Below, piece by piece: positions 1-56,884 of a stretch of 56,884 nucleotides of DNA (positions within the stretch are counted from its first letter, which is position 1; the number at the start of each line of letters is the position of its first letter). Location: positions 1 to 56,884 of the forward strand of contig JAIORV010000023.1 in assembly GCA_021107945.1 (NCBI GenBank), written 5' to 3'. A program made the translations under genes and the position numbers. The notes beneath the pieces are model-generated. The model searched no databases. It saw only the letters and a list, made by a program, of their open reading frames with translations, and was not told where the DNA came from. The DNA is from Vulcanimicrobiota bacterium. Lineage in GTDB: Bacteria > Vulcanimicrobiota > JAJTBE01.

Positions 1-198
1 TCAGGAGATTCAATCGTTTTCAGGGCAATCCGGCGTCCCTGAGAAGTATGATAGCGCCGTTCCGTAAAATGATGACAAACTAAATTACGCGGAGTATACC
101 ACAGAGAACACAGAGAGCACAGAGATTTTATCCGGGATTCTCCTTGTTTTAATAACCCCTGCGGTGAATAGTTACGGTACACTATTCCAAATAATTTA
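1..198. other. window edge, intergenic with CACAGAG-type repeat
   Basis: No gene can be supported. Plus-strand frame 1 reads 13 codons to a TGA at about position 40, so the tail of a gene entering from the left is possible but unproven. Positions 99-125 carry a copy of the dispersed CACAGAG/CGCAGAG repeat family described at 44287-44318. Confidence 0.35.
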
Positions 199-1737
199 TT
201 AGCTACCCAAAAGCTCCTTGCCAGTGAGTATTTCCACCTCTATATCCCCCATGCCCTCATCGGCAATCTCTTTTCTGAATCTGTCTATCTTTGAAAGAGG
301 CGTTTCGTAAAAGTTTTCACTTATGGTTGAAAACAAGACTTTACTCGCGTTTGTTTCTCTTGCCGTCACCTTGTATTTCTCGAACTCGTCCCTGGTCGAA
401 AAATCCCTGTCCTTGATTAATCTGCCCATCTTTGCCTCGCCTATCACTATCTTGCCGTCAACAAGGCATATTACATCTATCTCCATCTCGCTGTTTTTCT
501 TCTTCAAACTCAACTCGGGACAATAAATAAAGCTCTCATCTGCATCCCTGAAAAGGCGATACAGAGTCAAAACCGTTGCAATAACACCGCCAAGATAGCC
601 GTCACAGACAACATGATTAAGCCTGTATGCGCTCGGAAGCCTCAGGGGGGTAATATTTTCCCGTCCACATCCCCTGCATATGTATTTCTCGTTCACTTCT
701 CTCATATAATAAAAATCTTCATAATTGCAATGCTTGCATTTAAAGATAAATCCACGGAGTAATATTCTTTTCGAGAGCATAAACAGAAGCTCTGCGGATG
801 TCTCAACAGAATTATAATCACCACACCTCGAAATTATTCTTCTGACGGCATTGAAGAATTTATTCCGGTAATTCACCATCTTTTCCATCAAGGGAATTGC
901 ATAAGGTTTCCTCAGGAAATCCCCTGCCTGTACAAGGTCATCAAACAAACTCAGGAATGCACCTGATCTCCCCGGTCTTACGGAATATCCCGATTCCCGG
1001 AATACCTCAATGAGAAGATTTTCAGGATCCGGTAATATGAGGTGATTTTCTGTCATTTCATCATTCGGTATAATAGAGAATGCAGATGATATATCCTTGC
1101 CCGCTATACGAACCCTGCAATCGGGGTTAAACCTGGAAATAATCCTGTTGAACCGGCCATTGTCAGGAATGAGATAGCCCTGTTTTCTTCCGGATTCATC
1201 ACTAATTTTCACATCGCATATTCTCTTGCCGTCAATATTGTCCGGCAATTTAATATCCCAATTCCCTCTAAACCCATCGGGGAAGACATGCGTGACTTCA
1301 TTTTCATGGAATCCAAGGCGGGAGAGCTTTTCCATTGGCGGATGGGTGGAGAGAGGAAGCTTCAGATGATGCGCCCTTTCATCGGTTGATTTTATAGCTT
1401 TTTCCATTTCAAGAAAAATGTCCCGGTTGTCTTTCTGGAACTTGTCGAATTCCCCAAGATAAAAACAGTTCAAGTTTTTTGCAAGTTTTTCTTTCAATGC
1501 GGGGCTAATGTCATTTGAATATGTTATGAAATCGGGGTCAAATTTGCCAAGGAAATCAACCCAGCTCTCATCAGCAAGTGAATCCCCGCCTTCCGCCGAA
1601 AAGGGAGCAAGAACAACGATACAGAACTCGGGCGGAGACATGCAAAGGTCAATCAACTTTTCAGGAAAAGAAGACTTCTCCCCCTTTCTCACAATGTGAG
1701 CGAGATGATACGGCCGATTGTAGAATGTAATTTTCAT
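199..1737 (-). CDS. zinc-ribbon protein with PD-(D/E)xK nuclease-like C-terminus
   Basis: This 512-aa protein is not a family I can name. Visible in it are a zinc ribbon at about residues 334-357 (CKHC, then CRGC) and, behind a short hydrophobic stretch, a candidate PD-(D/E)xK nuclease core: an acidic EID at 419-421, then beta-strand residues leading to GEAK at 433-436, so D421, E434 and K436 would be the metal/catalytic set. The N-terminal 330 residues show no recognisable domain. It lies upstream of nothing on its own strand and heads a cluster containing two DNA methyltransferases and a toxin-antitoxin pair, which supports a role in DNA cleavage or defence. That role is inference from the motif and context; an archaeal or phage-type Holliday-junction or restriction-like nuclease fold would also fit. 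The start is an ATG at 1735-1737. Confidence 0.75.
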   Translation of the reverse strand: MKITFYNRPYHLAHIVRKGEKSSFPEKLIDLCMSPPEFCIVVLAPFSAEGGDSLADESWVDFLGKFDPDFITYSNDISPALKEKLAKNLNCFYLGEFDKFQKDNRDIFLEMEKAIKSTDERAHHLKLPLSTHPPMEKLSRLGFHENEVTHVFPDGFRGNWDIKLPDNIDGKRICDVKISDESGRKQGYLIPDNGRFNRIISRFNPDCRVRIAGKDISSAFSIIPNDEMTENHLILPDPENLLIEVFRESGYSVRPGRSGAFLSLFDDLVQAGDFLRKPYAIPLMEKMVNYRNKFFNAVRRIISRCGDYNSVETSAELLFMLSKRILLRGFIFKCKHCNYEDFYYMREVNEKYICRGCGRENITPLRLPSAYRLNHVVCDGYLGGVIATVLTLYRLFRDADESFIYCPELSLKKKNSEMEIDVICLVDGKIVIGEAKMGRLIKDRDFSTRDEFEKYKVTARETNASKVLFSTISENFYETPLSKIDRFRKEIADEGMGDIEVEILTGKELLGS

Positions 1738-1864
1738 GATGTCAGATATTCTTTCTTTGAATTGTGATTATTCACCGCAGAGAACGCAGAGTTTTAAATA
1801 GTTTCCTGTTTGGACAACATGGGGCAGATGTCAAGATAGAGCAATAAATAAAATGTATTATAAA

Positions 1865-2236
1865 TTATGTCATATTCCTCTTTTTTGATTCTCCAGATAT
1901 TCGCACAGTATTCTCGGTAACAACGACGAATTTATTTACTATATAAGAAGAATATTTATTGAGTAATTCATTAATCATTTTGATTTTATTTGAGGAACGT
2001 TCGTCCTCCAATCTTAAAAGAATAATACCCTTATGGGCGATCTTTCTTCGAAATACCATTTCGCCAAAGTCTTTATCATTAGTTATAATTATTCTACTTT
2101 CATCATATGCTTTCTGTAGAATTGTTCTATCATCCAATCCTCTTGCTTTATCAAACACAGAAAAAACATCGTAATTCATTGACTCAAGCCACTTCGCTAC
2201 CTTGGGACCTGTACATTCATCAACAAGAAATTTCAT
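1865..2236 (-). CDS. DUF5615 PIN-like toxin component
   Basis: A 123-aa protein of the DUF5615 (Mut7-C-like PIN) family. The hallmark start MKFLVDEC gives the first acidic pair (D6, E7), and the ITNDKDF segment (D54, D56) supplies the second acidic cluster, as expected for a PIN-type metal-dependent RNase. Its ATG follows the stop codon of the DUF433 gene with no spacer (stop at 2237-2239, start at 2234-2236), which is the standard arrangement of this toxin-antitoxin pair. Family members are thought to be RNase toxins; the actual RNA target is unknown. The C-terminal tail after residue 110 is short and basic. Confidence 0.85.
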   Translation of the reverse strand: MKFLVDECTGPKVAKWLESMNYDVFSVFDKARGLDDRTILQKAYDESRIIITNDKDFGEMVFRRKIAHKGIILLRLEDERSSNKIKMINELLNKYSSYIVNKFVVVTENTVRISGESKKRNMT

Positions 2237-2485
2237 TTAAAGAGCCTTTCTATATATGGGCAAGTATGTGAAGCTATCCAGGGCTTCCGTGGCAAAAAGA
2301 AGGCATGCCATTATATCCTCACGAGATAAACCCTTGTATTCCTGAAGTATTTCTTCAACAGTTGCCCCTCTGCCCAAAATGCCCAGGATATATTGTACGG
2401 TCAGACGAGTACCCCGGATTATCGGTTTACCAACCATAATTCCCGGATCTACTTCTATTCTATTCAATAATTCATTCTTTTCCAT
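2237..2485 (-). CDS. DUF433 antitoxin
   Basis: An 82-aa DUF433 protein. The family pattern is clear: RIEVDPGIMVGKPIIRGTR at residues 10-28, then a winged-helix region with VEEILQEYKGLSREDI. DUF433 proteins are DNA-binding antitoxins that neutralise the adjacent DUF5615 nuclease and probably repress their own operon. The start is supported by an AGGAG about 7 bases upstream of the ATG. It is translationally coupled to the toxin gene, whose ATG abuts this stop codon. Confidence 0.87.
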   Translation of the reverse strand: MEKNELLNRIEVDPGIMVGKPIIRGTRLTVQYILGILGRGATVEEILQEYKGLSREDIMACLLFATEALDSFTYLPIYRKAL

Positions 2486-2591
2486 TTTTAGACTCCTATT
2501 CTGTTATATTGCAGGCTGATCGGGAGACCAGCCGCTACTTAAATTGAAACCAGTCCCCACCCGGATCGGAAAATAGGGCGATGTTCCCGGT

Positions 2592-3656
2592 TTAATTCAA
2601 TAACGTTTCCTGATGCGATTCGAATTTCTTTATCGCCCTTGAAACAATATCCTCGTTAATCTCATAAGCGATCCCATTCCTCTTCAAGTCCGCGGCGACC
2701 TTCAGCGTTATGAGGGAGCCTCCGAATGGATCCAGAACGGTCTCACCCATAAAACTGTATGCTTTAATTAGACGATATGGCAGTTCATAAGGGAACGGTG
2801 CTACATGCTCCCTGCCGTCGCCGCTTAACTGCGGTTTCATTAACCATACATCGGTATTCTTCAGAGATAGCCAGAATTCCTTATCCAGTTTTGATGCCTC
2901 TTTTTGCTCGTCGGTTACATGGGCATATTTCCTGGCCCCGGGTTTGTCGGGCTTATGGAATTCAAGAATAAATTCGTGCATATTGTTTATCAGGATTCCC
3001 CCGGGATACGGGTATGTTCCGAAGTGTGCTTTCACACCGTTTGTCTTATGCCATATAATATCCCTTTTAAACATGAACCCGATTTTTTCCATCAAGTCAA
3101 TTGTCTTGCCCGTAAGATTGAGAGATTTGAATGTTTTTTTTATTCTTATTGGGAGGTTCATTATGTTTACAAATGCTTTTCTTCCGTGTTGAAGAACCCT
3201 GAAAACCTCTTTCCAGGTTTTGCCTATTTCTTCAAACCATTCGTCGAGGTCGTGAATATTGCCCAGGTCTGTCTCTTTCATCCCGGAATACATTTTTGCG
3301 TTGAAATATGGGGGTGATGTTACCATAAGGTGAACGGAGTTGTCGGCAATTTCCTTCATATTCCTGGAATCACTGCATATGACTTTTTGTGTCGTGTCGT
3401 TTATTTTAAAGACATTAATCCTGTCAACTTTTCCTTTTGATCCGGAGATTGTTTTAATCGTATCTTTATATTCCCTGAGATTATCAAGAGAAAGCCTGTA
3501 TTGCCCACTGGCGGCGCGCTCGAAAGGCAAATGACCCGATTTAATCAGGTTGTGTATATGCTTCACATCGCAACACAGGTATTTCGCCGCCTCGACCGCC
3601 GAGAGGTAAGAACGATCCTGATAGTCAAGGGTGTTGTCAGGCTTATTTTTCAACAT
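2592..3656 (-). CDS. beta-class DNA methyltransferase with N-terminal HTH
   Basis: A DNA amino-methyltransferase (N4-cytosine or N6-adenine) of the beta order: catalytic motif IV (TSPPY, about residues 113-117 from this start) precedes the SAM-binding motif I (DPFGGS, about 309-314). Motif I has FGG instead of the usual FAG. An excisionase/MerR-like helix-turn-helix (YLSAVEAAKYL and following, about residues 17-65) is fused to the N-terminus and may help target recognition. The open frame extends to a GTG at 3668, but the ATG at 3654-3656 has the better ribosome site (GAGGTG, 9 bases upstream), so I use it. Residues around motif IV (MKEI, SVHLMVTSPPYFNA) are almost identical to the second methyltransferase at 5838-6680, so the two are paralogues. 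No endonuclease gene directly abuts this one; the nuclease-like protein at 199-1737 is a possible partner. Confidence 0.88.
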   Translation of the reverse strand: MLKNKPDNTLDYQDRSYLSAVEAAKYLCCDVKHIHNLIKSGHLPFERAASGQYRLSLDNLREYKDTIKTISGSKGKVDRINVFKINDTTQKVICSDSRNMKEIADNSVHLMVTSPPYFNAKMYSGMKETDLGNIHDLDEWFEEIGKTWKEVFRVLQHGRKAFVNIMNLPIRIKKTFKSLNLTGKTIDLMEKIGFMFKRDIIWHKTNGVKAHFGTYPYPGGILINNMHEFILEFHKPDKPGARKYAHVTDEQKEASKLDKEFWLSLKNTDVWLMKPQLSGDGREHVAPFPYELPYRLIKAYSFMGETVLDPFGGSLITLKVAADLKRNGIAYEINEDIVSRAIKKFESHQETLLN

Positions 3657-3740
3657 TCCATTTTTCACCTCGTTTATCCGACAGTGATTTTTTAACGCAG
3701 AGATCGCAGAGGATTATGGGTCGCGAATTTCAGTCTCATT

Positions 3741-3767
3741 ATCGGGACGGGGACGTCCCTCCTACAG
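3741..3767. repeat. dispersed palindromic repeat B (GGGACGTCCC family)
   Basis: A 26-27 bp element containing the perfect palindrome GGGACGTCCC flanked by ATCGGGACG on one side and TCCTACAG on the other. Copies in this window are at 3741-3767, 22755-22780, 25194-25219, 49483-49509 (one base different) and 55601-55627, in both orientations. Diverged relatives with a different hairpin core but the same CTCCTACAG or TTGTAGGAG end lie at 40857-40885 and 40979-41006. All are in gaps between genes. This looks like a REP-type element; the mobilising enzyme is not in the window. Confidence 0.85.
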
Positions 3768-3910
3768 ACGACCTCCGACTTCTGGCATCCGTAATCTATT
3801 ATCTGCTGTCCATTCTCCACCATCCGTAATCCGACATCCGGCCTCTGTAATTCTTTGCGTCCTTTGTGGTCTTTGCGGTAAAAAAACACATCTGACCTCC
3901 GATATCCATG

Positions 3911-4621
3911 CTATGTGATGGTAGTTTCCCTCTCCCATTCCTTTCCGTTAAACAATTCGTGTAAAAACACGTTTACATGTCCCCATCCCACTGGAAATGA
4001 CTCGGCCTTGCTCTCTCCGCCGATGCGGTTTCCTTCAATTGTGGGTATTTCGCCGATATTTAATTTAAGCTTCATCGCCCTTATGCTCATCTGATACTCG
4101 ATGGGGAATTTCTGTTCGTCGGTGTTGAGTCTTTTGAAGACGTCTCTTCTCACCGCCCTGTAGCCGTTTATCGTATCATGAACGTAATCTTTCGTATTCC
4201 ACAGCAGGTTTGCGGTGTATGTAAAAGATTGATTCACCCACGCCCTCCACCTGAAGAAATGATCGTCCTCCTCATTCCGGGATCCCCTCATAAACCTCGA
4301 AGCAATGGCTATGTCGCATCCGTCCTCGATTTTGGCAAAAAGAAGGGGAATGTCCTCAGGATCCTCATTCCCATCGGGGCTGAAATAAAGCAGCACATCT
4401 CCCTTTGTCTTCCTGAGTGCGACGCGAAAAGCTTCTCCCCGGCCTTTTATTTCCTGTTCCAGGACTCTCAAGCCTTTTTCGTCGAGGAACTCCCTTGTGC
4501 CGTCTGTGGATCCGCCATCTACTGCGACAACTTCATCGGCGGCCTCAAAGGGAATTTTGTCATAAAGCTCCTTTATACCGTCGATTTCATTGAGGGTTAG
4601 AACAATAAGTGTTTTTTTCAT
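3911..4621 (-). CDS. GT2-family glycosyltransferase (DPM1/dolichyl-phosphate sugar transferase-like)
   Basis: A 236-aa GT-A fold glycosyltransferase. The first strand and nucleotide-binding VVAVDGGSTDGT are at residues 31-42, and the metal-binding acidic motif (PDGNEDP, about 82-88) takes the place of the usual DxD. Similarity of layout is to polyprenyl-phosphate sugar synthases that move a sugar from a nucleotide donor to a lipid carrier; there is no C-terminal membrane segment, so the enzyme would be peripheral. The open frame runs 35 codons further upstream to 4726, but the ATG at 4619-4621 is preceded by AAGGAC at a good distance and begins with the family-typical MKKTLIVLTLNE, so the shorter form is preferred. 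The substrate cannot be told. Confidence 0.85.
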   Translation of the reverse strand: MKKTLIVLTLNEIDGIKELYDKIPFEAADEVVAVDGGSTDGTREFLDEKGLRVLEQEIKGRGEAFRVALRKTKGDVLLYFSPDGNEDPEDIPLLFAKIEDGCDIAIASRFMRGSRNEEDDHFFRWRAWVNQSFTYTANLLWNTKDYVHDTINGYRAVRRDVFKRLNTDEQKFPIEYQMSIRAMKLKLNIGEIPTIEGNRIGGESKAESFPVGWGHVNVFLHELFNGKEWERETTIT

Positions 4622-4785
4622 GTCATAAGTCCTTTTTTTTATTGCATAAGCCACAATGTCCGTAAAGAAAGTTGATGTGGTCTGAATAATTCCTACTAAC
4701 ATTATGTAAGACATTCTATGAATCAAATATTTGCAGACTGACTGGATATTATTGATGTATTGATAACGAATGCAAATATCAATGT

Positions 4786-5835
4786 CTATTTTAAGACTAA
4801 TTCGAATTTATTTTCTGAAGCTTCGTTTCTCAGCTTCTCTATGCTTTTCTTTTGTCTTTTTGACAGCTTGGTTTCGTCGAAGCCTTCTTTTGAGGTAAGT
4901 TTTAATCGTGGAATGGGTTTGAATTGTTTATCATTTATTTCCACATTCTCTAAATTCGTGAATATCACCATTCTCAATAACCCATCTTTTATATCTGACA
5001 TAGAAGGCAAATTACCTCTTTTTGTATGTTTTGCTTCTGTGATTAATATGTTATCATCAATTATTTCAACTTCATCAGGTACGAAATAATAAATTCCTCC
5101 AAGAAAATTATTAATTAAGATTTCCCCTTTTTCTCCCTCTAAATTTTCAGATGCCTGTAATGAAAGGCTTTCTCTTTTCTGTGCCTTTTCAGCCAAGTTT
5201 CTTGATAGGTTGATAAAACTTTCTCTTCCCTGTTTCAGTTTATTAATCCTTTGTTGAGCTTTTTCAATTGAGTGCATTTGAACTTCAAGTTTTTTTGAGA
5301 TATTAACGTATGAATTTATTGCCATATCTCCAATCATGCCAACTTCATCAGTTTGTTTCAAATTCCAGTGCAAAGCATCGGATTGATAAGATATCAGATT
5401 GGTTATTTTATCTTTTATATATTTTAAGTCAAATCTTTGTCTTGTTATCTTGTTAGCATATTTTTTCATACTTTTTTTTGCATCAGTATAATAGGCAATG
5501 ATAACATAGACCCCCAATAGGCTCATCAATGAAATAGTATCCCATTGCAAAAAGTCTCTATCACCATCTTTTCCCTCATCTTTAATTATAGGTATAATTG
5601 TGACTTTCTTGATTCCGAGACCCAATGTATTATATACCCTCTCATAAGGATAGGATCTTGTCCTTTTTGGAGAAACCCATCGACTCATACCCAATTCCAT
5701 TTTATCATCAACTTTAAGAATAAAAGAAGATTCTTTTTCTAACGCGGTTTTTAAATCTGATAATTTATATTCCCTTAGTTCTTTACAGAGCAAACATCTA
5801 TATTGTATCCCCTTTATTTTAGCAGAAATATTCAT
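4786..5835 (-). CDS. probable type II restriction endonuclease, PD-(D/E)xK type
   Basis: A 349-aa protein starting 2 bases after the stop of the methyltransferase upstream, which by itself argues for a restriction partner. It has a lone CxxC near the N-terminus (CLLC, residues 14-17), a hydrophobic segment around 104-116 (MSLLGVYVIIAYYT region), a coiled-coil stretch at roughly 180-235 rich in Lys, Glu and Gln, and a C-terminal nuclease-like site: PD at 253-254 and EAK at 267-269, separated by 12 residues with hydrophobic strands, a canonical PD-(D/E)xK spacing. The family is not one I recognise by name. The functional call rests on gene order and on this motif. The coiled coil before the nuclease core is unusual for an orthodox type II enzyme and suggests a dimer or an effector-like domain order. 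Confidence 0.7.
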   Translation of the reverse strand: MNISAKIKGIQYRCLLCKELREYKLSDLKTALEKESSFILKVDDKMELGMSRWVSPKRTRSYPYERVYNTLGLGIKKVTIIPIIKDEGKDGDRDFLQWDTISLMSLLGVYVIIAYYTDAKKSMKKYANKITRQRFDLKYIKDKITNLISYQSDALHWNLKQTDEVGMIGDMAINSYVNISKKLEVQMHSIEKAQQRINKLKQGRESFINLSRNLAEKAQKRESLSLQASENLEGEKGEILINNFLGGIYYFVPDEVEIIDDNILITEAKHTKRGNLPSMSDIKDGLLRMVIFTNLENVEINDKQFKPIPRLKLTSKEGFDETKLSKRQKKSIEKLRNEASENKFELVLK

Positions 5836-5837
5836 TC

Positions 5838-6680
5838 TTAAGTTATTTCTCCATTTCTATAAATTGCCTCGAATATATCATTATTATCATCAAGAAAACT
5901 CTGATCTGTTCCAAATCCTATTTTTTCACGAATAATTTCCTCCAACTCTCCCTTTATTTCAATGCCGATGCTATTTCTTCCAAGGTCCCTGGCAATCTTC
6001 AATGTTGTTCCGCTTCCCGCAAAAGGATCCAGCACTGTTTCACCTTTATATGAAAATAAGGTGATAATTCGATATGGCAGTTCTTTGGGGAAGGCCGCAA
6101 TATCCTTCTCAAGTCTTGAACCGGGAAGTACATTCGTCATATTCCAAAGGGTCATGTACCACCGGTTATCCTGGAATTCTTTTATATTAACTTTTGAAGA
6201 CTCCCTGACCTCCTGTGGTATTGATTTATATACAAACTTTCCTTTCTGGAAAATGATTATGCTTTCAAGCAAGTTGTCCGGATAATAATACATGGGAAAC
6301 GGATGCTGAAGCATAACCCCGCTTCTTCTGCTTATTCTCAGGTAACCGTCAGGCTTTTTCCAAATTATTCTATCCCTGTACCTGAATCCCGCATTTTGAA
6401 ATATTTTTGTTGCATCGGCAACAATGGGAAATTTTTCTCCTTTAACAAGCATATCATCAATATTAAGAACTGCGATCCTGCCTTTTTGCAATGTCCTGTA
6501 TGTCTCTTTTGCCATTTTTTCAAGAATAGCGAGATATTGCTCATAGTCATCATATAATTCCTTATAGTCAAACGGGGCGTTGAAATAAGGGGGTGATGTA
6601 ACCATGAGGTGGACACTTTCATCTTCGATTTCTTTCATACTTTCCGAGTTACCTATAATCAATTTGTGATGGGTGGGCAT
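5838..6680 (-). CDS. beta-class DNA methyltransferase (restriction-modification)
   Basis: A compact 280-aa DNA amino-methyltransferase. Motif IV is TSPPYFNA at residues 28-35 and motif I is DPFAGSGTT at 218-226, the beta order typical of N4-cytosine/N6-adenine modification enzymes of type II systems. A strong GGAGG-type ribosome site sits 9-10 bases before the ATG. The 3' neighbour 2 bases downstream is the putative nuclease at 4786-5835, so the two probably form one restriction-modification operon with the methyltransferase translated first. Sequence specificity cannot be predicted. It is a paralogue of the methyltransferase at 2592-3656 but lacks the HTH. Confidence 0.92.
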   Translation of the reverse strand: MPTHHKLIIGNSESMKEIEDESVHLMVTSPPYFNAPFDYKELYDDYEQYLAILEKMAKETYRTLQKGRIAVLNIDDMLVKGEKFPIVADATKIFQNAGFRYRDRIIWKKPDGYLRISRRSGVMLQHPFPMYYYPDNLLESIIIFQKGKFVYKSIPQEVRESSKVNIKEFQDNRWYMTLWNMTNVLPGSRLEKDIAAFPKELPYRIITLFSYKGETVLDPFAGSGTTLKIARDLGRNSIGIEIKGELEEIIREKIGFGTDQSFLDDNNDIFEAIYRNGEIT

Positions 6681-6888
6681 GGTTGTTACCCTCCTCCGGG
6701 TTTTGTATTCTATACTTTCGCAATTGTAATTCTGAGTATGTTAACATTTCCCTTCAAAATCATCAATTTTCAGGAGCATTGGGAGTGACATTTTGCACAG
6801 AAATTATTTTGACCCGTATTGGTCACCATGTTATAATTACAGGAGATGAGGGTATTGATTCTGTCAAATTCCCAGGAGGTAAATTACA

Positions 6889-7155
6889 ATGTTTGACATG
6901 TCCCGAAGAATGAATTTAATAAATCTTATAAAAATTCTACCTGAAAAACAGATTGAAATGGCGGAAATTTATATCAAATCCATTATTTCCCAACTTAATG
7001 ACCCTGTTTTGGTAAAATTACTGACAGCGGATAACGATGATGAACCACTGACGGCAGAGGAAATAGCAGAAGGTGAAGCTAATTGGCAAGCTTATCTTCG
7101 GGGTGAAGCTATAGACTTTGATAATTTCGCAAAGGAACTTTCCGATGGTGAATGA
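6889..7155 (+). CDS. RelB/ParD-like antitoxin of a RelE-type pair
   Basis: An 88-aa acidic protein. The first 50 residues are helical (LINLIKILPEKQIEMAEIYI) and the rest is the acidic, disordered neutralising tail common to antitoxins (DEPLTAEEIAEGEANW). The start is fixed by a strong GGAGGT 9 bases upstream. The reading frame overlaps the toxin start by 11 bases, which implies translational coupling. I cannot assign a Pfam antitoxin class with certainty; the call depends on the neighbouring RelE-type toxin. Confidence 0.75.
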   Translation: MFDMSRRMNLINLIKILPEKQIEMAEIYIKSIISQLNDPVLVKLLTADNDDEPLTAEEIAEGEANWQAYLRGEAIDFDNFAKELSDGE

Positions 7156-7423
7156 ATTCAAGAACAAATGGAGGGTTTCCATTCCTATAGGAATAAAGAA
7201 AAAAATTAAAAAAATTCAGCCAAAAGAGCAGGCGCGAGTCAAGAATAAAATTTATGCCTTAAGGGATAGTGGAACGAGTGATCCTGATATTAAGCGCTTG
7301 GAAGGACGGATTGACTGGAGCTTGAGGGTGGGACGCTGGAGAATTGTTTTCAGAATTGACCTGGAAAATAGAACCATGGTTGCGATTAACTTCGGTCCCC
7401 GGGGCGATATATATAAGAAATAA
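7145..7423 (+). CDS. RelE/ParE-family mRNA interferase toxin
   Basis: A 92-aa basic protein with the RelE fold pattern: basic helices (IKKKIKKIQPKEQARVKNKI), then the beta-strand signature DIKRLEG, WSLRVGRWRIVFRID and a closing NFGPRGDIY. The R-x-G-x-x-R-I-x-F core is what defines the family. The longer open frame begins at 7118, but the ATG at 7145 overlaps the end of the antitoxin gene and is the conventional start. RelE relatives cleave mRNA in the ribosomal A site; ParE relatives act on gyrase, and sequence alone does not decide between them. Confidence 0.85.
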   Translation: MVNEFKNKWRVSIPIGIKKKIKKIQPKEQARVKNKIYALRDSGTSDPDIKRLEGRIDWSLRVGRWRIVFRIDLENRTMVAINFGPRGDIYKK

Positions 7424-7503
7424 CACCGGGAATGCAAGGCGGGGAACCTATAAAAGCAAAGCTGACATGCCCCTATTGTGTGGATCATCACATAAATACC
7501 AAC

Positions 7504-8928
7504 CTAATCCTTCATCATCATCATAATCTTCAGTCCCCTGAAGAGATCCATAAATTGCTTCCAGGATTTTATTGAGGTGATTCTCTTCCATACATACGCA
7601 GGCCTCAGATAGAAGCTGTAGTAAGCTTTTCTCATCATATTGGCAAGCTCTTTTTCATCCCAATATTCGCTTGGAATGTGGGGAAAATCTTCTTTGGACA
7701 CCTGAAGGAGGGTGTATTTTTTCCAGAAGTCGGGGTCCAGGTAGCCTCTGTTGACGGACTCCTCGAAAAGATGGGTTGCAGGTAGTGGGGTTGTTATCGA
7801 GAACGAGGCGAAATCGAGGTCAAGCTCCCTTGCAATATCAACCGTGGACTTGTATGTGTCGGGATTTTCATCCAGGTATCCGATCATGAAATATCCCCTT
7901 GTGATGAATCCATATTTGCGGGCGGTCTTGAACGCCCACCTCACCCGGTCAAGGGTAATTCCTTTTCTCATCACTTTGAGGATGCGCTGATCGCCGGATT
8001 CAACTCCCATGTGGATGCCGTAACATCCCGTTTCTTTCAGCGCCGCCAACATCCTGTCGGTCACAGTGTCAACCCTTGTGCGGATATTCCATCGAAACTT
8101 CAGTTTTCTTTCTTTTATAAGCTTACATATTTCCAGCACCCTTTTTTCATCTATCGTGAAAGTCTCGTCGAACATCACTATTTCTCTTGCGCTATAATCA
8201 TGGACATATTTTTCGATTTCATCCACCAGGTCTTCAGGTGATCTGAAACGCGCCCGGTCGCCGCAATAGACCTGTGAGCAGAATCCGCATTTATATGGAC
8301 ACCCCCTGGACGATATCATTGTGAAGAACGGATGTTCAAGGGTGAGGCATTTATACCTGTCGAGGGGAAGCAGATCCACGGCGGGGTGAGGCAAATCGCT
8401 AAGGTTTTCAATCCAGGGTCTCGGAGGATTGATTTTCACCTCTCCATTAATCTTGACTGCCGTTCCTTTAATATCCTCGAGAAGCTCTCCTTTTTCCTTT
8501 TTCCTTACGATCTCCAGCAAAGTCTCCTCACCATCGCCTATAACCGCAATATCTATGAATGGAAACGAGAGTGACTCTTCCGGATATACTGAAAGGTGCG
8601 GCCCTCCCACAACAATCAAAGCGTCAGGGAGTGCCTTTCGTGCAAGCCCCGCCGCTTCCACAGCCCCGGGCCACCCGATTGTAGTGGATGTGATTCCCAC
8701 GATATCAGGATTCTTTTCCTTCAGTGTCCTGCCAAACTCATCGGATTCCATCTTCAACGCGTGGGCGTCGAGAATATCCACGGGATAATCGTATTTTCTA
8801 AGATATGAAGCAAGATAACCGATTCCCAGGGCGGGATACACCTGCAGCGTCTCCTCCGCCTCATCGGGGATCGGTCTTATGTTTGCATTTTGATGGTATT
8901 TTACAAGGAGGGTATGGGGTTTATTCAT
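7504..8928 (-). CDS. B12-binding radical SAM protein
   Basis: A 474-aa enzyme with an N-terminal cobalamin-binding Rossmann domain (about residues 30-150, including ALGIGYLASYL and VVGGPHLS) followed by a radical SAM barrel. The 4Fe-4S site is C210-x3-C214-x2-C217 in SSRGCPYKCGFC. Such proteins methylate or rearrange unactivated carbons in lipids, hopanoids, antibiotics or peptides; the substrate here is not evident. It is the last gene of a four-gene operon and its ATG overlaps the stop of the preceding gene by 4 bases, so its product may act on or with those membrane proteins. A second enzyme of the same class begins at 56473. Confidence 0.92.
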   Translation of the reverse strand: MNKPHTLLVKYHQNANIRPIPDEAEETLQVYPALGIGYLASYLRKYDYPVDILDAHALKMESDEFGRTLKEKNPDIVGITSTTIGWPGAVEAAGLARKALPDALIVVGGPHLSVYPEESLSFPFIDIAVIGDGEETLLEIVRKKEKGELLEDIKGTAVKINGEVKINPPRPWIENLSDLPHPAVDLLPLDRYKCLTLEHPFFTMISSRGCPYKCGFCSQVYCGDRARFRSPEDLVDEIEKYVHDYSAREIVMFDETFTIDEKRVLEICKLIKERKLKFRWNIRTRVDTVTDRMLAALKETGCYGIHMGVESGDQRILKVMRKGITLDRVRWAFKTARKYGFITRGYFMIGYLDENPDTYKSTVDIARELDLDFASFSITTPLPATHLFEESVNRGYLDPDFWKKYTLLQVSKEDFPHIPSEYWDEKELANMMRKAYYSFYLRPAYVWKRITSIKSWKQFMDLFRGLKIMMMMKD

Positions 8929-9644
8929 TTACCTTTTGCCCTTTTTAAGATAAGAACTTTGCACTTTTCGAGCACAGGCTGTGTTATGCCTTGTGTAGGT
9001 CTTGCCACATCAGGGGAATATGGGGCAAGGAATCTCTCGATTATATATTCCCTGTCCTTCAATTTTTTCTCGATATATTCCTTCTGTTCTGCAGTCAGCA
9101 AACCTTCCATCAATTTATTGGATTTTTCAACCACTTCAACAGATCGGGCAAGTTTTTTGACCGACGGATAAATTTTCTTCACCTGACTGTCGGTAAGCTT
9201 GTATTTCTTGCTCTTTTCCAGTTCTACTAAACTCCAGAGAAGATCCGACAAAACCCACCTGTGAAGAGTATAACGGCTTTCAATCTTCTGCTTGTCAAGT
9301 TCCGTAAGGTCTCTTCCTTTATTAATTGAGGGGTAAGTTATAACTCTCCCTCCAGGTCTTGCTCCGGGCACTCCCCCGGAACGCGGGGACATTCCCGGCG
9401 GGTGTCCACCCTGTCCCGGGCGCGGCGGATCGGGAATCTGTCCCGGTGGAGGCGGCGCGGATTCACCACCTCTTCCGTCGTTATATTGAACCTGAGCGTC
9501 AGCCTTGATATTGCGACCCCGGATAATATATGTCACCTGTGCGAACAGGCAAAATAAAAGGAGAACAACAACCGCTCTTTCAATAAAATATTTTGTTTTA
9601 TTCATTGACCGCTTCATACTCCTCTTCCTTTTCTTCATATCCAT
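8925..9644 (-). CDS. membrane-anchored Pro/Gly-linker protein with LTxxQ-type helices (paralogue 1)
   Basis: Not a family I recognise. It has a basic N-terminus, one transmembrane segment (about residues 19-43, FIERAVVVLLLFCLFAQVTY), an exported low-complexity linker rich in Pro, Gly and Arg (about 58-100), then a helical domain with two LTxxQ motifs (LTDSQ and LTAEQ) about 40 residues apart. That layout recalls the LTxxQ motifs of periplasmic Spy/CpxP proteins, but I would not claim homology. The neighbour at 9809-10468 has the same design. Three in-frame starts are possible (9644, 9615, 9605); the last overlaps the stop of the Cys-rich gene (ATGAATAA). The 3' end overlaps the radical SAM gene by 4 bases. 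Confidence 0.75.
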   Translation of the reverse strand: MDMKKRKRSMKRSMNKTKYFIERAVVVLLLFCLFAQVTYIIRGRNIKADAQVQYNDGRGGESAPPPPGQIPDPPRPGQGGHPPGMSPRSGGVPGARPGGRVITYPSINKGRDLTELDKQKIESRYTLHRWVLSDLLWSLVELEKSKKYKLTDSQVKKIYPSVKKLARSVEVVEKSNKLMEGLLTAEQKEYIEKKLKDREYIIERFLAPYSPDVARPTQGITQPVLEKCKVLILKRAKGK

Positions 9645-9804
9645 TCAGTCTGTTCCTACATGTCGAACAATATATCGAATCTGCATAGCCTGTGCATTCA
9701 ACACATACGCCTAATCCGCAGAATTCGCAACAAATACATACGGCAGCCGGCACAATTGAAAAATCCACTCCACAAATAGAACAGGTTCCACACATTGTCA
9801 CCAC
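9598..9804 (-). CDS. Cys-rich zinc-binding mini-protein
   Basis: A 68-aa protein with 11 cysteines in its first 49 residues (C5, C8, C11, C23, C25, C26, C29, C34, C37, C46, C49), arranged as several CxxC knuckles, and an acidic C-terminal tail (EEKEEEYEA). This density suggests two or more zinc sites. No enzymatic residues are visible. It sits between the two paralogous membrane proteins with 4 bases to the upstream gene and overlaps the downstream start. The first codon taken is a GTG; an ATG three codons in is equally plausible. Function unknown; a zinc-ribbon chaperone or metal sensor for its operon is a guess. Confidence 0.7.
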   Translation of the reverse strand: MVTMCGTCSICGVDFSIVPAAVCICCEFCGLGVCVECTGYADSIYCSTCRNRLNGYEEKEEEYEAVNE

Positions 9805-9808
9805 GCCT

Positions 9809-10468
9809 TTACATCCTCGTTTTCAAGAGCTTCAAAACTGACCTGGAATATTTCTCGATGGACTTCGGACTCAGTGGCCTTGAGCCTCCTCTTTTTATAC
9901 ACATCCGGAGATATGCATATCTCAATTGCTTATCCGTCAATGACTTAAAAATAATTTCCTGAGCTTCGGGCACCGCATCATCAACTTCGCTTTTCATATA
10001 AATAATTTCCTTGAGCTTGACCGCTTGCTCTTTTGTAATAGCAAGATCCTTCCTGTCTTCAAGAATTATTATCCCATAAATAAGTGCTTTGTAATAATCC
10101 TCACTGCTTTCTATGGAGAATTGCGCCTTGTCGAGATCGTCAACGAGTCCGGGAATTCTGGGTCCTTTATGCCTTAGCGACAAAGGAGACCTTGGTTCAT
10201 TCTGTCCCTCGCCATGGGTAACTCCGCCGACAACAGGCTGTGGCTCGTTGCCGATCGACTGGACAGTGCGCTTTTTATCTCCCTCTTCAGGCTCCTGACC
10301 CGGTACGGGCTCCGGCACACCGGGATCTTTGCCCTGGAGTAGGATTTTTGATTCTACAAGTCCTTTTTTGGAAAGAATCACCGGGTCATTAAAAAACATG
10401 ATGTAAACCTGCACGGCAAGTACAATAATTAACAAATATATGAGTATGTTACCCTTGCTTTTATCCAT
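9809..10468 (-). CDS. membrane-anchored Pro/Gly-linker protein with LTxxQ-type helices (paralogue 2)
   Basis: A 219-aa hypothetical protein and first gene of the operon running to 7504. One N-terminal transmembrane segment (about residues 8-26, ILIYLLIIVLAVQVYIMFF) is followed by a linker rich in Pro, Gly, Glu and Gln (about 45-105) and a helical domain. The domain carries ITKEQ and LTDKQ about 40 residues apart, matching the two LTxxQ motifs of the protein at 8925-9644, so the two are probably diverged duplicates. A sigma70-type promoter lies upstream at 10534-10562. Orientation predicts the helical domain outside the cytoplasmic membrane. I do not recognise the family. Confidence 0.75.
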   Translation of the reverse strand: MDKSKGNILIYLLIIVLAVQVYIMFFNDPVILSKKGLVESKILLQGKDPGVPEPVPGQEPEEGDKKRTVQSIGNEPQPVVGGVTHGEGQNEPRSPLSLRHKGPRIPGLVDDLDKAQFSIESSEDYYKALIYGIIILEDRKDLAITKEQAVKLKEIIYMKSEVDDAVPEAQEIIFKSLTDKQLRYAYLRMCIKRGGSRPLSPKSIEKYSRSVLKLLKTRM

Positions 10469-10793
10469 AATAATAAAACTACCTATCTTCTACGGTGAAA
10501 AACCACCTGTCTGAAAAGTTATTAGCTTAAAAAAATATAACAAAAAAGATTTCATATTTCAACAAATAATTACAAATTGAGGCCTGAGAGATTTTATTTT
10601 TAGAGTGATTTTAATAATCACAAAACAAATGCCGGACATATTTTCATTGCATTATCAATGTTTGAACCATGTTGTTTCGTTACTGATTTTTCAAGATTAC
10701 TATATATTATACAGGAATACTATCAATAATAATAGAGGGTTTTGACAGATCTAATTAAATATTACAGATTAACTCCAAAACGAGGTGAACATA
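10469..10793. other. divergent intergenic region
   Basis: A 325-bp AT-rich gap between the minus-strand operon and nifU-like on the plus strand. It contains the sigma70-type promoter described separately for the minus strand. On the plus strand TTGACA at 10742-10747 is the only good -35 candidate, but no matching -10 at 16-18 bp spacing could be found. No repeat or RNA gene seen. Confidence 0.6.
10534..10562 (-). promoter_or_regulatory. sigma70-type promoter of the LTxxQ/radical SAM operon
   Basis: On the minus strand TTGAAA (10557-10562) and TATATT (10534-10539) are separated by exactly 17 bp. The start codon at 10468 is about 60 bases downstream of the expected transcription start. Match is close to consensus in both boxes; not experimentally supported. 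Confidence 0.6.
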
Positions 10794-11090
10794 ATGGAAA
10801 AAGCGGATATAAAAGAAAGAGTACAAGAGGTAATCGAGGAAATTCGCCCCCGTCTTCAGATGGACGGTGGAGACGTTGCGCTTGTGGATGTTGTAGATAA
10901 TGTTGTGAGCGTGGAGCTTCAGGGGAGATGTAAAGGATGCCCCATGAGTCAGGTTACTCTCCATTTGGGAATTGAGCGCACAATCAAGGAAAAAATTCCC
11001 GAGATAACCAAAGTTGAAGCTGTCAATTCCAAGGTCCCCCAAGAAATGCTTGAACATATCAAGAAAATCTATGGTAAGGAAGAGGAATAG
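10794..11090 (+). CDS. NifU-like Fe-S cluster scaffold/carrier
   Basis: A 98-aa stand-alone NifU C-terminal (Nfu) domain. The strand-rich core LQMDGGDVALVDV is followed by the Fe-S ligands C-x-x-C in GRCKGCPMSQ, the family signature. Such proteins carry assembled 4Fe-4S clusters to apo-enzymes in the cytoplasm; local clients could include the radical SAM enzymes in this window. Length is normal for the small Nfu form. I use the ATG at 10794 (GAGGTG 6 bases upstream) rather than the in-frame GTG at 10785, which lies inside that ribosome site. Confidence 0.92.
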   Translation: MEKADIKERVQEVIEEIRPRLQMDGGDVALVDVVDNVVSVELQGRCKGCPMSQVTLHLGIERTIKEKIPEITKVEAVNSKVPQEMLEHIKKIYGKEEE

Positions 11091-11102
11091 GAGAAAATAG
11101 CG

Positions 11103-11672
11103 ATTTCTTTTCTTATTATAAGAAAAAAGGAGAACGGGGGGCGGCTTGAAGTAAACTCAGGGATCACCCCCTTCCTGCCTATTTTACTGACTTTTCTGTC
11201 TTTCTTTATAGTTTTTATATATGTGATATTCGGAATTGCTCCTCAAGCCTTCCCGTATTTCAGAACCGGTCGCCCTTTGGGTCTTCCGGGTCTTTTGCCG
11301 GCTTTTCTGATCTTTGTGGCAATTTTCATCATGTCTTTCAGAAATAGAATAACTATTGATGACAAGACATTCGGCATAAAAAGCGGTGTATTTTTCCTCT
11401 GGCTTACAAGAACCACGATTTCCATCGATGAATGTAATGGAATAGTCGTCAGATGCTCTAAAAAAGGGAAATGCACAATCTTTTTTACAATAGAAGATAG
11501 AATTTTCAACACTCTTCTATCCGGGAATAAGAGGGCAATGGAGGATCTTGCGGGATTAATATCGAAAAAAAGCGGAATTCCGATAGTAGAGGATAATATA
11601 AATATTGAGAAGGAAGGCGAAAAAATCTTCGTAAAAATCGCAAAAGTAAAGGTAAAAAAATTCCCTGAATGA
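11103..11672 (+). CDS. membrane protein with PH-like domain, probable ATT start
   Basis: A two-TM protein with a bacterial PH-like (bPH) C-terminal domain. The reading frame continues upstream of the first conventional start (GTG at 11223) to the stop at 11088 with coding character: a basic amphipathic stretch, the conserved-looking RLEVNSG, and a complete first transmembrane segment (ILLTFLSFFIVFIYVIF). A second segment follows (LLPAFLIFVAIFIMSF), then strands such as RITIDDKTFGI. No ATG, GTG or TTG exists in that upstream part, yet an AGGAG at 11089-11093 is 9 bases from an ATT at 11103. I therefore propose an ATT start (an ATA at 11097 is the alternative); a base error could also explain it. 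It sits directly after nifU and may be coupled to it. Confidence 0.6.
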   Translation: MSFLIIRKKENGGRLEVNSGITPFLPILLTFLSFFIVFIYVIFGIAPQAFPYFRTGRPLGLPGLLPAFLIFVAIFIMSFRNRITIDDKTFGIKSGVFFLWLTRTTISIDECNGIVVRCSKKGKCTIFFTIEDRIFNTLLSGNKRAMEDLAGLISKKSGIPIVEDNINIEKEGEKIFVKIAKVKVKKFPE

Positions 11673-11832
11673 AAGTAGAATTAGAGGAGTCGAGGGATAT
11701 TCGAGGAAACCGGATTTCTTCGACTAAAGGATAAAATATTTAATACTAAAGTATGGAAAAATTTTTCCTGTTTTGCGACGATATATATAGGGGAAGAAAT
11801 TTTTTCCGGAGTTCTCAAAGGATGTTTTCGAA

Positions 11833-12186
11833 ATGTTCACGGCAACAATTAACTCACATAGCACTCTTCAGGAATTGGCAAATAAGCTGGTCAGGAATTT
11901 CTATGTTGATGACGGCTTTGTTCTACATTCCGCCATTATCGAAGTGCTTCAAAATACCGTTCAGCATTCTAACGGGCAGTTTGCATTTGAAGTAAAAAAA
12001 GATCACCTGATAATAACAAATCTCATCAAAAACAACGGGCATACCGGAGCTGGACTGGGACTCCAACTTTTTTCAGGAATATATACACATAAACAGGGAG
12101 ATCTCTTTTATACTTTTATCTTTCCGGATAAAGTCAGAATTATGGAATTGAATATTGAAGAAATCATGGAAGATGAGAGGTTATAA
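11833..12186 (+). CDS. anti-sigma-type GHKL ATPase
   Basis: A 117-aa histidine-kinase-like ATPase domain without a dimerisation domain, as in SpoIIAB/RsbW-type serine kinases. The N-box is visible as EVLQNTVQHSNG (about residues 37-48) and the glycine-rich lid as GAGLGLQ (about 72-78). Relatives bind a sigma factor and a phosphorylatable anti-anti-sigma partner, neither of which is adjacent here. The protein is shorter than RsbW (about 140-160 aa), with part of the region between N-box and lid reduced. It is followed by a clear terminator at 12227-12253, so it ends its transcription unit. Confidence 0.8.
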   Translation: MFTATINSHSTLQELANKLVRNFYVDDGFVLHSAIIEVLQNTVQHSNGQFAFEVKKDHLIITNLIKNNGHTGAGLGLQLFSGIYTHKQGDLFYTFIFPDKVRIMELNIEEIMEDERL

Positions 12187-12226
12187 TTGCAGACAGGGGA
12201 TTGCAATTGTATTTGATCCTCAAAAA

Positions 12227-12253
12227 AACCGCCGGAAGGCGGTTCTTTTTTTT
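12227..12253 (+). terminator. rho-independent terminator
   Basis: Perfect 7-bp stem AACCGCC (12227-12233) and GGCGGTT (12238-12244) with a GGAA tetraloop, followed by a run of T residues. It terminates the gene ending at 12186; the A run before the stem would let it work from the minus strand as well for the convergent gene. Confidence 0.88.
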
Positions 12254-12272
12254 ATGTCAGAAATCGTTAAGT

Positions 12273-12935
12273 CTAATTTTTCTGAAGGCCAAGCATATGC
12301 CTGATGGGCTTGGCTGTTTTTCCTGATTGCGAGAAAGTATTTAAAACCATGTTATTTGCGGTTGAATTTATACCATGTCCTGCTTTGAGCGCCTGCGCAT
12401 AGCCCGCCTGGAGCTTGTGCATCTTCGAACTGACACGTCCTCCCCCGGGCTCATATCCCATCTTTGAAGAATAACGGGAAGAATATGTACCCCCGACCTT
12501 CATACCGGATTCAAGTCCTCCTCCTATGCCCTTTATGCCCTTTACACCACCGTTATGCATTCCGGGATTCATCCCTAACTGCATCTGGGGATGTGCCGCC
12601 TGCAAGCCGTTTTTCTCCATCTGGGCTTCCATTGAGCCTTGTGCGAGCTTGGTGGAAGCATCTTTTCCCGAAGGTTTTACATTGAGCTGCTCCTTAATTC
12701 TTGTAATCTCGCCTTTTAATGAATCGATATTTCCCCCACTACCAATTGAGCGGGTAGCTTTTATCTCATCAGAAAGGTGAACGGAATCTCCCTTTTTGGA
12801 AGTTTCCGTACCGGATTGCATCGCAGACGGTTGATATGCCCCCTGCGCCGCTACTGATGCACCGACTCCCTGCATCGATTCGGCTTTTTTTCTCTTGATA
12901 TTTTTTATAGACCCTATTGAATAATTTTTTTCCAT
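12273..12935 (-). CDS. Gly/Met/Ser-rich protein of unknown function, phased-promoter gene
   Basis: A 220-aa low-complexity protein that I do not recognise. It begins with a basic stretch (IKNIKRKKAES), has the element GDSVHLSDEIKA at residues 49-60, a short helix (LKGEITRIKEQL) and then a Gly/Met/Gln-rich region (about 95-190). The D-S-V-x-L-S element recurs at a similar position in other products of the same promoter type. The open frame starts at 13004, but the ATG at 12933-12935 follows GGGGTGAG at a good distance and leaves room for the promoter, which overlaps the longer version. No Sec signal peptide or membrane segment is seen. Composition resembles the N-terminus of the peptidoglycan hydrolase at 38760. 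Confidence 0.7.
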   Translation of the reverse strand: MEKNYSIGSIKNIKRKKAESMQGVGASVAAQGAYQPSAMQSGTETSKKGDSVHLSDEIKATRSIGSGGNIDSLKGEITRIKEQLNVKPSGKDASTKLAQGSMEAQMEKNGLQAAHPQMQLGMNPGMHNGGVKGIKGIGGGLESGMKVGGTYSSRYSSKMGYEPGGGRVSSKMHKLQAGYAQALKAGHGINSTANNMVLNTFSQSGKTAKPIRHMLGLQKN

Positions 12936-12975
12936 GTTACTCACCCCATAAAAGATAGGAGGTTCCTCTGTATAA

Positions 12976-13072
12976 ATTATCCCAGAAAGTGACAAAATCG
13001 TCAATGCGGGGTTTGTAAATTAATCGTAAAGGATCTTAACAAACTGTAAACATGTTGTTAATTTTATGTTAA
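12976..13072 (-). promoter_or_regulatory. sigma70 promoter with phased TTAACA array
   Basis: Reading on the minus strand, five TTAAC/TTTAC-type boxes begin at 13072, 13061, 13050, 13039 and 13030, with steps of 11, 11, 11 and 9 bp. Then TTGACG (12999-13004), a 17-bp spacer and GATAAT (12976-12981). The last box starts 26 bp before the -35, exactly as at 38634/38660. The arrangement is like PhoP/OmpR-family direct repeats. The start codon at 12935 lies about 35 bases from the expected transcription start. Confidence 0.75.
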
Positions 13073-13108
13073 CAGTAATTGAAAATTATTAAAAAGGTGG
13101 GGGAGGGA

Positions 13109-13528
13109 TTAGTTTTCGCCAAGATTCAATCCGTCTTTTGAGGAGTATTGGGGATAGCCTTCTCTCATATTTAAAAACTCATAATGTATTCCGGGACATG
13201 ATATTGTATATCTGTCTTTCTCATCACTTACTTCATAATGCCCGGAATAACTTTGTCCATTGCTGGGACAGACCGGAATCTCAATCTCAAGAAGGTTTTC
13301 AGTTATGAGATCCTGCAAAATATCGGGGTATATGCCGGTGGAATTTAGCCTGATCTCTAGTGCATGTGCAAGAGCGCGTTCATTTGCCAAGCACTTTACC
13401 CTGTCGGCCTTAAATTTTGCCTTGATCAACTGGGGCATTATAATAAGGGCTATCGCTCCTATCATGGAAAGCACAACCAGCATTTCAATTACGGTAAATC
13501 CCTTGTTTTTCAACTTTCCTGCCTCCAA
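13109..13528 (-). CDS. type IV pilin-like/pseudopilin protein
   Basis: A 139-aa protein with a classic class III prepilin leader: KNKGFTVIEMLVVL, cleavage after Gly10 with methylated Phe11 and the conserved Glu at +5 of the mature protein, followed by a hydrophobic helix (about residues 11-32). The C-terminal domain is small (about 100 aa) with two pairs of cysteines likely to form disulfides. The layout suits a minor pilin or a GspG/GspH-like pseudopilin of a type II secretion or type IV pilus machine. No assembly genes are nearby, so the machine must be encoded elsewhere. Confidence 0.88.
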   Translation of the reverse strand: MEAGKLKNKGFTVIEMLVVLSMIGAIALIIMPQLIKAKFKADRVKCLANERALAHALEIRLNSTGIYPDILQDLITENLLEIEIPVCPSNGQSYSGHYEVSDEKDRYTISCPGIHYEFLNMREGYPQYSSKDGLNLGEN

Positions 13529-13628
13529 CAGGTTACTTCTATCTCATTCTCTCTATGTCCTCTTCGAAATGAATAGGAAAAATATTCATTACAATTTCAG
13601 AAAACACATAAAAAACACTTTTATAGGG

Positions 13629-16079
13629 CTAAGCTCCACCAAAGTAAGCCCTGACATATAGAACAGCACCTGAACCTGGAACGCTTCTTATTCTGAATCT
13701 TCCACCGATTCTTTCGCATTTGGATTTTATACCTTTAAGACCGAAGCCCTCACTATTTTTCTGCTCGTCGGCATTAAAGCCAACGCCGTCATCGGCTATG
13801 ATCAAGCTTATAAAACTATCCGTCTTCTTGAGCCTGATTCTCACAAGCTCGGCGTTCGAATGTTTTATCGAATTATTAATCCCTTCTCTTATAATCAGAG
13901 ACATTTGCTTTGCATGATCAGCAGATAGAAGCTTCAGTATTCCAGAGTTTTCAAAAATTATTTGAATCCCCGATTCACATGATTGCCTCTTTATGAAATC
14001 AGCCAGTCCACTCAAAATAATTTCAACAGACTCTTCTGCGGGGTCCCGAAGATTGTTTATTATTTTTCTGACCTGTTTAGCTCCCTCATTAACCGTTGTT
14101 TTGAGAATGTCAATGTCGCTGTCAGATTGAAGTGAGTTTTTCGTGATTTTTTTCTCAAGAATTTCTATTAACATCTTGGCGGCATACATTTCCTGGGCTA
14201 TTGTATCATGAATCTCTTCCGCAACCTGCCGCCGGTCGTCTTCTGATTTCAAGAGAAGCTTGTCTAAATCGGTCTTTTGCCTGTTTAGCTCACTTATCAA
14301 CTTTATCCTTGTTAACGCGGATTTCAGCCCTGAGGCAAAAGGTTGAAAATCGACCCGGTAATTTTGCTCACGATAGTAAAGATCCTGGTTGAATACAAAT
14401 ACTATCAGTGAATTGTGGTCATCAGGAAAATGAATGAAAATAAATATATAACAAAGACCTTTTTCCTCGCCTGCCTGAATTAATAAAGTATCTTCAACAT
14501 CTTCCACAATACCGGGAAGTCTCCCAATTAATCTTCCGATTTCAATTTCCCGTTCACCCGGTTCCGGATAAATTTCCAGAGGAGCATAATCTTTCGATAA
14601 TGTCGCCAGGAAAAGTTTTTCAAGAGGGAGATACTTTTCCATTCCTCTGAATAATTTTCCAACAATTTCAGGATAAGATTTAAGCTGTTGAAGCCTGTCG
14701 GGAAATTCTATTCTCTCCGGGAAATATTTATTATACACTTCAAGAGAAATCGATTTTATCCCCCTCACAAGCAGATATATTTTCTTTATGTCTAAAAATT
14801 TAAACACTCTTTCTTTTACATGCTGAAAGATAAATAAGGCCAACGGAAAATTATCCTCTCCCCCGGAGAAAACAGGAAGAATCAATATATCAGACATATC
14901 GATTCTTCCCGCCGCCTTTTCAAAAAAATCTCCACAGGAAGAATAAACCTCGATATTTCCGGGAGTCCAAAGAGAATATCCCTGCCTGTTAAAATCCTCA
15001 ATAATTTCAGGACACATACAAATCGATTCTGAATCATTGCAGGGGTCGCCATTCATATCGTGGGTAATCTTGAATATATTCCAGTATGGCGCCCTCATTG
15101 CAAGCTGAAATTTGATATCGGGGGAATATTTCTCCAGGAATCTCGAGATAATATTCAGATCAAGATTCTCACCCTCCGTTAATAATTTGTTCAGATCCTT
15201 CGTGAAATCGTCAATAAAATGATCGCCGATTGTCTTCAGGAGCCTTTTCAATCCTGTCAATACCGGGTAATAGAGGGATAAACATAAAAACACGGTCGCC
15301 ATGACGATATGCCCCCGGTAGTACAGAATAAATTCATGACTCCTTCTTAATCCGGCAATCATCTTTATACCACGGCATATAACAATGGATAAAGGTATTA
15401 TCAGGACAGGTGTAATATAAAGTGCCAATTCTTCAAGTCTGAATTCCTTTTCCTCCGGACTAATAAGGTTTCTTGAAATCTCAATTATTATCAAAATGAG
15501 AAAGATAATACTAAAAACAGGAAATGAAAGCCAACTGGAAACCAGAATAAAATCCAGAAAAAAACCTATACCCGAAAGAACCTGAGTGATCAGGACATGA
15601 AAATTTCTGTTTTTCACCCGGGGGTCCAGGCTTTTTCGAAATAAGTTAATGGCACCGGCACAAGTGAGAATCCAGCCCGATAGAGAAAAAAGTAAAACTA
15701 TATACGGAGGCTTTTCAGTGAAGATGAAAGGTAAAATAAACAGCAACGGGATAAGTGAAAGGGAGATAAATCTTAATATCCTGTTAGTTTTTCTCTCTTC
15801 GGGTATTAGGAGATAATTCCAGAGAGGCAGGGATGCAAAACAGGAAAACACTATCCTGTAGAGGATTTTGTTAATTATCGGGTTCAGATGGATTGATAAA
15901 AGCATTACAAGCAAGAGGGATAGAGAGCAAAAACCCAAGTATGCAACAAGCTTTGATTTTCTTCCACCTATGGGAAGTTTCTTTATAATAAAATAAAGCA
16001 AATTCAGACTTATGCCAAGACCTATAAACAAAACCAGATAGTAAAAAATATTGGAGTTTATATAGCTATGGTATGTCAT
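13629..16079 (-). CDS. NarL-type membrane sensor histidine kinase
   Basis: An 816-aa sensor with about nine N-terminal transmembrane segments (residues 8 to about 285), a long cytosolic region that looks GAF-like (about 300-580), a HisKA_3 dimerisation helix with the phospho-acceptor in AEEIHDTIAQEM (His at about 624), and a HATPase domain with N-box INNSIKH (about 734-740), DDGVGF (about 763-768) and GFGLKG (about 778-783). It would phosphorylate the response regulator encoded 10 bases upstream (16090-16731). The ligand is unknown; the polytopic sensor region is MASE/7TM-like and could sense lipids, light or membrane state. Both genes are on the minus strand and probably one operon. Confidence 0.92.
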   Translation of the reverse strand: MTYHSYINSNIFYYLVLFIGLGISLNLLYFIIKKLPIGGRKSKLVAYLGFCSLSLLLVMLLSIHLNPIINKILYRIVFSCFASLPLWNYLLIPEERKTNRILRFISLSLIPLLFILPFIFTEKPPYIVLLFSLSGWILTCAGAINLFRKSLDPRVKNRNFHVLITQVLSGIGFFLDFILVSSWLSFPVFSIIFLILIIIEISRNLISPEEKEFRLEELALYITPVLIIPLSIVICRGIKMIAGLRRSHEFILYYRGHIVMATVFLCLSLYYPVLTGLKRLLKTIGDHFIDDFTKDLNKLLTEGENLDLNIISRFLEKYSPDIKFQLAMRAPYWNIFKITHDMNGDPCNDSESICMCPEIIEDFNRQGYSLWTPGNIEVYSSCGDFFEKAAGRIDMSDILILPVFSGGEDNFPLALFIFQHVKERVFKFLDIKKIYLLVRGIKSISLEVYNKYFPERIEFPDRLQQLKSYPEIVGKLFRGMEKYLPLEKLFLATLSKDYAPLEIYPEPGEREIEIGRLIGRLPGIVEDVEDTLLIQAGEEKGLCYIFIFIHFPDDHNSLIVFVFNQDLYYREQNYRVDFQPFASGLKSALTRIKLISELNRQKTDLDKLLLKSEDDRRQVAEEIHDTIAQEMYAAKMLIEILEKKITKNSLQSDSDIDILKTTVNEGAKQVRKIINNLRDPAEESVEIILSGLADFIKRQSCESGIQIIFENSGILKLLSADHAKQMSLIIREGINNSIKHSNAELVRIRLKKTDSFISLIIADDGVGFNADEQKNSEGFGLKGIKSKCERIGGRFRIRSVPGSGAVLYVRAYFGGA

Positions 16080-16089
16080 TTTTCTTGTA

Positions 16090-16731
16090 TTATTCTATCC
16101 AACCCGATTTCAAAGCTATTGTAACGGCGTGCGTCCTGTCGCGGGCATCCAATTTGCGCAATATCTCCCTGAAATTAGATTTAACCGCGCCCTCCTTGAC
16201 ATCCATTTCAAGAGCAATCTCTTTGTTGGAATAGCCTTTTGATGCAAGCGTTAGAATCTGCGTCTCGATATTGGATAATTCCGGACTCCCGGAAATCTTC
16301 TTTTTCATATTCGAGAACCGCTCAAGAACCTTGTGTGTCACGGACGGATCCAGGACGGCATGCCCTCTGTAAAGCGATCTAACTGCATCAACGAGAGCTT
16401 CCACAGTTACATCCTTGGGAAGATAACCCATAGCTCCCGCGGAAATTGCTCCGAATACTTCCTCATCACCCGAAAAAGCCGACAGGATTATTACTTTAAT
16501 CGATGGATCAATCTCCAGCATCTTTCGCGTGGCCTCTATTCCATTCATGCCTATCAACTTCATATCCATTACCGCAACATCGAAAGATTCTTTCCTCAGG
16601 CTTTCTATACATTCCTCCGCGTTGTTCCAGCTTCCCAGGACATCAATATCAAACTCCTGGTTCAACACCCTGACCAAGACCTGCCTCAAAATCGTATGAT
16701 CATCGACTACAACCACTTTTATCTTATTCAG
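16090..16731 (-). CDS. NarL/FixJ-family response regulator, possible CTG start
   Basis: A receiver domain (acidic pair VVDDH, phospho-acceptor Asp in AVMDMKL, then KVIILSAF and GAMGYLPKD) followed by a LuxR-type HTH (ILTLASKGYSNKEIALEM, then VKSNFREILRKL). The first conventional start is a GTG at 16714-16716, giving 208 aa that begin MVVVDDH. The frame continues upstream to CTG at 16729-16731, which restores the usual LNKIKVVVVDDH and sits 6 bases behind a GGGGGTG; the next codon upstream but one is a stop. I give the CTG form as more likely, but not proven. Its kinase is the adjacent gene. DNA targets are unknown. Confidence 0.8.
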   Translation of the reverse strand: MNKIKVVVVDDHTILRQVLVRVLNQEFDIDVLGSWNNAEECIESLRKESFDVAVMDMKLIGMNGIEATRKMLEIDPSIKVIILSAFSGDEEVFGAISAGAMGYLPKDVTVEALVDAVRSLYRGHAVLDPSVTHKVLERFSNMKKKISGSPELSNIETQILTLASKGYSNKEIALEMDVKEGAVKSNFREILRKLDARDRTHAVTIALKSGWIE

Positions 16732-17437
16732 AGGTCACACCCCCGATATAATGATTTTTTTCCACAAAGTTTTCCATTATCGTCATTACTGTGCGTTTTT
16801 CAAAGACCATAGTATTATAATTTTTTAAACATAATAATAATCCTTGTTAAATTGGTATTAATTCAGCGCAAAGTTACAAGTGAGTTTAAAGTTTTGGATA
16901 ATCATTAACTCCAGGACTTACGCAAACGTCATTGCAAATTTGTTTCGAAATTCAATAATGACAACGTTTTTGCGATAGATCCTGAAACAAGTTCTTATCC
17001 TTATATACATTTCTATGGAAATGGATGTGATATTTAGAGCAATATTGACAATAAGGCAGCAATTGGTTTTAAGACAGCACCACAATTTATTGTGGTGGAA
17101 GGGAGAATGGCTTAACCACGCCGTCTCAGCCTCTTCAGAGGCTTCCATATTCTGAAGGTTAACAGTGTATCGGGAATAAGAATAAACAGGAATAGCTTCA
17201 TTCAAATTATTGAAAAGGCGGTATAAAACTGTGGGCGAGAAAGAACCGGTAAACCGTTAAAACGGTTAAACACCCAGTGTTTAGGGCTTCGGCCTACCAC
17301 CCGATTAAAAATCGGGTGTTGTCTTAAAAATGTCATCAAAGATTAGAAACAAGTTCAGGATAAAGCATTCCAACCGGTTCTTATAAAAATGCGTAAGTCC
17401 TGCAACTCAAGAAGAAGGGTATCAAAGACCACTTTAT
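16732..17437. other. 706-bp gap containing a MITE-like element
   Basis: Between the response regulator and the flippase-like gene. Positions 16912-17402 are the MITE-like element described separately. The 180 bp before it are AT-rich and contain TATAAT on the minus strand (about 16813-16818) upstream of the response regulator, but no partner -35 with good spacing. No gene can be supported here. Confidence 0.6.
16912..17402. mobile_element. MITE-like element with 13-bp inverted ends
   Basis: CAGGACTTACGCA at 16912-16924 and its exact complement TGCGTAAGTCCTG at 17390-17402 frame 491 bp with no convincing gene. The interior contains palindromes near 17255-17275 (AACCGTT-AA-AACGGTT) and near 17299-17320 (CACCCGATT-AAA-AATCGGGTG). 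No flanking target-site duplication was clear. The size, perfect inverted ends and lack of coding capacity suggest a non-autonomous element mobilised by a transposase elsewhere. Solo ends differing by one base (CAGGAGTTACGCA) lie at 21156-21168 and 41028-41040. Confidence 0.7.
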
Positions 17438-18595
17438 CTATTTCTCCTGAGTTTTGTTTGAATCGGATTCATTGATAATTCCATTTGGCGGTTTTTTCCT
17501 TCTCCAGGGCATGCCTCGAAGTTTCTTTTCTTCGAATACCAGGAAAAGATAACATACGCCACCAATCGCCCCCACAATTATCTTTAACAGATGCGCCAGG
17601 AGAGACATTGAGATTCCCGATTCCCTTGTTATTCCATATTGAGCCATGAATACTACTATGGTAACATCTTGGGTTCCGATTGAATTTACAGATATTGGAA
17701 TATGGTTGATAACTCTTATGAGGGGTACAAGTATAAAATATGAAATCAACGGGGGCTTACAGCCTATTGAAAGGCCTATGAAATAAAACGCAAAAACACC
17801 GATGAGAGGGGAAAGACATGTTACAAGGAGAGAATAAAGGACAAACTCTTTCTTTTCCTGATAGACATGAAGCGATTCTATGCCGACAAGATAAGGATTG
17901 TTAATCCCATATCGTTTAAAGAAAGACCGCCCGTTTCTGATAAACCATGGCAACATTATAATCGATAAAATCACGGCGATAGACATAAAAATGACAAATA
18001 TAAGAACAGGCACAAAAATGTTAAATTCTTTGAATTGCTCATTGCCCAGGATAAGAGCAAGAAGTGAAAAAACCGCCAGGCTCACGAACGAGACCCATTT
18101 CTCAACCAGAACCGAGGCGAAAGATGCCCCGGGATTCTTCTCCTGCACGCCGTAATAATATGCTCTCCAGGCATCTCCTGCAACACCCGATGGAAGCGTA
18201 TTATTGATGAAAAAACTTATTATTCGAAGAATCACCACCTGTGTCCACGAAATCTCCAATCCCAGGGGAATAAGGAGAATTTTCCAGGTAGCGGCGGACA
18301 CAACAACGGCTATGAGGAATGATGCAATACCGGCAAGAAGATACCTGATATCCACGGAATAAAGAATTGACTTCAGTTTAGCGGGGTTTATGGAGCGATA
18401 AAGAAAATAGAATAGCCCCAGCCCGACGATAAGTTTAATTGTAAAGGAAATATTGTCTTTTGCCCGGGGTGATAATCTTAATCTTTTTTTAGGAGTTACC
18501 GGGTTTTGTTTATCCGAATTCAATTCGCTTTTTTCAGGCTCAATTGATTTTTTATTTGAATCATCATTTTTTTCGTTTGAATATCTCTCGTTCAT
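17438..18595 (-). CDS. lysylphosphatidylglycerol synthase TM-region (AglD/UPF0104-like) membrane protein
   Basis: A 385-aa polytopic protein with a hydrophilic, charged N-terminus of about 45 residues, then seven or eight transmembrane segments. The family features are present: an early NTLPSGVAGDAWRAYYYG-type loop after the third segment and conserved Gly/Pro positions in later segments (about 205-350). Family members (PF03706) act in lipid flipping or aminoacyl-lipid synthesis, or are glycosyl-lipid flippases in archaea and bacteria; the substrate cannot be told and there is no aminoacyl-transferase domain. The gene stands alone between a MITE-like element and a zinc-ribbon gene on the same strand. 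Confidence 0.85.
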   Translation of the reverse strand: MNERYSNEKNDDSNKKSIEPEKSELNSDKQNPVTPKKRLRLSPRAKDNISFTIKLIVGLGLFYFLYRSINPAKLKSILYSVDIRYLLAGIASFLIAVVVSAATWKILLIPLGLEISWTQVVILRIISFFINNTLPSGVAGDAWRAYYYGVQEKNPGASFASVLVEKWVSFVSLAVFSLLALILGNEQFKEFNIFVPVLIFVIFMSIAVILSIIMLPWFIRNGRSFFKRYGINNPYLVGIESLHVYQEKKEFVLYSLLVTCLSPLIGVFAFYFIGLSIGCKPPLISYFILVPLIRVINHIPISVNSIGTQDVTIVVFMAQYGITRESGISMSLLAHLLKIIVGAIGGVCYLFLVFEEKKLRGMPWRRKKPPNGIINESDSNKTQEK

Positions 18596-18651
18596 TAGAA
18601 AATCATTTGGGTAATTTTAATTCAATCCTTTTATTGCTATCAGTTTATTAT

Positions 18652-19224
18652 CTACTTAAGCTTTTTCCTTATTTCATCTATGCCCTTAAGGGCATTTTCT
18701 ATATTACCTGCTCCCTTTATTGCGTGAGAGCCGTCAGCTCCACCGTCATATTCAAGCATCCTTTTGCATCCGCTGTAAAATTTACTGATCTGCCCGGTCA
18801 ATTTGTTTGCAAGTCGTTGTTTCTCCCCGGGAAGCAAGGCGAAGCTATTTTTAGCAGAGTCGGAGTTATATTTATCCATTGCCTTTTTTGCCGTTTCAAA
18901 CACCTTGTTTACAATATCAATGTATTCATCATATTGTATTTCGCCCTTTTGTGCTCTATCCATTATTTCTTTCACTATCCTGAGATTCTCTTTTGTATCA
19001 ATGGGTATATTCTTGAGAAGGTGTCCCGCCAATTCTCCGTCACCGGTTGCATCGGAGAATCCCACCTCCTGTACAATGGAGAGAGAAGGCTCCTCTTCAT
19101 CCTCCTCAGGAAGCGGACTTCCACATGACAGGCAATAATCTTCCGTGCTAGGGTTGATCTCCCCACATTCAGGGCATTCTATACCGATTGCGCTTCTGAG
19201 GCTTGCGAATATATCAAAATCCAT
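18652..19224 (-). CDS. zinc-ribbon protein of unknown function
   Basis: A 190-aa protein with one zinc ribbon (C17, C20, C31, C34, in the pattern CPEC-x10-CLSC) and an acidic linker (PEEDEEEPS), followed by a mainly helical domain of about 140 residues with Lys/Asp/Glu-rich helices. The start is supported by AAGGAG seven or so bases before the ATG. The helical part has no recognisable motif. Double-zinc-ribbon proteins are often membrane or transcription adaptors; I do not assign a role. It is on the same strand as and 56 bp upstream of the flippase-like gene. Confidence 0.7.
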   Translation of the reverse strand: MDFDIFASLRSAIGIECPECGEINPSTEDYCLSCGSPLPEEDEEEPSLSIVQEVGFSDATGDGELAGHLLKNIPIDTKENLRIVKEIMDRAQKGEIQYDEYIDIVNKVFETAKKAMDKYNSDSAKNSFALLPGEKQRLANKLTGQISKFYSGCKRMLEYDGGADGSHAIKGAGNIENALKGIDEIRKKLK

Positions 19225-19446
19225 ATGTCTTCTCTCCTTGTCTCATTAAATCTTTGTTTCCCTCTGAGGATTGATACAACTGTTCAGCCCTTATCATTTT
19301 TTCACCGTAAAGCACACAGAGCATGTAAAGTATATGGAGGAAAGTAACGAACTGAACTTTTGAATCCCATGTTGAAGTTATTTTATATTATTTGCATAAA
19401 ATCCTTTGTTTTGCATTATCGAAAATGATTTTTTTTCCAAATTAAA

Positions 19447-19468
19447 GGCGGAGAATTCCTTCTCCGCC
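19447..19468 (-). terminator. hairpin downstream of the subtilase gene
   Basis: A perfect 9-bp stem GGCGGAGAA (19447-19455) and TTCTCCGCC (19460-19468) with a TTCC loop lies 39 bp beyond the subtilase stop. On the minus strand it is followed by TTTAATTT, a weak U tract, so it may terminate transcription. It could also be a transcript-end stabilising hairpin. Confidence 0.6.
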
Positions 19469-19506
19469 TCTCTATAAAAACCATTTTCCTTCCGGTTATT
19501 AGCATT

Positions 19507-20979
19507 CTATCCTGAAAGCTCCTCATGAGCTTCGTCGGCTCTAACGAACCCCGCTCCCTGCTCTGTTGTCTTGTATTGTTTTCCCATGGTGTCGGCCGTG
19601 TCCATAAGGGCTTTCTTTATCTCCTTCGGAGATGCATCGGGATGCCCTTGCCTGAGGTTTGCCACGATACCGGCCACTTCGGGTGATGCAAAAGATGTGC
19701 CGGGGCCTGCGACTGTGTCCTCCGTGGGTTTGTACATCGGAGGCAGTCTGAGCTTGACGTTTTTCTCAAGAGATTTATCGTCCATCTTCAGGATATCTTT
19801 CGGTAATCCCAGCGCTTTCGCAATATCTGGCTTCCCAATTATTAGCTTTCTCAACTGCGACGGTGTCATTCTTCTGATTGTTTCAACTGTAGTTGCTATC
19901 TGGTTAAGTTGTGAGCCCGGAACCGCCCAGGATGTAATAAACTCACCTGGCGCTATAACGTCAGGTTTTACCAGATTGTCATCAGTGGGTCCCCTGCTTG
20001 AGAAATCACTAAGCTTCTCGGGGTGGAGCGCAGATCCCACTGTAAGTGTTGAAGGCGCATCTGCGGGAGATCCGATCGTACTTGAGCCGGGTCCTGAATT
20101 ACCGGCAGCCGCCACCACAACCATCCCACTATCAACCGCTTTTGCAACCGCCTGGTTGATGGGATCGAGATAATATGGAGCACCGTCGGGTCCACCGCCA
20201 AGGGACATATTAATAGTGCCTATGTCATACTTCTCCTTGTTATTAATAGCCCACTGGAGTCCCTTGATTATATCGGAAGGTCTGCCCCGCCCCTCGCCGT
20301 TCATAACCCGGATCCCAACGAGCTCGGCATCGGGAGCCATTTTCAGGGCGTCTCCCGCTACGTGTGTTCCATGACCATTCGGGTCAACAGGTTTCTTGTA
20401 TCCATCAACCATATCTTTCCATGCAATCAAAGGCTTTTCGGGATGCTGGTATCCTGAGTCAATTATTGCAATAACTTCGCCTTTTCCGGTGAGTCCCTGC
20501 TTGTTTATCGCTTCCGTTCCCGTCCATTTTATGTCCTCGATTTTGGGCATGTCCCAGGCATTGCCTTTTCCAGAGTATGCCGTAACCTGTGGCACATCGG
20601 GGAGCAGGTTTCTTGGCGAATTGTCAAAAACAAGATAACCCTGCTCTTTTAAAGCTTCCATGTCCTTGCTGTCAACTTTTGCTGTAACACCACTTACGAC
20701 ACCCAATTTGTCCTTGACGTCTATACCTTTTTCCGTCAGGTTTTTCGCCACTTTGTCAGCGTTTATATCTTTTGCACTCTTCATCAAACTCTTACCCGGG
20801 ATGATGAGTACATCCTGCATGCCTTCGCCTAACTTGACCTCGTCCTTTGCCGGACCCCTGGTCACCGGGGGTTTTTCCTTCTCTACACTCTTGGTAATCT
20901 TGCCCTCGAATGCGTCAACTATGTTTTTCATCTGGGAATAACTGAAATATTCCGGAGTTTTGCCAATCTGTCCGGGCAT
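19507..20979 (-). CDS. subtilisin-like serine protease (S8)
   Basis: A 490-aa S8 peptidase. The triad is complete: D174 in AIIDSGYQHP, H203 in NGHGTHVAGD and S429 in GPGTSFASPEVAG; N294 supplies the oxyanion hole (AAGNSGPGSS). Residues 50-130 look like an I9-type inhibitory propeptide (DVLIIPGKSL, then GVTAKVDSK). An insert of about 70 residues (352-420) precedes the Ser motif and contains a helical LRKLIIGKPDIAKAL segment. No Sec signal peptide is seen, odd for a protease of this kind, while KDEVKLGEG at 45-53 resembles the motif in the other phased-promoter products. The longer open frame begins at 21069 inside repeat DNA; the ATG at 20977-20979 has AAAGGAG 10 bases upstream. Confidence 0.92.
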   Translation of the reverse strand: MPGQIGKTPEYFSYSQMKNIVDAFEGKITKSVEKEKPPVTRGPAKDEVKLGEGMQDVLIIPGKSLMKSAKDINADKVAKNLTEKGIDVKDKLGVVSGVTAKVDSKDMEALKEQGYLVFDNSPRNLLPDVPQVTAYSGKGNAWDMPKIEDIKWTGTEAINKQGLTGKGEVIAIIDSGYQHPEKPLIAWKDMVDGYKKPVDPNGHGTHVAGDALKMAPDAELVGIRVMNGEGRGRPSDIIKGLQWAINNKEKYDIGTINMSLGGGPDGAPYYLDPINQAVAKAVDSGMVVVAAAGNSGPGSSTIGSPADAPSTLTVGSALHPEKLSDFSSRGPTDDNLVKPDVIAPGEFITSWAVPGSQLNQIATTVETIRRMTPSQLRKLIIGKPDIAKALGLPKDILKMDDKSLEKNVKLRLPPMYKPTEDTVAGPGTSFASPEVAGIVANLRQGHPDASPKEIKKALMDTADTMGKQYKTTEQGAGFVRADEAHEELSG

Positions 20980-21355
20980 ACGATTCACACTCCTTTCAAA
21001 TAAGGAAGTTGGAAGTTGGAGGTAAGAAACCCGACATCCGCTATCCGGCCTCCGTCCTCTGGCATCCATTATCCATATTATACCTCATGCTAAGAAAAAA
21101 TAAAGCAACCATTTGTAAACTTTTTGTTAATATATAAACGCTTTATGATATTTGACAGGAGTTACGCATTTTGTTATTGCGAGGAGTATATTAGAAGGAA
21201 TCACAGACAATAAGCAGAATTTTTGATATAGGAAAATGAATATGATAATTGGGGAAATGGCATATTCCATCAAAACCTTTCTTTTAAGGAAGATTTAGTT
21301 AAAAGTTTGTTTTCGCCATTTTCTAAAAATGGCTAATCACCTGGAAGGTCGCAAT
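20980..21355. other. divergent gap with repeat and solo inverted-end element
   Basis: 376 bp between the subtilase start and the substrate-binding protein start. It contains GGATGCCAGAGG-type repeat DNA (about 21021-21075), the TATAAT-containing subtilase promoter, one solo MITE-like end (21156-21168) and a hairpin (GCCATTTT/AAAATGGC at 21315-21333) just before the transporter gene. No other gene is supported. Confidence 0.6.
21077..21138 (-). promoter_or_regulatory. subtilase promoter with phased TTAAC boxes
   Basis: On the minus strand a TTTAT box begins at 21138, TTAAC at 21130 and TTTAC at 21119, the last two 11 bp apart. TATAAT follows at 21077-21082. The -35 is unclear (TTTATT at spacer 16 or TTGCTT at spacer 20), so this is the weakest of the four phased promoters. 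The untranslated leader of about 90 bases contains repeat-family DNA. Confidence 0.55.
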
Positions 21356-22603
21356 ATGAAACGAAAAATTCGGATAAAGGCGATTACATCGGTTGTTCTC
21401 TTTTCTTTTATTTTTCTTTTCCTTGCCGCGTCATGTCTTAGAAGCAAAGAACCTCCACCGGATATCGTTTTATGGACGAGTTTCGGAGACCAGGAACTGG
21501 AGATAGTAAAGCAAATAGCGGATAAATTCGGCAAGAAAAAAAACAAGAAAATTCTTGTTGTAAAAGTACCTTTCAACGAGCTTGATATTAAATTCCAGAT
21601 CGCATCACCCGCAGGACAGGGACCCGATCTAATCATCGGTCCCCATGACTGGGTCGGAGCCTTTGTCACGGCAGAACTGCTCTCGCCTATTACCGAGTCA
21701 GAAGTATCCCAGGACCAAAAGAGCAAGTTTAACCAAATGGGAATCGAATGTATGACATATGATAGCAAACTGTACGGGATTCCCATTTTCCTTGAGACAA
21801 TAGCAATTATATATAACAAAAAACTGGTACAGAAAAAACCGGAAACTATGGAAGAACTGCTTGAAACCGCTACAGCTTTCAACGACCCGGGAAAAGACCA
21901 ATATGGGTTCTTCTACGAGATAACAAATTTCTATTATTCATGGCCATTCTTCTCGGCATTTGGAACAAAAATATTTGGCGAAACCGACGGGAAAATTGAT
22001 GTTAACAAGATACTTGTGAATTCACCGGAAACAATAGATGCCCTTAATTTTATCTCGAAACTGAAAAATCAAGACAAACTTATACCCGATGGAGCAACAA
22101 CAGACATGATGCAGAGCAAATTTTTTGACCAGAGACTTCAGTTCTGCCTCAACGGACCATGGATGCTGGGCGATCTTAAAAAGAGAGGAATCGATTTTGA
22201 AATTATCCCTATTCCACCGATGAAAGACGGAAGAATTCCAAAGCCTTTCGTGGGTGTTCAGGGGATGATGCTTAATGCACAATCGAAAAACCGCGGGCTT
22301 GCCATAGAATTTATGATGTATTTGAACAATCCGGATAATCAGAGAGAATTAAGCCTGGCGTCGGGTAGAATTCCTTCTTGCAAGGAAACACTCGTTCTCT
22401 TGAAAGATCAGGAAAACATAGTAAAGTTTGCAAGAGCAGCCGAGGTTGGAACCCCTATGCCGACCCACCCCGCCGCGAGGCAGGTATGGGGACCCATGAG
22501 CGAAGCCCTTCAGCTTACAATAATTGATGGCAAGAACCCGGAAGAAGTGATGAAATTCCAGGTTCAAAGGATCAAAAAGGATATCAAGTTCATGATGGAA
22601 TGA
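21356..22603 (+). CDS. sugar ABC transporter substrate-binding lipoprotein (MalE-type)
   Basis: A 415-aa extracellular solute-binding protein, family 1. A lipoprotein signal ends in LAASC with the lipidated C27, so it is anchored in the periplasm. The mature part has the MalE-like layout: DIVLWTSFGDQELE at the start, AGQGPDLIIGPHDWVG in the first lobe, and a C-terminal region with TPMPTHP and MSEALQ. Ligands of this family are maltose, maltodextrins, trehalose or other oligosaccharides; I cannot choose. I use the ATG at 21356 (GGAAGGT about 8 bases upstream) instead of 21329, whose first codons form a hairpin. The permease genes at 22857 and 23841 follow, with repeat DNA between. Confidence 0.92.
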   Translation: MKRKIRIKAITSVVLFSFIFLFLAASCLRSKEPPPDIVLWTSFGDQELEIVKQIADKFGKKKNKKILVVKVPFNELDIKFQIASPAGQGPDLIIGPHDWVGAFVTAELLSPITESEVSQDQKSKFNQMGIECMTYDSKLYGIPIFLETIAIIYNKKLVQKKPETMEELLETATAFNDPGKDQYGFFYEITNFYYSWPFFSAFGTKIFGETDGKIDVNKILVNSPETIDALNFISKLKNQDKLIPDGATTDMMQSKFFDQRLQFCLNGPWMLGDLKKRGIDFEIIPIPPMKDGRIPKPFVGVQGMMLNAQSKNRGLAIEFMMYLNNPDNQRELSLASGRIPSCKETLVLLKDQENIVKFARAAEVGTPMPTHPAARQVWGPMSEALQLTIIDGKNPEEVMKFQVQRIKKDIKFMME

Positions 22604-22856
22604 GGAAATCAGGAGAACAGGAGAACAGATGACGGGATAAGAAAATGATGAGTTTTACCTCTTAGGAAATTAGGAAATCAGGAAAACGAGGCCGGAGAAC
22701 GGAGGCCGGAGGCAGGATGTTGGAGAAAGGATTGCGGAGGCTGGATGTCGGAATTGTAGGAGGGACGTCCCCGTCCCGATAAATGGATGCCAGAGGACGG
22801 ATGTTGGAGGACGGATCCCCATATCCCATATCCCATTTCCCAATTGAGGAGGCAAT
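22604..22856. other. repeat-filled gap inside the transporter operon
   Basis: 253 bp between the binding-protein and first permease genes. It is nearly all repeat-like DNA: GGAGGCCGGA/GGATGCCAGAGGACGG strings and repeat B (22755-22780). This insertion probably does not end the operon, since a good ribosome site (GAGGAGG) precedes the next gene. Confidence 0.7.
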
Positions 22857-23762
22857 ATGAGCGGAAAAAAAGACAAATGGCTGCCATACATATACCTTGC
22901 ACCGGCGGTCATTCTTATGATATTCCTGACACTTGTACCCAATGTCTATTCAGCTTATATCGCTTTTACCAATTATTCCCTATATCACTTCAAGGAATTT
23001 GAATTTGTAGGGTTCAGGAATTTTATCCGCATATTTGCAGGACCGGAGATATGGGTCTTTCTGAAAGTTTTCGCCTGGACAATGGTCTGGGCATTGGGAA
23101 GCGTTTTCGGCATGGTGCTTGTAGGTATCCTCCTTGCTATACCTCTCAACAATAAAAATCTCAAGTACAAAAATTATTATAGAACGCTTTTTATTATTCC
23201 ATGGGCAATTCCCGCATTTATCACGGTTCTCATGTGGCAGGGTATCCTTAACTCCGGCATGGGTGCAGTGAATGTAATTCTCGCCGGTCTTTTCGGGATA
23301 GAAGTGCCGTGGCTTGACAATCCTACATGGGCGAAGGTGTCTGTTCTTGTCGTGAATATATGGCTGGGATTTCCGTTCATGATGAGTATTATGCTGGGAG
23401 CTCTCCAGGCGATTCCGGATGAGTTATACGAGGCGGCCTCCGTTGACGGCGCATCCCCCTTAAAACAATTCGTTTCCATTACTATGCCGCTATTGCGGGG
23501 TGCAATGCTGCCCGTTCTCATATCAAGCTTCGCATTCAATTTCAACCAGTTTGGCTCCATTTACCTGCTCACCGGCGGAGGTCCTGCAGTAATGGGATCC
23601 AGAGCGGGAGCGACAGATATTCTTGTTACTTATTCCTATAAATTGGCGTTTAACATGTTCCGGTTCGGAACCGCCTGCGCCTATGCCATCTTGATATTTA
23701 TTATTATTGCATCACTATCTTCGATTAATTTCCGACTCACAGGCGCATTTGAAGACAGGTGA
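22857..23762 (+). CDS. sugar ABC transporter permease (MalF-type)
   Basis: A 301-aa inner membrane permease with six transmembrane segments (starting LAPAVILMIFLTLVP, residues 18-32). The EAA loop that contacts the ATPase is EAASVDGASPLKQFVSIT-MPLL (about 193-214). Length matches small MalF relatives without the large periplasmic loop of E. coli MalF. Its ATG has GAGGAGG 6 bases upstream. It pairs with the MalG-type permease at 23841 to form the channel; the substrate is set by the lipoprotein at 21356. No ATPase gene is present, so a shared MsmK-like ATPase must come from elsewhere. Confidence 0.92.
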   Translation: MSGKKDKWLPYIYLAPAVILMIFLTLVPNVYSAYIAFTNYSLYHFKEFEFVGFRNFIRIFAGPEIWVFLKVFAWTMVWALGSVFGMVLVGILLAIPLNNKNLKYKNYYRTLFIIPWAIPAFITVLMWQGILNSGMGAVNVILAGLFGIEVPWLDNPTWAKVSVLVVNIWLGFPFMMSIMLGALQAIPDELYEAASVDGASPLKQFVSITMPLLRGAMLPVLISSFAFNFNQFGSIYLLTGGGPAVMGSRAGATDILVTYSYKLAFNMFRFGTACAYAILIFIIIASLSSINFRLTGAFEDR

Positions 23763-23840
23763 TTTGCCGGTGACAAGAACGTAGCGCGGGTCTTTAGACC
23801 CGCTGATCACTCGCAATCAACCCCGAAAGGCGAAATTATA

Positions 23841-25142
23841 ATGAAAAAAAACGGCGACAATGAACTATCCTGGAATATATCACGATACATCGAGATGCTC
23901 AACAGAGTCAAAGACAGAGCTGTTTCCAGCATAATATTCGGGCTTGTTATCGCGATAATGGGGATATTCCTGAAATATGCAGTTCCGCTAAGAATATTCC
24001 TGGTCCTTGTCGGAATATATCTCATTGGTGAATCAATCTGGATGGTTTTATCGCCCGGGGCAAATAAAATAATGTTAAACGGGATAGGTGTAATAATCGC
24101 CGGTCTCTGGAGTATTTCAATACCGGTTATGAGCTTGATACACGGCAAAGTAGGTATAAGCCTGGTCTGGGGTTTGGTAGGATTGATTCAGGTTATATGG
24201 GGATCTATGAGCTTCAGGGACACGAGGCGATTCAGCGAGATGTCCGGAAAGCTTGATGATAAAATCAAAAAAATGATAAGCAGAACCCACCTTACACTGA
24301 GGGAAACCCTTAAGCTTACGGCAATGCATACACTCTTGCTGACTGCCCTTTTTACAATCCTGTTCCCTGCGTACTGGATTCTGGCAGCTTCGTTCAAAAA
24401 GGGCGGCTCGCTGTTTTCAACGGAGCTTTTCCCCAGCGAATATACACTTGCCAATTATTATAAATTACTAACAAAAACAAAATTCCTGTTATGGATGCAG
24501 AATACCGTGGTGCTTTGTGTCTGCGCCTCGCTTCTTGCGCTCGTTGTTACAGTAACCGCGGGCTACGCATTCTCCCGCATGCGTTTCCCCGGTAGAAAAT
24601 GGGGACTAATGACAATGATTATTATCCAGATGTTCCCCGCCGCGATGGCAATGGTCGCAATATATAAATTACTACTCTACCTCGGTAAAATTACCGGTGG
24701 AGCGGTAGGCTTGAATACAATATCCGGGCTTATCCTCGTATATGCAGGAGGAGGAATTCCATTCAACACATGGATCATCAAGGGATACCTTGACGGATTA
24801 CCCAAAGAGCTTGAGGAATCGGCATATATAGACGGGGCGACGCAAACACAGGCGTTTATTAAAGTGATCTTACCGCTGTTGATGCCCATACTTGCGGTGG
24901 TAACAATATTCAATTTCATCGGGCCGTATGCGGACTTCCTTTTCCCGTCCATTGTTCTGACAGGAGAGACAAAATTCACCCTTGCCGTGGGAATGCGATC
25001 GTTCATAACGGGAAGCTTCTCCACCAACTGGACGCAATTCGCCGCCGCCTCAATCCTGGGAGCGTTACCAATCCTGATAATCTTCTTCGCCCTGCAAAGA
25101 TTCCTCGTGGAGGGACTAACCAAGGGAGCGTTGAAAGGGTAA
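23841..25142 (+). CDS. sugar ABC transporter permease (MalG-type) with N-terminal membrane extension
   Basis: A 433-aa protein; the last 270-280 residues are a MalG-type permease with EAA loop ESAYIDGATQTQAFIKVIL-PLL (about 315-337). The first 145 residues are extra: four predicted transmembrane segments (about 28-45, 49-66, 75-98, 103-122) with no recognised family, then a linker (RRFSEMSGKLDDKIKKM). MalG is normally about 280-300 aa, so this fusion is unusual. The gene lies 78 bp after the MalF-type permease, and begins with an ATG 20 bp after a CCGAAAGGCG string. The extension may recruit another membrane partner or regulate transport; that is inference. Confidence 0.9.
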   Translation: MKKNGDNELSWNISRYIEMLNRVKDRAVSSIIFGLVIAIMGIFLKYAVPLRIFLVLVGIYLIGESIWMVLSPGANKIMLNGIGVIIAGLWSISIPVMSLIHGKVGISLVWGLVGLIQVIWGSMSFRDTRRFSEMSGKLDDKIKKMISRTHLTLRETLKLTAMHTLLLTALFTILFPAYWILAASFKKGGSLFSTELFPSEYTLANYYKLLTKTKFLLWMQNTVVLCVCASLLALVVTVTAGYAFSRMRFPGRKWGLMTMIIIQMFPAAMAMVAIYKLLLYLGKITGGAVGLNTISGLILVYAGGGIPFNTWIIKGYLDGLPKELEESAYIDGATQTQAFIKVILPLLMPILAVVTIFNFIGPYADFLFPSIVLTGETKFTLAVGMRSFITGSFSTNWTQFAAASILGALPILIIFFALQRFLVEGLTKGALKG

Positions 25143-25160
25143 GGAATGGCGGATTTGTTT

Positions 25161-25260
25161 TTTCACCGCAAAGACCACAAAGGGTAATAGAATTGTAGGA
25201 GGGACGTCCCCGTCCCGATAAAGGAAAAAAGGATAATGGAAAAAGGATAATGGAAAAAGG
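25161..25260. repeat. repeat cluster and short tandem repeat
   Basis: TTTCACCGCAAAGACCACAAAGGG (25161-25184), a member of repeat family A, is followed by repeat B (25194-25219) and a roughly 14-bp tandem motif (AAAAAGGATAATGG, about 2.5 copies, to 25260). All lie in the 202-bp gap between the permease and the ATPase gene. Confidence 0.75.
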
Positions 25261-25344
25261 ATGACGGATAATGGATCCCGTTTCCCACCTCTCGCCTCTC
25301 GCTTCTCACCTCAAGGTGTGTAAGTCCCCAAAAAAATAATTTCT

Positions 25345-26532
25345 ATGGCGGTTTGTATGAAAAGTTTAAAATTAAGTGGCTTTAAATGCTTCAAAAAAGC
25401 TGAATTCGAATTTAAAGACCTTGAAATAATAATTGGAGCCAACGGTTCCGGCAAGTCAAGTCTTTTTGATTTTCTGAGATTTTTAAGAGGTGCTTGCGAA
25501 TATGGCGAGATACCACCAGAAATATTAAAAGGACAGGTAGGCCAGAATATCTTTTATGCATCCGAGTCGAATAATAGATTCAGATGGAAATTATATTTTG
25601 ACTATGGGAAACTATTTGAGCCTTTACAGAATACATTCCTGTACGAGGGCGAGCTTATGGGACCTGTGGGGCTCGGTAAAATCATATCAGAGCGATTATC
25701 CGTAACTGAATATGTAAACAATGAGCTCAGGACTTTTAATGAATATCTTAGATTTGAAAAAGATTCCATTGAAATAACAGATTTGGGTAAAAAAATTGAA
25801 TGGAGCGCAAATGGGAAAAAGGGACATCTTTTTCTTGGGACAATAACCGATCCTTCGTACGTAATGCTTTATTTAGCGAGGAACTATATAAGAAACTGGA
25901 GATTTTATTCGTCTTTCAACATAAATAATGATAAAATAAGAAGACCCTCTCTGATTTCGGAGAAGCCCCAGCTTGATGAAGATTGTGGGAATTTAAGCTC
26001 GGTGCTTTTCTACCTGATGACAGAACACCCCGAAATATATAAGAGAATGCAGGATTGCCTAAAATCTGCAATCCCCGGCTTTAAAAGACTATCCGTCAAG
26101 GCAAGGGGGGCTCCCGGTGAGGTTCTCGCTTTCTGGGAAGAAAATAACCTTGATAATAAACTTACTGTCGCCGATTTGTCCGACGGAATTTTGCGTTTCC
26201 TGTGTTGGGCTGTTCTTTGTGTCCACCCAAAGCCACCAACCCTGATTTGTATTGATGAGCCTGACCAGGGTGTTCATCCGAGAACACTGCCGATAATTGC
26301 ATCGTTGTTGAAAGAAGCTTCCAGTCGTACCCAGGTAATAGCGGCGACACACGCATCCTATTTTCTTACTCAATTTGATATTGAAAATATAGCCGTTATG
26401 AAAAAAGAAGGAGGGGAATGTAAATATTACAAGCCTGAGAATAACAAGGCGCTTATGGCAAACCTCGAAGATTTTGGACGTGAAGAAATAGAATTAATGC
26501 ACAGGAATGATGAGTTGGAGGCTCTTCTATGA
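25345..26532 (+). CDS. AAA/SMC-like ATPase (OLD/AriA-type defence-like)
   Basis: A 395-aa ABC/SMC-type ATPase of the AAA_21 kind. Walker A is GANGSGKSS (31-39), the ABC-signature-like LSDG lies in VADLSDGILRFL (about 276-287), Walker B is IDEPDQGVHP (303-312) and the H-loop is ATHAS (334-338). The core resembles the ATPase half of OLD nucleases and of PARIS AriA. It overlaps the next gene by 4 bases (ATGA), so the two are translated together. Such pairs sense phage or DNA damage and activate the Toprim partner. The start is uncertain: ATG 25345 or the fifth-codon ATG 25357, which begins with the family-like MKSLKLSGFKCF. Confidence 0.85.
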   Translation: MAVCMKSLKLSGFKCFKKAEFEFKDLEIIIGANGSGKSSLFDFLRFLRGACEYGEIPPEILKGQVGQNIFYASESNNRFRWKLYFDYGKLFEPLQNTFLYEGELMGPVGLGKIISERLSVTEYVNNELRTFNEYLRFEKDSIEITDLGKKIEWSANGKKGHLFLGTITDPSYVMLYLARNYIRNWRFYSSFNINNDKIRRPSLISEKPQLDEDCGNLSSVLFYLMTEHPEIYKRMQDCLKSAIPGFKRLSVKARGAPGEVLAFWEENNLDNKLTVADLSDGILRFLCWAVLCVHPKPPTLICIDEPDQGVHPRTLPIIASLLKEASSRTQVIAATHASYFLTQFDIENIAVMKKEGGECKYYKPENNKALMANLEDFGREEIELMHRNDELEALL

Positions 26533-27185
26533 AAATCCTGGTCTATGTGGAAGGTATTAGTGATAAGCTCGCCATGGAAAAACTGCTTGAGCCGCTAATA
26601 AGTGAGGCGATTACAGGAGGAGTGGCAATAAAATTCATCGCCATTGGAAACAAAAAGAAATTACTTTCAACCGTTCCGATAAAAGGGGCAAATATTACCC
26701 TGAACGATCCGCAAGCTTATGTTATTGCGCTTCCCGATTTACACCCTCAAAATGTATTATTTCCTCATAGGAATTATGAAGAATTAAGAGACAAATTGCT
26801 ATCAGTATTTCAGGAAACCGTCAAAAGAAAAAAGAAAAGTAGGAATTGTCTCAACAGATTCAGAGTTCATTGCTTTAAATATGAACTTGAAACTTTGATT
26901 CTTACAGATAAAGATGTTCTACTGAATTATCTGAATCTAAAGAAAACTGAGATAGAATGGAAAATACCCGTGGAGGATCAGAATTTCGACAATAACCCTA
27001 CCCAGATATTAAACAGAATATTTAAGGAAGCAGGAAGAAATTATAAAAAGAACAAAACTTTATATGCTCCTGATTTGTTATCACAATTGGATTACAAGGA
27101 AGTATCTGATGTTTGCCAACAGAACTTTAAACCTTTCGTGGAAGACCTGGAATCTATAATATCATTACATTCTCTTCAAAGATAA
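26529..27185 (+). CDS. Toprim-like partner (DUF4276-type)
   Basis: A 218-aa protein whose N-terminus, KILVYVEGISDKLAMEKLL (residues 2-20), is the opening strand-glutamate motif of a Toprim/DUF4276 fold, with Glu8 as the expected metal ligand and a later acidic ALPDLHPQN (about 74-82). It overlaps the ATPase gene by 4 bases. In known systems an ATPase plus a separate Toprim protein form a phage-defence pair. The rest, about 90-218, is helical with basic residues (KRKKKSRNCL) and no motif that I recognise. I do not claim it is any named defence system; DUF4435 or DUF4276 are the closest in layout. Confidence 0.7.
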   Translation: MKILVYVEGISDKLAMEKLLEPLISEAITGGVAIKFIAIGNKKKLLSTVPIKGANITLNDPQAYVIALPDLHPQNVLFPHRNYEELRDKLLSVFQETVKRKKKSRNCLNRFRVHCFKYELETLILTDKDVLLNYLNLKKTEIEWKIPVEDQNFDNNPTQILNRIFKEAGRNYKKNKTLYAPDLLSQLDYKEVSDVCQQNFKPFVEDLESIISLHSLQR

Positions 27186-27223
27186 TATCGATACACACAT
27201 CCTATAATAAAGGAGATAAAATT

Positions 27224-28096
27224 ATGAAACTGGGATATGTACAATTCGCACCAAAATTTGGCAGGATTGAGGAAAATGTTGAAATCGCAAGACGGATGAT
27301 GGATGATACAACCGCCGATCTTATCGTGCTTCCTGAGCTTTTTAACACCGGTTATTATTTTACCGATTTTAAAGAACTTGCGGACCTTGCTGAGAAAATT
27401 CCCAATGGGTTTACTTGTCAGCATCTTGCAAAATCAGCAAAAGAATGGCGATGTCATATTGTAGCCGGGATCCTGGAGGAGGATAACGGACTGTTTTACA
27501 ATTCCGCCGTCCTTATAGGCGAAGAGGGTTATATTGACCACTATCGTAAAATTCACCTTTTCGATGAAGAAAAGATATATTTCGCTCCTGGCGATAAACC
27601 ACTCAAGGTTTATGATATCGGGGATGCAAAAATCGGTATGATGATATGTTTCGACTGGATATTCCCCGAAACAATGAGATGCCTTTCCCTTATGGGGGCG
27701 CAGGTGATATGCCACCCTGCAAACCTTGTCCTGCCGTATTGCCCGAAGGTCATGCCTTCCCGTTGTTTTGACAACAAGGTCTTCGCAATTACCGCCAACA
27801 GATGTGGCAAGGATGTGAAGGGAGACAAATCTCTTTCGTTTATTGGCCTGAGTCAGGTTGTCTCTCCCGACGGTAAGATTATCAAGAGGGCTAATGCAAA
27901 TATGCAGGGGATGGATGTTGTATTCATAAATCCGTCGGATGCGGACAATAAAAAAGTGGGACAACGAAACGATTTATGGGCGGATAGAAGACCCGAGTTC
28001 TACGGTGCGATAACGAAAACAAGAGAAGAATTGAAACAGATTGAACCGGTCAATGCGAAAACAAGCCTTGGTGTGGATAAGTATGATATAGTATAA
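27224..28096 (+). CDS. nitrilase-superfamily carbon-nitrogen hydrolase
   Basis: A 290-aa amidase of the nitrilase superfamily. The Glu-Lys-Cys triad is intact: E38 in LIVLPELFNTG, K109 in YRKIHLF and C142 in MMICFDWIFPE. Members hydrolyse amides such as omega-amides, N-carbamoyl compounds or beta-ureidopropionate. The full substrate pocket cannot be read. It starts from an ATG with AAAGGAG 9-10 bases upstream and begins 39 bp after the Toprim-like gene, though it probably has no link to it. Length is normal. Confidence 0.92.
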   Translation: MKLGYVQFAPKFGRIEENVEIARRMMDDTTADLIVLPELFNTGYYFTDFKELADLAEKIPNGFTCQHLAKSAKEWRCHIVAGILEEDNGLFYNSAVLIGEEGYIDHYRKIHLFDEEKIYFAPGDKPLKVYDIGDAKIGMMICFDWIFPETMRCLSLMGAQVICHPANLVLPYCPKVMPSRCFDNKVFAITANRCGKDVKGDKSLSFIGLSQVVSPDGKIIKRANANMQGMDVVFINPSDADNKKVGQRNDLWADRRPEFYGAITKTREELKQIEPVNAKTSLGVDKYDIV

Positions 28097-28336
28097 TCAG
28101 AATATCCAACCAGGAGATAGAAGATTTGAAACCCTCATTTTATTTCTAATAATTAATAATAAGACCGGAAAAAACCATTTAATTTCTAAATCTCCTTCGT
28201 GCCTTTGTGGTGAATAGTTATGAAAAAGAGTACTTCAAGCTAATCGTTGAAATAAAAAAGGATTTATGGAAAGATATTGGAAAAATTGTTAAAATATTAC
28301 TGAGAAAGAAAATAGCATTATAGTAAAGGTGATAGC

Positions 28337-29311
28337 ATGTTAAGAAAATCTTTTGTCATTTTAATTATGCTCGTTGTGTTTATGGCTTCTTGCAGCAGGA
28401 AGCCTGATGAACAACCTCAACCCAAATTAACCCCGGTTGAGACGGCAACAACTGTTTCGAAGACAAAAACTGTTCCAAAGGCAAAGCCGAGCTTCATAAA
28501 AAAACCCAAACAAAAATTTGCTACAGAAAATAAGATGAAGGGTCTAATAAAGGCGATTAGCGAGGGTGATAAAAAAGCTGTGGAAAAAATTCTGAACAAG
28601 AAGCCCGAGTTGGTGAACAAGAGTTATGGAAAGGGAGTTCAGGCGCTTCATACCGCTATTTCGGAAGGCAATAAAGACATTGTAAATCTTCTGATCAAAA
28701 AGGGCGCTGATGTTGATATTATAAGCATCGACGACGGCTCAGCTCCGCTTCATATTGCTGCAGTTTCCGGTTATACGGATATCATCAAGATATTATTATC
28801 CAATGGAGCAAAGATTAATATAAAAGATAAGGTAGGCAACACCCCCCTTCATTGGGCTATGCTTGATAAAAAGTTAGAAGCTTCAAAATTGCTGGTAAAA
28901 AAAGGGGCGGATGTAAATGCGAAAAACAACGAGGGAATTACCCCGATAATAACTGCGATTGAACTCAGAGCAAATGATATGACAAAATTACTTCTTGATA
29001 ATAATGCCAAGATTAATATAAAAGATATGGATGGCGATACACCTCTTCACATGGCGTCAGAAACAGAACAAAAAGAAATTGTAAAAATGTTGCTTGACAA
29101 GGGTTCCAAAGTAGATGCCAAGGATGTTTTTTCGCAAACACCACTTTACTGGGCGGTCATAAAAGGAAATGCCGACATTGTTAAAATGCTTATTGAAAAA
29201 GGCGCTGATGTAAATGCAAAAACGAAAAACGGCAAAACAGTACTTCAATGGGCAAATAAAAAGGGATACACCGAGATTGCAAAAATCCTGAAAAAGCATG
29301 GTGCGAAGTAA
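28337..29311 (+). CDS. ankyrin-repeat lipoprotein 1
   Basis: A 324-aa lipoprotein: signal peptide ending in FMASC (lipidated C19), a Pro/Lys/Thr-rich linker (about 24-65) and seven ankyrin repeats (about residues 70-320), with repeats such as GNTPLHWAMLDKKLEA and GDTPLHMASETEQKEI. Ankyrin repeats bind other proteins, so this would be a surface-facing or periplasmic scaffold. A good AAAGGTGA ribosome site precedes the ATG. It is the first of three tandem paralogues on the same strand; spacing to the next gene is 20 bp. No enzymatic domain is present. Confidence 0.9.
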   Translation: MLRKSFVILIMLVVFMASCSRKPDEQPQPKLTPVETATTVSKTKTVPKAKPSFIKKPKQKFATENKMKGLIKAISEGDKKAVEKILNKKPELVNKSYGKGVQALHTAISEGNKDIVNLLIKKGADVDIISIDDGSAPLHIAAVSGYTDIIKILLSNGAKINIKDKVGNTPLHWAMLDKKLEASKLLVKKGADVNAKNNEGITPIITAIELRANDMTKLLLDNNAKINIKDMDGDTPLHMASETEQKEIVKMLLDKGSKVDAKDVFSQTPLYWAVIKGNADIVKMLIEKGADVNAKTKNGKTVLQWANKKGYTEIAKILKKHGAK

Positions 29312-29331
29312 TTTCTTCTGAGGTTTGAGAA

Positions 29332-30195
29332 GTGAAACAATTAATTGCAATTATTATTCTTTTTTTGATAGTTTTTTGTTCATGCTCGAAAAACGACAAC
29401 TCGAAAATAAAATTGGTTAAAAGTGAAACTCCGATATTACAGAAAACCATGGAACAATCTTTGAAAATAACTTCTGAAAGTACAAGTATTTCAGGTAACA
29501 AAAAAACCGATCAAGATTCTCCCCTTCATGTGTCAGCTTCCGCCAACGATTTTGAAAAGGTAAAGGAACTTATCGCCAATGGTGCTGATGTTAATATCAA
29601 GGATGAAGAGGAAGGTGCAACGCCTCTTCATTCTGCATCGAGCGCAGGACATTCAGAAGTTGCCAAAATCCTCATTCAAAACGGCGCGGACATGAATTCC
29701 AGGGATTTCCAGGGTTCTACTCCCCTGCATTGGGCTATCAGAGAAAACAGGGAAGATATTATTAAATTGCTTGTCCTCAAAGGAGCCGATATAAATGCAA
29801 GGGATGCCGAGATCTTGACTCCTCTTCATTCCGCCGCTGAAAAATGCTCTATTAAGCTGGTAAGATTTCTTATATCTCATAACGCCGATGTAAATTCGAG
29901 GGAAGAGATGGGAGAAAATCCTCTACATTTTGCCATTGACGAGAAAAGATATGATATAGTGGAACTGCTCATCGAAAAAGGCTCGGACCTGAAGATGAGA
30001 GATACAAAGTACGGGCGCACTTCACTTTACTGGGCGGTTAATAAAGGTGACGAGAAAATGGTGAAATTACTTTTATCAAAGGGAGCAAATCCCAATTCCA
30101 GGTCTTATGACGGCAAATCAATGATTCAATGGGCAAAACAAAAAGGATATGACAGGATTGTGAAAATACTGGAGAAAAACGGGGGAAAAGAGTAG
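29332..30195 (+). CDS. ankyrin-repeat lipoprotein 2
   Basis: A 287-aa lipoprotein starting from GTG, with a short hydrophobic signal and lipobox VFCSC (C18). About seven ankyrin repeats fill residues 55-285 (for example GSTPLHWAIRENREDI). Its last repeat, ending in IQWAKQKGYDRIVKIL, is close in sequence to the corresponding end of paralogue 1, so recent duplication is likely. The stop codon TAG overlaps the GTG start of the third gene (TAGTG), implying coupled translation. Confidence 0.88.
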   Translation: MKQLIAIIILFLIVFCSCSKNDNSKIKLVKSETPILQKTMEQSLKITSESTSISGNKKTDQDSPLHVSASANDFEKVKELIANGADVNIKDEEEGATPLHSASSAGHSEVAKILIQNGADMNSRDFQGSTPLHWAIRENREDIIKLLVLKGADINARDAEILTPLHSAAEKCSIKLVRFLISHNADVNSREEMGENPLHFAIDEKRYDIVELLIEKGSDLKMRDTKYGRTSLYWAVNKGDEKMVKLLLSKGANPNSRSYDGKSMIQWAKQKGYDRIVKILEKNGGKE

Positions 30196-31271
30196 TGGGA
30201 TTTAAGAACAAATGCCTCCCTATATTTTGCATAATAATTATTTCGATTTTATTCTTTTCATGCTCGGGAGTAAAGCAAGAGCAGAGTCGTCAACGTATGT
30301 ATGACAGAATGTTCTCAGATGCTATAAATGCCAATGATGTTAAATCGGCAAGAAAGATTCTGGAAAAAAGCCCTGATCTTATCAAGAGGAATCATCCGCA
30401 AAGAGGTACTTTCCTGCACAAAGCTTGCTCTACAGGAAATAAAGAAATTGTAATTTTCCTTATAGAAAAAGGAGCGGATGTCAATTCAAAGACGATAGAT
30501 GAGGGAGTTGTGCCGCTTCATACCGCCACGGGTAAGGGATATACGGGTGTGATAAAAATTCTTATTGAAAAGGGGGCGGATATTGATGCAAAAGACAAGA
30601 GTGAGGCGACTCCACTTCATTGGGCGGTAAGAGAGAGGCAAAGCCCGACTGCGATATTACTTATAGAAAAAGGTGCGAATGTAAACGCAAAAGACAATAT
30701 AAATATGACCCCGCTTCATTCCGCCGCCGAGAATGGACTGAGGAAAGTTGTAAAGCTGCTCATAGAAAAAGGCGCGGAAATTGACGCATTTGAAGACAAC
30801 CACGAATCTCCCCTCCTGGAAGCTTCCAAATTTGGCGACAGGGAAATCGGTAGTATGCTTATATCAAAAGGCGCTGATGTTGATGCAATGGATTTGGACG
30901 GCGACACTCCCCTTTACCAGGCGGCAAGGGAGGGACACCTTGAGATGGTTGATCTTCTGTTGAAGCATGGGGCGAAAGTCAATACGATAGATGAAAACAA
31001 GTTAACTCCTCTTCATGGAGCAGCAAAAGGAGGATATCTGGAAGTTGCCATCTCCCTGACAGATAAAGGCGCGGATGTTAATATGAAAGATAATAAGGGA
31101 CAAACCGCTTTACACAAGGCTGTGATGAAAGGTGACGAAAAAATCACCAGGCTTCTGATAGAACACGGAGCAAAAGTAAAAGTAAAAGATAAAATGGGAC
31201 AGACTCCCCTGGATATCGCAAGAAAAAGAGGGGATAAAGAATTAGTTAAATTGCTTGAGGATAATAAGTAG
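30195..31271 (+). CDS. ankyrin-repeat lipoprotein 3
   Basis: A 358-aa lipoprotein, the longest of the three, with signal ending FFSC (C23) and about nine ankyrin repeats (about residues 60-355), e.g. EATPLHWAVRERQSPT and GDTPLYQAAREGHLEM. It starts from a GTG that overlaps the previous stop by one base. The end of the repeat domain, GQTPLDIARKRGDKEL, closes the solenoid. All three paralogues share the two-residue patterns TPLHxA and KGADVNAKD, so they came from internal duplication. The partner proteins are unknown. Confidence 0.88.
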   Translation: MGFKNKCLPIFCIIIISILFFSCSGVKQEQSRQRMYDRMFSDAINANDVKSARKILEKSPDLIKRNHPQRGTFLHKACSTGNKEIVIFLIEKGADVNSKTIDEGVVPLHTATGKGYTGVIKILIEKGADIDAKDKSEATPLHWAVRERQSPTAILLIEKGANVNAKDNINMTPLHSAAENGLRKVVKLLIEKGAEIDAFEDNHESPLLEASKFGDREIGSMLISKGADVDAMDLDGDTPLYQAAREGHLEMVDLLLKHGAKVNTIDENKLTPLHGAAKGGYLEVAISLTDKGADVNMKDNKGQTALHKAVMKGDEKITRLLIEHGAKVKVKDKMGQTPLDIARKRGDKELVKLLEDNK

Positions 31272-31752
31272 AGCGTTGCCATTCACTGCACAATACTCGG
31301 ATGACGGAGGGCGGAGGTGAGACGGAATTGTTTTGCAGAAGCGGTTTCCTAACCGCAAGAAAAGGAAAACGACTTCCCTTTTGCCAGCTCCCATCTCTCA
31401 TTTCACGCTCCCATTTTGCCCGTAGCGGAGGTTTTTAAACCTCCCATGAGATTATCCCCCGGATTCATCCGGGGGAACAAGGAATCCACAACTCCTTGCT
31501 ACTCCAGCCGCTTCAGCGGCTTCCCTACAAGGAAACCGGGAGAATAGAATATGGAGATACGGAGAAAGGCTACCCCCCTCAATCCCCCCGCAAGCGGGGG
31601 GAAGATGGACATATCCCGTTTCCCGCCTCCCGTTTCCCGCATCCCATTTCTCACCTCTATTTTGGAGGTATCACTGTTTTTTCTCCGGTTATCCTCTGCG
31701 GGCTCCGCGATCTCTGCGTTGAATTTTCCGTCTTTTTTTTCTCCCCCGGAAG
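31272..31752. other. 481-bp gap of dispersed repeats and hairpins
   Basis: Intergenic and mostly repeat DNA: GCGGAGGTTTTTAAACCTCCC (hairpin around 31426-31446), a CCCCCGGATTCATCCGGGGG hairpin (near 31456-31476), CCGCTTCAGCGG (near 31507) and repeat-family-A-like text around 31693-31722 (CTCTGCGGGCTCCGCGATCT). Apparent short reading frames in it are composed of repeat text and are not gene-like. Confidence 0.7.
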
Positions 31753-33921
31753 TTACATTCTGGAAAATGATTTAAAATAGGAATCGCCAGGATATTTCTT
31801 TCCCCCGATAACCGCCCCTTCTATATGTTTCCTCACTTTATCTGAGCTTATGAATTCACCGTTTTCTTTATATGTTATCCATTCTCCGTCTGAAAAACCC
31901 CTCATGGTTCTGAACGGCTTGCCTCCTGATTTTACCTGCCATATTTTTATTGTGCCGTCCTTGCCACCTGAAGCGAATATCTTTTTACCGGGGGCGAATG
32001 ATAGGGACTCAACATCATCCGTATGCCCATAATAGCTCCTGATATTCTTCCCTGATGATGTGTCCCATAACCTGATCATCCTGCTGAACCCACCCGACAC
32101 GAGGTGCTTTCCATCTTCTGACAGAGCGATCGTCCATATAGGAGCTTTGCTTCCTTCTAAAGTTTTCACCTGGTTTTCACTTTCTATCTCCCAGAATCTG
32201 ATTATTCTTCCACCGGCGGATGCGAAATACTTTCCTTCAGGAAAGAATACAATTGACCATACAGGTGAGACAGGATTCGAAAAAAGCTTTATCTCTTCCC
32301 TTGTTTGAATATCAATATACCTCATCGTGTTTTCCGAATCTTCATCCTGACTGCCTGTCATAAAATGATTTCCGTCGGGAGAGAATTTTATTGAAGTGAT
32401 AGGTTCACGATGCAATTTTTCAAAATATATGTTTTTCCCTGTCTTGAAATCCCATAAACCCGCAACGCCTTCGACATCGCCGGAAACGATATATTTGCCG
32501 TCGGGAGATACATCCACGCATAACACGGGAGACAGGTGTCCCTTGAGATTGCTTACCACCTGCCCATCAGGTATGTCCCATATTGTTATCATCATATCCA
32601 GGCCGGCAGAGACAATTTGTTCGTTGTCAGGTGTGATGACCACACATTGGATAGGTTTTGTATGCCCCACAAACTGCCTGATCATTTTCCCCGTTTTGGG
32701 ATCCCAGAGCTTTACTGTGGTATCTTCACCACCCGACGCAAGCATTTTGCCGTCCGGAGAGAATGCAACGGATTGGACCTTTCCATCTGTTTTTTCAAAC
32801 TTGTCCATTACTTTTCCACTTGCCATATCAATTTTGTTTATAACACCGTTTCCACCGGCCGATACGATATATTTGCCATCGGGTGAAAAAGCAATTGCAT
32901 TAATAAAGAGAGATTCGCGCAGATATATATTTAATATTTCTTTCTTGCCCTGAATAGTCCATACTCTGATATGATTGTCCAGTCCGGCAGATGCCACCAC
33001 CCCGCCGTCGGGAGAAAATGCCACGGAGAGAACCCCTCCCGGATGTGATATTTTTTCTATAACTTTACCTGAAGATACATCCCATATAATCACTGTATCA
33101 TCCTTCGACCATTCATTTTCTTTATAGTCGTCTTCAGTGATTTCTCTCTTGCTTGCATCCATTTCCCTGACAGTTTCCCATTTAACGGAGCTTTTCATTG
33201 TAAAACTACCGGAAATAAGTCGCTTGCCGTCAGGAGAAAATGCTACAGAATGAACCCAATACTTATGTCCCTTGAACTTTCTCAACAATTCACCCGTATT
33301 TGCATCCCATAATCTAACAGCTCCGCTCCCGTCTCCAGTGGCAATATATTTGCCGTCCGGTGAGAAAACGAGGGAGGAGTAAAATGCCCTGCTGTCCCTG
33401 AATGTCTTGAGTAATTTTTCATCCGATACACGAAATAGCTTTATCGGCCCGTTGAATCCTGCGGTAGCAAGGTATTTTCCATCGGGAGAAAATTCGGTCT
33501 CACATCCACCATCCTTTATTCTTTTTAGCAATTTGCCGGATGATACATCCCATAGTAACACGGTATTATCGTAATTTCCCGCAGAGACAATTCTGCCGTC
33601 AGGCGATATGGCAACAGAGGAAATAATGCCGTTATTCCCCCTGAATTGCCTTAAAAGCTCACCGGTCTTGAAATTCCATAGTCTCGGCGATTTATCCACT
33701 CCCCCGGACAACAAGAGAGAGCCTTCTTTTGAAAATGCGAGGGAAGTTATCTTTTCACGGTGTCCTGTTTTTAATATCAGTTTGAAATTATTTTCTTTTT
33801 CTATTATTTCGGGAACGGAAGAAATATCTGCCTTCCCGTTTCTTGATCTATGAAGATTGCAGACGGCGGTTAGCAATAGGATAGATGATATTAAAATTAT
33901 CAGGTAATACTTACTTTTCAT
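31753..33921 (-). CDS. 14-bladed WD40 protein, membrane or lipid anchored
   Basis: A 722-aa protein with a single N-terminal hydrophobic segment (YLIILISSILLLTAVC, to C21, a poor lipobox because of Val at -1) and then 14 WD40 blades, recognisable by FSPDGKY-type repeats spaced about 40-50 residues from residue 60 to 690. Fourteen blades suggest two seven-bladed propellers in series. WD40 surfaces bind proteins; no kinase or protease domain is attached. It is the last gene of the minus-strand cluster with the TPR protein and the membrane-fused spermidine-synthase-like enzyme. Confidence 0.9.
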   Translation of the reverse strand: MKSKYYLIILISSILLLTAVCNLHRSRNGKADISSVPEIIEKENNFKLILKTGHREKITSLAFSKEGSLLLSGGVDKSPRLWNFKTGELLRQFRGNNGIISSVAISPDGRIVSAGNYDNTVLLWDVSSGKLLKRIKDGGCETEFSPDGKYLATAGFNGPIKLFRVSDEKLLKTFRDSRAFYSSLVFSPDGKYIATGDGSGAVRLWDANTGELLRKFKGHKYWVHSVAFSPDGKRLISGSFTMKSSVKWETVREMDASKREITEDDYKENEWSKDDTVIIWDVSSGKVIEKISHPGGVLSVAFSPDGGVVASAGLDNHIRVWTIQGKKEILNIYLRESLFINAIAFSPDGKYIVSAGGNGVINKIDMASGKVMDKFEKTDGKVQSVAFSPDGKMLASGGEDTTVKLWDPKTGKMIRQFVGHTKPIQCVVITPDNEQIVSAGLDMMITIWDIPDGQVVSNLKGHLSPVLCVDVSPDGKYIVSGDVEGVAGLWDFKTGKNIYFEKLHREPITSIKFSPDGNHFMTGSQDEDSENTMRYIDIQTREEIKLFSNPVSPVWSIVFFPEGKYFASAGGRIIRFWEIESENQVKTLEGSKAPIWTIALSEDGKHLVSGGFSRMIRLWDTSSGKNIRSYYGHTDDVESLSFAPGKKIFASGGKDGTIKIWQVKSGGKPFRTMRGFSDGEWITYKENGEFISSDKVRKHIEGAVIGGKKYPGDSYFKSFSRM

Positions 33922-33959
33922 ATTATAATCTGCGTCCTCTGCGGTGAATACTTACCAAA

Positions 33960-35270
33960 TCATGGGCTTACAAATCGAAGCCGCCTGTTGAGGTTATATT
34001 CAGGCAAACCAGACGTAATCTTTTCCTCCTGGCGGGCTTTTTTAATATTACCCAGCTTTAACAAGACAACGGACAGATCTGTATGAAGATCCTTTCTTGA
34101 AGGATTCAACTTTATCGCTTTTTCAAGAGAGTTTCTTGCCTTCAGATAATATACTTTTTTGGGGTAAATTTTACCAGACATCGGTGAACCTTCAAATTGA
34201 AACAGGAACCATATTAAGAATGTAAAAAGCAGGAATAGAGCAATTAAGATTAGATGACCTCCGCTATGGGAAGGCAATAGTTTATCGCCATATATTTTTT
34301 TAAAGCACTTTTTTAATATGGTAAATAAAGCAATAAAAGCTAGTGTCAAAATTATCATTATGACAGCTATAACCAGATTCGATTTTAATCGGGATTCCTT
34401 TGCAGGCTTTTCTGCCATTTTCATATATGTCTTTCCCAGTCCGGCATATGCTTCTCCGGCAAGACGACTACTGTCCATTTTTAAAGCTTTATCGTAATGC
34501 TCAATTGCATTTGAGTAATTTCCTCTTTTTCTCTCCATTTCTCCCATATAGATGTAGGCTCTTGCATATTCGGGATTCTTTTTCAATACCTCATTGAAAA
34601 TTCTCTCTGCTTTTTCGTAATCGCCCTGATCTACAAGCATATTCGCCAGGCTACACCTTGTGGCAGGTCCCTCGGGGTCAAAAACGGTTCCCGCCCGGTA
34701 AGTTGTATGAGCTTTCTCGTTTTTTCCTGTAACCCGATAGATATTTCCCAGTCCCACAAAGCTGTCGGTGCATGTAGCGTTGACAAATTCTCCCATAAAA
34801 TAACGCTCTGCATCATCGTAACGACCTAAAATGTAGTACAACTGACCGTTTAACTCCCACCTGCCTTCAAAATCAGGATATGTCCTTTCAATGATTTTCG
34901 ATTCCTCAATAGCATTGTCAATTTTTCCGGTTTTTAAAAATAGATGGCCAAGTCTGCGATGCGCGCCATAAAAGAGGAAATCTTTCCTGGGACTCTTTTT
35001 TATTACACAGTCAAAATGCTTTTTTGCTTCATCATATTTTTCAAGCACCATGCACATTTCGCCGAGGTCCAGGTAAAGCTCAAGGTTATCGGGATGTTGT
35101 TTGATTCTTTCTTTCAGGTATTTATAATTTTCCAGATCATTTGTATAACAATTTTCTTTATTATCCCCAAATATAGAACCCGAAGGAATTAACATAAAAA
35201 AGGAAATTAGAATAAGTAAGAATAGGAACCGGGGTGTTTTCTGAAAGAGATATTTCCAAGATTTGCTCAT
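33960..35270 (-). CDS. membrane-spanning TPR protein
   Basis: A 436-aa protein with an N-terminal hydrophobic segment (FLFLLILISFFMLIP), a block of about six TPR repeats (about residues 60-285, e.g. RAYIYMGEMERKRGNYSNAI), two transmembrane segments (about 300-325 and 345-365), and a last TPR-like unit (about 385-425). The topology puts the main TPR block on one side of the membrane and the C-terminal unit on the other or between hairpins. TPRs mediate protein binding. It lies 18 bp from the spermidine-synthase-like gene and 38 bp before the WD40 gene, so it belongs to that operon. Confidence 0.85.
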   Translation of the reverse strand: MSKSWKYLFQKTPRFLFLLILISFFMLIPSGSIFGDNKENCYTNDLENYKYLKERIKQHPDNLELYLDLGEMCMVLEKYDEAKKHFDCVIKKSPRKDFLFYGAHRRLGHLFLKTGKIDNAIEESKIIERTYPDFEGRWELNGQLYYILGRYDDAERYFMGEFVNATCTDSFVGLGNIYRVTGKNEKAHTTYRAGTVFDPEGPATRCSLANMLVDQGDYEKAERIFNEVLKKNPEYARAYIYMGEMERKRGNYSNAIEHYDKALKMDSSRLAGEAYAGLGKTYMKMAEKPAKESRLKSNLVIAVIMIILTLAFIALFTILKKCFKKIYGDKLLPSHSGGHLILIALFLLFTFLIWFLFQFEGSPMSGKIYPKKVYYLKARNSLEKAIKLNPSRKDLHTDLSVVLLKLGNIKKARQEEKITSGLPEYNLNRRLRFVSP

Positions 35271-35288
35271 TTTATTGCTCTTTCATCT

Positions 35289-36863
35289 TTATTCCCATTT
35301 CTTCCATTCTTTCTCGTAATACTTCAGAAGCTTATGGCTATCCAGTGTGTTCACATCGGTTTTTACTTCACTGATATCCTTGCCGAAATAGAACAAGTCA
35401 ACGATTTTCCCGGGCTTTAAATATTTTGTCTGGATATCCGGAATTACAATTTCAGCAGGATTGAAATCATAGTCGGACACAAGTGAAAATCCCCAGTCCC
35501 CCATTGAGGGAATGAAAGTATGGAATGGGTGATTAATAAGCCCGGCCTTTTCCATTGTATGCACGATGCACCAAAAAGTCTCCGTTGCAAAATATGGGGA
35601 TGTTGACTGTATGCAGGCGACTCCCCCCCTGGCGAGATGATGTTTTATCATCTTATAAAAATTGACGGTGTAAAGTTTTGACAGACTTTCGTTGTTGGGA
35701 TCCGGCAGATCCACAACTATCACGCCGTACCTGTCTTTTGAATTCTCGAGGAATTTATAAGCATCCTCTATCACAATATTCATCCTGGGGTCGCTCAATG
35801 AATTCTTGTTAAGCCTGCTTATAAGGAAATCGGTTTTACTAAGTTCAACGATGTCCTTATCAATATCCACAAGTGTAACTTTTTTTACATCCGGATATTT
35901 TAAGATCTCCCTTGCCGCCAGTCCGTCGCCGCCTCCGAGTATGAGTACCTGCTGCCTGTTCGATGTCAATGCCATTGCCGGATGCACAAGGCACTCGTGA
36001 TACCTGTATTCGTCCCAGGATGAGAACTGCAGGTTTCCGTCGAGGTACATTCTCATATCGTCTGCGTAGCGTGTTACAACGATTTTCTGGTATTTCGTCT
36101 GTTTGGAAATAATTATCTCATCATCATAAAGCTTGCTTTCAAAAAATGAAACTAATTGTGTGGAAAAGATCAACCCTCCGATAAGAATCAAGCTAACAAT
36201 AACGGCCGATGTAATAAACATTTTTCTTTGCTTTATTGTATCGGAAAAAATTGTGATATTAAAAAAAACGACTACCATATTTAAAAGTGCATAGAAGAAT
36301 GAAGCATGCATCACACCCATATAAGGTAAAATAAACAGAGGGAATAGGATTGAGGCGAGGAGCCCTCCGGTATAATCAAACGCCAATATGTCCGATATTG
36401 AAAATTTAAGTGCCTCGTAGTCCTTGAGAATTCTTATAAGGATTGGTATTTCAATCCCGAGAAGAGCTCCCAGGAGAAGCAGAAATGCATAAAAAAGGAT
36501 TGAAAAAACAGGTGTATATTGATATGCGGCAAAAAGAAAAAGTGTGGAAAAACCGCCTATAAGCCCCACTACTATTTGAAGCAGAATGAAGCTCTCTACG
36601 AGATTCTTCTCAAATTTCCTTGAGATGTATGATCCCACGCCCATGGCAAAGAGATATATGCCGATTGTGAGGGAATATTGCAGGATAGCGTTTCCAAGGA
36701 AATAGGAAGAAACAGTCGCCACGAGCAATTCATACGAAATACCGCATATTGACATTGCAAAGGCGGTTGTAATCAGGGCAAACTGTGCCCTCTTTGCACC
36801 GGAGAGATTTCCTTTTATTTCATTGGCACCGTCTGATTCTTTTACTATTTTGTTATTACTCAT
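35289..36863 (-). CDS. membrane-fused spermidine synthase-like protein
   Basis: A 524-aa protein: about seven transmembrane segments (residues 29-240) fused to a class I methyltransferase-fold aminopropyltransferase domain (about 255-510). The nucleotide-binding GGGDG is at 310-314 (LILGGGDGLAAREIL), followed by VDIDKDIVELSK and a DLPDPNNE segment where spermidine synthases have DSSDP. The S/T-to-L/P change in that segment means that substrate preference is open. The membrane part resembles MFS-like modules seen in SpeE fusions. It is the central gene of a cluster with a DUF4178 protein and a 63-aa membrane protein, a combination I associate with polyamine- or lipid-related membrane systems. 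Confidence 0.88.
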   Translation of the reverse strand: MSNNKIVKESDGANEIKGNLSGAKRAQFALITTAFAMSICGISYELLVATVSSYFLGNAILQYSLTIGIYLFAMGVGSYISRKFEKNLVESFILLQIVVGLIGGFSTLFLFAAYQYTPVFSILFYAFLLLLGALLGIEIPILIRILKDYEALKFSISDILAFDYTGGLLASILFPLFILPYMGVMHASFFYALLNMVVVFFNITIFSDTIKQRKMFITSAVIVSLILIGGLIFSTQLVSFFESKLYDDEIIISKQTKYQKIVVTRYADDMRMYLDGNLQFSSWDEYRYHECLVHPAMALTSNRQQVLILGGGDGLAAREILKYPDVKKVTLVDIDKDIVELSKTDFLISRLNKNSLSDPRMNIVIEDAYKFLENSKDRYGVIVVDLPDPNNESLSKLYTVNFYKMIKHHLARGGVACIQSTSPYFATETFWCIVHTMEKAGLINHPFHTFIPSMGDWGFSLVSDYDFNPAEIVIPDIQTKYLKPGKIVDLFYFGKDISEVKTDVNTLDSHKLLKYYEKEWKKWE

Positions 36864-36873
36864 TCTTTATATA

Positions 36874-37065
36874 TTATTTCCCCGAGCGAATTCCTCCTCC
36901 AAAATAATACCCATGATAATGACGCGAGTGCCTGGACCCTGACCTCAGGTATTTCCCGCTTTTAGCGAGAGGAGGAATCCCTGTGCCGAATATACCCTGT
37001 ACAAAACTAAAAATGTAAAAACCTAACAGAAAAACAAGGAGTCCGATTCCCCATAGATTTTTCAT
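36874..37065 (-). CDS. small membrane protein with His/Gly/Arg-rich tail
   Basis: A 63-aa protein with one hydrophobic segment (about residues 5-27, WGIGLLVFLLGFYIFSFVQG) and a tail rich in Ser, Gly, Arg, His and Tyr (SRHSRHYHGYYFGGG). It starts from an ATG with AAGGAT about 9 bases upstream and ends 10 bp before the spermidine-synthase-like start, so it is probably genuine and co-translated. Its family is unknown. The short size, membrane anchor and position suggest an accessory subunit of the enzyme downstream. Confidence 0.65.
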   Translation of the reverse strand: MKNLWGIGLLVFLLGFYIFSFVQGIFGTGIPPLAKSGKYLRSGSRHSRHYHGYYFGGGIRSGK

Positions 37066-37185
37066 TAATTACACATCCTTATATTTGAAGCTTTTGGTCG
37101 TAACTATTCTGCATCATCATTTTTCACCGCCGAGTACATTGAATCGGGGAAGTTATCAGACTATTCTCCGCGGGAATGGTAGCCT

Positions 37186-38442
37186 TTAATCGTCGCTTTC
37201 CCCACTGTGGGAGATTACCCAGAGTACAAGAACGATACCGGGGTATATGAGTAGAAAAATTGCCATTCTCCAGAAAGGCCAGTTATAGATAACACCTTCC
37301 TTTATGGAAAGCTTGAAACGACTGGCGAAATCGGGGACATCTCTTTCCGGTGTTACCTCGAAATAATACTTGCCCGGTTCTTTCAGGTTAAAATATGTAA
37401 CTTTCTTTGAATTTGACTCTTGCCAACTGCCGTCGCTGTCGTAACCGGACTCGTGCCAGTAATCACCGTCCCAGCCGAATATCATATCCTTCTGATCGCT
37501 TAAAATGGATATTTCACAGTATAATGCGCTGTTATTATTTGTCCTGTACTTGCTGTCAATACGATAAACACGGTTTTTCTTTGTGAAGTTATAGGGGCCG
37601 TAAATAAATGATTTCCCCTCTTTCATCACCTTATTTCCACTCAAGCTGTAAACCGGTGTGCCGAATGCCAGAACAAAAATTGCCGTAATCATTGACAGTA
37701 TCCCGAATATGAGACAGAATTTAAACGCCGGACCATTTATGAGTTTTTTCACCATACGCTGAAATGGATTCTCGCTCCAGTCAATTTCCTTGTCCTCTTT
37801 AAGGGCTGCTGCCGGAGGATTGCCGAGTTTGAAGGCTTTATATATATCATTCACATGGATGTCTTTTCCCACGAAATAGACTATCTCACGATCTGTCCAT
37901 TCACAAGAGTAAAGTGTATCTTCACCTTTCCATGCGTCAATATAGCGGATGGTCTCGCCAATGTCAGCTTTCCAGGTCAATTCACCCTCAATAAACAGGA
38001 TTACTGCGGAAGAGTTATCCTCAACCTCCAGGTGATTACCGTCGATGTCAAGGTATTGCCCCACGGTATTGGGATCAAATGGGGTCTGCGGGGTAAACTT
38101 GTTCATCAATGTGAAGTCCCAGTCGTCTTCCTGCATCCACAGGTATTGACCGCTCTCGGAAAGCAACAGCCATTCGTCCCACCATTCATAGGTACGGACA
38201 TCGCGGTAGCGAATCCTCCCCACAACCCGGTAATTAACATCGTTGATATTCCCGGTGGAACCCAGCTTTAAATCTGATTTGGGTGAAAGCACCTGATTTT
38301 CGCGCTGAAAGGGTTTTTTTGCCGTATTTGTCGTGAGATCTATTGAAGCTCCACATTGGTTACAGTATTTCATTTTCGCCATTTCCGGATCATTTATCTC
38401 AACCTGAGATCCGCAACTGGGACAGGTAACGGTTGAAGCCAT
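37186..38442 (-). CDS. DUF4178-type protein with zinc ribbon and C-terminal TM segments
   Basis: A 418-aa protein with an N-terminal zinc ribbon (C7, C10, C27, C30), then a beta-rich DUF4178-like domain (about 55-210; VNYRVVGRIRYRDVRTYEWWDEWLL-type text) and two transmembrane segments (about 237-257 and 393-412) with an extracytosolic jelly-like region between them. DUF4178 proteins are found next to membrane-fused spermidine-synthase-like genes, as here (three genes on). Function remains unknown. It heads the cluster, 121 bp upstream of the 63-aa gene. It diverges from the peptidoglycan hydrolase gene. Confidence 0.8.
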   Translation of the reverse strand: MASTVTCPSCGSQVEINDPEMAKMKYCNQCGASIDLTTNTAKKPFQRENQVLSPKSDLKLGSTGNINDVNYRVVGRIRYRDVRTYEWWDEWLLLSESGQYLWMQEDDWDFTLMNKFTPQTPFDPNTVGQYLDIDGNHLEVEDNSSAVILFIEGELTWKADIGETIRYIDAWKGEDTLYSCEWTDREIVYFVGKDIHVNDIYKAFKLGNPPAAALKEDKEIDWSENPFQRMVKKLINGPAFKFCLIFGILSMITAIFVLAFGTPVYSLSGNKVMKEGKSFIYGPYNFTKKNRVYRIDSKYRTNNNSALYCEISILSDQKDMIFGWDGDYWHESGYDSDGSWQESNSKKVTYFNLKEPGKYYFEVTPERDVPDFASRFKLSIKEGVIYNWPFWRMAIFLLIYPGIVLVLWVISHSGESDD

Positions 38443-38759
38443 GTAATCACATCCAAATAGATTTTAACAATTAGAAACTGAAAAATGGAACTTAAACTTC
38501 CACCCTCATATTCTAACATCTAACTTTCAATATTCATATATAGACTTCTAAAAAAAACGGGAAAATCCTCTTGCATTGGAAAATGTCGACATGTTAACAT
38601 TTTGTTAACGAACTTAACAGAATGTTAACAATCTTTACATTAATTTATCAACATTATTATTGAAAATTGTGCATGATAATGAGATAATTTTATTAACAAA
38701 ACCTTATTCTTATACTGTCTATCTTCGATATACAGTGACGAGCGAGAGGAGAAATTTAT
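38443..38759. other. divergent regulatory gap
   Basis: 317 bp. It holds the phased array and promoter for the plus-strand peptidoglycan hydrolase gene (38594-38688), and a leader of about 65 bases with GAGAGGAG 8 bases before the ATG. No promoter for the minus-strand DUF4178 gene could be assigned. Confidence 0.7.
38594..38688 (+). promoter_or_regulatory. sigma70 promoter with five phased TTAACA boxes
   Basis: TTAAC boxes begin at 38594, 38605, 38614 and 38625 and a TTTAC box at 38634; steps are 11, 9, 11, 9 bp. Then TTGAAA (38660-38665), a 17-bp spacer and GATAAT (38683-38688). The best example of the shared architecture: each box reads TTAACA-like, on the same face of the helix. Resembles PhoP-family direct repeats; the regulator is not in the window. 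Confidence 0.8.
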
Positions 38760-40247
38760 ATGATTGGAATGCCAAACTGTGGTTTGAATATGCGGATGGG
38801 AATGAACCCGAATTTGATGTCCATGTCCGGAGGGATGTCCATGTCCGGAGGGATGTCAATGGGGATGAATATTGGCGGAATCGGAATGAATCTTGGTATG
38901 GACTCGACTTCTTTCTCACCTGATGCGCTAATGGGGGGAAGTTCAAACTTCTCACACCCGCTTACAACCGGTGGATTCGGACAGCCTCAATGTGGATGTC
39001 TCAATGGCATGGGGATGGTTCCCGGAATGATGAATCCGTCAATGATGGGCGGTGGGAATCAGCAGATGATGATGTTAATGATGATGATGCAAATGCTCAT
39101 GCGCATGATGCAACAGATGGGCATGGGTAATGGCATGATGGGTGGCATGCAGGGATCCGGCGGTGGTATGCCCGGTTTTAACGGTGGTATTCCTGGTTTC
39201 AATGGTGGTATGCCTGGTTTTAACGGTGGTATGCCTGGTGTTAACGGTGGTATGCCTGGTGTTAACGGTGGTATGCCTGGCTTCAACAGTGGCATGCCTC
39301 ATTTTGGAAGGCCCCATGGAATGTTACCTCCAGCTTCACATCATATGGGTGGTGGACCAGGTTCGCCCGGTGGAGTTGGCGGTGCTATGCCCACAAATGG
39401 CGGCATTCAGATTCCCGATTTTGGTAGAAATCCTTCAAAAATGCAGACAAGTCAGATGTTGGAGGCCGCTTCAAAGAAGTATGGAATTCCACCAAATATA
39501 TTAAAGGGAGTTGCGTGGCAGGAAAGCGGATGGAAACCCAACGCCAGTTCGTTTGACGGAGGACATGGCAAGGGTATAATGCAGATAGACGATCGTTTCC
39601 ACAAGTTCGCGCGAACTCAGGAGGTATGGGATCCCGCCAAGAATATTGATTATGGGGCAAAATACCTTTCAGGTCTCCACAAGAAGACAGGTAACTGGCA
39701 GTCAGCCCTGAAGAGGTATAACGGCGGCTCTTCTTACCCACCCAAAATCATGGCTCATGCCAAAAACAAACCCTGGACAAAGTATGTACCCGCGAGCACT
39801 CCTCCTCCCACCAATATTGGCGGTGCGAAAGGCGCATCCGGCTCCGGGCAGTCCTCTGTTGATCTTGCAAGGAAATTCAAGGGACAGGAATCCTGGAGAA
39901 TAAAAGGCAAGATGCCCAATTTCACAGCCGCCGGAGGTCAAACAAATAATTGTGCCGATTTTGTAAGCTCCGCGCTGGAAAGTACAGGGAGGCTTAAAGG
40001 TCACCAGATCAATGTGGGAAGACTTGAGAAGACACTTCAAAATCAGGGCTATATGCGGGTTCCCGCAAGTCAGTCAAATCCCGGTGATGTCTGGATAAGT
40101 AACGGCAGAGGGCACACTGAGCTTGTCTCGGCAAAAGGCGGTACAAGGACAATAGGCTCCAATAACGACAGACCGGGACATCAGGTAATAAGCGAAAGAG
40201 CCAAAAGCACCACAAGCGGTGTCTATTATCAGATGAGAAAAGGGTGA
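38760..40247 (+). CDS. peptidoglycan hydrolase: Met/Gly-rich N-terminus, SLT domain, CHAP-like domain
   Basis: A 495-aa protein. Residues 1-60 are Met/Gly/Ser-rich (two MSGGMS repeats), 84-134 are strongly Met-rich, 135-176 are six tandem seven-residue repeats (GGMPGFN or GGMPGVN), and about 225-335 are a lytic transglycosylase domain with catalytic E255 in AWQESGW and the later QIDDR and YNGG motifs. Residues 375-490 form a CHAP/NlpC-like amidase with C398 (NNCADF) and H452 (RGHTEL). So it can cut both glycan and peptide parts of the wall. No Sec signal peptide is present, which is odd for a wall enzyme. Start is supported by GAGAGGAG 8 bases before the ATG. A terminator-like hairpin follows at 40259-40290. 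Confidence 0.9.
   Translation: MIGMPNCGLNMRMGMNPNLMSMSGGMSMSGGMSMGMNIGGIGMNLGMDSTSFSPDALMGGSSNFSHPLTTGGFGQPQCGCLNGMGMVPGMMNPSMMGGGNQQMMMLMMMMQMLMRMMQQMGMGNGMMGGMQGSGGGMPGFNGGIPGFNGGMPGFNGGMPGVNGGMPGVNGGMPGFNSGMPHFGRPHGMLPPASHHMGGGPGSPGGVGGAMPTNGGIQIPDFGRNPSKMQTSQMLEAASKKYGIPPNILKGVAWQESGWKPNASSFDGGHGKGIMQIDDRFHKFARTQEVWDPAKNIDYGAKYLSGLHKKTGNWQSALKRYNGGSSYPPKIMAHAKNKPWTKYVPASTPPPTNIGGAKGASGSGQSSVDLARKFKGQESWRIKGKMPNFTAAGGQTNNCADFVSSALESTGRLKGHQINVGRLEKTLQNQGYMRVPASQSNPGDVWISNGRGHTELVSAKGGTRTIGSNNDRPGHQVISERAKSTTSGVYYQMRKG
39162..39287 (+). repeat. 21-bp coding tandem repeat, 6 copies
   Basis: Six 21-bp units inside the peptidoglycan hydrolase gene, consensus GGTGGTATGCCTGGTTTTAAC, each coding for GGMPGFN or GGMPGVN. 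Differences between units are mostly silent or F/V, so the array arose by recent slippage and its copy number may vary between strains. Confidence 0.92.
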
Positions 40248-40258
40248 AGAATTGATAT

Positions 40259-40290
40259 AAAAGCCAGTGGCGCATAGATCCCTGGCTTTT
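40259..40290 (+). terminator. rho-independent terminator-like hairpin
   Basis: Stem AAAAGCCAG (40259-40267) and CTGGCTTTT (40282-40290), loop 14 bases, followed by T-rich DNA. It closes the peptidoglycan hydrolase transcript, though a new ribosome site (AAGGAG) for the next gene lies only 10 bp after it. Confidence 0.7.
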
Positions 40291-40312
40291 TGTTATTTGG
40301 AAGGAGAATCCA

Positions 40313-40768
40313 TTGAAAGAATCTATAAAGGAAGAAATAATAAGAGAGTATGGTGACTTACCGTTGACAAGCGCGCCGGTGGATCCTGAGAATCCCTCAT
40401 TTGATTCATTGCTGGGAGCTTTAAAGGCTGTATATACCGGGGAAATGAATGAAGAGGTCCTGGTTAAATATCACAGAGAATTAACCGGGCAATTGGATGA
40501 ATCATTACATTTTATAGAGAATATGGAAATATCGGATGAAACAATTGAAACAAGGGATAAGTGTATTGGCGCAATAAATATTGTTCGAATAACAATGGAT
40601 CTACTGGATGATTATAAAAATAATCCGTCGCCGGAGGCAATGGGGCAACTGGTCGAATCTCTTTTAACATCAAGGGCTGTTATGAAATATATCCATAAAA
40701 TGCTTGATGGGAATATAAAGATGGCCGGAATACGGATAACGGAACATGGAACACGGAACGAAGGATAA
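40313..40768 (+). CDS. hypothetical helical protein, TTG start
   Basis: A 151-aa protein I do not recognise, mostly alpha-helical and acidic (LDESLHFIENMEISDETIE) with no membrane segment or motif. The start is a TTG at 40313 with AAGGAG 6 bases upstream. The last ten residues (ITEHGTRNEG) are encoded by repeat-like DNA (GGAACACGGAACGAAGG), which suggests the stop was shifted by a repeat insertion. It follows the peptidoglycan hydrolase on the same strand and might be a partner such as an immunity or chaperone protein; this is speculation. Confidence 0.6.
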   Translation: MKESIKEEIIREYGDLPLTSAPVDPENPSFDSLLGALKAVYTGEMNEEVLVKYHRELTGQLDESLHFIENMEISDETIETRDKCIGAINIVRITMDLLDDYKNNPSPEAMGQLVESLLTSRAVMKYIHKMLDGNIKMAGIRITEHGTRNEG

Positions 40769-41209
40769 GCTTTCATAAGGCATCTCACATTGTTATTATA
40801 ATCCAGCACCAAAACCCACATCACCCATGTGTTGATTCACTAACCCGTGGGAATTGATTGTAGGAGCCTTTTCCCAAAGGCGATATAGGCAATATGAAAC
40901 GACATTAAACAATGGTTAACGACGGCGAACAACGGCGGTCAACGATGGAGATATTATCGGAATCAGGAAACCATCGTTTATCGGGGTTAGGAAACCCCTC
41001 CTACAGTCAACGCCACTGAATTAAGGTCAGGAGTTACGCATTTTTAAAGCGGAATGGCATGAGAACATCGACAAAACCCATAAGGCATCTTGCCACGTAA
41101 ATCGTGGCCGGAAGCCTCTCCTATAGTGAAGGGTCTGAATAAATTCCTTGTTTCAGCGTCCTCTGCGATCTCTGCGATGATTAGTTACGAGAAATGATGT
41201 TATGCCGAA
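40769..41209. other. 441-bp gap of repeats
   Basis: No gene seen. It contains relatives of repeat B (40857-40885 and 40979-41006), direct-repeat text around 40910-40945 (AACAACGGCGGTCAACGATGG), one solo MITE-like end (41028-41040) and a repeat-A copy (41156-41182). Confidence 0.7.
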
Positions 41210-43006
41210 TCATTTTTTTACATGCCTGGATATTTGTATTTCCACAGTTTCTGTAATTCTCGGTCTTATTTTCATTGTCTTGGGATCGAAATCCATAAGT
41301 TCGAAGAAAGTATGCAGGACTTTCGGGTTGAATTGTGTTCCCGCACTGTCAACAAGTCTTTTCAGCGCCTCCTCGTCGGCAAAGCCCTTTCTGTAAGGTC
41401 TGTCCGATGTCATTGCATCAAATGTATCTGCAACGGCGATAATCTGCGCCCCAAGGGGTATCTGATCCCCCTTCAATTCTTTTGGATAACCTTTTCCGTC
41501 CCATCTCTCGTGGTGATATGCCACAAAATCCTTGGTTTTATCATCAATTCCATATGTAACTGTTGAAAGAAGCTTCCTGCTTTCAACGACATGATCTTTC
41601 ATTATTGCAAATTCATCATCCGTGAGACGTCCGGGTTTGTTCAGGATACTCTCCGGTGTTGCGATTTTGCCAACGTCATGAAGAATTGCCGCCTTTTCTA
41701 TCTTGGTCACCTCGCCGCTGGGAAGTTTGAGCGCCTTGGCAAGTCTGGTTGCATAATCTGCAACTCTGTTCACGTGTCCCCTTGTATATGGATCTTTTGC
41801 TTCAATCGCCTGTGCCAGGGTGGTTATCAGCTCGAAGTAGCTTTTCTCCAGGTCATGTCTAAGTTTGACCTGTTTGATAAACATGGCCGCTTCAATGGCG
41901 AATATCCCCAGAAAGTCCTTATGCTCCTCCGTATATTCTTCCCCCTTGAGCAGATTTGCCACGCACAACACACCGAGTGGACTATCATCCTTGGGTGCCC
42001 GTAAGGGAACAACCAGTAATGTCCTCAACCTTTCTATAGATCCTGCGAAATCTTCAAAAATATCCTTGTGATCAATATTGTTGAGACACAGAGATTTTGA
42101 GTGTAACATTACATCCGCAAAAATCCCCTGACCGGGCGCCACCCTGCATTTGAAGATGTCTTTGGTTATCTCCGAGACACCGATGGAGTGAACTACTTCA
42201 AGCTCTTCTCCCTTTTTGAGCATTACGAATGCCATCTGTGAATCCATCTCTTCCCGGGCTTTTTCTATTATAATATCGAATAGATCCATCAAGTGGAGAG
42301 AAGATCCCAGTAATCGTGACACCTGTATAACCGTTGTGAGCTTCCTTGTTTTATCGAACAGCTCCTGTTCCCTTTTCTGTCTCTGGCCAACTTCTTTCCT
42401 GAGGTTTTTATATGCCTTCTCAAGTTCTACTTCTCGCTTTTTTGTTTCGGTTTTATCTCCGATAACAATCCATTTTTCCGAGAAAAGGAAGAATGACCCC
42501 AGGGCGAAGTTAAAGACCGCAAACATTGCATAAATACTCCAGGGTACTACCATGCCTTTGGAGAGCGGGGTTGTGGCGAATAGGTATGCAAGAATTACAT
42601 TAACAATAACAGCGCTTCCAATTCCCGAAAACCATGGTCTCCCCACAGAATTGCTCAACACCAGCAGAGGGAAAATAAACATGAAAAAGTTCACAGGGAC
42701 ACTGATTACCCCACCGGAATGAGTGAAAAATGCTCCTCCCGTAAACTTGACAAGAAGTGTGACAATGACAACATCAACAACCCATGCGATATAATGATAT
42801 TGCTCAATTTTAATATGTTGAAACAGTAAAGTGATAAAAATTGCACAAACAAAAGCGGCAATCCCTAGGTATAAAAGCGTTCCCGCTTTCCCTAAGCTCT
42901 GACGATCTTCCGACAGGAAAAAAAACATACCGGCAAATATTGCCACAACGAGAATCCAACGCGCAAAGATAATCATTTTCTCCTGGTTCCATTGAGGTCC
43001 TATCAT
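41210..43006 (-). CDS. membrane HD-GYP domain protein with GAF
   Basis: A 598-aa predicted cyclic-di-GMP phosphodiesterase. Six N-terminal transmembrane segments (about residues 10-175, MASE-like), a coiled region, a GAF domain (about 225-380) and an HD-GYP domain (about 395-560). The HD pair is H443-D444 in AAILHDVGKIA and the second motif is HHERWDGKGYP at 498-508, both intact, so hydrolysis of c-di-GMP is expected. Its ATG overlaps the stop of the preceding HD-GYP gene by 4 bases. It is the last gene of the clpX-side cluster. Confidence 0.92.
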   Translation of the reverse strand: MIGPQWNQEKMIIFARWILVVAIFAGMFFFLSEDRQSLGKAGTLLYLGIAAFVCAIFITLLFQHIKIEQYHYIAWVVDVVIVTLLVKFTGGAFFTHSGGVISVPVNFFMFIFPLLVLSNSVGRPWFSGIGSAVIVNVILAYLFATTPLSKGMVVPWSIYAMFAVFNFALGSFFLFSEKWIVIGDKTETKKREVELEKAYKNLRKEVGQRQKREQELFDKTRKLTTVIQVSRLLGSSLHLMDLFDIIIEKAREEMDSQMAFVMLKKGEELEVVHSIGVSEITKDIFKCRVAPGQGIFADVMLHSKSLCLNNIDHKDIFEDFAGSIERLRTLLVVPLRAPKDDSPLGVLCVANLLKGEEYTEEHKDFLGIFAIEAAMFIKQVKLRHDLEKSYFELITTLAQAIEAKDPYTRGHVNRVADYATRLAKALKLPSGEVTKIEKAAILHDVGKIATPESILNKPGRLTDDEFAIMKDHVVESRKLLSTVTYGIDDKTKDFVAYHHERWDGKGYPKELKGDQIPLGAQIIAVADTFDAMTSDRPYRKGFADEEALKRLVDSAGTQFNPKVLHTFFELMDFDPKTMKIRPRITETVEIQISRHVKK

Positions 43007-44253
43007 GCAACGTTTCTCCTTTTTTCCATTTGTTGGTGAATAAAATCAGCAAATTGCTCAAAAAGTGCAGGTTGAAAATTTTCTCCACTCATTTTCTTCA
43101 TTATTTTCATTGCATCTTCCAGCGAATGACCCTTCCTATATGGCCTGTCCGTAGTAAGTGCATCGAATATGTCGGCGAGTGAAATTAACTGGGCTCCCAC
43201 AGGAATTTGATTACCCTTTAAACCATAGGGATAACCGGAGCCGTCAAATTTCTCGTGATGATGGAGTATCAAGACAAGCTCATCTTTCAAGAAATCCAGT
43301 GTTTTGAGAAGCTCCATTCCGTATATGGGATGAAATTTGATATGTTCAAACTCCTCATCTGTCAATTTGCCCGGTTTGCTCAATATCCTGTCAGGAATTC
43401 CAATTTTCCCTATATCATGTAAAAGCGCGGCACTTTTTAATATTTTCAACTCTTCCCCGGAAACTCCCAGGTGTTTTGCAAACAACGCGGCATAAGCGGC
43501 GACATGGTCGGAGTGTCCTCTCGTATATTCATCCTTCTGCTCAAGTGCTTTCGCCAGACTCGTTACAATCCTTAGAGACCTCTCCTCCAATTGCTTTATG
43601 AGGTTGATGTTATTTATCAGATAACCAAAAGCGTTGCCAAGGTATCCCAGAACAAGCTTATCGCCGTCAGAGAATGGCTTTTTGCCCGGTTTACGGGCAC
43701 TCCAGAGAATTCCGTTAATTTCGCCCCCCATTTTCATGGACATTATCAGAACTTCACCAATTTTTTCTTTTAGGAGACCAAAACGTTTGAACTGCCGGTC
43801 CCTTTTTGCCAATGCGATAACCTCGGGAAAACAGTCAATATAATGAATCAGGGGATCCGATTTATCAAAAACAAGAGCTTCCTCAGACTTGACATGAATT
43901 CCTTCGGAAGACTCAGTAACAAACAAATTACCGTTCTTGCAAAGGACGGCGGTATAGTCGGCGTGAAGATTTTCCTTCAGGAGTCTCGTTGTTATGGAAC
44001 ACATCTGGGATTTATCCCTGACATCCCCCAGCGAGGCGATCAACTTGCCTATAATCCGCCATTGGCTTGTCAGATTATTGTTTTCGTCTATGAGATCTCT
44101 CATCTTGATCTCATAGTCTTCTCCCAATAAACGAAAATCTTCCGGAGAAAGCCTGAGTTGACGTCTATTGCGACCAAGCTTGTGTCCGGCAAGGAAACCC
44201 AATACCGCAAGTATAAGAGATAATGTTACAAATCCAATAACTATCCATAGCAT
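43003..44253 (-). CDS. HD-GYP domain protein with GAF-like sensor
   Basis: A 416-aa predicted c-di-GMP phosphodiesterase with a single N-terminal transmembrane helix (about 1-23), a GAF-like domain (about 70-210) and an HD-GYP domain (about 225-405): H279-D280 in AALLHDIGKIG and HHEKFDGSGYP at 332-342. The two HD-GYP genes share a 4-base overlap and so are translationally coupled, which suggests they act in one pathway or form heteromers. Upstream is clpX, separated by a 178-bp gap with repeat DNA (44254-44431). Confidence 0.92.
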   Translation of the reverse strand: MLWIVIGFVTLSLILAVLGFLAGHKLGRNRRQLRLSPEDFRLLGEDYEIKMRDLIDENNNLTSQWRIIGKLIASLGDVRDKSQMCSITTRLLKENLHADYTAVLCKNGNLFVTESSEGIHVKSEEALVFDKSDPLIHYIDCFPEVIALAKRDRQFKRFGLLKEKIGEVLIMSMKMGGEINGILWSARKPGKKPFSDGDKLVLGYLGNAFGYLINNINLIKQLEERSLRIVTSLAKALEQKDEYTRGHSDHVAAYAALFAKHLGVSGEELKILKSAALLHDIGKIGIPDRILSKPGKLTDEEFEHIKFHPIYGMELLKTLDFLKDELVLILHHHEKFDGSGYPYGLKGNQIPVGAQLISLADIFDALTTDRPYRKGHSLEDAMKIMKKMSGENFQPALFEQFADFIHQQMEKRRNVA

Positions 44254-44286
44254 TTTGCATCTTCTAACTTAAAAATAAGTGATTTT

Positions 44287-44318
44287 TCAACGCAGAGTTC
44301 GCAGAGATCGCGGAGAAT
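44287..44318. repeat. dispersed repeat A (CGCAGAG family)
   Basis: Text such as TTTTTCACCGCAGAG followed by further CGCAGAG, CACAGAG or CGCGGAG steps. Copies at 99-125, 1771-1792, 3694-3712, 19301-19325, 25161-25184, 44287-44318 and 55474-55504 read in this orientation; copies in the opposite sense (CTCTGCG or CTTTGTGG) occur near 3853-3886, 28190-28215, 31693-31722, 33928-33948, 41156-41182, 48237-48288 and 56358-56382. All are between genes. Function unknown. Confidence 0.8.
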
Positions 44319-44431
44319 TGGTAAGGAAAAATGGCGATTTCTCTGTGTCCTCTGATTGTACTTGAGGGGGGATGCGAGAAACGGGAGGCGGGAATTCCTT
44401 CCCCGCTTCTCATTTCCCATTTCCTATTCAA

Positions 44432-45697
44432 TCACGATGCCTTTTCTTCCACGTCAGATTCAAATATCAAAGTAGGCCTTTTCTTCTCCGTAATTACCTC
44501 GGCTGTTACTACACATTTCCTGACATTATCCAGAGAAGGAACCTCAAACATTATATCCAGCATCACTTCTTCAATTATACTTCTAAGTGCTCTTGCTCCC
44601 GTTTTTCTTTTGCAGGCTTCCTTTGAAATTGCATCTACAGCTTCCGGAGTTATCAATAACTCGACGCCATCAATCGCCATAATTCGCTGATACTGCTTAA
44701 CCAGGGCGTTCTTAGGCTCGACAAGGATCCTCTTCAGGACTTCTTCGTCAAGCTCATCGAGAGTAACAACGATGGGGACTCTTCCGATGAATTCAGGGAT
44801 CAAACCATATTTCAAAAGGTCCTCCGGCATAATCTGACTAAGAATTTTCCCAACGTTTTCTTTCTTCCTGCTTGAAATATTTGCACGGAAACCCATGGAT
44901 TGATCCTTTACCCGCTGTTCAATTATTTCGTTCAATCCCTCGAAGGCTCCACCGCATATGAAAAGTATATTTGTGGTGTCCAGAGTGATAAAATCCTGGT
45001 GTGGATGTTTTCTTCCACCGGAAGGAGGGACGTTTGCAACGGTTCCCTCAATTATTTTTAAAAGAGCCTGCTGAACTCCCTCGCCTGATACATCCCTTGT
45101 AATTGAGGGATTGTCGGACTTCCTGGCAATCTTATCGATTTCATCAATATAGATTATGCCCTTCTCGGCTCCCTTTAAATCGTAATTGGCGGCCTGGATA
45201 ATTTTTAAGAGAATATTCTCCACATCCTCACCCACATAACCGGCTTCCGTCAGTGCCGTGGCATCCGCCAGAGCGAGAGGTACCTTCAGTATCCTTGCAA
45301 GGGTCTGCGCAAGGTATGTTTTGCCGCAACCCGTGGGTCCTATAAGAAGAATATTACTTTTCATAAGCTCCACATCATCTTCCGTTGCTTTCTTGTCTTG
45401 AGTGGAAATTCTCTTGTAATGATTATAAACTGCAACCGAGAGGGATTTTTTAGCCCTATTCTGACCGATAACATATTGGTCAAGAATTTCATTGATTTCC
45501 TTCGGTTTAAGGAGACTTTTAAGTTTCGCGGGTTCGTCGGTTGTGCGGGAAAGCTCTTCTTCAATTATTTCGTCGCACAACTGAACACATTCATCGCATA
45601 TATAGACCCCGGGACCGGCAATAAGTTTTTTTACCTGCTCCTGGGCTTTTCCACAAAAAGAGCATTTCAAAGCTCTTGTATCACTTATACCAAACAT
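44432..45697 (-). CDS. clpX: ATP-dependent Clp protease ATPase ClpX
   Basis: A 421-aa AAA+ unfoldase of the ClpXP protease. The N-terminal zinc-binding domain has C12, C15, C34 and C37; Walker A is GPTGCGKT (120-127); Walker B is in [10 protein letters not shown] (about 182-191); the sensor and C-terminal lid are normal, ending in an acidic tail. Length and order match ClpX in other bacteria. It lies 91 bp downstream of clpP in the order tig-clpP-clpX, as in many bacteria. Confidence 0.97.
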
Positions 45698-45788
45698 GAC
45701 TACCTCCGAATAACCACCAATTAGCCGGAGACAAAAATTCCTCCGGCTTCAGGCGGAAAATATTAAAAATTAATTCAAAATAACTAAA

Positions 45789-46418
45789 TCATCTCATGTC
45801 TTTAGTTATTATCTTATCAACTAAACCATAATCCCTGGCTTCCTCTGCACTCATATAATAATCGCGGTCAGTATCTCTTTCAACTTTTTCAAGTGGCTGA
45901 CCCGTATGCTTGGAGATTATCTTGTTGAGAACCTTTCTTGTTTTCACTATTTCCTTTGCCTGGATATCAATATCCGTCGCCTGTCCGCCGATTCCCCTGA
46001 TCCACGGCTGATGGATAAGTATGCGGGAATAGGGCAAAGTAAATCTTTTTCCGGCGGCGCCTCCACAAAGAAGAAGAGCGCCTGCGCTGGCGGCTATTCC
46101 CATGCATATAGTGGAAACGTCGGATTTTATCAACTGCATACAGTCATATATTGCCAGGGCGGCCGTTGTGGACCCTCCCGGGCTGTTTATATAGAGATCG
46201 ATGTCCTTATCCGGATCTTCCTGCTCAAGGTATAATAGCTGGGCGATTACCAGGTTCGCAATTGTATCGTCGATGGTGTCACCCAGGAATACTATACGAT
46301 TCTTTAAAAGACGGGAATAAATGTCATAAGCACGTTCACCCCGCGCCGTCGTCTCTACAACCATCGGTACAAGAGCGGCTCTTGTCTCATTTCTCATATG
46401 CTCTAATCCTTTCATCAA
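45789..46418 (-). CDS. clpP: ATP-dependent Clp protease proteolytic subunit ClpP
   Basis: A 209-aa serine protease subunit. The catalytic Ser is S111 in [11 protein letters not shown], His is H136 in LIHQPW and the Asp is in the RDTDRD segment (182-186). LVPMVVE at 16-22 is the processing region. The open frame starts at 46418; the ATG at 46397 (MRNETRA) is also good because AAAGGA precedes it inside the longer form. Length fits ClpP with a short propeptide. Position between tig and clpX supports the call. Confidence 0.97.
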
Positions 46419-46569
46419 ATTCTTGACGGGGACAGTTACATATCATCCCCGTTCAACAATTATAAGTCTGTTTGATAATATATTTTACTTAATACTTATT
46501 CAGATTCGCTTTACTGTCGAGGGATTCAATTCAGCTCCGGGGTTCCTCCTCTTTCTCCCCGGTCACCGG

Positions 46570-47985
46570 TTATTCCGTTTCCGGTTTATCTTCGACAGCC
46601 TTTTCTCCGGTTACTTCCGTTTCACCTGTTTCGATTTCTTTTCCAGGCTCCTCTTCATTTACCAATTCTATGGTTTCTTCTGTTATATTAGCATGTTCAA
46701 GGAGAAAATCATAGACCTTTCTATTTCGAATTGAATATTCAAAACCGCTAATTTGATTTTCTTTTTCCAATGCTTTTCGAATAACCTGGACATCCTGATT
46801 GAGTCTTTTTGCCATCTCTTCGATTTCTTTATCGATTTCCTCATCAGTCGCCTTAATGTCCTCGAGCATTGCCACCTTGTCCAATATAAGTTCAGCTTTT
46901 GCCATTTCTACACCCTTGGGATAGAACTGCCGCTTCACTTCCTTTTCGGTTGTGCCCTGACCTTCGAAGTAATCTTTCAGGTTTGTCTTCATCATTTTTA
47001 AGTTATATTCCAGGTTATTCATGAAAATTTGCAGGTTATGCTCCACAAGTGATGGTGGTACCAGAACCCCTTCCATCTTTTCAATTAGCTTGTTTATAAC
47101 CTGATCCTGTAACTGCTGTTTTTCCTGTTGTTCAATGCCGTCCGCAATGTTTTTTCGCATATCTTCTTTCATTTCGTCAAATGTCTGAAAATCTCCAATT
47201 GATTGGGCGAAATCATCGTTATAATCCGGAAGCTTCTTTTTCATTATATCGTGAAGCTTGAATTTGAAGTGAGTTTCTTTGCCTGCAAGTGCCGGGTTGG
47301 CGTAGTCATCGGGGAAGGTAATGTCAGCTTCCCATTCATCGCCGGGTTTGTGACCGATAAGATGCTCTATAAATCCGGGGATAAAACTATCGTCTGAAAC
47401 TGTCATATAATAATTTTGTGCTCCCCCGTTTTCCACAGGCTCTCCATCCTGGAAGCTTTCAAAATCGACAACTGCCACATCTCCCTTTTTCAGGGGACGA
47501 TCCTCCTCAACCGGAATCATTTCCCCGGCCTGTTGCCTGAGTGCTTCAATTTTTTTATCCACAATCTCTTCTGCATCAACTTTAGAAGGCTTCTTTGTCA
47601 ATTCAAGTCCCTTATAGTCAGTAAGCTCAAATTCAGGCTTTACCTCTACGGTGATTTCAAACTTAATGGGCTCTCCCCTATTAAATTCAATCTCCATATA
47701 GTTAGAAACTGCAGGTACTGCGAGAGGAATGATTTTCTCCATTTCAAGAGCTTCCGAGGCGGCCTTGGGGATTAACTTTTCCAAAAGGTCATTCTTTATT
47801 GTATCTTCCCCAACTTTTCTCAGAACGACTGCGGAAGGGGCTTTACCTCTTCTAAATCCGGGGACCTGGATTTCTCTTGATACATCATTGATGATTTTCT
47901 TTAATATAGGCTCATACTTTGCGGGTTCGACTTCTATCTTGAGAAGTTTCTCGACAGATGACTTCAAACTGGTTTCTACTTTCAT
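46570..47985 (-). CDS. tig: trigger factor
   Basis: A 471-aa ribosome-associated chaperone and peptidyl-prolyl isomerase. The ribosome-binding signature GFRRGKAP is at residues 43-50; an FKBP-like domain follows (about 160-245, with GDVAVVDFESF and FIPGFIEHLIGHKPGDEW); the last 180 residues are the helical arms. The C-terminus carries an acidic Glu/Thr-rich tail longer than usual (VNEEEPGKEIETGETE). The GGAG ribosome site is close to the ATG. It heads the tig-clpP-clpX operon. Confidence 0.96.
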   Translation of the reverse strand: MKVETSLKSSVEKLLKIEVEPAKYEPILKKIINDVSREIQVPGFRRGKAPSAVVLRKVGEDTIKNDLLEKLIPKAASEALEMEKIIPLAVPAVSNYMEIEFNRGEPIKFEITVEVKPEFELTDYKGLELTKKPSKVDAEEIVDKKIEALRQQAGEMIPVEEDRPLKKGDVAVVDFESFQDGEPVENGGAQNYYMTVSDDSFIPGFIEHLIGHKPGDEWEADITFPDDYANPALAGKETHFKFKLHDIMKKKLPDYNDDFAQSIGDFQTFDEMKEDMRKNIADGIEQQEKQQLQDQVINKLIEKMEGVLVPPSLVEHNLQIFMNNLEYNLKMMKTNLKDYFEGQGTTEKEVKRQFYPKGVEMAKAELILDKVAMLEDIKATDEEIDKEIEEMAKRLNQDVQVIRKALEKENQISGFEYSIRNRKVYDFLLEHANITEETIELVNEEEPGKEIETGETEVTGEKAVEDKPETE

Positions 47986-48340
47986 TCTTTTGCTCCTTTA
48001 TTATCAAGTATATTAGATTCTTTGTGAAAAATATTTCACTATTAAAATCAATAAATATTCCCGGTGTTTTCTACAGAACATGTGGGAATCCTTCATGTAA
48101 CAAGGCAGTGTAATTATTCGGAGGATTGATTAACAATTTGGAGAAATCTCTTATTGGCTTGTTTCGATAAGTAATGTCATTTTTTTGGGAGTTTTGGTAT
48201 AACCGCAAATCTGCAAAGAACAATTTTATTAGCCTCTGTGGTCTTTGTGGTCTTTGTGGTCTTTGTGGTCTTTGTGGTCTTTGCGGTTTAAAAAAATGTC
48301 ATAAACAACTAAAATCAGCCTAAATAATAAGGAGGTTATC
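47986..48340. other. 355-bp gap with tandem 9-bp repeat
   Basis: Between the divergent tig and acetyltransferase genes. AT-rich, with the tandem repeat described at 48241-48285. A TTCACA-N17-GATAAT match on the minus strand near the tig start lies too close to the ribosome site to be convincing. No gene seen. Confidence 0.6.
48241..48285. repeat. 9-bp tandem repeat, five units
   Basis: Four exact GTCTTTGTG units and a fifth GTCTTTGCG. The unit is itself part of dispersed repeat A in its CTTTGTGG form, so this is a slippage-type expansion of that repeat. Confidence 0.92.
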
Positions 48341-48826
48341 TTGAACATTAAAATAAGGAAGGGAAGACTCAAGGATATACCTTTTGTAAGAAAATTAGCT
48401 GTGAAATCCGTGATATACGGTATCCCAGGTACAAGGAGAATTTCACCGGCAATGGTGCAGAAATTTACCTGGCATTCGTTGGCGGATCTTGAATTTACAA
48501 TTTATTCTCCTGATTTCGCCTTGATAATTGCAGAAGATCTGGATATAGGAAAACCGATCGGCTATCTCATGCTGGATCTCAACCAGGTGGAAAAATCTAC
48601 CGGTGAACCTCAAAGTCTTATACATGACCTTGCAGTAGAGAAGGAATACTGGGGTAAGTTTGTCGTTGATCGCCTTATGTCAAGGGCAGAGGAGATTACA
48701 AGCGAAAAAGGCTTGATTTACATCGTTGGTGAAATTTCCGCAAGTAATAGAAGACCCCTGATTTATGCAACAAGAAGATTGAAATACAAGATAGAGAGGC
48801 ATCAGATAATCAAGGTTCTGGATTAA
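48341..48826 (+). CDS. GNAT-family N-acetyltransferase
   Basis: A 161-aa acetyltransferase starting from TTG with AGGAGG 5 bases upstream. The GNAT core is readable: IRKGRLKDIPFVRKL at the start, the strand pair ending GYLMLDLNQV, LAVEKEYWGKFVVDRLM in place of the usual acetyl-CoA loop, then the AEEITSEKGLIYIVGEI strand. The acetyl-CoA binding loop is degenerate (no clear Q/RxxGxG/A), so a non-acetyl acyl donor or an altered activity is possible. No adjacent partner gene. Confidence 0.8.
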   Translation: MNIKIRKGRLKDIPFVRKLAVKSVIYGIPGTRRISPAMVQKFTWHSLADLEFTIYSPDFALIIAEDLDIGKPIGYLMLDLNQVEKSTGEPQSLIHDLAVEKEYWGKFVVDRLMSRAEEITSEKGLIYIVGEISASNRRPLIYATRRLKYKIERHQIIKVLD

Positions 48827-48827
48827 T

Positions 48828-49307
48828 TTATTGACCCTTTTTCTTTTTTCGCCTCACTCTTTTTCTTTTAATTGTCCTTTTCATTTTCTTTTCATCAGAT
48901 CCCCTGACAGCGCAAGCCGTGCAATAACCTAAATCGGGAAATACTTTCTGACCACATTTTCTACAATATTTGATTCCCTGTTTCTTTGATTTCATAAACC
49001 TCGGAATGGGTTCATTGTCATCTCCCAATAAATCAACAGATTTATCCGAATCATGCCCATCTGGGAATATGAGCCTGTCGATCTCGCTCTCGAATTTCTC
49101 CTTCTCCATCTCTTCCCCGGTATTGCAAACACAACATATTCTTATATATCGTTTCTTGGTGCAAAAAACTTTGACAAACATCACCCTGGCGTGAAAGGAT
49201 ACCTCTTCGTATCGATGCTTGGTTTTCTTCTTACATACCTTGCAATACCTGATTTCCTCCGCCATAACATCCCGTTCCGGAGGTTGGACGACATATATGG
49301 GAAACAT
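48828..49307 (-). CDS. double zinc-ribbon protein with basic tail
   Basis: A 159-aa hypothetical protein. The first ribbon has C22 and C25 with CCVC around 58-61, the second has CRKC and CTAC (about 114-132) and the last 25 residues are nearly all Lys/Arg (RTIKRKRVRRKKKKGQ), suggesting nucleic acid or ribosome binding. GGGGTG lies 8 bases before the ATG at 49307; an internal ATG at 49265 is also possible. The stop lies 1 bp beyond the stop of the convergent acetyltransferase. No enzymatic domain seen. Confidence 0.7.
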   Translation of the reverse strand: MFPIYVVQPPERDVMAEEIRYCKVCKKKTKHRYEEVSFHARVMFVKVFCTKKRYIRICCVCNTGEEMEKEKFESEIDRLIFPDGHDSDKSVDLLGDDNEPIPRFMKSKKQGIKYCRKCGQKVFPDLGYCTACAVRGSDEKKMKRTIKRKRVRRKKKKGQ

Positions 49308-49334
49308 AATATTTCACCCCGATTCTTATTGTAA

Positions 49335-49380
49335 GTTATTTACTTCTTTGCTATTTACCTCTTTGCTATTTACTTCTTCA
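49335..49380. repeat. 15-bp tandem repeat, about three units
   Basis: Unit CTATTTACTTCTTTG repeated about three times with small variations, in the 230-bp gap upstream of the zinc-ribbon gene. The same gap holds repeat B (49483-49509) and GGGAAGTGGGAAACGGG text. Confidence 0.75.
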
Positions 49381-49535
49381 CTGAGCATTAATATCCCTAT
49401 CATATAAATGGGAAGTGGGAAACGGGAAGTGGGAAAAGAGGAATGGAGGTGAGAAATGGGATTCTGCCTCCGTTCTCCATTTATCGGGACGAGGACGTCC
49501 CTCCTACAGTTCCAGCCTCTGTCCTCCGTTATCCG

Positions 49536-51635
49536 TTATTTCTTCTTCCTGCCCGGTACCGTATTACTTTTGGCGTCAAGTTTAGTCAGGTATTCCACAA
49601 CATTGTCATGGCCATTTTCAACAGCCAAATCAAGGGGAGTCTTCCCCAGGTTGTTTTTCGCATTAATATCTGCCCCGGCTTTGACGAGCATTTTAACAAT
49701 CTGCATATGTCCCTGCTCCGCCGCTCCGTGAAGCGGTGTCCAACCGGCTCTCGACTTTGCTTTAATATTCGCACCACGCTTGATAAGTACTTCTGCGGTT
49801 TTCACATATCCCTTTGTGGAAGCCCTCATCAAAGGAGTCCATAATGAGTTGCCTGCAGGCACATCAAGTTTAGCTCCTTTTTGAGCCAACATGTCAACTA
49901 ATTGAGAATACCCTTCTGTAGCGGCGAGATAAGTTGGAGTCATCCCCGTTCTGCTTTCTGCATTTATATCAGCTCCATTTTTAAGAAAAAGTTTCGCCAT
50001 CTCGATATTTCCACTGAAACAAGCAGTATGAAGAGGATTCCATTCACTTTCGTTTCTCTTTTTTACAATATTTGGATTCTTATTCAACAACTTGCCAACC
50101 GCCTTAATATCTCCCTTTTCGACTAATTGAAATATTGGGCCTCCGATACTTGCGTCCTTTGTCAAGTGCACCTTGCCCTTCTTTTCTATATATTCCTCAA
50201 TTGAAGGTGTCTGGAGGAAATCAGAGTATCCAATCGATTCCCGGAATTTTTGCTTTTCTATATAGTATTCATACAAAACATCGAAACCGGACAACTGATT
50301 CTTATATAACTCATCGTACGCATCAATTAATGTTACTACGGAAACCTTGCCCTCCTCATATTTTTTCTTGGATTCTTTAAAATACTCGTATGCCTCTTCA
50401 GCCTGAACAAGCTTGAGGTGTACTTGCTCCATTAACGCAATTTGCTTGAAAAAAAGACCTCTTATACGGGCTTTAAGACGCCTTACAAATATGTCTTTTT
50501 TCAGTTTTTCAATTTCCAACTGCTTCTTTTTGTATGTGATCTCTTTCCAGTTTCCTGTATTAAATACATCGAAGCTTATGGTGATGCCGACCTTAAATTC
50601 TGGAATATCATCTCCATCACAGGAATGAGACGGAGTAAAGTCAATTTTCGGCATGTTGTAAGACATCTCTTTCTTCAGGTCACTTCGGGAGGCTATAATC
50701 TGATAATCATGCATATTTACTTCGGGATTCATTCTCAAGGCATATTTCATAACCATTTTTATAAAGTTGTTAGATGAGTAAATCTTACTATCCCGGAGAT
50801 AGTCCTCATAGTCGGCGTCAAATTCCTCGCTTCCAAACGGAACAATCTCAATCTTTATAGAGGATTCGAGCTGAAGAAGAAGGCTTAATTCCAACTTATT
50901 GTCAACAAGTTCATTTTCATGGGTAACTGCATTCTGTTGATAATTCTTAAGCAGGACTTTCCACCTGTAGTTGGCAGATTTCTTTTTCTTGCCGTCTTCC
51001 ATCTCCGGTCCTAATAAGTCCAACTGTTTATTTACTTCTTTTATAAATTTGTTATCGATTTCCAATTCTCTTTGAACTTTCAGAATATTCATATATGCTG
51101 TTACAACCTGTGTCTCAAGGGACATTGCATTGTCAACAACCTGGAAGATACTTGCCATTTTTCTCGCTTTGTTTGCCCTTAAATTGTGGGATAACTCCCC
51201 AAAATAATAAAGGGGTTGTTTTAAGTTGAATTTATGGGTGTTGTACGCGATAGCTTTTTTGTATGTGTCATTTCTATCGTTTTGAATTGATGTTGATACA
51301 GATATAACAGGATAATATTTCTTCCTTGCTTTTGCAACATTGATTGTTGCAAGGTCTCTCTTTAAGAGGTACATCTTATGCTCAAGGTTGTTCCTCAGTG
51401 CTACTTCAACACTCTTCGACAAACCAATCCTAAGCTTCTTCTTTTTGGAAATATCTTTATTATTCTTTTGTAATTCCAACTCTTTCTTGTTCCATTGCCT
51501 CAGGGGGCTTTTTTCTTTCAACAAAGTATCGGCTTTCTTTACATCCTTTTTATTAGCGATCTCCCCGGCAAATATAGGGATCGAATTGATCAAGAACAAG
51601 AAAACAAACAAAATTAAGTATTTATACTTCATCAA
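49536..51635 (-). CDS. TolC-like outer membrane efflux protein fused to ankyrin repeats
   Basis: A 699-aa protein with a Sec signal (LILFVFLFLINSIPIFAG), a TolC/OEP-type region (about residues 70-475) containing the characteristic helical repeats (SVEVALRNNLEHKMYL, then KKKYEEGKVSVVTLIDAYDEL), and a C-terminal block of five or six ankyrin repeats (about 505-690, such as GWTPLHGAAEQGHMQIVKML). TolC proteins form trimeric barrels that exit through the outer membrane, with helices in the periplasm; the C-terminus of TolC is periplasmic, so the ankyrins would face the periplasm. I know of no standard family with this fusion. No inner membrane pump is adjacent. Start is ATG-ATG at 51635. Confidence 0.85.
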   Translation of the reverse strand: MMKYKYLILFVFLFLINSIPIFAGEIANKKDVKKADTLLKEKSPLRQWNKKELELQKNNKDISKKKKLRIGLSKSVEVALRNNLEHKMYLLKRDLATINVAKARKKYYPVISVSTSIQNDRNDTYKKAIAYNTHKFNLKQPLYYFGELSHNLRANKARKMASIFQVVDNAMSLETQVVTAYMNILKVQRELEIDNKFIKEVNKQLDLLGPEMEDGKKKKSANYRWKVLLKNYQQNAVTHENELVDNKLELSLLLQLESSIKIEIVPFGSEEFDADYEDYLRDSKIYSSNNFIKMVMKYALRMNPEVNMHDYQIIASRSDLKKEMSYNMPKIDFTPSHSCDGDDIPEFKVGITISFDVFNTGNWKEITYKKKQLEIEKLKKDIFVRRLKARIRGLFFKQIALMEQVHLKLVQAEEAYEYFKESKKKYEEGKVSVVTLIDAYDELYKNQLSGFDVLYEYYIEKQKFRESIGYSDFLQTPSIEEYIEKKGKVHLTKDASIGGPIFQLVEKGDIKAVGKLLNKNPNIVKKRNESEWNPLHTACFSGNIEMAKLFLKNGADINAESRTGMTPTYLAATEGYSQLVDMLAQKGAKLDVPAGNSLWTPLMRASTKGYVKTAEVLIKRGANIKAKSRAGWTPLHGAAEQGHMQIVKMLVKAGADINAKNNLGKTPLDLAVENGHDNVVEYLTKLDAKSNTVPGRKKK

Positions 51636-51958
51636 GAAATCACTCCGATACTGAAATTATACAAATTGATAATATAATATTTTTAATAACCACCAAATAT
51701 TCCTACTTTTTTCTGGTTTAATCTTTAATTTTTTTTGAACTTGGCCTTCTTGTGATTTTGTCCTGCCCCCGCTGATAATGATATTAGATGATGTCAGAAT
51801 AAATTGATAAATTCACGAGAGTATGAAATTAACAAATCATAATAATCTTTTAACAATCTGTTAACAAATGTAACAAAACGTTTATTGACACATTCTAAAC
51901 CTATCGTTACAATTAATATTAAGGAATACATTTGTGGGTGAGATGAGGAGGAACAAAA
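51636..51958. other. divergent regulatory gap
   Basis: 323 AT-rich bp between the TolC-ankyrin gene and the 72-aa gene. The plus-strand phased promoter is described separately (51829-51913). A possible minus-strand promoter for the TolC-ankyrin gene is TTGGTG-N16-TATTAT, roughly 51672-51699, but it is weak. Confidence 0.6.
51829..51913 (+). promoter_or_regulatory. consensus sigma70 promoter with phased TTAAC boxes
   Basis: TTAAC boxes start at 51829, 51850 and 51861 with a GTAAC box at 51870 (steps 21, 11 and 9). Then TTGACA (51885-51890), exactly 17 bp, and TACAAT (51908-51913). The -35 is a perfect consensus. Box distances to the -35 (56, 35, 24, 15) are in phase with the sets at 12976-13072 and 38594-38688. 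Confidence 0.75.
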
Positions 51959-52177
51959 ATGGATGCTGTTAGCAGAGCAGGAAACAACATGGTAAATAGG
52001 ACAAAACAGTGGACTGGTATTGCAAAAAAAGAGACTTCGTTTAATCAGAAAAGCGAAGGGATAGACAATAATAATGATAGCGTCGGTCTATCGTTGAAGG
52101 CCATGGAGCTTCTCGATATGCCAAAATCAATGATTTCTCCACAGGAAGCTGATACATCACGCTCAATCAGGGGATAA
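51959..52177 (+). CDS. 72-aa protein of unknown function, phased-promoter gene
   Basis: A small soluble protein with a strong GAGGAGG ribosome site. Residues 39-46 (NDSVGLSL) match the D-S-V-x-L-S motif of the other phased-promoter products. The rest is polar, with Ser, Asn and Met, and without membrane segment or signal. Its promoter is nearly consensus, so it is probably abundant. I do not recognise the family. An AT-rich terminator-like hairpin follows at 52190-52229. Confidence 0.75.
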   Translation: MDAVSRAGNNMVNRTKQWTGIAKKETSFNQKSEGIDNNNDSVGLSLKAMELLDMPKSMISPQEADTSRSIRG

Positions 52178-52189
52178 CTGATAGCTGGA

Positions 52190-52229
52190 AACAATAATAT
52201 AATAAAGTATGTGATTATATTATTGTTTT
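52190..52229 (+). terminator. AT-rich terminator-like hairpin
   Basis: Stem AACAATAATATAAT (52190-52203) and ATTATATTATTGTT (52214-52227), loop AAAGTATGTG, followed by TTG. It could terminate the 72-aa gene, and on the other strand the downstream dehydrogenase gene. Confidence 0.55.
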
Positions 52230-52311
52230 GAATGGTTGAAGAATCAACAATCAATAGACATTACAGATATTTCATAAGAGAATTTAAGAAAATTGATTTT
52301 TCTCAGATTAA

Positions 52312-53283
52312 TCACATTTTCAAAAGCACCTTTCCTGCTCCTTTTCGGCTTGCCTTTTCAAACGCCGACAGGGCATCGCCAAACGGCAAAATATCCCATA
52401 TAAGCAGATTTACATCGATTTTCCCTTTTGCAAGAGCTGATAATGCAGGCTTGAAGGGTCCGCACCTGCTCCCCACGAGACGAATCTCATCCACAACAAG
52501 CATGGATATATTTACATCGGGATTTTGTGCATACGTGCTTTTTTGTACTATCGTCCCCCGGGGTCTGACCATATCCCTTGCCATCCTGAATCCCGACGGG
52601 TTTCCCGTACACTCAATTACAACATCGTATTTGATTAAGTCATTTTTACTTATATTCTCTTTGAAATCATCAAGAAGACTTGTGTTTATTTTGCGATCTT
52701 TCAGGATTTTCATCTTTTCTCTATGTTTCCCCACAACAAGAAAATCACATCCCGTTCCCGATACAACCTGGGCGCAAAGGATTCCAAGCTTACCGTCTCC
52801 CAATAACAATACCCTGTCGGTTGGCTTTATGTGGATGCTTTCCAGGATTTCGAAGGCCGCAGCGAGTGGCTCTGTGAATGTTGCCTCCTCATCGCTGAGA
52901 TTGTCCGGGACAACAAGGAGATTATCATCGGGGAGCGTTATGTAGTCGGCAAAAACACCATCTCTCCCCTGAATCCCAAGAACGGTACGGTTGGGGCAGT
53001 GTTTCCCCAGTCCTTTCCTGCATATATAGCATTCCCTGCATGGGCAGTTTATTTCACCCACGACACGCCTGCCAAGAAGATCTTTTCTACCCGATTTCTC
53101 GACAACGCCCACAAACTCATGTCCCAATACTCCGGTGAATCCCATATAGCCTTTTGTAATCTCGAGATCAGTATTGCAAATCCCCGCCATAAGCACTTTA
53201 ATGAGCGATTCGCCGGGTGGAGGAGAAGGGGACGGGTAATCATCAACAAATTTCAGCTTTCTGTTAAAAACAAGGGCATTCAT
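52312..53283 (-). CDS. zinc-dependent alcohol dehydrogenase family protein (MDR)
   Basis: A 323-aa medium-chain dehydrogenase. Catalytic zinc ligands are C36 (GICNTDLE) and H55-E56 (GHE); the structural zinc set is C82, C85, C88, C96 (spacing x2-x2-x7); the Rossmann motif reads LLLGDGKLGIL (about 158-168). Such enzymes oxidise alcohols, polyols or threonine with NAD(P). Substrate cannot be told. It follows two hypothetical membrane/soluble genes with a 4-bp gap to the nearer, so it is probably in their operon. Confidence 0.92.
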   Translation of the reverse strand: MNALVFNRKLKFVDDYPSPSPPPGESLIKVLMAGICNTDLEITKGYMGFTGVLGHEFVGVVEKSGRKDLLGRRVVGEINCPCRECYICRKGLGKHCPNRTVLGIQGRDGVFADYITLPDDNLLVVPDNLSDEEATFTEPLAAAFEILESIHIKPTDRVLLLGDGKLGILCAQVVSGTGCDFLVVGKHREKMKILKDRKINTSLLDDFKENISKNDLIKYDVVIECTGNPSGFRMARDMVRPRGTIVQKSTYAQNPDVNISMLVVDEIRLVGSRCGPFKPALSALAKGKIDVNLLIWDILPFGDALSAFEKASRKGAGKVLLKM

Positions 53284-53287
53284 TATA

Positions 53288-53833
53288 CTATACTCGTTTC
53301 ACCTGTACTTTTGGATTCAGACTTTTGATTTTATCAAGAAGACCTGCCTTGTTGTCAATGTCAGGAATTTCGAAATTTCCATCGTTTGTTACAAGAATCA
53401 GAGAATGGATTATCTCATCTTTTTTTTCTTCAGCTTCCATTTCGACTAATTTTATATCTTTGATATTAATGATATTCTTTATGCCTGCAAATGAGCTATA
53501 ATCCTTTATAGTCATTTTTAAATCTTCAAAATCTACGGAAGTAAATTTCGCATCGCGGAAAAAACCCGCTGAAATTATCAACAGAACAGGCATAAGCAAT
53601 GCCATTGCCCATATTTTGGTTTCAAGAAAACACGCAAACATTAAAATGACGCAGACAAGCCATGTGAGCGCTCCGTAGAAATGCTTTGACGCTCCAAAAG
53701 TCGTCAAATCCGATTCAGGTGTTGAAGCTTCATCTTCTTTTTCTTGGGCATCTTCCCGGTTGTCTGATGCGGACTGTGATGATGAAGTGTTTTCTTCTTC
53801 AACTTCTTTCTTAATAATCTCTCTGTCGTTCAT
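53288..53833 (-). CDS. hypothetical two-TM protein
   Basis: A 181-aa protein with an acidic, Ser/Glu-rich N-terminus (residues 1-45), two adjacent transmembrane helices (about 53-70 and 73-95, FYGALTWLVCVILMFACFL and LMPVLLIISAGFF), and a C-terminal domain with strand pattern (SVDFEDLKMTIKDYSSF, LVTNDGNFEIPDI). It resembles a bPH-type membrane domain but without clear homology. It lies 4 bp upstream of the alcohol dehydrogenase and 18 bp after the gene at 53852, so the three may share a transcript. Confidence 0.7.
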   Translation of the reverse strand: MNDREIIKKEVEEENTSSSQSASDNREDAQEKEDEASTPESDLTTFGASKHFYGALTWLVCVILMFACFLETKIWAMALLMPVLLIISAGFFRDAKFTSVDFEDLKMTIKDYSSFAGIKNIINIKDIKLVEMEAEEKKDEIIHSLILVTNDGNFEIPDIDNKAGLLDKIKSLNPKVQVKRV

Positions 53834-53851
53834 TTAATTCACCCTTATATC

Positions 53852-54349
53852 TCATTCATTATTATCGATAATTAAATCCTGACTATCTTCAAGACTTCGT
53901 TCATAAATTGTACAGAATGGAATTTTAGAAAAATCCGGTAATTCCTGCTCAATTGGCTCGCCGCACAATTCTTTTAATAGACCGACATTCTCCCTGAATA
54001 TATCTCTCAAATCATAAAAAAGCGTCTGGTATCTCTCTTCAGGCTTCAATTCGACTTCCAGAACCCAATCCAGTGCGATTCCTTTTACAAACCTCTGTCG
54101 CAAGATGTAAAATCCGTCAACACATTCGACAAACATGTAGCCGAAGTAATCCAGGGGGTCCTTAATCTCTCCACTTATAATGTCATGATAGATGATATTC
54201 AAAATAAGACCGGAGCTTGTCACGCCGTAATAAGAATGCATCTCGGTGACGAACTGCCTGACTTCTTCTTTTATCGGTTTTATTGTTATTTCCGGTCCCC
54301 CGGGCAAAATCTCCATTTGCATCACTTCTTTTATCGATATTTTCTCCAT
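53852..54349 (-). CDS. hypothetical soluble protein
   Basis: A 165-aa protein without signal, membrane segments or known motif. It has a mixed alpha/beta appearance (PLDYFGYMFVECVDGFYILRQ) and a Glu-rich C-terminus. Neighbours are the two-TM protein (18 bp downstream) and the Gfo/Idh/MocA gene (65 bp upstream). I do not recognise the family. Confidence 0.65.
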   Translation of the reverse strand: MEKISIKEVMQMEILPGGPEITIKPIKEEVRQFVTEMHSYYGVTSSGLILNIIYHDIISGEIKDPLDYFGYMFVECVDGFYILRQRFVKGIALDWVLEVELKPEERYQTLFYDLRDIFRENVGLLKELCGEPIEQELPDFSKIPFCTIYERSLEDSQDLIIDNNE

Positions 54350-54414
54350 AGCCCCTGAAACCTTTTATGTTTCTAAATTTCCGGAAAAGACATAATTGTG
54401 AATAATTGCGCTGA

Positions 54415-55404
54415 TTATAATTTGACCGTATGTCCTGATTGGGTACTGTCAATAGCATTCATCATAACCTCGAGATCCCTGTATGATTCCTCGAATGTCG
54501 CCACGACATTCTTGCCCTCTCTTATTGCCTCGTAAAAATTCTCGAATTCACCTCTGTAACCGGGATCGCCAGGTAACTTTTCGATATGAATCGGTTTGCC
54601 GGAGCGTTGCAGGGCAATTTTTCCACCACCCGCAATTATTGTCCCTCCGTCTCCGAATATGATTAGCCTGTCTTCATTGAATTCGATGGCACTGTAGTAT
54701 AGAATCAGGGAACCCTGGATTCCGTTTTTCATCCTGAACTGCAGGCTGAATGTATCCATCTCACCCAAGTCCGGGTTGATCCTCTGTGCAAATGCTGATC
54801 CCACATCAAAATCACCGAAGAGAAACCGGAGTCCTGCGATATTGTGAATGCCCGCATCGGTAATAAATCCGCCCCTGTATTTATGCTCCAGCCGCCATTT
54901 TGTTTTGGCATATTTGTTACCAAGATGCATCCGGTGATAATCTGTCCAGACAACCGCATAGGGGTTGCCGATTTCTCCCTCTTCAATCATTTCCCTTGCC
55001 CGGATCAATTTCGGCATATACCTGAAATGCTCGGCAACCATCATAACCTGTGGGAAACCGGCAGGAAACTCAAGCATCTTTTTCGCCTCTTCAAGATTTA
55101 CCGCCATGGGCTTTTCAACGATAACATGCTTGCCCGCCTCCAGCGCATCAAGTGTAACCCGGTAATTCAACTCTATCGGCAGGACGATGTCAACCGCTTC
55201 AACATCGGGCATTGAAAGCAAATCGCGATAATCAAGAACATATGGAACTCCTCCCACCATTTTTGCATATTTCTTCGCTTTGGGCTCCGTATGATTACAT
55301 ACGGCGACTATTTTCATCCTGCCCTTTATCTGTTTCAACGCCGGCCAATGAAGATCGCGGGCCGCTATGCCGGTTCCGATAATTCCTATATTTATAGGTT
55401 TCAT
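54415..55404 (-). CDS. Gfo/Idh/MocA-family oxidoreductase
   Basis: A 329-aa NAD(P)-dependent dehydrogenase. The Rossmann site is GIIGTGIAARDLHW (residues 7-20), the catalytic EKP is E97-K98-P99 (VIVEKPMA), and the C-terminal domain has GGFITDAGIHNIAGL (about 178-192), the usual D-x-x-x-H pair. These enzymes act on sugars, inositols, nucleotide sugars or similar. Which substrate is unknown. It starts with a good ATG at 55404; upstream is repeat DNA. Confidence 0.93.
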   Translation of the reverse strand: MKPINIGIIGTGIAARDLHWPALKQIKGRMKIVAVCNHTEPKAKKYAKMVGGVPYVLDYRDLLSMPDVEAVDIVLPIELNYRVTLDALEAGKHVIVEKPMAVNLEEAKKMLEFPAGFPQVMMVAEHFRYMPKLIRAREMIEEGEIGNPYAVVWTDYHRMHLGNKYAKTKWRLEHKYRGGFITDAGIHNIAGLRFLFGDFDVGSAFAQRINPDLGEMDTFSLQFRMKNGIQGSLILYYSAIEFNEDRLIIFGDGGTIIAGGGKIALQRSGKPIHIEKLPGDPGYRGEFENFYEAIREGKNVVATFEESYRDLEVMMNAIDSTQSGHTVKL

Positions 55405-55649
55405 AATACTGTCCCCATTCTGATTTCAGTTTTGTGACTGAGGTGAGATATAAGGCTGTCGAAAAAGGTATTTTTCACCGCAGAGTTCGCAGAGAGCGCG
55501 GAGGATAAGTGGGAAACGGGAAATAATCGGGTTTTTAGGGCTTTTCGATACACCCACCTTCGACCTCTGAGCTCCGTTATCCGTTATCCGTTATCAATTT
55601 ATCGGGACGGGGACGTCCCTCCTACAGATCTGACTTCCCCCTCTGTCTT

Positions 55650-56204
55650 CTACCTTATATAGCTTACAACTTCCCTGTTCCTCTCCGGTATGGGTAGTTC
55701 TTCCGGGAGATCCTTGTAGCCCAGACAGATAGCATAGTATGGCTTATATCCCTCCGGCACATCAAACATTTCAATTTCTTCTTCATCAAGAAACATAAAC
55801 CTGATCAGACCGATCCAGCACGAGCCTATTCCCAGGCTTTCCGCTGCCAGTAGCATATTCTGCGTTGCGGCGGAGCAGTCAATCAACGGCGAAAAAGCTG
55901 ATTCCCTTCCGGAGACAAGAATAACGGTCGGCGCGTGGTGAAAAACGTGATATTCCTCGCACTGTCCCTTCTCGGCAATCCAGTCTGTATCGGATTTTGC
56001 CATTTGGAGTTTTGTTTTTTCATTGATTATATCAATTATTTTCCTGTCTTGTATCACCGTGAAATACCAGGGTTCATCTCTCTTGGCGGTAGGTGCATAT
56101 ATCCCCGCTTCGATTATGGCGTTAAGCTCCTCCTGTCTGATTTGATTGGGTAAGTATTTTCTTATACTTCTTCTTTTCTTGATCGTTTTTAATACTTCAT
56201 TCAC
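55650..56204 (-). CDS. nitroreductase-family FMN oxidoreductase
   Basis: A 184-aa nitroreductase. KRRSIRKYLPNQI at residues 10-22 and the FMN-binding CSAATQNMLLAAESLGIGSCW (about 109-129, read in parts) are typical, as is the final LGYKDLPEELPIPER. Members reduce nitro, quinone or flavin substrates with NAD(P)H, or dehalogenate; specificity is not evident. Length is usual for the small nitroreductases. Flanked by repeat DNA on both sides. Confidence 0.93.
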   Translation of the reverse strand: MNEVLKTIKKRRSIRKYLPNQIRQEELNAIIEAGIYAPTAKRDEPWYFTVIQDRKIIDIINEKTKLQMAKSDTDWIAEKGQCEEYHVFHHAPTVILVSGRESAFSPLIDCSAATQNMLLAAESLGIGSCWIGLIRFMFLDEEEIEMFDVPEGYKPYYAICLGYKDLPEELPIPERNREVVSYIR

Positions 56205-56230
56205 AACAATTACCTCCCTAAAATAGAAAT

Positions 56231-56265
56231 GGGAAACGGGAAACGGGAAACGGGAAACGGGAAAC
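56231..56265. repeat. 7-bp tandem repeat, five units
   Basis: Five exact copies of GGGAAAC followed by GGGAG, in the 268-bp gap between the nitroreductase and radical SAM genes. GGGAAACGGGA-type text also occurs singly at about 49410-49430 and 55511-55525, so the unit comes from a dispersed repeat. Confidence 0.9.
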
Positions 56266-56472
56266 GGGAGATGGGAATATTTTTGCCTCCAACATCTCGC
56301 CTTTCACCTCTCATCATGTAATAATTATGTAAATTTTCAATATTCCCTCCATTCCCGCGTTCTCTGTGCCCTTTACGGTATCCATAAAAAGGACAGGAAA
56401 CAGGAAACAGGCAATATTGAGCAAATATTTATCATAATCATCTGAGAGAGTATTTACGTGGGGAGTATTAAT

Positions 56473-56884
56473 ATGAAGATTGGACTTATCGAAGCCTGCG
56501 ATCCGGATTGGCAGTTTAAACGTTTCTCTTATCCGCTCCAGTTAGGATACCTCGCTTCATATCTGAAGAAATATGATGAAGGTGAGAATGGTTCAGAATC
56601 ACGGATTGAAATTATAATTACCGAGGAGATTGACGAGATAATCAATGCTCAACCCGATCTTGTCGGAATAAGCTCATATTCCATCAATTATGATATTGCT
56701 GTTGAATTTGCAAAAAAGATAAAAAATGAGCTTAATGTACCCGTTATCCTTGGAGGGTGTCATATCTCCGCTCTTCCTGAGACATTTAAGCCTGTCTTCG
56801 ACCTTGCCGTTTCCGGCGAAGGTGAAAAAACATTCAGGCAAGTGGTTGATTTATACCGGAAAAAAGGGAAGTTCGAAAAGGAAG
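56473..56884 (+). CDS. B12-binding radical SAM protein, 5' part (runs off window)
   Basis: From the ATG at 56473 the frame is open to the window end, 137 codons. It begins KIGLIEACDPDWQFKRFSYP and continues QLGYLASYLKKYD and PDLVGISSYSINYDIAVEF, then PVILGGCHISALPE and FDLAVSGEGEKTF: the N-terminal cobalamin-binding domain of a B12-radical SAM enzyme, as in 7504-8928. The radical SAM barrel with its CxxxCxxC would lie beyond the window. Ribosome site is weak (GGGGAG about 9 bases upstream). Confidence 0.85.
   Translation, partial: MKIGLIEACDPDWQFKRFSYPLQLGYLASYLKKYDEGENGSESRIEIIITEEIDEIINAQPDLVGISSYSINYDIAVEFAKKIKNELNVPVILGGCHISALPETFKPVFDLAVSGEGEKTFRQVVDLYRKKGKFEKE

Follow-up and report, generated by a model that had tools for sequence, protein, structure and literature searches.

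Two small proteins, P1 and P2, encoded in the stretch of DNA analysed here (56,884 nucleotides in full, hereafter the window) are, judging by their sequences, members of a larger protein family in which a transmembrane (TM) or signal segment and a linker are followed by an LTxxQ domain. Six further genomes of the phylum have a gene of the P1 type followed by an adjacent one of the P2 type. The reading we favour, if tentatively, is that P1 and P2 would form a periplasmic heteropair of the Spy type that is tethered to the membrane and serves a pathway for envelope glycans. The relevant features of the window are the following.

7504..8928, minus strand: B12-binding radical-SAM enzyme, 474 aa, with the cluster motif CPYKCGFC
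8925..8928, minus strand: overlap of 4 bases between the end of P2 and the start of the radical-SAM gene
8925..9644, minus strand: P2, 239 aa, with N-terminal TM/signal segment, Pro/Gly linker and LTxxQ domain; possible start at 9605
8934..9263, minus strand: LTxxQ domain of P2 by profile match (the profile includes the window sequence), with LTDSQ and LTAEQ, plus a C-terminal helix
9598..9804, minus strand: mini-protein with GTG start, 68 aa including 11 Cys; a start at the ATG at 9795 would give 65 aa
9809..10468, minus strand: P1, 219 aa, with N-terminal TM anchor, Pro/Gly linker and C-terminal LTxxQ domain
9812..10105, minus strand: LTxxQ domain of P1, residues about 122-219, with ITKEQ and LTDKQ; domain match 122-217
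11833-12186: small ORF, kinase-type ATPase-like by eye, with a weak DUF6272 match only
13629-16079: HisKA_3 kinase (Pfam match), upstream of the P1-P2 operon
16090-16716: response-regulator-like ORF, read from sequence, lying together with the kinase 3-6 kb upstream

Four tightly packed genes thus follow one another on the minus strand, in the order P1, 11-Cys protein, P2 and radical-SAM enzyme. An earlier note on this DNA had placed them in the span 7504-10562; they do lie inside it, but the genes stop at 10468 and positions 10469-10562 are upstream DNA. The stop codon of P1 (9809-9811) is separated by 4 bases from the GTG of the mini-gene at 9804, and the end of the mini-gene overlaps the start of P2, where the in-frame ATG at 9605 would leave an overlap of 8 bases. 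Promoter-like sites (10 vs 6.1 in shuffles) and terminator-like sites (4 vs 3.6) were not informative.

The homology of the two domains, proposed from the sequence in that note, was borne out when a profile of the P1-type domains was compared with one of the P2-type domains (probability 96.7, E 4.5e-10). Two strict LTxxQ motifs are present in P2 (LTDSQ at 150 and LTAEQ at 183), whereas P1 combines one strict motif, LTDKQ at 177, with the degenerate ITKEQ at 144, so that the assignment of two motifs to each protein holds in full for P2 only; the spacing between the motifs is 33 residues in both. Hydropathy analysis gave a single TM-like segment near the N-terminus of each protein, and both look exported or membrane-anchored, as had been suggested; it should be added that the N-terminus of P2 is signal-peptide-like in most relatives. 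Structure models were poor (mean pLDDT 54 and 56) and placed helices, with low to medium confidence, at residues 122-138, 146-161, 166-176, 179-193 and 201-217 of P1 and at 132-144, 152-182, 185-205 and 222-236 of P2.

LTxxQ proteins of the Spy type are known to act free in the periplasm, as chaperones or as stress adaptors. Of the natural proteins among the PDB sequences, the family profile A8 ranked Spy (E 1.8e-5) and CpxP (E 6.1e-4) best, with a designed protein between them (E 4.4e-5); the match to Spy was built of motif-sized stretches that are weak singly, the best of them at E 0.1. These matches point weakly to the LTxxQ domains of P1 and P2 being distant relatives of Spy/CpxP, and the resemblance that had been drawn from the motifs alone is thereby upheld as a distant profile relation. 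P1 and P2 matched no Pfam family at E<=1, PF07813 included, and 4 of 29 LTxxQ family domains matched PF07813 (best E 0.0026). Within the same genome PF07813 matches were located on contigs C47, C69 and C30 and none on C2 or C13; a separate CpxP/Spy-like PF07813 gene of this genome lies beside ORFs reading as an ECF sigma factor and an anti-sigma factor. In common with Spy/CpxP (LTXXQ, PF07813), P1 and P2 appear to be small helical exported proteins carrying LTxxQ motifs. The motif spacing of 33 residues, however, contrasts with roughly 73 in Spy, a value read off the alignment, and the family adds the N-terminal TM anchor, the Pro/Gly linker, the pairing and multi-domain paralogues. Spy itself is described in PMC4791398 as an ATP-independent chaperone with two LTxxQ motifs that forms a cradle-shaped dimer.

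The structure search with the P1 model put CnrX in its first row (2y3h; Z 4.8, with an rmsd of 3.4 over 64 residues), level with unrelated rows. No Z >=5 was obtained for the P1 or P2 models among the top-ranked PDB chains of Foldseek, P2 yielding nothing useful, and the absence of Spy and CpxP from these top lists is uninformative either way. CnrX, a metal sensor of Cupriavidus, is anchored in the membrane by a TM segment and binds metal via His. Its TM-anchored periplasmic helical sensor domain resembles the arrangement proposed for P1. A CpxP/CnrX-type pair sensing envelope stress or metal and signalling to a kinase or an anti-sigma factor has to be considered, for which the relation to CpxP/Spy, the faint structural resemblance between P1 and CnrX, and the upstream HisKA_3 kinase, response-regulator-like and ATPase-like ORFs speak. 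But, unlike in CnrX, no His is found in the P1 domain, and the single His of the P2 domain is not conserved among relatives. No sigma/anti-sigma pair was seen beside P1, the window neighbours tested gave no sigma or anti-sigma Pfam match, and no kinase, sigma or anti-sigma gene recurred beside the pair in relatives, whose neighbouring ORFs were mostly read by eye. Moreover, the genome has its PF07813 gene beside sigma/anti-sigma-like ORFs elsewhere. We therefore consider a sensor pair improbable.

The conserved adjacency of P1-type and P2-type genes was observed in G034, G030, G042 and G046 and also in G004 and G024, both of which are outside the profile-building set; the P1 partner in G046 was recovered at E 1.3e-5 by a P1 profile built without that sequence. 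Overlaps of 4 bases within the pair were detected in G034, G046 and G004. Furthermore, one ORF of 376 aa on contig C13 of the window's own genome joins a P1-like N-half (E 6.2e-9 against P1) to a P2-like C-half (E 2.7e-11 against P2), and this fusion begins 28 bases after a GT-C-like gene. In total, 113 matches to the LTxxQ domain were distributed over 59 loci in 13 genomes. A P2 match in G055 was set aside as probably due to chance, its alignment being confined to the Pro/Gly linker region. Some LTxxQ proteins adjoin prepilin-like genes (G009), and some adjoin ORFs reading as PQQ-like repeat proteins (G004:C43, near 311 kb).

A GT-C-like gene was located within 5 kb of 20 of the 59 LTxxQ loci against 1.06 expected, a count that is partly circular, as neighbours of LTxxQ genes had supplied the sequences for the GT-C profile. 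Among held-out loci, which had not entered that profile, the figure was 11 of 50 against 0.87 expected, 6 of the 11 belonging to genus g26, whose sister loci fed the profile, and one (G024:C173) having been noticed before the count. A count with one genome per genus gave 14 of 45 against 0.73. The GT-C-like neighbours have 5-13 hydrophobic segments each by hydropathy, and in 10 of 11 a D/E follows the first TM segment (column numbered on the first sequence). A YfhO match was returned for 2 of 11, a YfhO score of 18.2 bits stayed below the 28.5-bit cut-off, and no NCBIfam match and no PDB sequence match was obtained for these proteins. The recurrent LTxxQ partner is on these grounds only weakly assigned, from sequence features, as a polytopic GT-C/YfhO-like membrane protein. 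Multi-component transmembrane glycosylation systems of the CsbB/GtcA/YfhO kind, as far as covered by the part of PMC8035078 at hand, resemble it in the polytopic GT-C/YfhO-like partner and in the acidic residue after TM1, but that part mentions no LTxxQ partner, unlike the loci described here.

These counts also bear on the simplest alternative, namely that P1 and P2 are general periplasmic Spy-like chaperones without a dedicated partner that happen to lie beside an unrelated radical-SAM gene. Such a chance assembly would agree with the 39 of 59 LTxxQ loci, some on short contigs, that have no GT-C gene within 5 kb, and with the prepilin-like and PQQ-like neighbours mentioned above. However, the held-out GT-C enrichment and the conserved order of P1 and P2, with overlaps, argue against it, and we regard it as doubtful, albeit the most serious competitor.

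We infer a heteropair because the genes are conservedly adjacent and naturally fused. In the glycan-pathway reading, P1 and P2 would act in the cell envelope as a conserved unit of two proteins: an N-terminal TM segment would tether P1 to the inner membrane, P2 may be tethered as well in this genome, and the flexible Pro/Gly linker would project a small helical LTxxQ domain into the periplasm, where the two domains most likely act jointly. The pair would probably serve to hold an exported acceptor, either a polypeptide or a glycan-lipid, or to bring it into position, for an enzyme that builds envelope glycan, the candidate for which is the GT-C/YfhO-like membrane protein often encoded beside LTxxQ genes in this phylum. 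In the window itself no GT-C gene occurs within 5 kb of the pair, nor on contig C2 among the matches listed; the pair is joined instead with the Cys-rich mini-protein and the B12-radical-SAM enzyme. That enzyme may act in the same pathway, by methylating a precursor, but is not an obligatory part of it. If true, a tethered, paired, sometimes fused and GT-C-adjoining family would be a new use of the LTxxQ domain, its members acting as helpers dedicated to a glycan machine of the envelope, in a phylum that has been little studied. For proteins that otherwise lack annotation, the GT-C association names a specific partner that can be tested. No report of the LTxxQ pair family was found in the available portions of the literature on LTXXQ, Spy/CpxP/CnrX/ZraP, GT-C/YfhO and Eremiobacterota (including PMC6664022).

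The earlier note had proposed that the combination of a maturation-type enzyme with exported Pro/Gly-rich proteins may be a new envelope modification or sensing system; this radical-SAM-centred interpretation is supported only in part, while the underlying sequence observation is confirmed. The enzyme matched the Pfam families Radical_SAM (E 7.1e-27) and B12-binding (E 5.3e-21), and its nearest solved sequence was 6fd2 (AprD4; E 7.6e-26). The best NCBIfam rows were HpnJ (TIGR03471; 204.6 bits, cut-off 577.6) and BchE (186.5 bits, cut-off 481.35); it shares its domain architecture with HpnJ/BchE-type B12-radical-SAM enzymes, and since both scores are far below the cut-offs it would represent a separate subfamily unnamed in NCBIfam. 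Orthologues with 53-59% identity were present in 8 other genomes, and for the 9 closest matches the contig either had no LTxxQ gene or had one 85 kb off (5 of the 9 contigs are shorter than 7 kb). Window-like radical-SAM genes were found near at least 3 of the 59 LTxxQ loci against 1.76 expected, which is no enrichment, and at 10 kb near at least 6 against 3.1, still weak, these counts being lower bounds from the best 150 matches. P1/P2-type proteins are widespread without such a neighbour, the outcome that the earlier note had named as refuting its reading, and P1-P2 pairs of other genomes lack the enzyme within the stretches read. The orthologue neighbourhoods, as far as the contigs extend, and the locus counts led us to reject the radical-SAM enzyme as a conserved LTxxQ partner, and its gene in the window looks like a local addition beside P1-P2.

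A dedicated four-gene system, in which the enzyme would modify P1, P2 or the mini-protein in a RiPP-like manner or by protein methylation, is hence the least probable explanation. The tight operon with its 4-base overlap would suit it, as would matches to class-B enzymes of RiPP pathways, ApyD (E 1.3e-51) and rSAM_ocin_1 (E 2e-27), although both are far below cut-off and HpnJ and BchE remain the strongest NCBIfam matches. Against it stand the orthologues away from LTxxQ genes within contig reach, the pairs without the enzyme, and the neighbourhoods of the orthologues, where no relative of the mini-protein was found (ORFs >=50 aa; the same 5 of 9 short contigs).

A different B12-radical-SAM subfamily was detected beside GT-C genes in 6 of 23 cases against 0.4 expected, the held-out part being 4 of 20, all in family f13. 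Its members lie within 5 kb of LTxxQ genes in 2 of 23 cases against 0.31 expected, a link without held-out support, because both these members built its profile and none of the 20 others is so placed. Since LTxxQ genes and this second subfamily are both tied to GT-C genes, the idea of an envelope-modifying role, unsupported in its radical-SAM-centred form, stays plausible in a wider GT-C-linked one. It may even be imagined, though we think it unlikely, that a phylum-specific module of B12-radical-SAM enzymes, GT-C-like glycosyltransferases and tethered LTxxQ heteropairs both builds and chaperones a surface glycan or glycolipid that is methylated; the operon of the window would then be a reduced form in which the pair and a radical-SAM enzyme are retained.

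The 11-Cys mini-protein between P1 and P2 was confirmed from the sequence, and a start at the ATG at 9795 would retain all 11 Cys; when the window was shuffled 20 times by mononucleotide, no ORF of 55-99 aa exceeded 9 Cys. The search for it in other loci, proposed earlier, gave no convincing relative across 149 genomes of the phylum: matches at E<=0.1 occurred in 16 of the 149, the window's own included, with the best elsewhere at E 0.0046. Its best outside match (L110), a 71-aa open frame lost from the non-overlapping ORF listing, was set aside. In the PDB its matches were to zinc-finger, RING or cellulose-synthase rows, and were weak (best E 0.045 for the mini-protein). It should also be added that the hydrophobic Cys-rich stretch of the mini-protein passes the same TM hydropathy threshold as P1 and P2.

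The four closely packed open reading frames of the earlier note, including a 68-aa protein with 11 cysteines, were confirmed on the minus strand of the window, as was the overlap of 4 bases between the radical-SAM gene and that of P2, one of the two LTxxQ-domain envelope proteins (P1 and P2) of this operon:

10468-9809, minus strand: P1, 219 aa
9804-9598, minus strand: mini-protein, 68 aa, 11 Cys
9644-8925, minus strand: P2, 239 aa
8928-7504, minus strand: radical-SAM protein, 474 aa, with B12-binding and Radical_SAM domains (Pfam)

Neither P1 nor P2 had a Pfam match at E ≤ 1, and none was over the cut-off for the mini-protein. The genes directly flanking the operon, a divergent NifU-like gene upstream (Pfam) and a convergent ParE-like gene downstream (slightly under the Pfam cut-off), look unrelated to it. 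The latter and a small unmatched ORF upstream of it make up a toxin-antitoxin-like pair (6889-7423), and another such pair, DUF5615/DUF433, was found at 1865-2485. A family 2 glycosyltransferase (3911-4726, E 7.9e-18) lies on the same strand about 2.8 kb past the radical-SAM gene. Upstream of the operon and separated from it by other genes, a HisKA_3 histidine kinase (Pfam) and a response-regulator-like ORF occupy 13629-16716, and a small ORF at 11833-12186 reads as a histidine-kinase-type ATPase, possibly of anti-sigma type, with a weak DUF6272 match only in Pfam.

Profile comparison revealed the P1-type and P2-type domains to be homologous (probability 96.7, E 4.5e-10), and the LTxxQ-type motifs are spaced by 33 residues in both proteins of the window. 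The resemblance of these motifs to Spy/CpxP, pointed out in the earlier note, was borne out as a distant relation: with a profile of 29 family domains searched against PDB sequences, the best natural proteins were Spy (E 1.8e-5) and CpxP (E 6.1e-4), one designed protein ranking between them. The aligned stretches are motif-sized, the best single one having E 0.1, and the motif spacing of Spy in this alignment is about 73 residues, in contrast to 33 in P1 and P2. In our reading, the Spy/CpxP-like group includes the P1/P2 domains as a compact and distant branch. AlphaFold models of the two proteins were weak (pLDDT 54 and 56). For the P1 model the highest-placed PDB structure was that of CnrX, 2y3h, at Z 4.8 with 64 residues superposed to an rmsd of 3.4; 2y3d reached Z 4.2, and unrelated structures, among them 1gil (Z 4.5), scored on a par. 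The P2 model returned nothing noteworthy among PDB structures. Metal sensing is disfavoured, since the P1 domain has no histidine and the single one of the P2 domain is not conserved.

The 57 other genomes searched as relatives share the phylum only, none being closer. As a single query at a threshold of E ≤ 0.01, P2 of the window matched nine of the 58 genomes, own genome counted, the one in G055 being probably due to chance; the P2 profile extended this to 14 of 149 genomes at E ≤ 0.001, own genome again included. P1-type genes followed by P2-type genes were found in G034, G030, G042 and G046, and likewise in G004 and G024, both outside the profile-building set, with 4-base gene overlaps in the pairs of G034, G046 and G004. 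The P1 partner in G046 was missed by single-sequence search and recovered at E 1.3e-5 by a P1 profile built without it. At G040:C423 and G012:C78 the P2-type gene was seen alone, at a contig end. The second copy in the own genome is a single fused P1-P2 ORF of 376 aa on contig C13 (L052, 9394-10524), which starts 28 bases past a GT-C-like gene (857 aa); a PMT-family gene lies 3 kb beyond the fusion on the opposite strand. In our reading, the N-termini of the relatives' P2 proteins would mostly be signal-peptide-like. P2 relatives in named genomes came from five MAG contigs, one titled UBP9_UBA6111; UBP9 is treated as belonging to Eremiobacterota in an excerpt of PMC6664022. Another of the five, JAAZKF010000185.1 (L124), carries a P2-type gene and is labelled, probably wrongly, Burkholderiales.

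When LTxxQ loci were read through, a polytopic, GT-C/YfhO-like membrane protein was found to recur, with 11 examples linked by phmmer. These have 5-13 hydrophobic segments and D/E after the first segment in 10 cases, and their resemblance to YfhO is weak (2 of 11 at E ≤ 0.01). GT-C enzymes of YfhO-type pathways have 8-13 TM segments and low mutual similarity, and one of their extracellular loops usually bears a DxD-like motif (excerpt of PMC8035078). The GT-C profile gave 93 matches in 13 genomes; after merging, these made up 72 genes or tandem groups. Within 5 kb, such a gene accompanied 20 of 59 LTxxQ loci, a set diluted by weak and Spy-like matches, versus 1.06 expected from density, a conservative value with genome sizes rounded and contig ends ignored. 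Without the nine loci on contigs that supplied the profile, the count was 11 of 50 (0.87 expected), six of the 11 belonging to genus g26, whose sister loci fed the profile, and one, G024:C173, having been noticed ahead of the count. With one genome per genus it was 14/45 versus 0.73.

The radical-SAM enzyme did not follow this pattern. Its orthologues (53-59% identical) gave nine matches in eight other genomes, G024 holding a fragment; an LTxxQ gene shared the contig in one of nine, in G004 and 85 kb apart, five of the nine contigs being under 7 kb and four (G004, G030, G040 and G048:C128; 11 kb to 364 kb) informative. Window-like enzymes lay within 5 kb of at least 3 of the 59 LTxxQ loci, the window being one (1.76 expected), and within 10 kb of at least six (3.1 expected), counting the best 150 matches listed. 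A second B12-radical-SAM subfamily, distinct from that of the window enzyme, was found within 5 kb of GT-C genes in 6 of 23 cases versus 0.42 expected (4 of 20 with three profile members removed). At G012:C54, radical-SAM, GT-C and LTxxQ genes are packed in this order, the last scoring similarly with P1 and P2 profiles, and at G004:C43 three bases separate radical-SAM and GT-C genes. Near LTxxQ loci themselves this subfamily occurred within 5 kb in 2 of 23 cases (0.31 expected), both profile members, and in none of the 20 held-out members. These data keep alive a wider link of B12-radical-SAM enzymes to the LTxxQ/GT-C theme, but do not extend to the specific four-gene system proposed earlier. 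Separately, at G048:C7:482-1795 a radical-SAM gene with an internal stop adjoins one LTxxQ and one GT-C-like gene; the own genome has at least 26 window-like matches at E ≤ 1e-15 among those listed, and another B12-radical-SAM-like gene begins at the window end (56458-56884; G000:C2:56530-57651).

Beyond the genomic facts, we infer, as the best-supported reading of the sequences, that P1 and P2 would form a tethered periplasmic heteropair, because of their adjacency and fusion, which would be probably chaperone-like, given the Spy relation, and may serve an envelope glycan pathway, given the GT-C neighbourhood. The mini-protein, with its 11 cysteines and a hydrophobic stretch, is most likely a small metal-binding (zinc) protein; it was found in one genome only, and no convincing relatives were detected in 149 genomes of the phylum. 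LTxxQ proteins as such are already known; no report of a tethered, paired, GT-C-linked family in this phylum was found in the literature searched.

Other LTxxQ or Spy-like loci were also observed. A lipoprotein-like ORF with two LTxxQ domains (G009:C33, 7864-8763; L059) is divergent from prepilin-reading ORFs, one of which has an N-methylation match under the cut-off. In the own genome, a PF07813 CpxP/Spy-like protein on contig C69 (L120), separate from the P1/P2 family, is encoded next to ORFs that by eye resemble ECF sigma and anti-sigma factors.

Follow-up and report, generated by a model that had tools for sequence, protein, structure and literature searches.

The gene on the minus strand at positions 49536-51635 of the window (the whole analysed stretch of 56,884 nucleotides, contig JAIORV010000023.1 of a Vulcanimicrobiota bacterium) encodes an outer membrane efflux protein (OEP, TolC type) that is continued by a C-terminal ankyrin domain, and this architecture is found in six genes, the window gene and five homologues, in four distant genomes of one phylum. 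Because the same fusion is conserved in all four genomes, sequence comparison indicates that OEP-ankyrin proteins make up a true family rather than a chance product. By its sequence and fold the protein is an outer-membrane factor (OMF); its conserved C-terminal domain is without precedent as far as we have searched, and its gene lies unusually far from those of pumps. It was originally predicted that no characterised exporter has this design, and none was found in the literature searched; nor is an OEP-ankyrin (TolC-ankyrin) protein described in the databases searched. We regard it as an even call that the protein is a TolC-like duct encoded by an orphan gene, with C-terminal ankyrins that would form a periplasmic collar at the equator of the channel and dock a predicted protein partner.

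The open reading frame is uninterrupted, with 698 codons from the ATG at 51632. A TTG codon at 51635 lies directly 5′ of this ATG, and a GGAG is located about 10 nucleotides 5′ of it. The product is ordered as signal peptide, OEP core, linker, six ankyrin units, and a short basic tail (Table 1). Its gene is neighboured by a zinc-ribbon protein gene and an alcohol-dehydrogenase-like gene. The ClpX, ClpP, and trigger factor genes are found consecutively nearby (window 44432-47985, minus strand), an arrangement common in bacteria.

Table 1. Features of the OEP-ankyrin gene, with positions in the window
Feature	Residues	Position	Strand	Remark
OEP (TolC-type)-ankyrin fusion, whole gene		49536..51632	-	698 aa, ATG start
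Signal peptide, likely cut IFA|GE, without lipobox cysteine	1-22	51567..51632	-	Read by eye
N-terminal extension, variable, lysine-rich	23-68	51429..51566	-	Homologue alignment
OEP repeat 1	~69-270	50823..51428	-	Pfam, model, alignment
OEP repeat 2	~285-476	50205..50780	-	Pfam, models, invariant residues
Linker between OEP and ankyrins	477-497	50142..50204	-	Least conserved part
Six-unit ankyrin domain	498-690	49563..50141	-	Pfam, unit alignment, model

A complete OEP/TolC monomer with a signal peptide had been predicted, and it is borne out by the presence of both OEP repeats in Pfam (two stretches, 2e-35, 122.7 bits against a gathering cut-off of 22 bits; PF02321 above cut-off at 51012-51416 and 50229-50753) and by an N-terminus, MKYKYLILFVFLFLINSIPIFA|GE, judged by eye from the sequence to be of the Sec signal peptide type. 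The prediction had assigned the first 475 residues to the OEP; the OEP is present but extends from about residue 69 to 476, with the ankyrins starting at about 498, and the extension that follows the signal peptide is short or missing in most homologues. The NCBIfam model TIGR01844 (TolC, type I secretion) has a cut-off of 225 bits and reaches only 84.1 bits, over residues 70-468; the protein is therefore filed in the OEP superfamily and not in the TIGR01844 subfamily. Repeat 1 comprises H2, two predicted strands (109-114 and 133-138), a long H3 (151-206), and H4 (215-252), and carries the conserved motif LxQPLYYFG. Repeat 2 comprises H5/H6, a long H7 (359-426), and H8 (432-466), and closes with the conserved G468-x-S470...P476. 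A profile built from the six homologous OEP parts matches TolC, SilC, CusC, OprM, and MtrE in the PDB (best E 1.7e-14). Two AlphaFold2 models, each from a three-sequence alignment, have a pLDDT of 58 overall and of about 46 for the OEP alone, which is low confidence. Both show the OMF helix order in this low-confidence part, with long H3/H7 and with H2/H4 and H6/H8 paired; the barrel strands of repeat 1 are modelled at the two stretches given above, and those of repeat 2 are not resolved. The best 44 Foldseek matches of the low-confidence OEP model are all OMFs (E 1.7e-6 to 2.5e-3), so that the predicted OEP fold is recovered, at a pLDDT of about 46. The genome is that of a diderm (Omp85 present).

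The ankyrin domain is modelled with confidence (pLDDT above 80 for most of its length and in many places above 90). It consists of an N-cap unit, four full repeats, and a C-cap (Pfam Ank_2, 1.2e-40, 138 bits against a cut-off of 27.3; Ank, 5 stretches), in agreement with the five or six C-terminal repeats first proposed. The linker measures 21-28 residues in the homologues; counted from the conserved proline to the first ankyrin unit, the distance is 22-29 residues.

The window's genome (G000) contains a paralogue of 648 aa on contig C30, 35% identical in its OEP, and the other members are two in genome G017, one in G007, and one in G020, all of which run into a six-unit ankyrin domain. The five further fusions came from a search of relatives with the OEP part. 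When 149 genomes of the phylum are scanned with the profile of the family, the six fusions score 564-611 bits and the next OEP 113 bits; the six fusions are themselves in the profile, and only the score gap, not the rank, is informative. A first scan of public contigs (A2) found no fusion. A second scan gave two members and no more, namely CASEKF010000054.1 (bin CO.B36.metabat-bins.133 of an uncultured bacterium) and JAKSUM010000192.1 (a MAG from horse faeces); both coincide with fusions already among the searched genomes. A tblastn search of plasmids returned no record covering 80% of the fusion protein, the first of the top two matches being a 252-aa protein without an OEP part and the second a record without annotation. 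The 698-codon frame is open between OEP and ankyrins, as first proposed, and the same join occurs at five further loci. Six such genes in four genomes rule out that a stop was missed or that the assembly is chimeric. An assembly or sequencing artefact fusing two genes, to which the odd architecture and the modest GC difference between the two parts (0.36 and 0.43) might have pointed, is refuted by homologues whose halves are inherited together, and has next to no probability.

It is also evident that the two halves share a history. In a tree with 17 canonical OEPs of the phylum, the OEP parts of the six fusions fall into a single clade (100/100). Five of the six ankyrin parts likewise form a clade (98/95) when set against 21 free ankyrin segments, in a tree with row L099 left out. 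The sixth, from contig C54 of G017, sits on a long branch, and the data do not reject a topology that unites all six (p-AU 0.59). When the three other genomes are searched with the window's ankyrin domain, each has the OEP-fused copy as its top match; even among the 184 ankyrin matches of G017 the fused copy is still best (132.5 vs. 112.8 bits). Across the homologues, 115 of 180 comparisons have the repeat of the same index as best match, where chance would give 30, and position-specific traits are retained, including a tryptophan opening unit 1 and a 34-residue unit 2, each in five of the six. Identity across the fusions is on average 34% in the ankyrins, about 25% in the OEP (range 17-35%), and 19% in the linker, the higher ankyrin identity being partly a generic repeat consensus. 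The OEP clade and the ankyrin clade of five show a single ancient fusion: the two halves were joined once, long ago, and have since been passed on as one gene.

The fusions are set apart from canonical OEPs by their genomic surroundings. We mapped HlyD_D23 adaptors against OEPs in the four fusion-bearing genomes, with a limit of 6 kb. An adaptor is found within this distance for 21 of 24 canonical OEPs (the 24 including three partial pieces) but for none of the six fusions (P = 1.4e-4, Fisher's exact test; P = 4.7e-4 when the fusion on a 3.6-kb contig is omitted). Exactly four adaptor matches are present in the window's genome, and each of its four canonical OEPs has one of them next to it, so that none is spare for its two fusions. 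Adaptor adjacency, the usual sign of a component of tripartite efflux or type I secretion, is thus lacking in the fusions, which lowers the claim that they are such components, although they may have unlinked partners. The fusion loci share no neighbour gene. Of the six, only the G007 fusion (locus L040) has transporter genes in its vicinity: a series on the same strand 5′ of the fusion (1456-7054, plus strand) encodes amidase_2, ABC ATPase, ABC-2 permease, TPR-like, and NIF3 proteins. With no adaptor by any of the six genes and transporters by one, an export role of the fusion is presumptive. An RND gene on contig C9 of the window's genome (L132, 5864-10193, minus strand), which has no OEP on its contig, was considered as a client pump and rejected: the gene next to it encodes a GAF-GGDEF protein instead of an adaptor, and the 16 kb covered contain no adaptor. 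Contig C42 contains an OEP and an adaptor with no pump in the 10.5 kb covered, and the C9 pump may belong with these two.

The C-terminus of an OMF is part of the equatorial domain, which encircles the alpha-barrel at mid-height (PMC8277102). The equatorial region is variable among OMFs, and this has been proposed to mirror partner recognition. In the collar reading, a TolC-family OMF would bear a permanent C-terminal six-unit ankyrin extension, and a TolC-like trimer would carry three covalent ankyrin domains as a collar round the middle of the alpha-barrel, since OMF C-termini end at the equatorial domain; the collar would then dock a periplasmic protein partner. Insertion into the outer membrane, trimerisation, and the equatorial position are expected from knowledge of the family, and binding of a protein partner from the usual role of ankyrins; the duct would presumably transport a substrate. 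The ankyrins had been predicted to face the periplasm, which agrees with the known topology of the OMF family, but to form a belt around the channel base, which has to be moved to mid-barrel (PMC8277102). The geometry of the collar may be loose, because the linker varies in length among the homologues.

These expectations can be compared with known systems. Like the TolC/OEP family (PF02321; TolC, OprM, CusC, SilC), which gives the best profile and fold matches, the fusion has two OEP repeats of predicted helix-strand-helix topology, a signal peptide, and a core of about 410 aa. It differs in having a C-terminal ankyrin domain of about 190 residues where TolC has a tail of about 40, and the fusions differ from the family in having no nearby adaptor gene and in forming their own clade apart from the 17 canonical OEPs of the phylum. 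The E. coli lipoprotein YbjP attaches to the equatorial domain of TolC in a 3:3 ratio (PMC13082787, PMC13095208), and an extra domain, three per trimer, is likewise expected at the equator in the fusion; YbjP, however, is a separate, non-ankyrin protein that is dispensable for laboratory efflux, whereas the domain of the fusion is covalent. The tail of OprM (MexAB/VceAB function) is also an equatorial C-terminal extension of an OMF and affects its working with partner proteins, but it is short, and that of the fusion is a folded repeat domain. Bdellovibrio Bd3460 offers exported ankyrin repeats that act in the periplasm by binding protein targets (PMC4686830); it is free and soluble, without a channel fusion, and is likened to the fusion by description, not by sequence.

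A wider reading, doubtful in our view, would place the fusions in a separate ancient branch of the TolC superfamily outside the tripartite scheme, a trimeric outer-membrane channel with its own recruitment collar and an ankyrin-docked partner in place of a dedicated adaptor from the same operon, serving either adaptor-independent export or a periplasmic scaffold. The scaffold has also been considered by itself. In this case the OEP part would be inactive in export, an outer-membrane anchor and trimeric frame that shows the ankyrins to the periplasm, e.g., for cell-wall enzymes or lipoproteins. Such a role would fit the lack of adaptors near the six genes and the pairing of all four adaptors in the window's genome with canonical OEPs. 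In the alignment, the first OEP hairpin has a shortened tip in the G007 and G020 members, so that docking of an ordinary adaptor is doubtful there, and with Bd3460 a periplasmic ankyrin protein that binds cell-wall enzymes is already known (PMC4686830). Nevertheless, both OEP repeats and the long H3/H7 helices are retained, as are the OEP motifs (QPLYYFG and, in most members, the G at the tip of the second hairpin). Moreover, tolC of E. coli is likewise an orphan, although several pumps use its product. We consider the scaffold unlikely.

The example of tolC leads to a further alternative, that the fusion is an ordinary shared exit duct used by unlinked adaptors, in which the ankyrins merely stabilise or orient the trimer and have no specific partner. 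The orphan position of the gene is as expected for such a duct, and two adaptors of G017 (on contigs C10 and C49), which have no OEP on the same contig, could use one; YbjP at the TolC equator is dispensable for efflux under standard laboratory conditions (PMC13082787). This alternative sits poorly with the retention of the ankyrins in six of six members, better conserved than an OEP that has diverged to 17-35% identity, and with the lack of a spare adaptor in the window's genome, and we judge it improbable.

TolC-type ducts normally depend on separate proteins, either adaptors that recruit them or lipoproteins that stabilise them. A conserved collar that binds proteins and is part of the same chain, as favoured here, would be a natural recruitment module, and a single soluble ankyrin domain would provide a direct pull-down handle for equatorial-belt partners of an outer-membrane channel. 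An ankyrin-rich lineage may thus use the repeats in its own periplasm, beyond effectors aimed at a host.

It had further been suggested that the fusion might share a partner with the three ankyrin lipoproteins at 28.3-31.3 kb of the window. Their lipoboxes, read by eye, are ASC|S, CSC|S, and FSC|S. The 5.6-Mb genome contains 203 Ank_2 matches, and several of the frames are 700-1100 residues long. Searched with the fusion's ankyrins, it gives the paralogue at 162 bits, and about fourteen other loci outscore the best lipoprotein (106 bits). The suggestion finds no specific support because many other repeats in this ankyrin-rich genome are at least as close as those of the lipoproteins, and a common partner is possible. 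The three ankyrin-repeat genes are consecutive (28337-31271, plus strand) and probably form a tandem operon. Many eukaryote-like repeat proteins are encoded in the window's genome, and at 31753-36863 of the window (minus strand) the genes for a WD40 multi-blade propeller protein (722 aa), a TPR protein, and a spermidine-synthase-domain protein lie in series.
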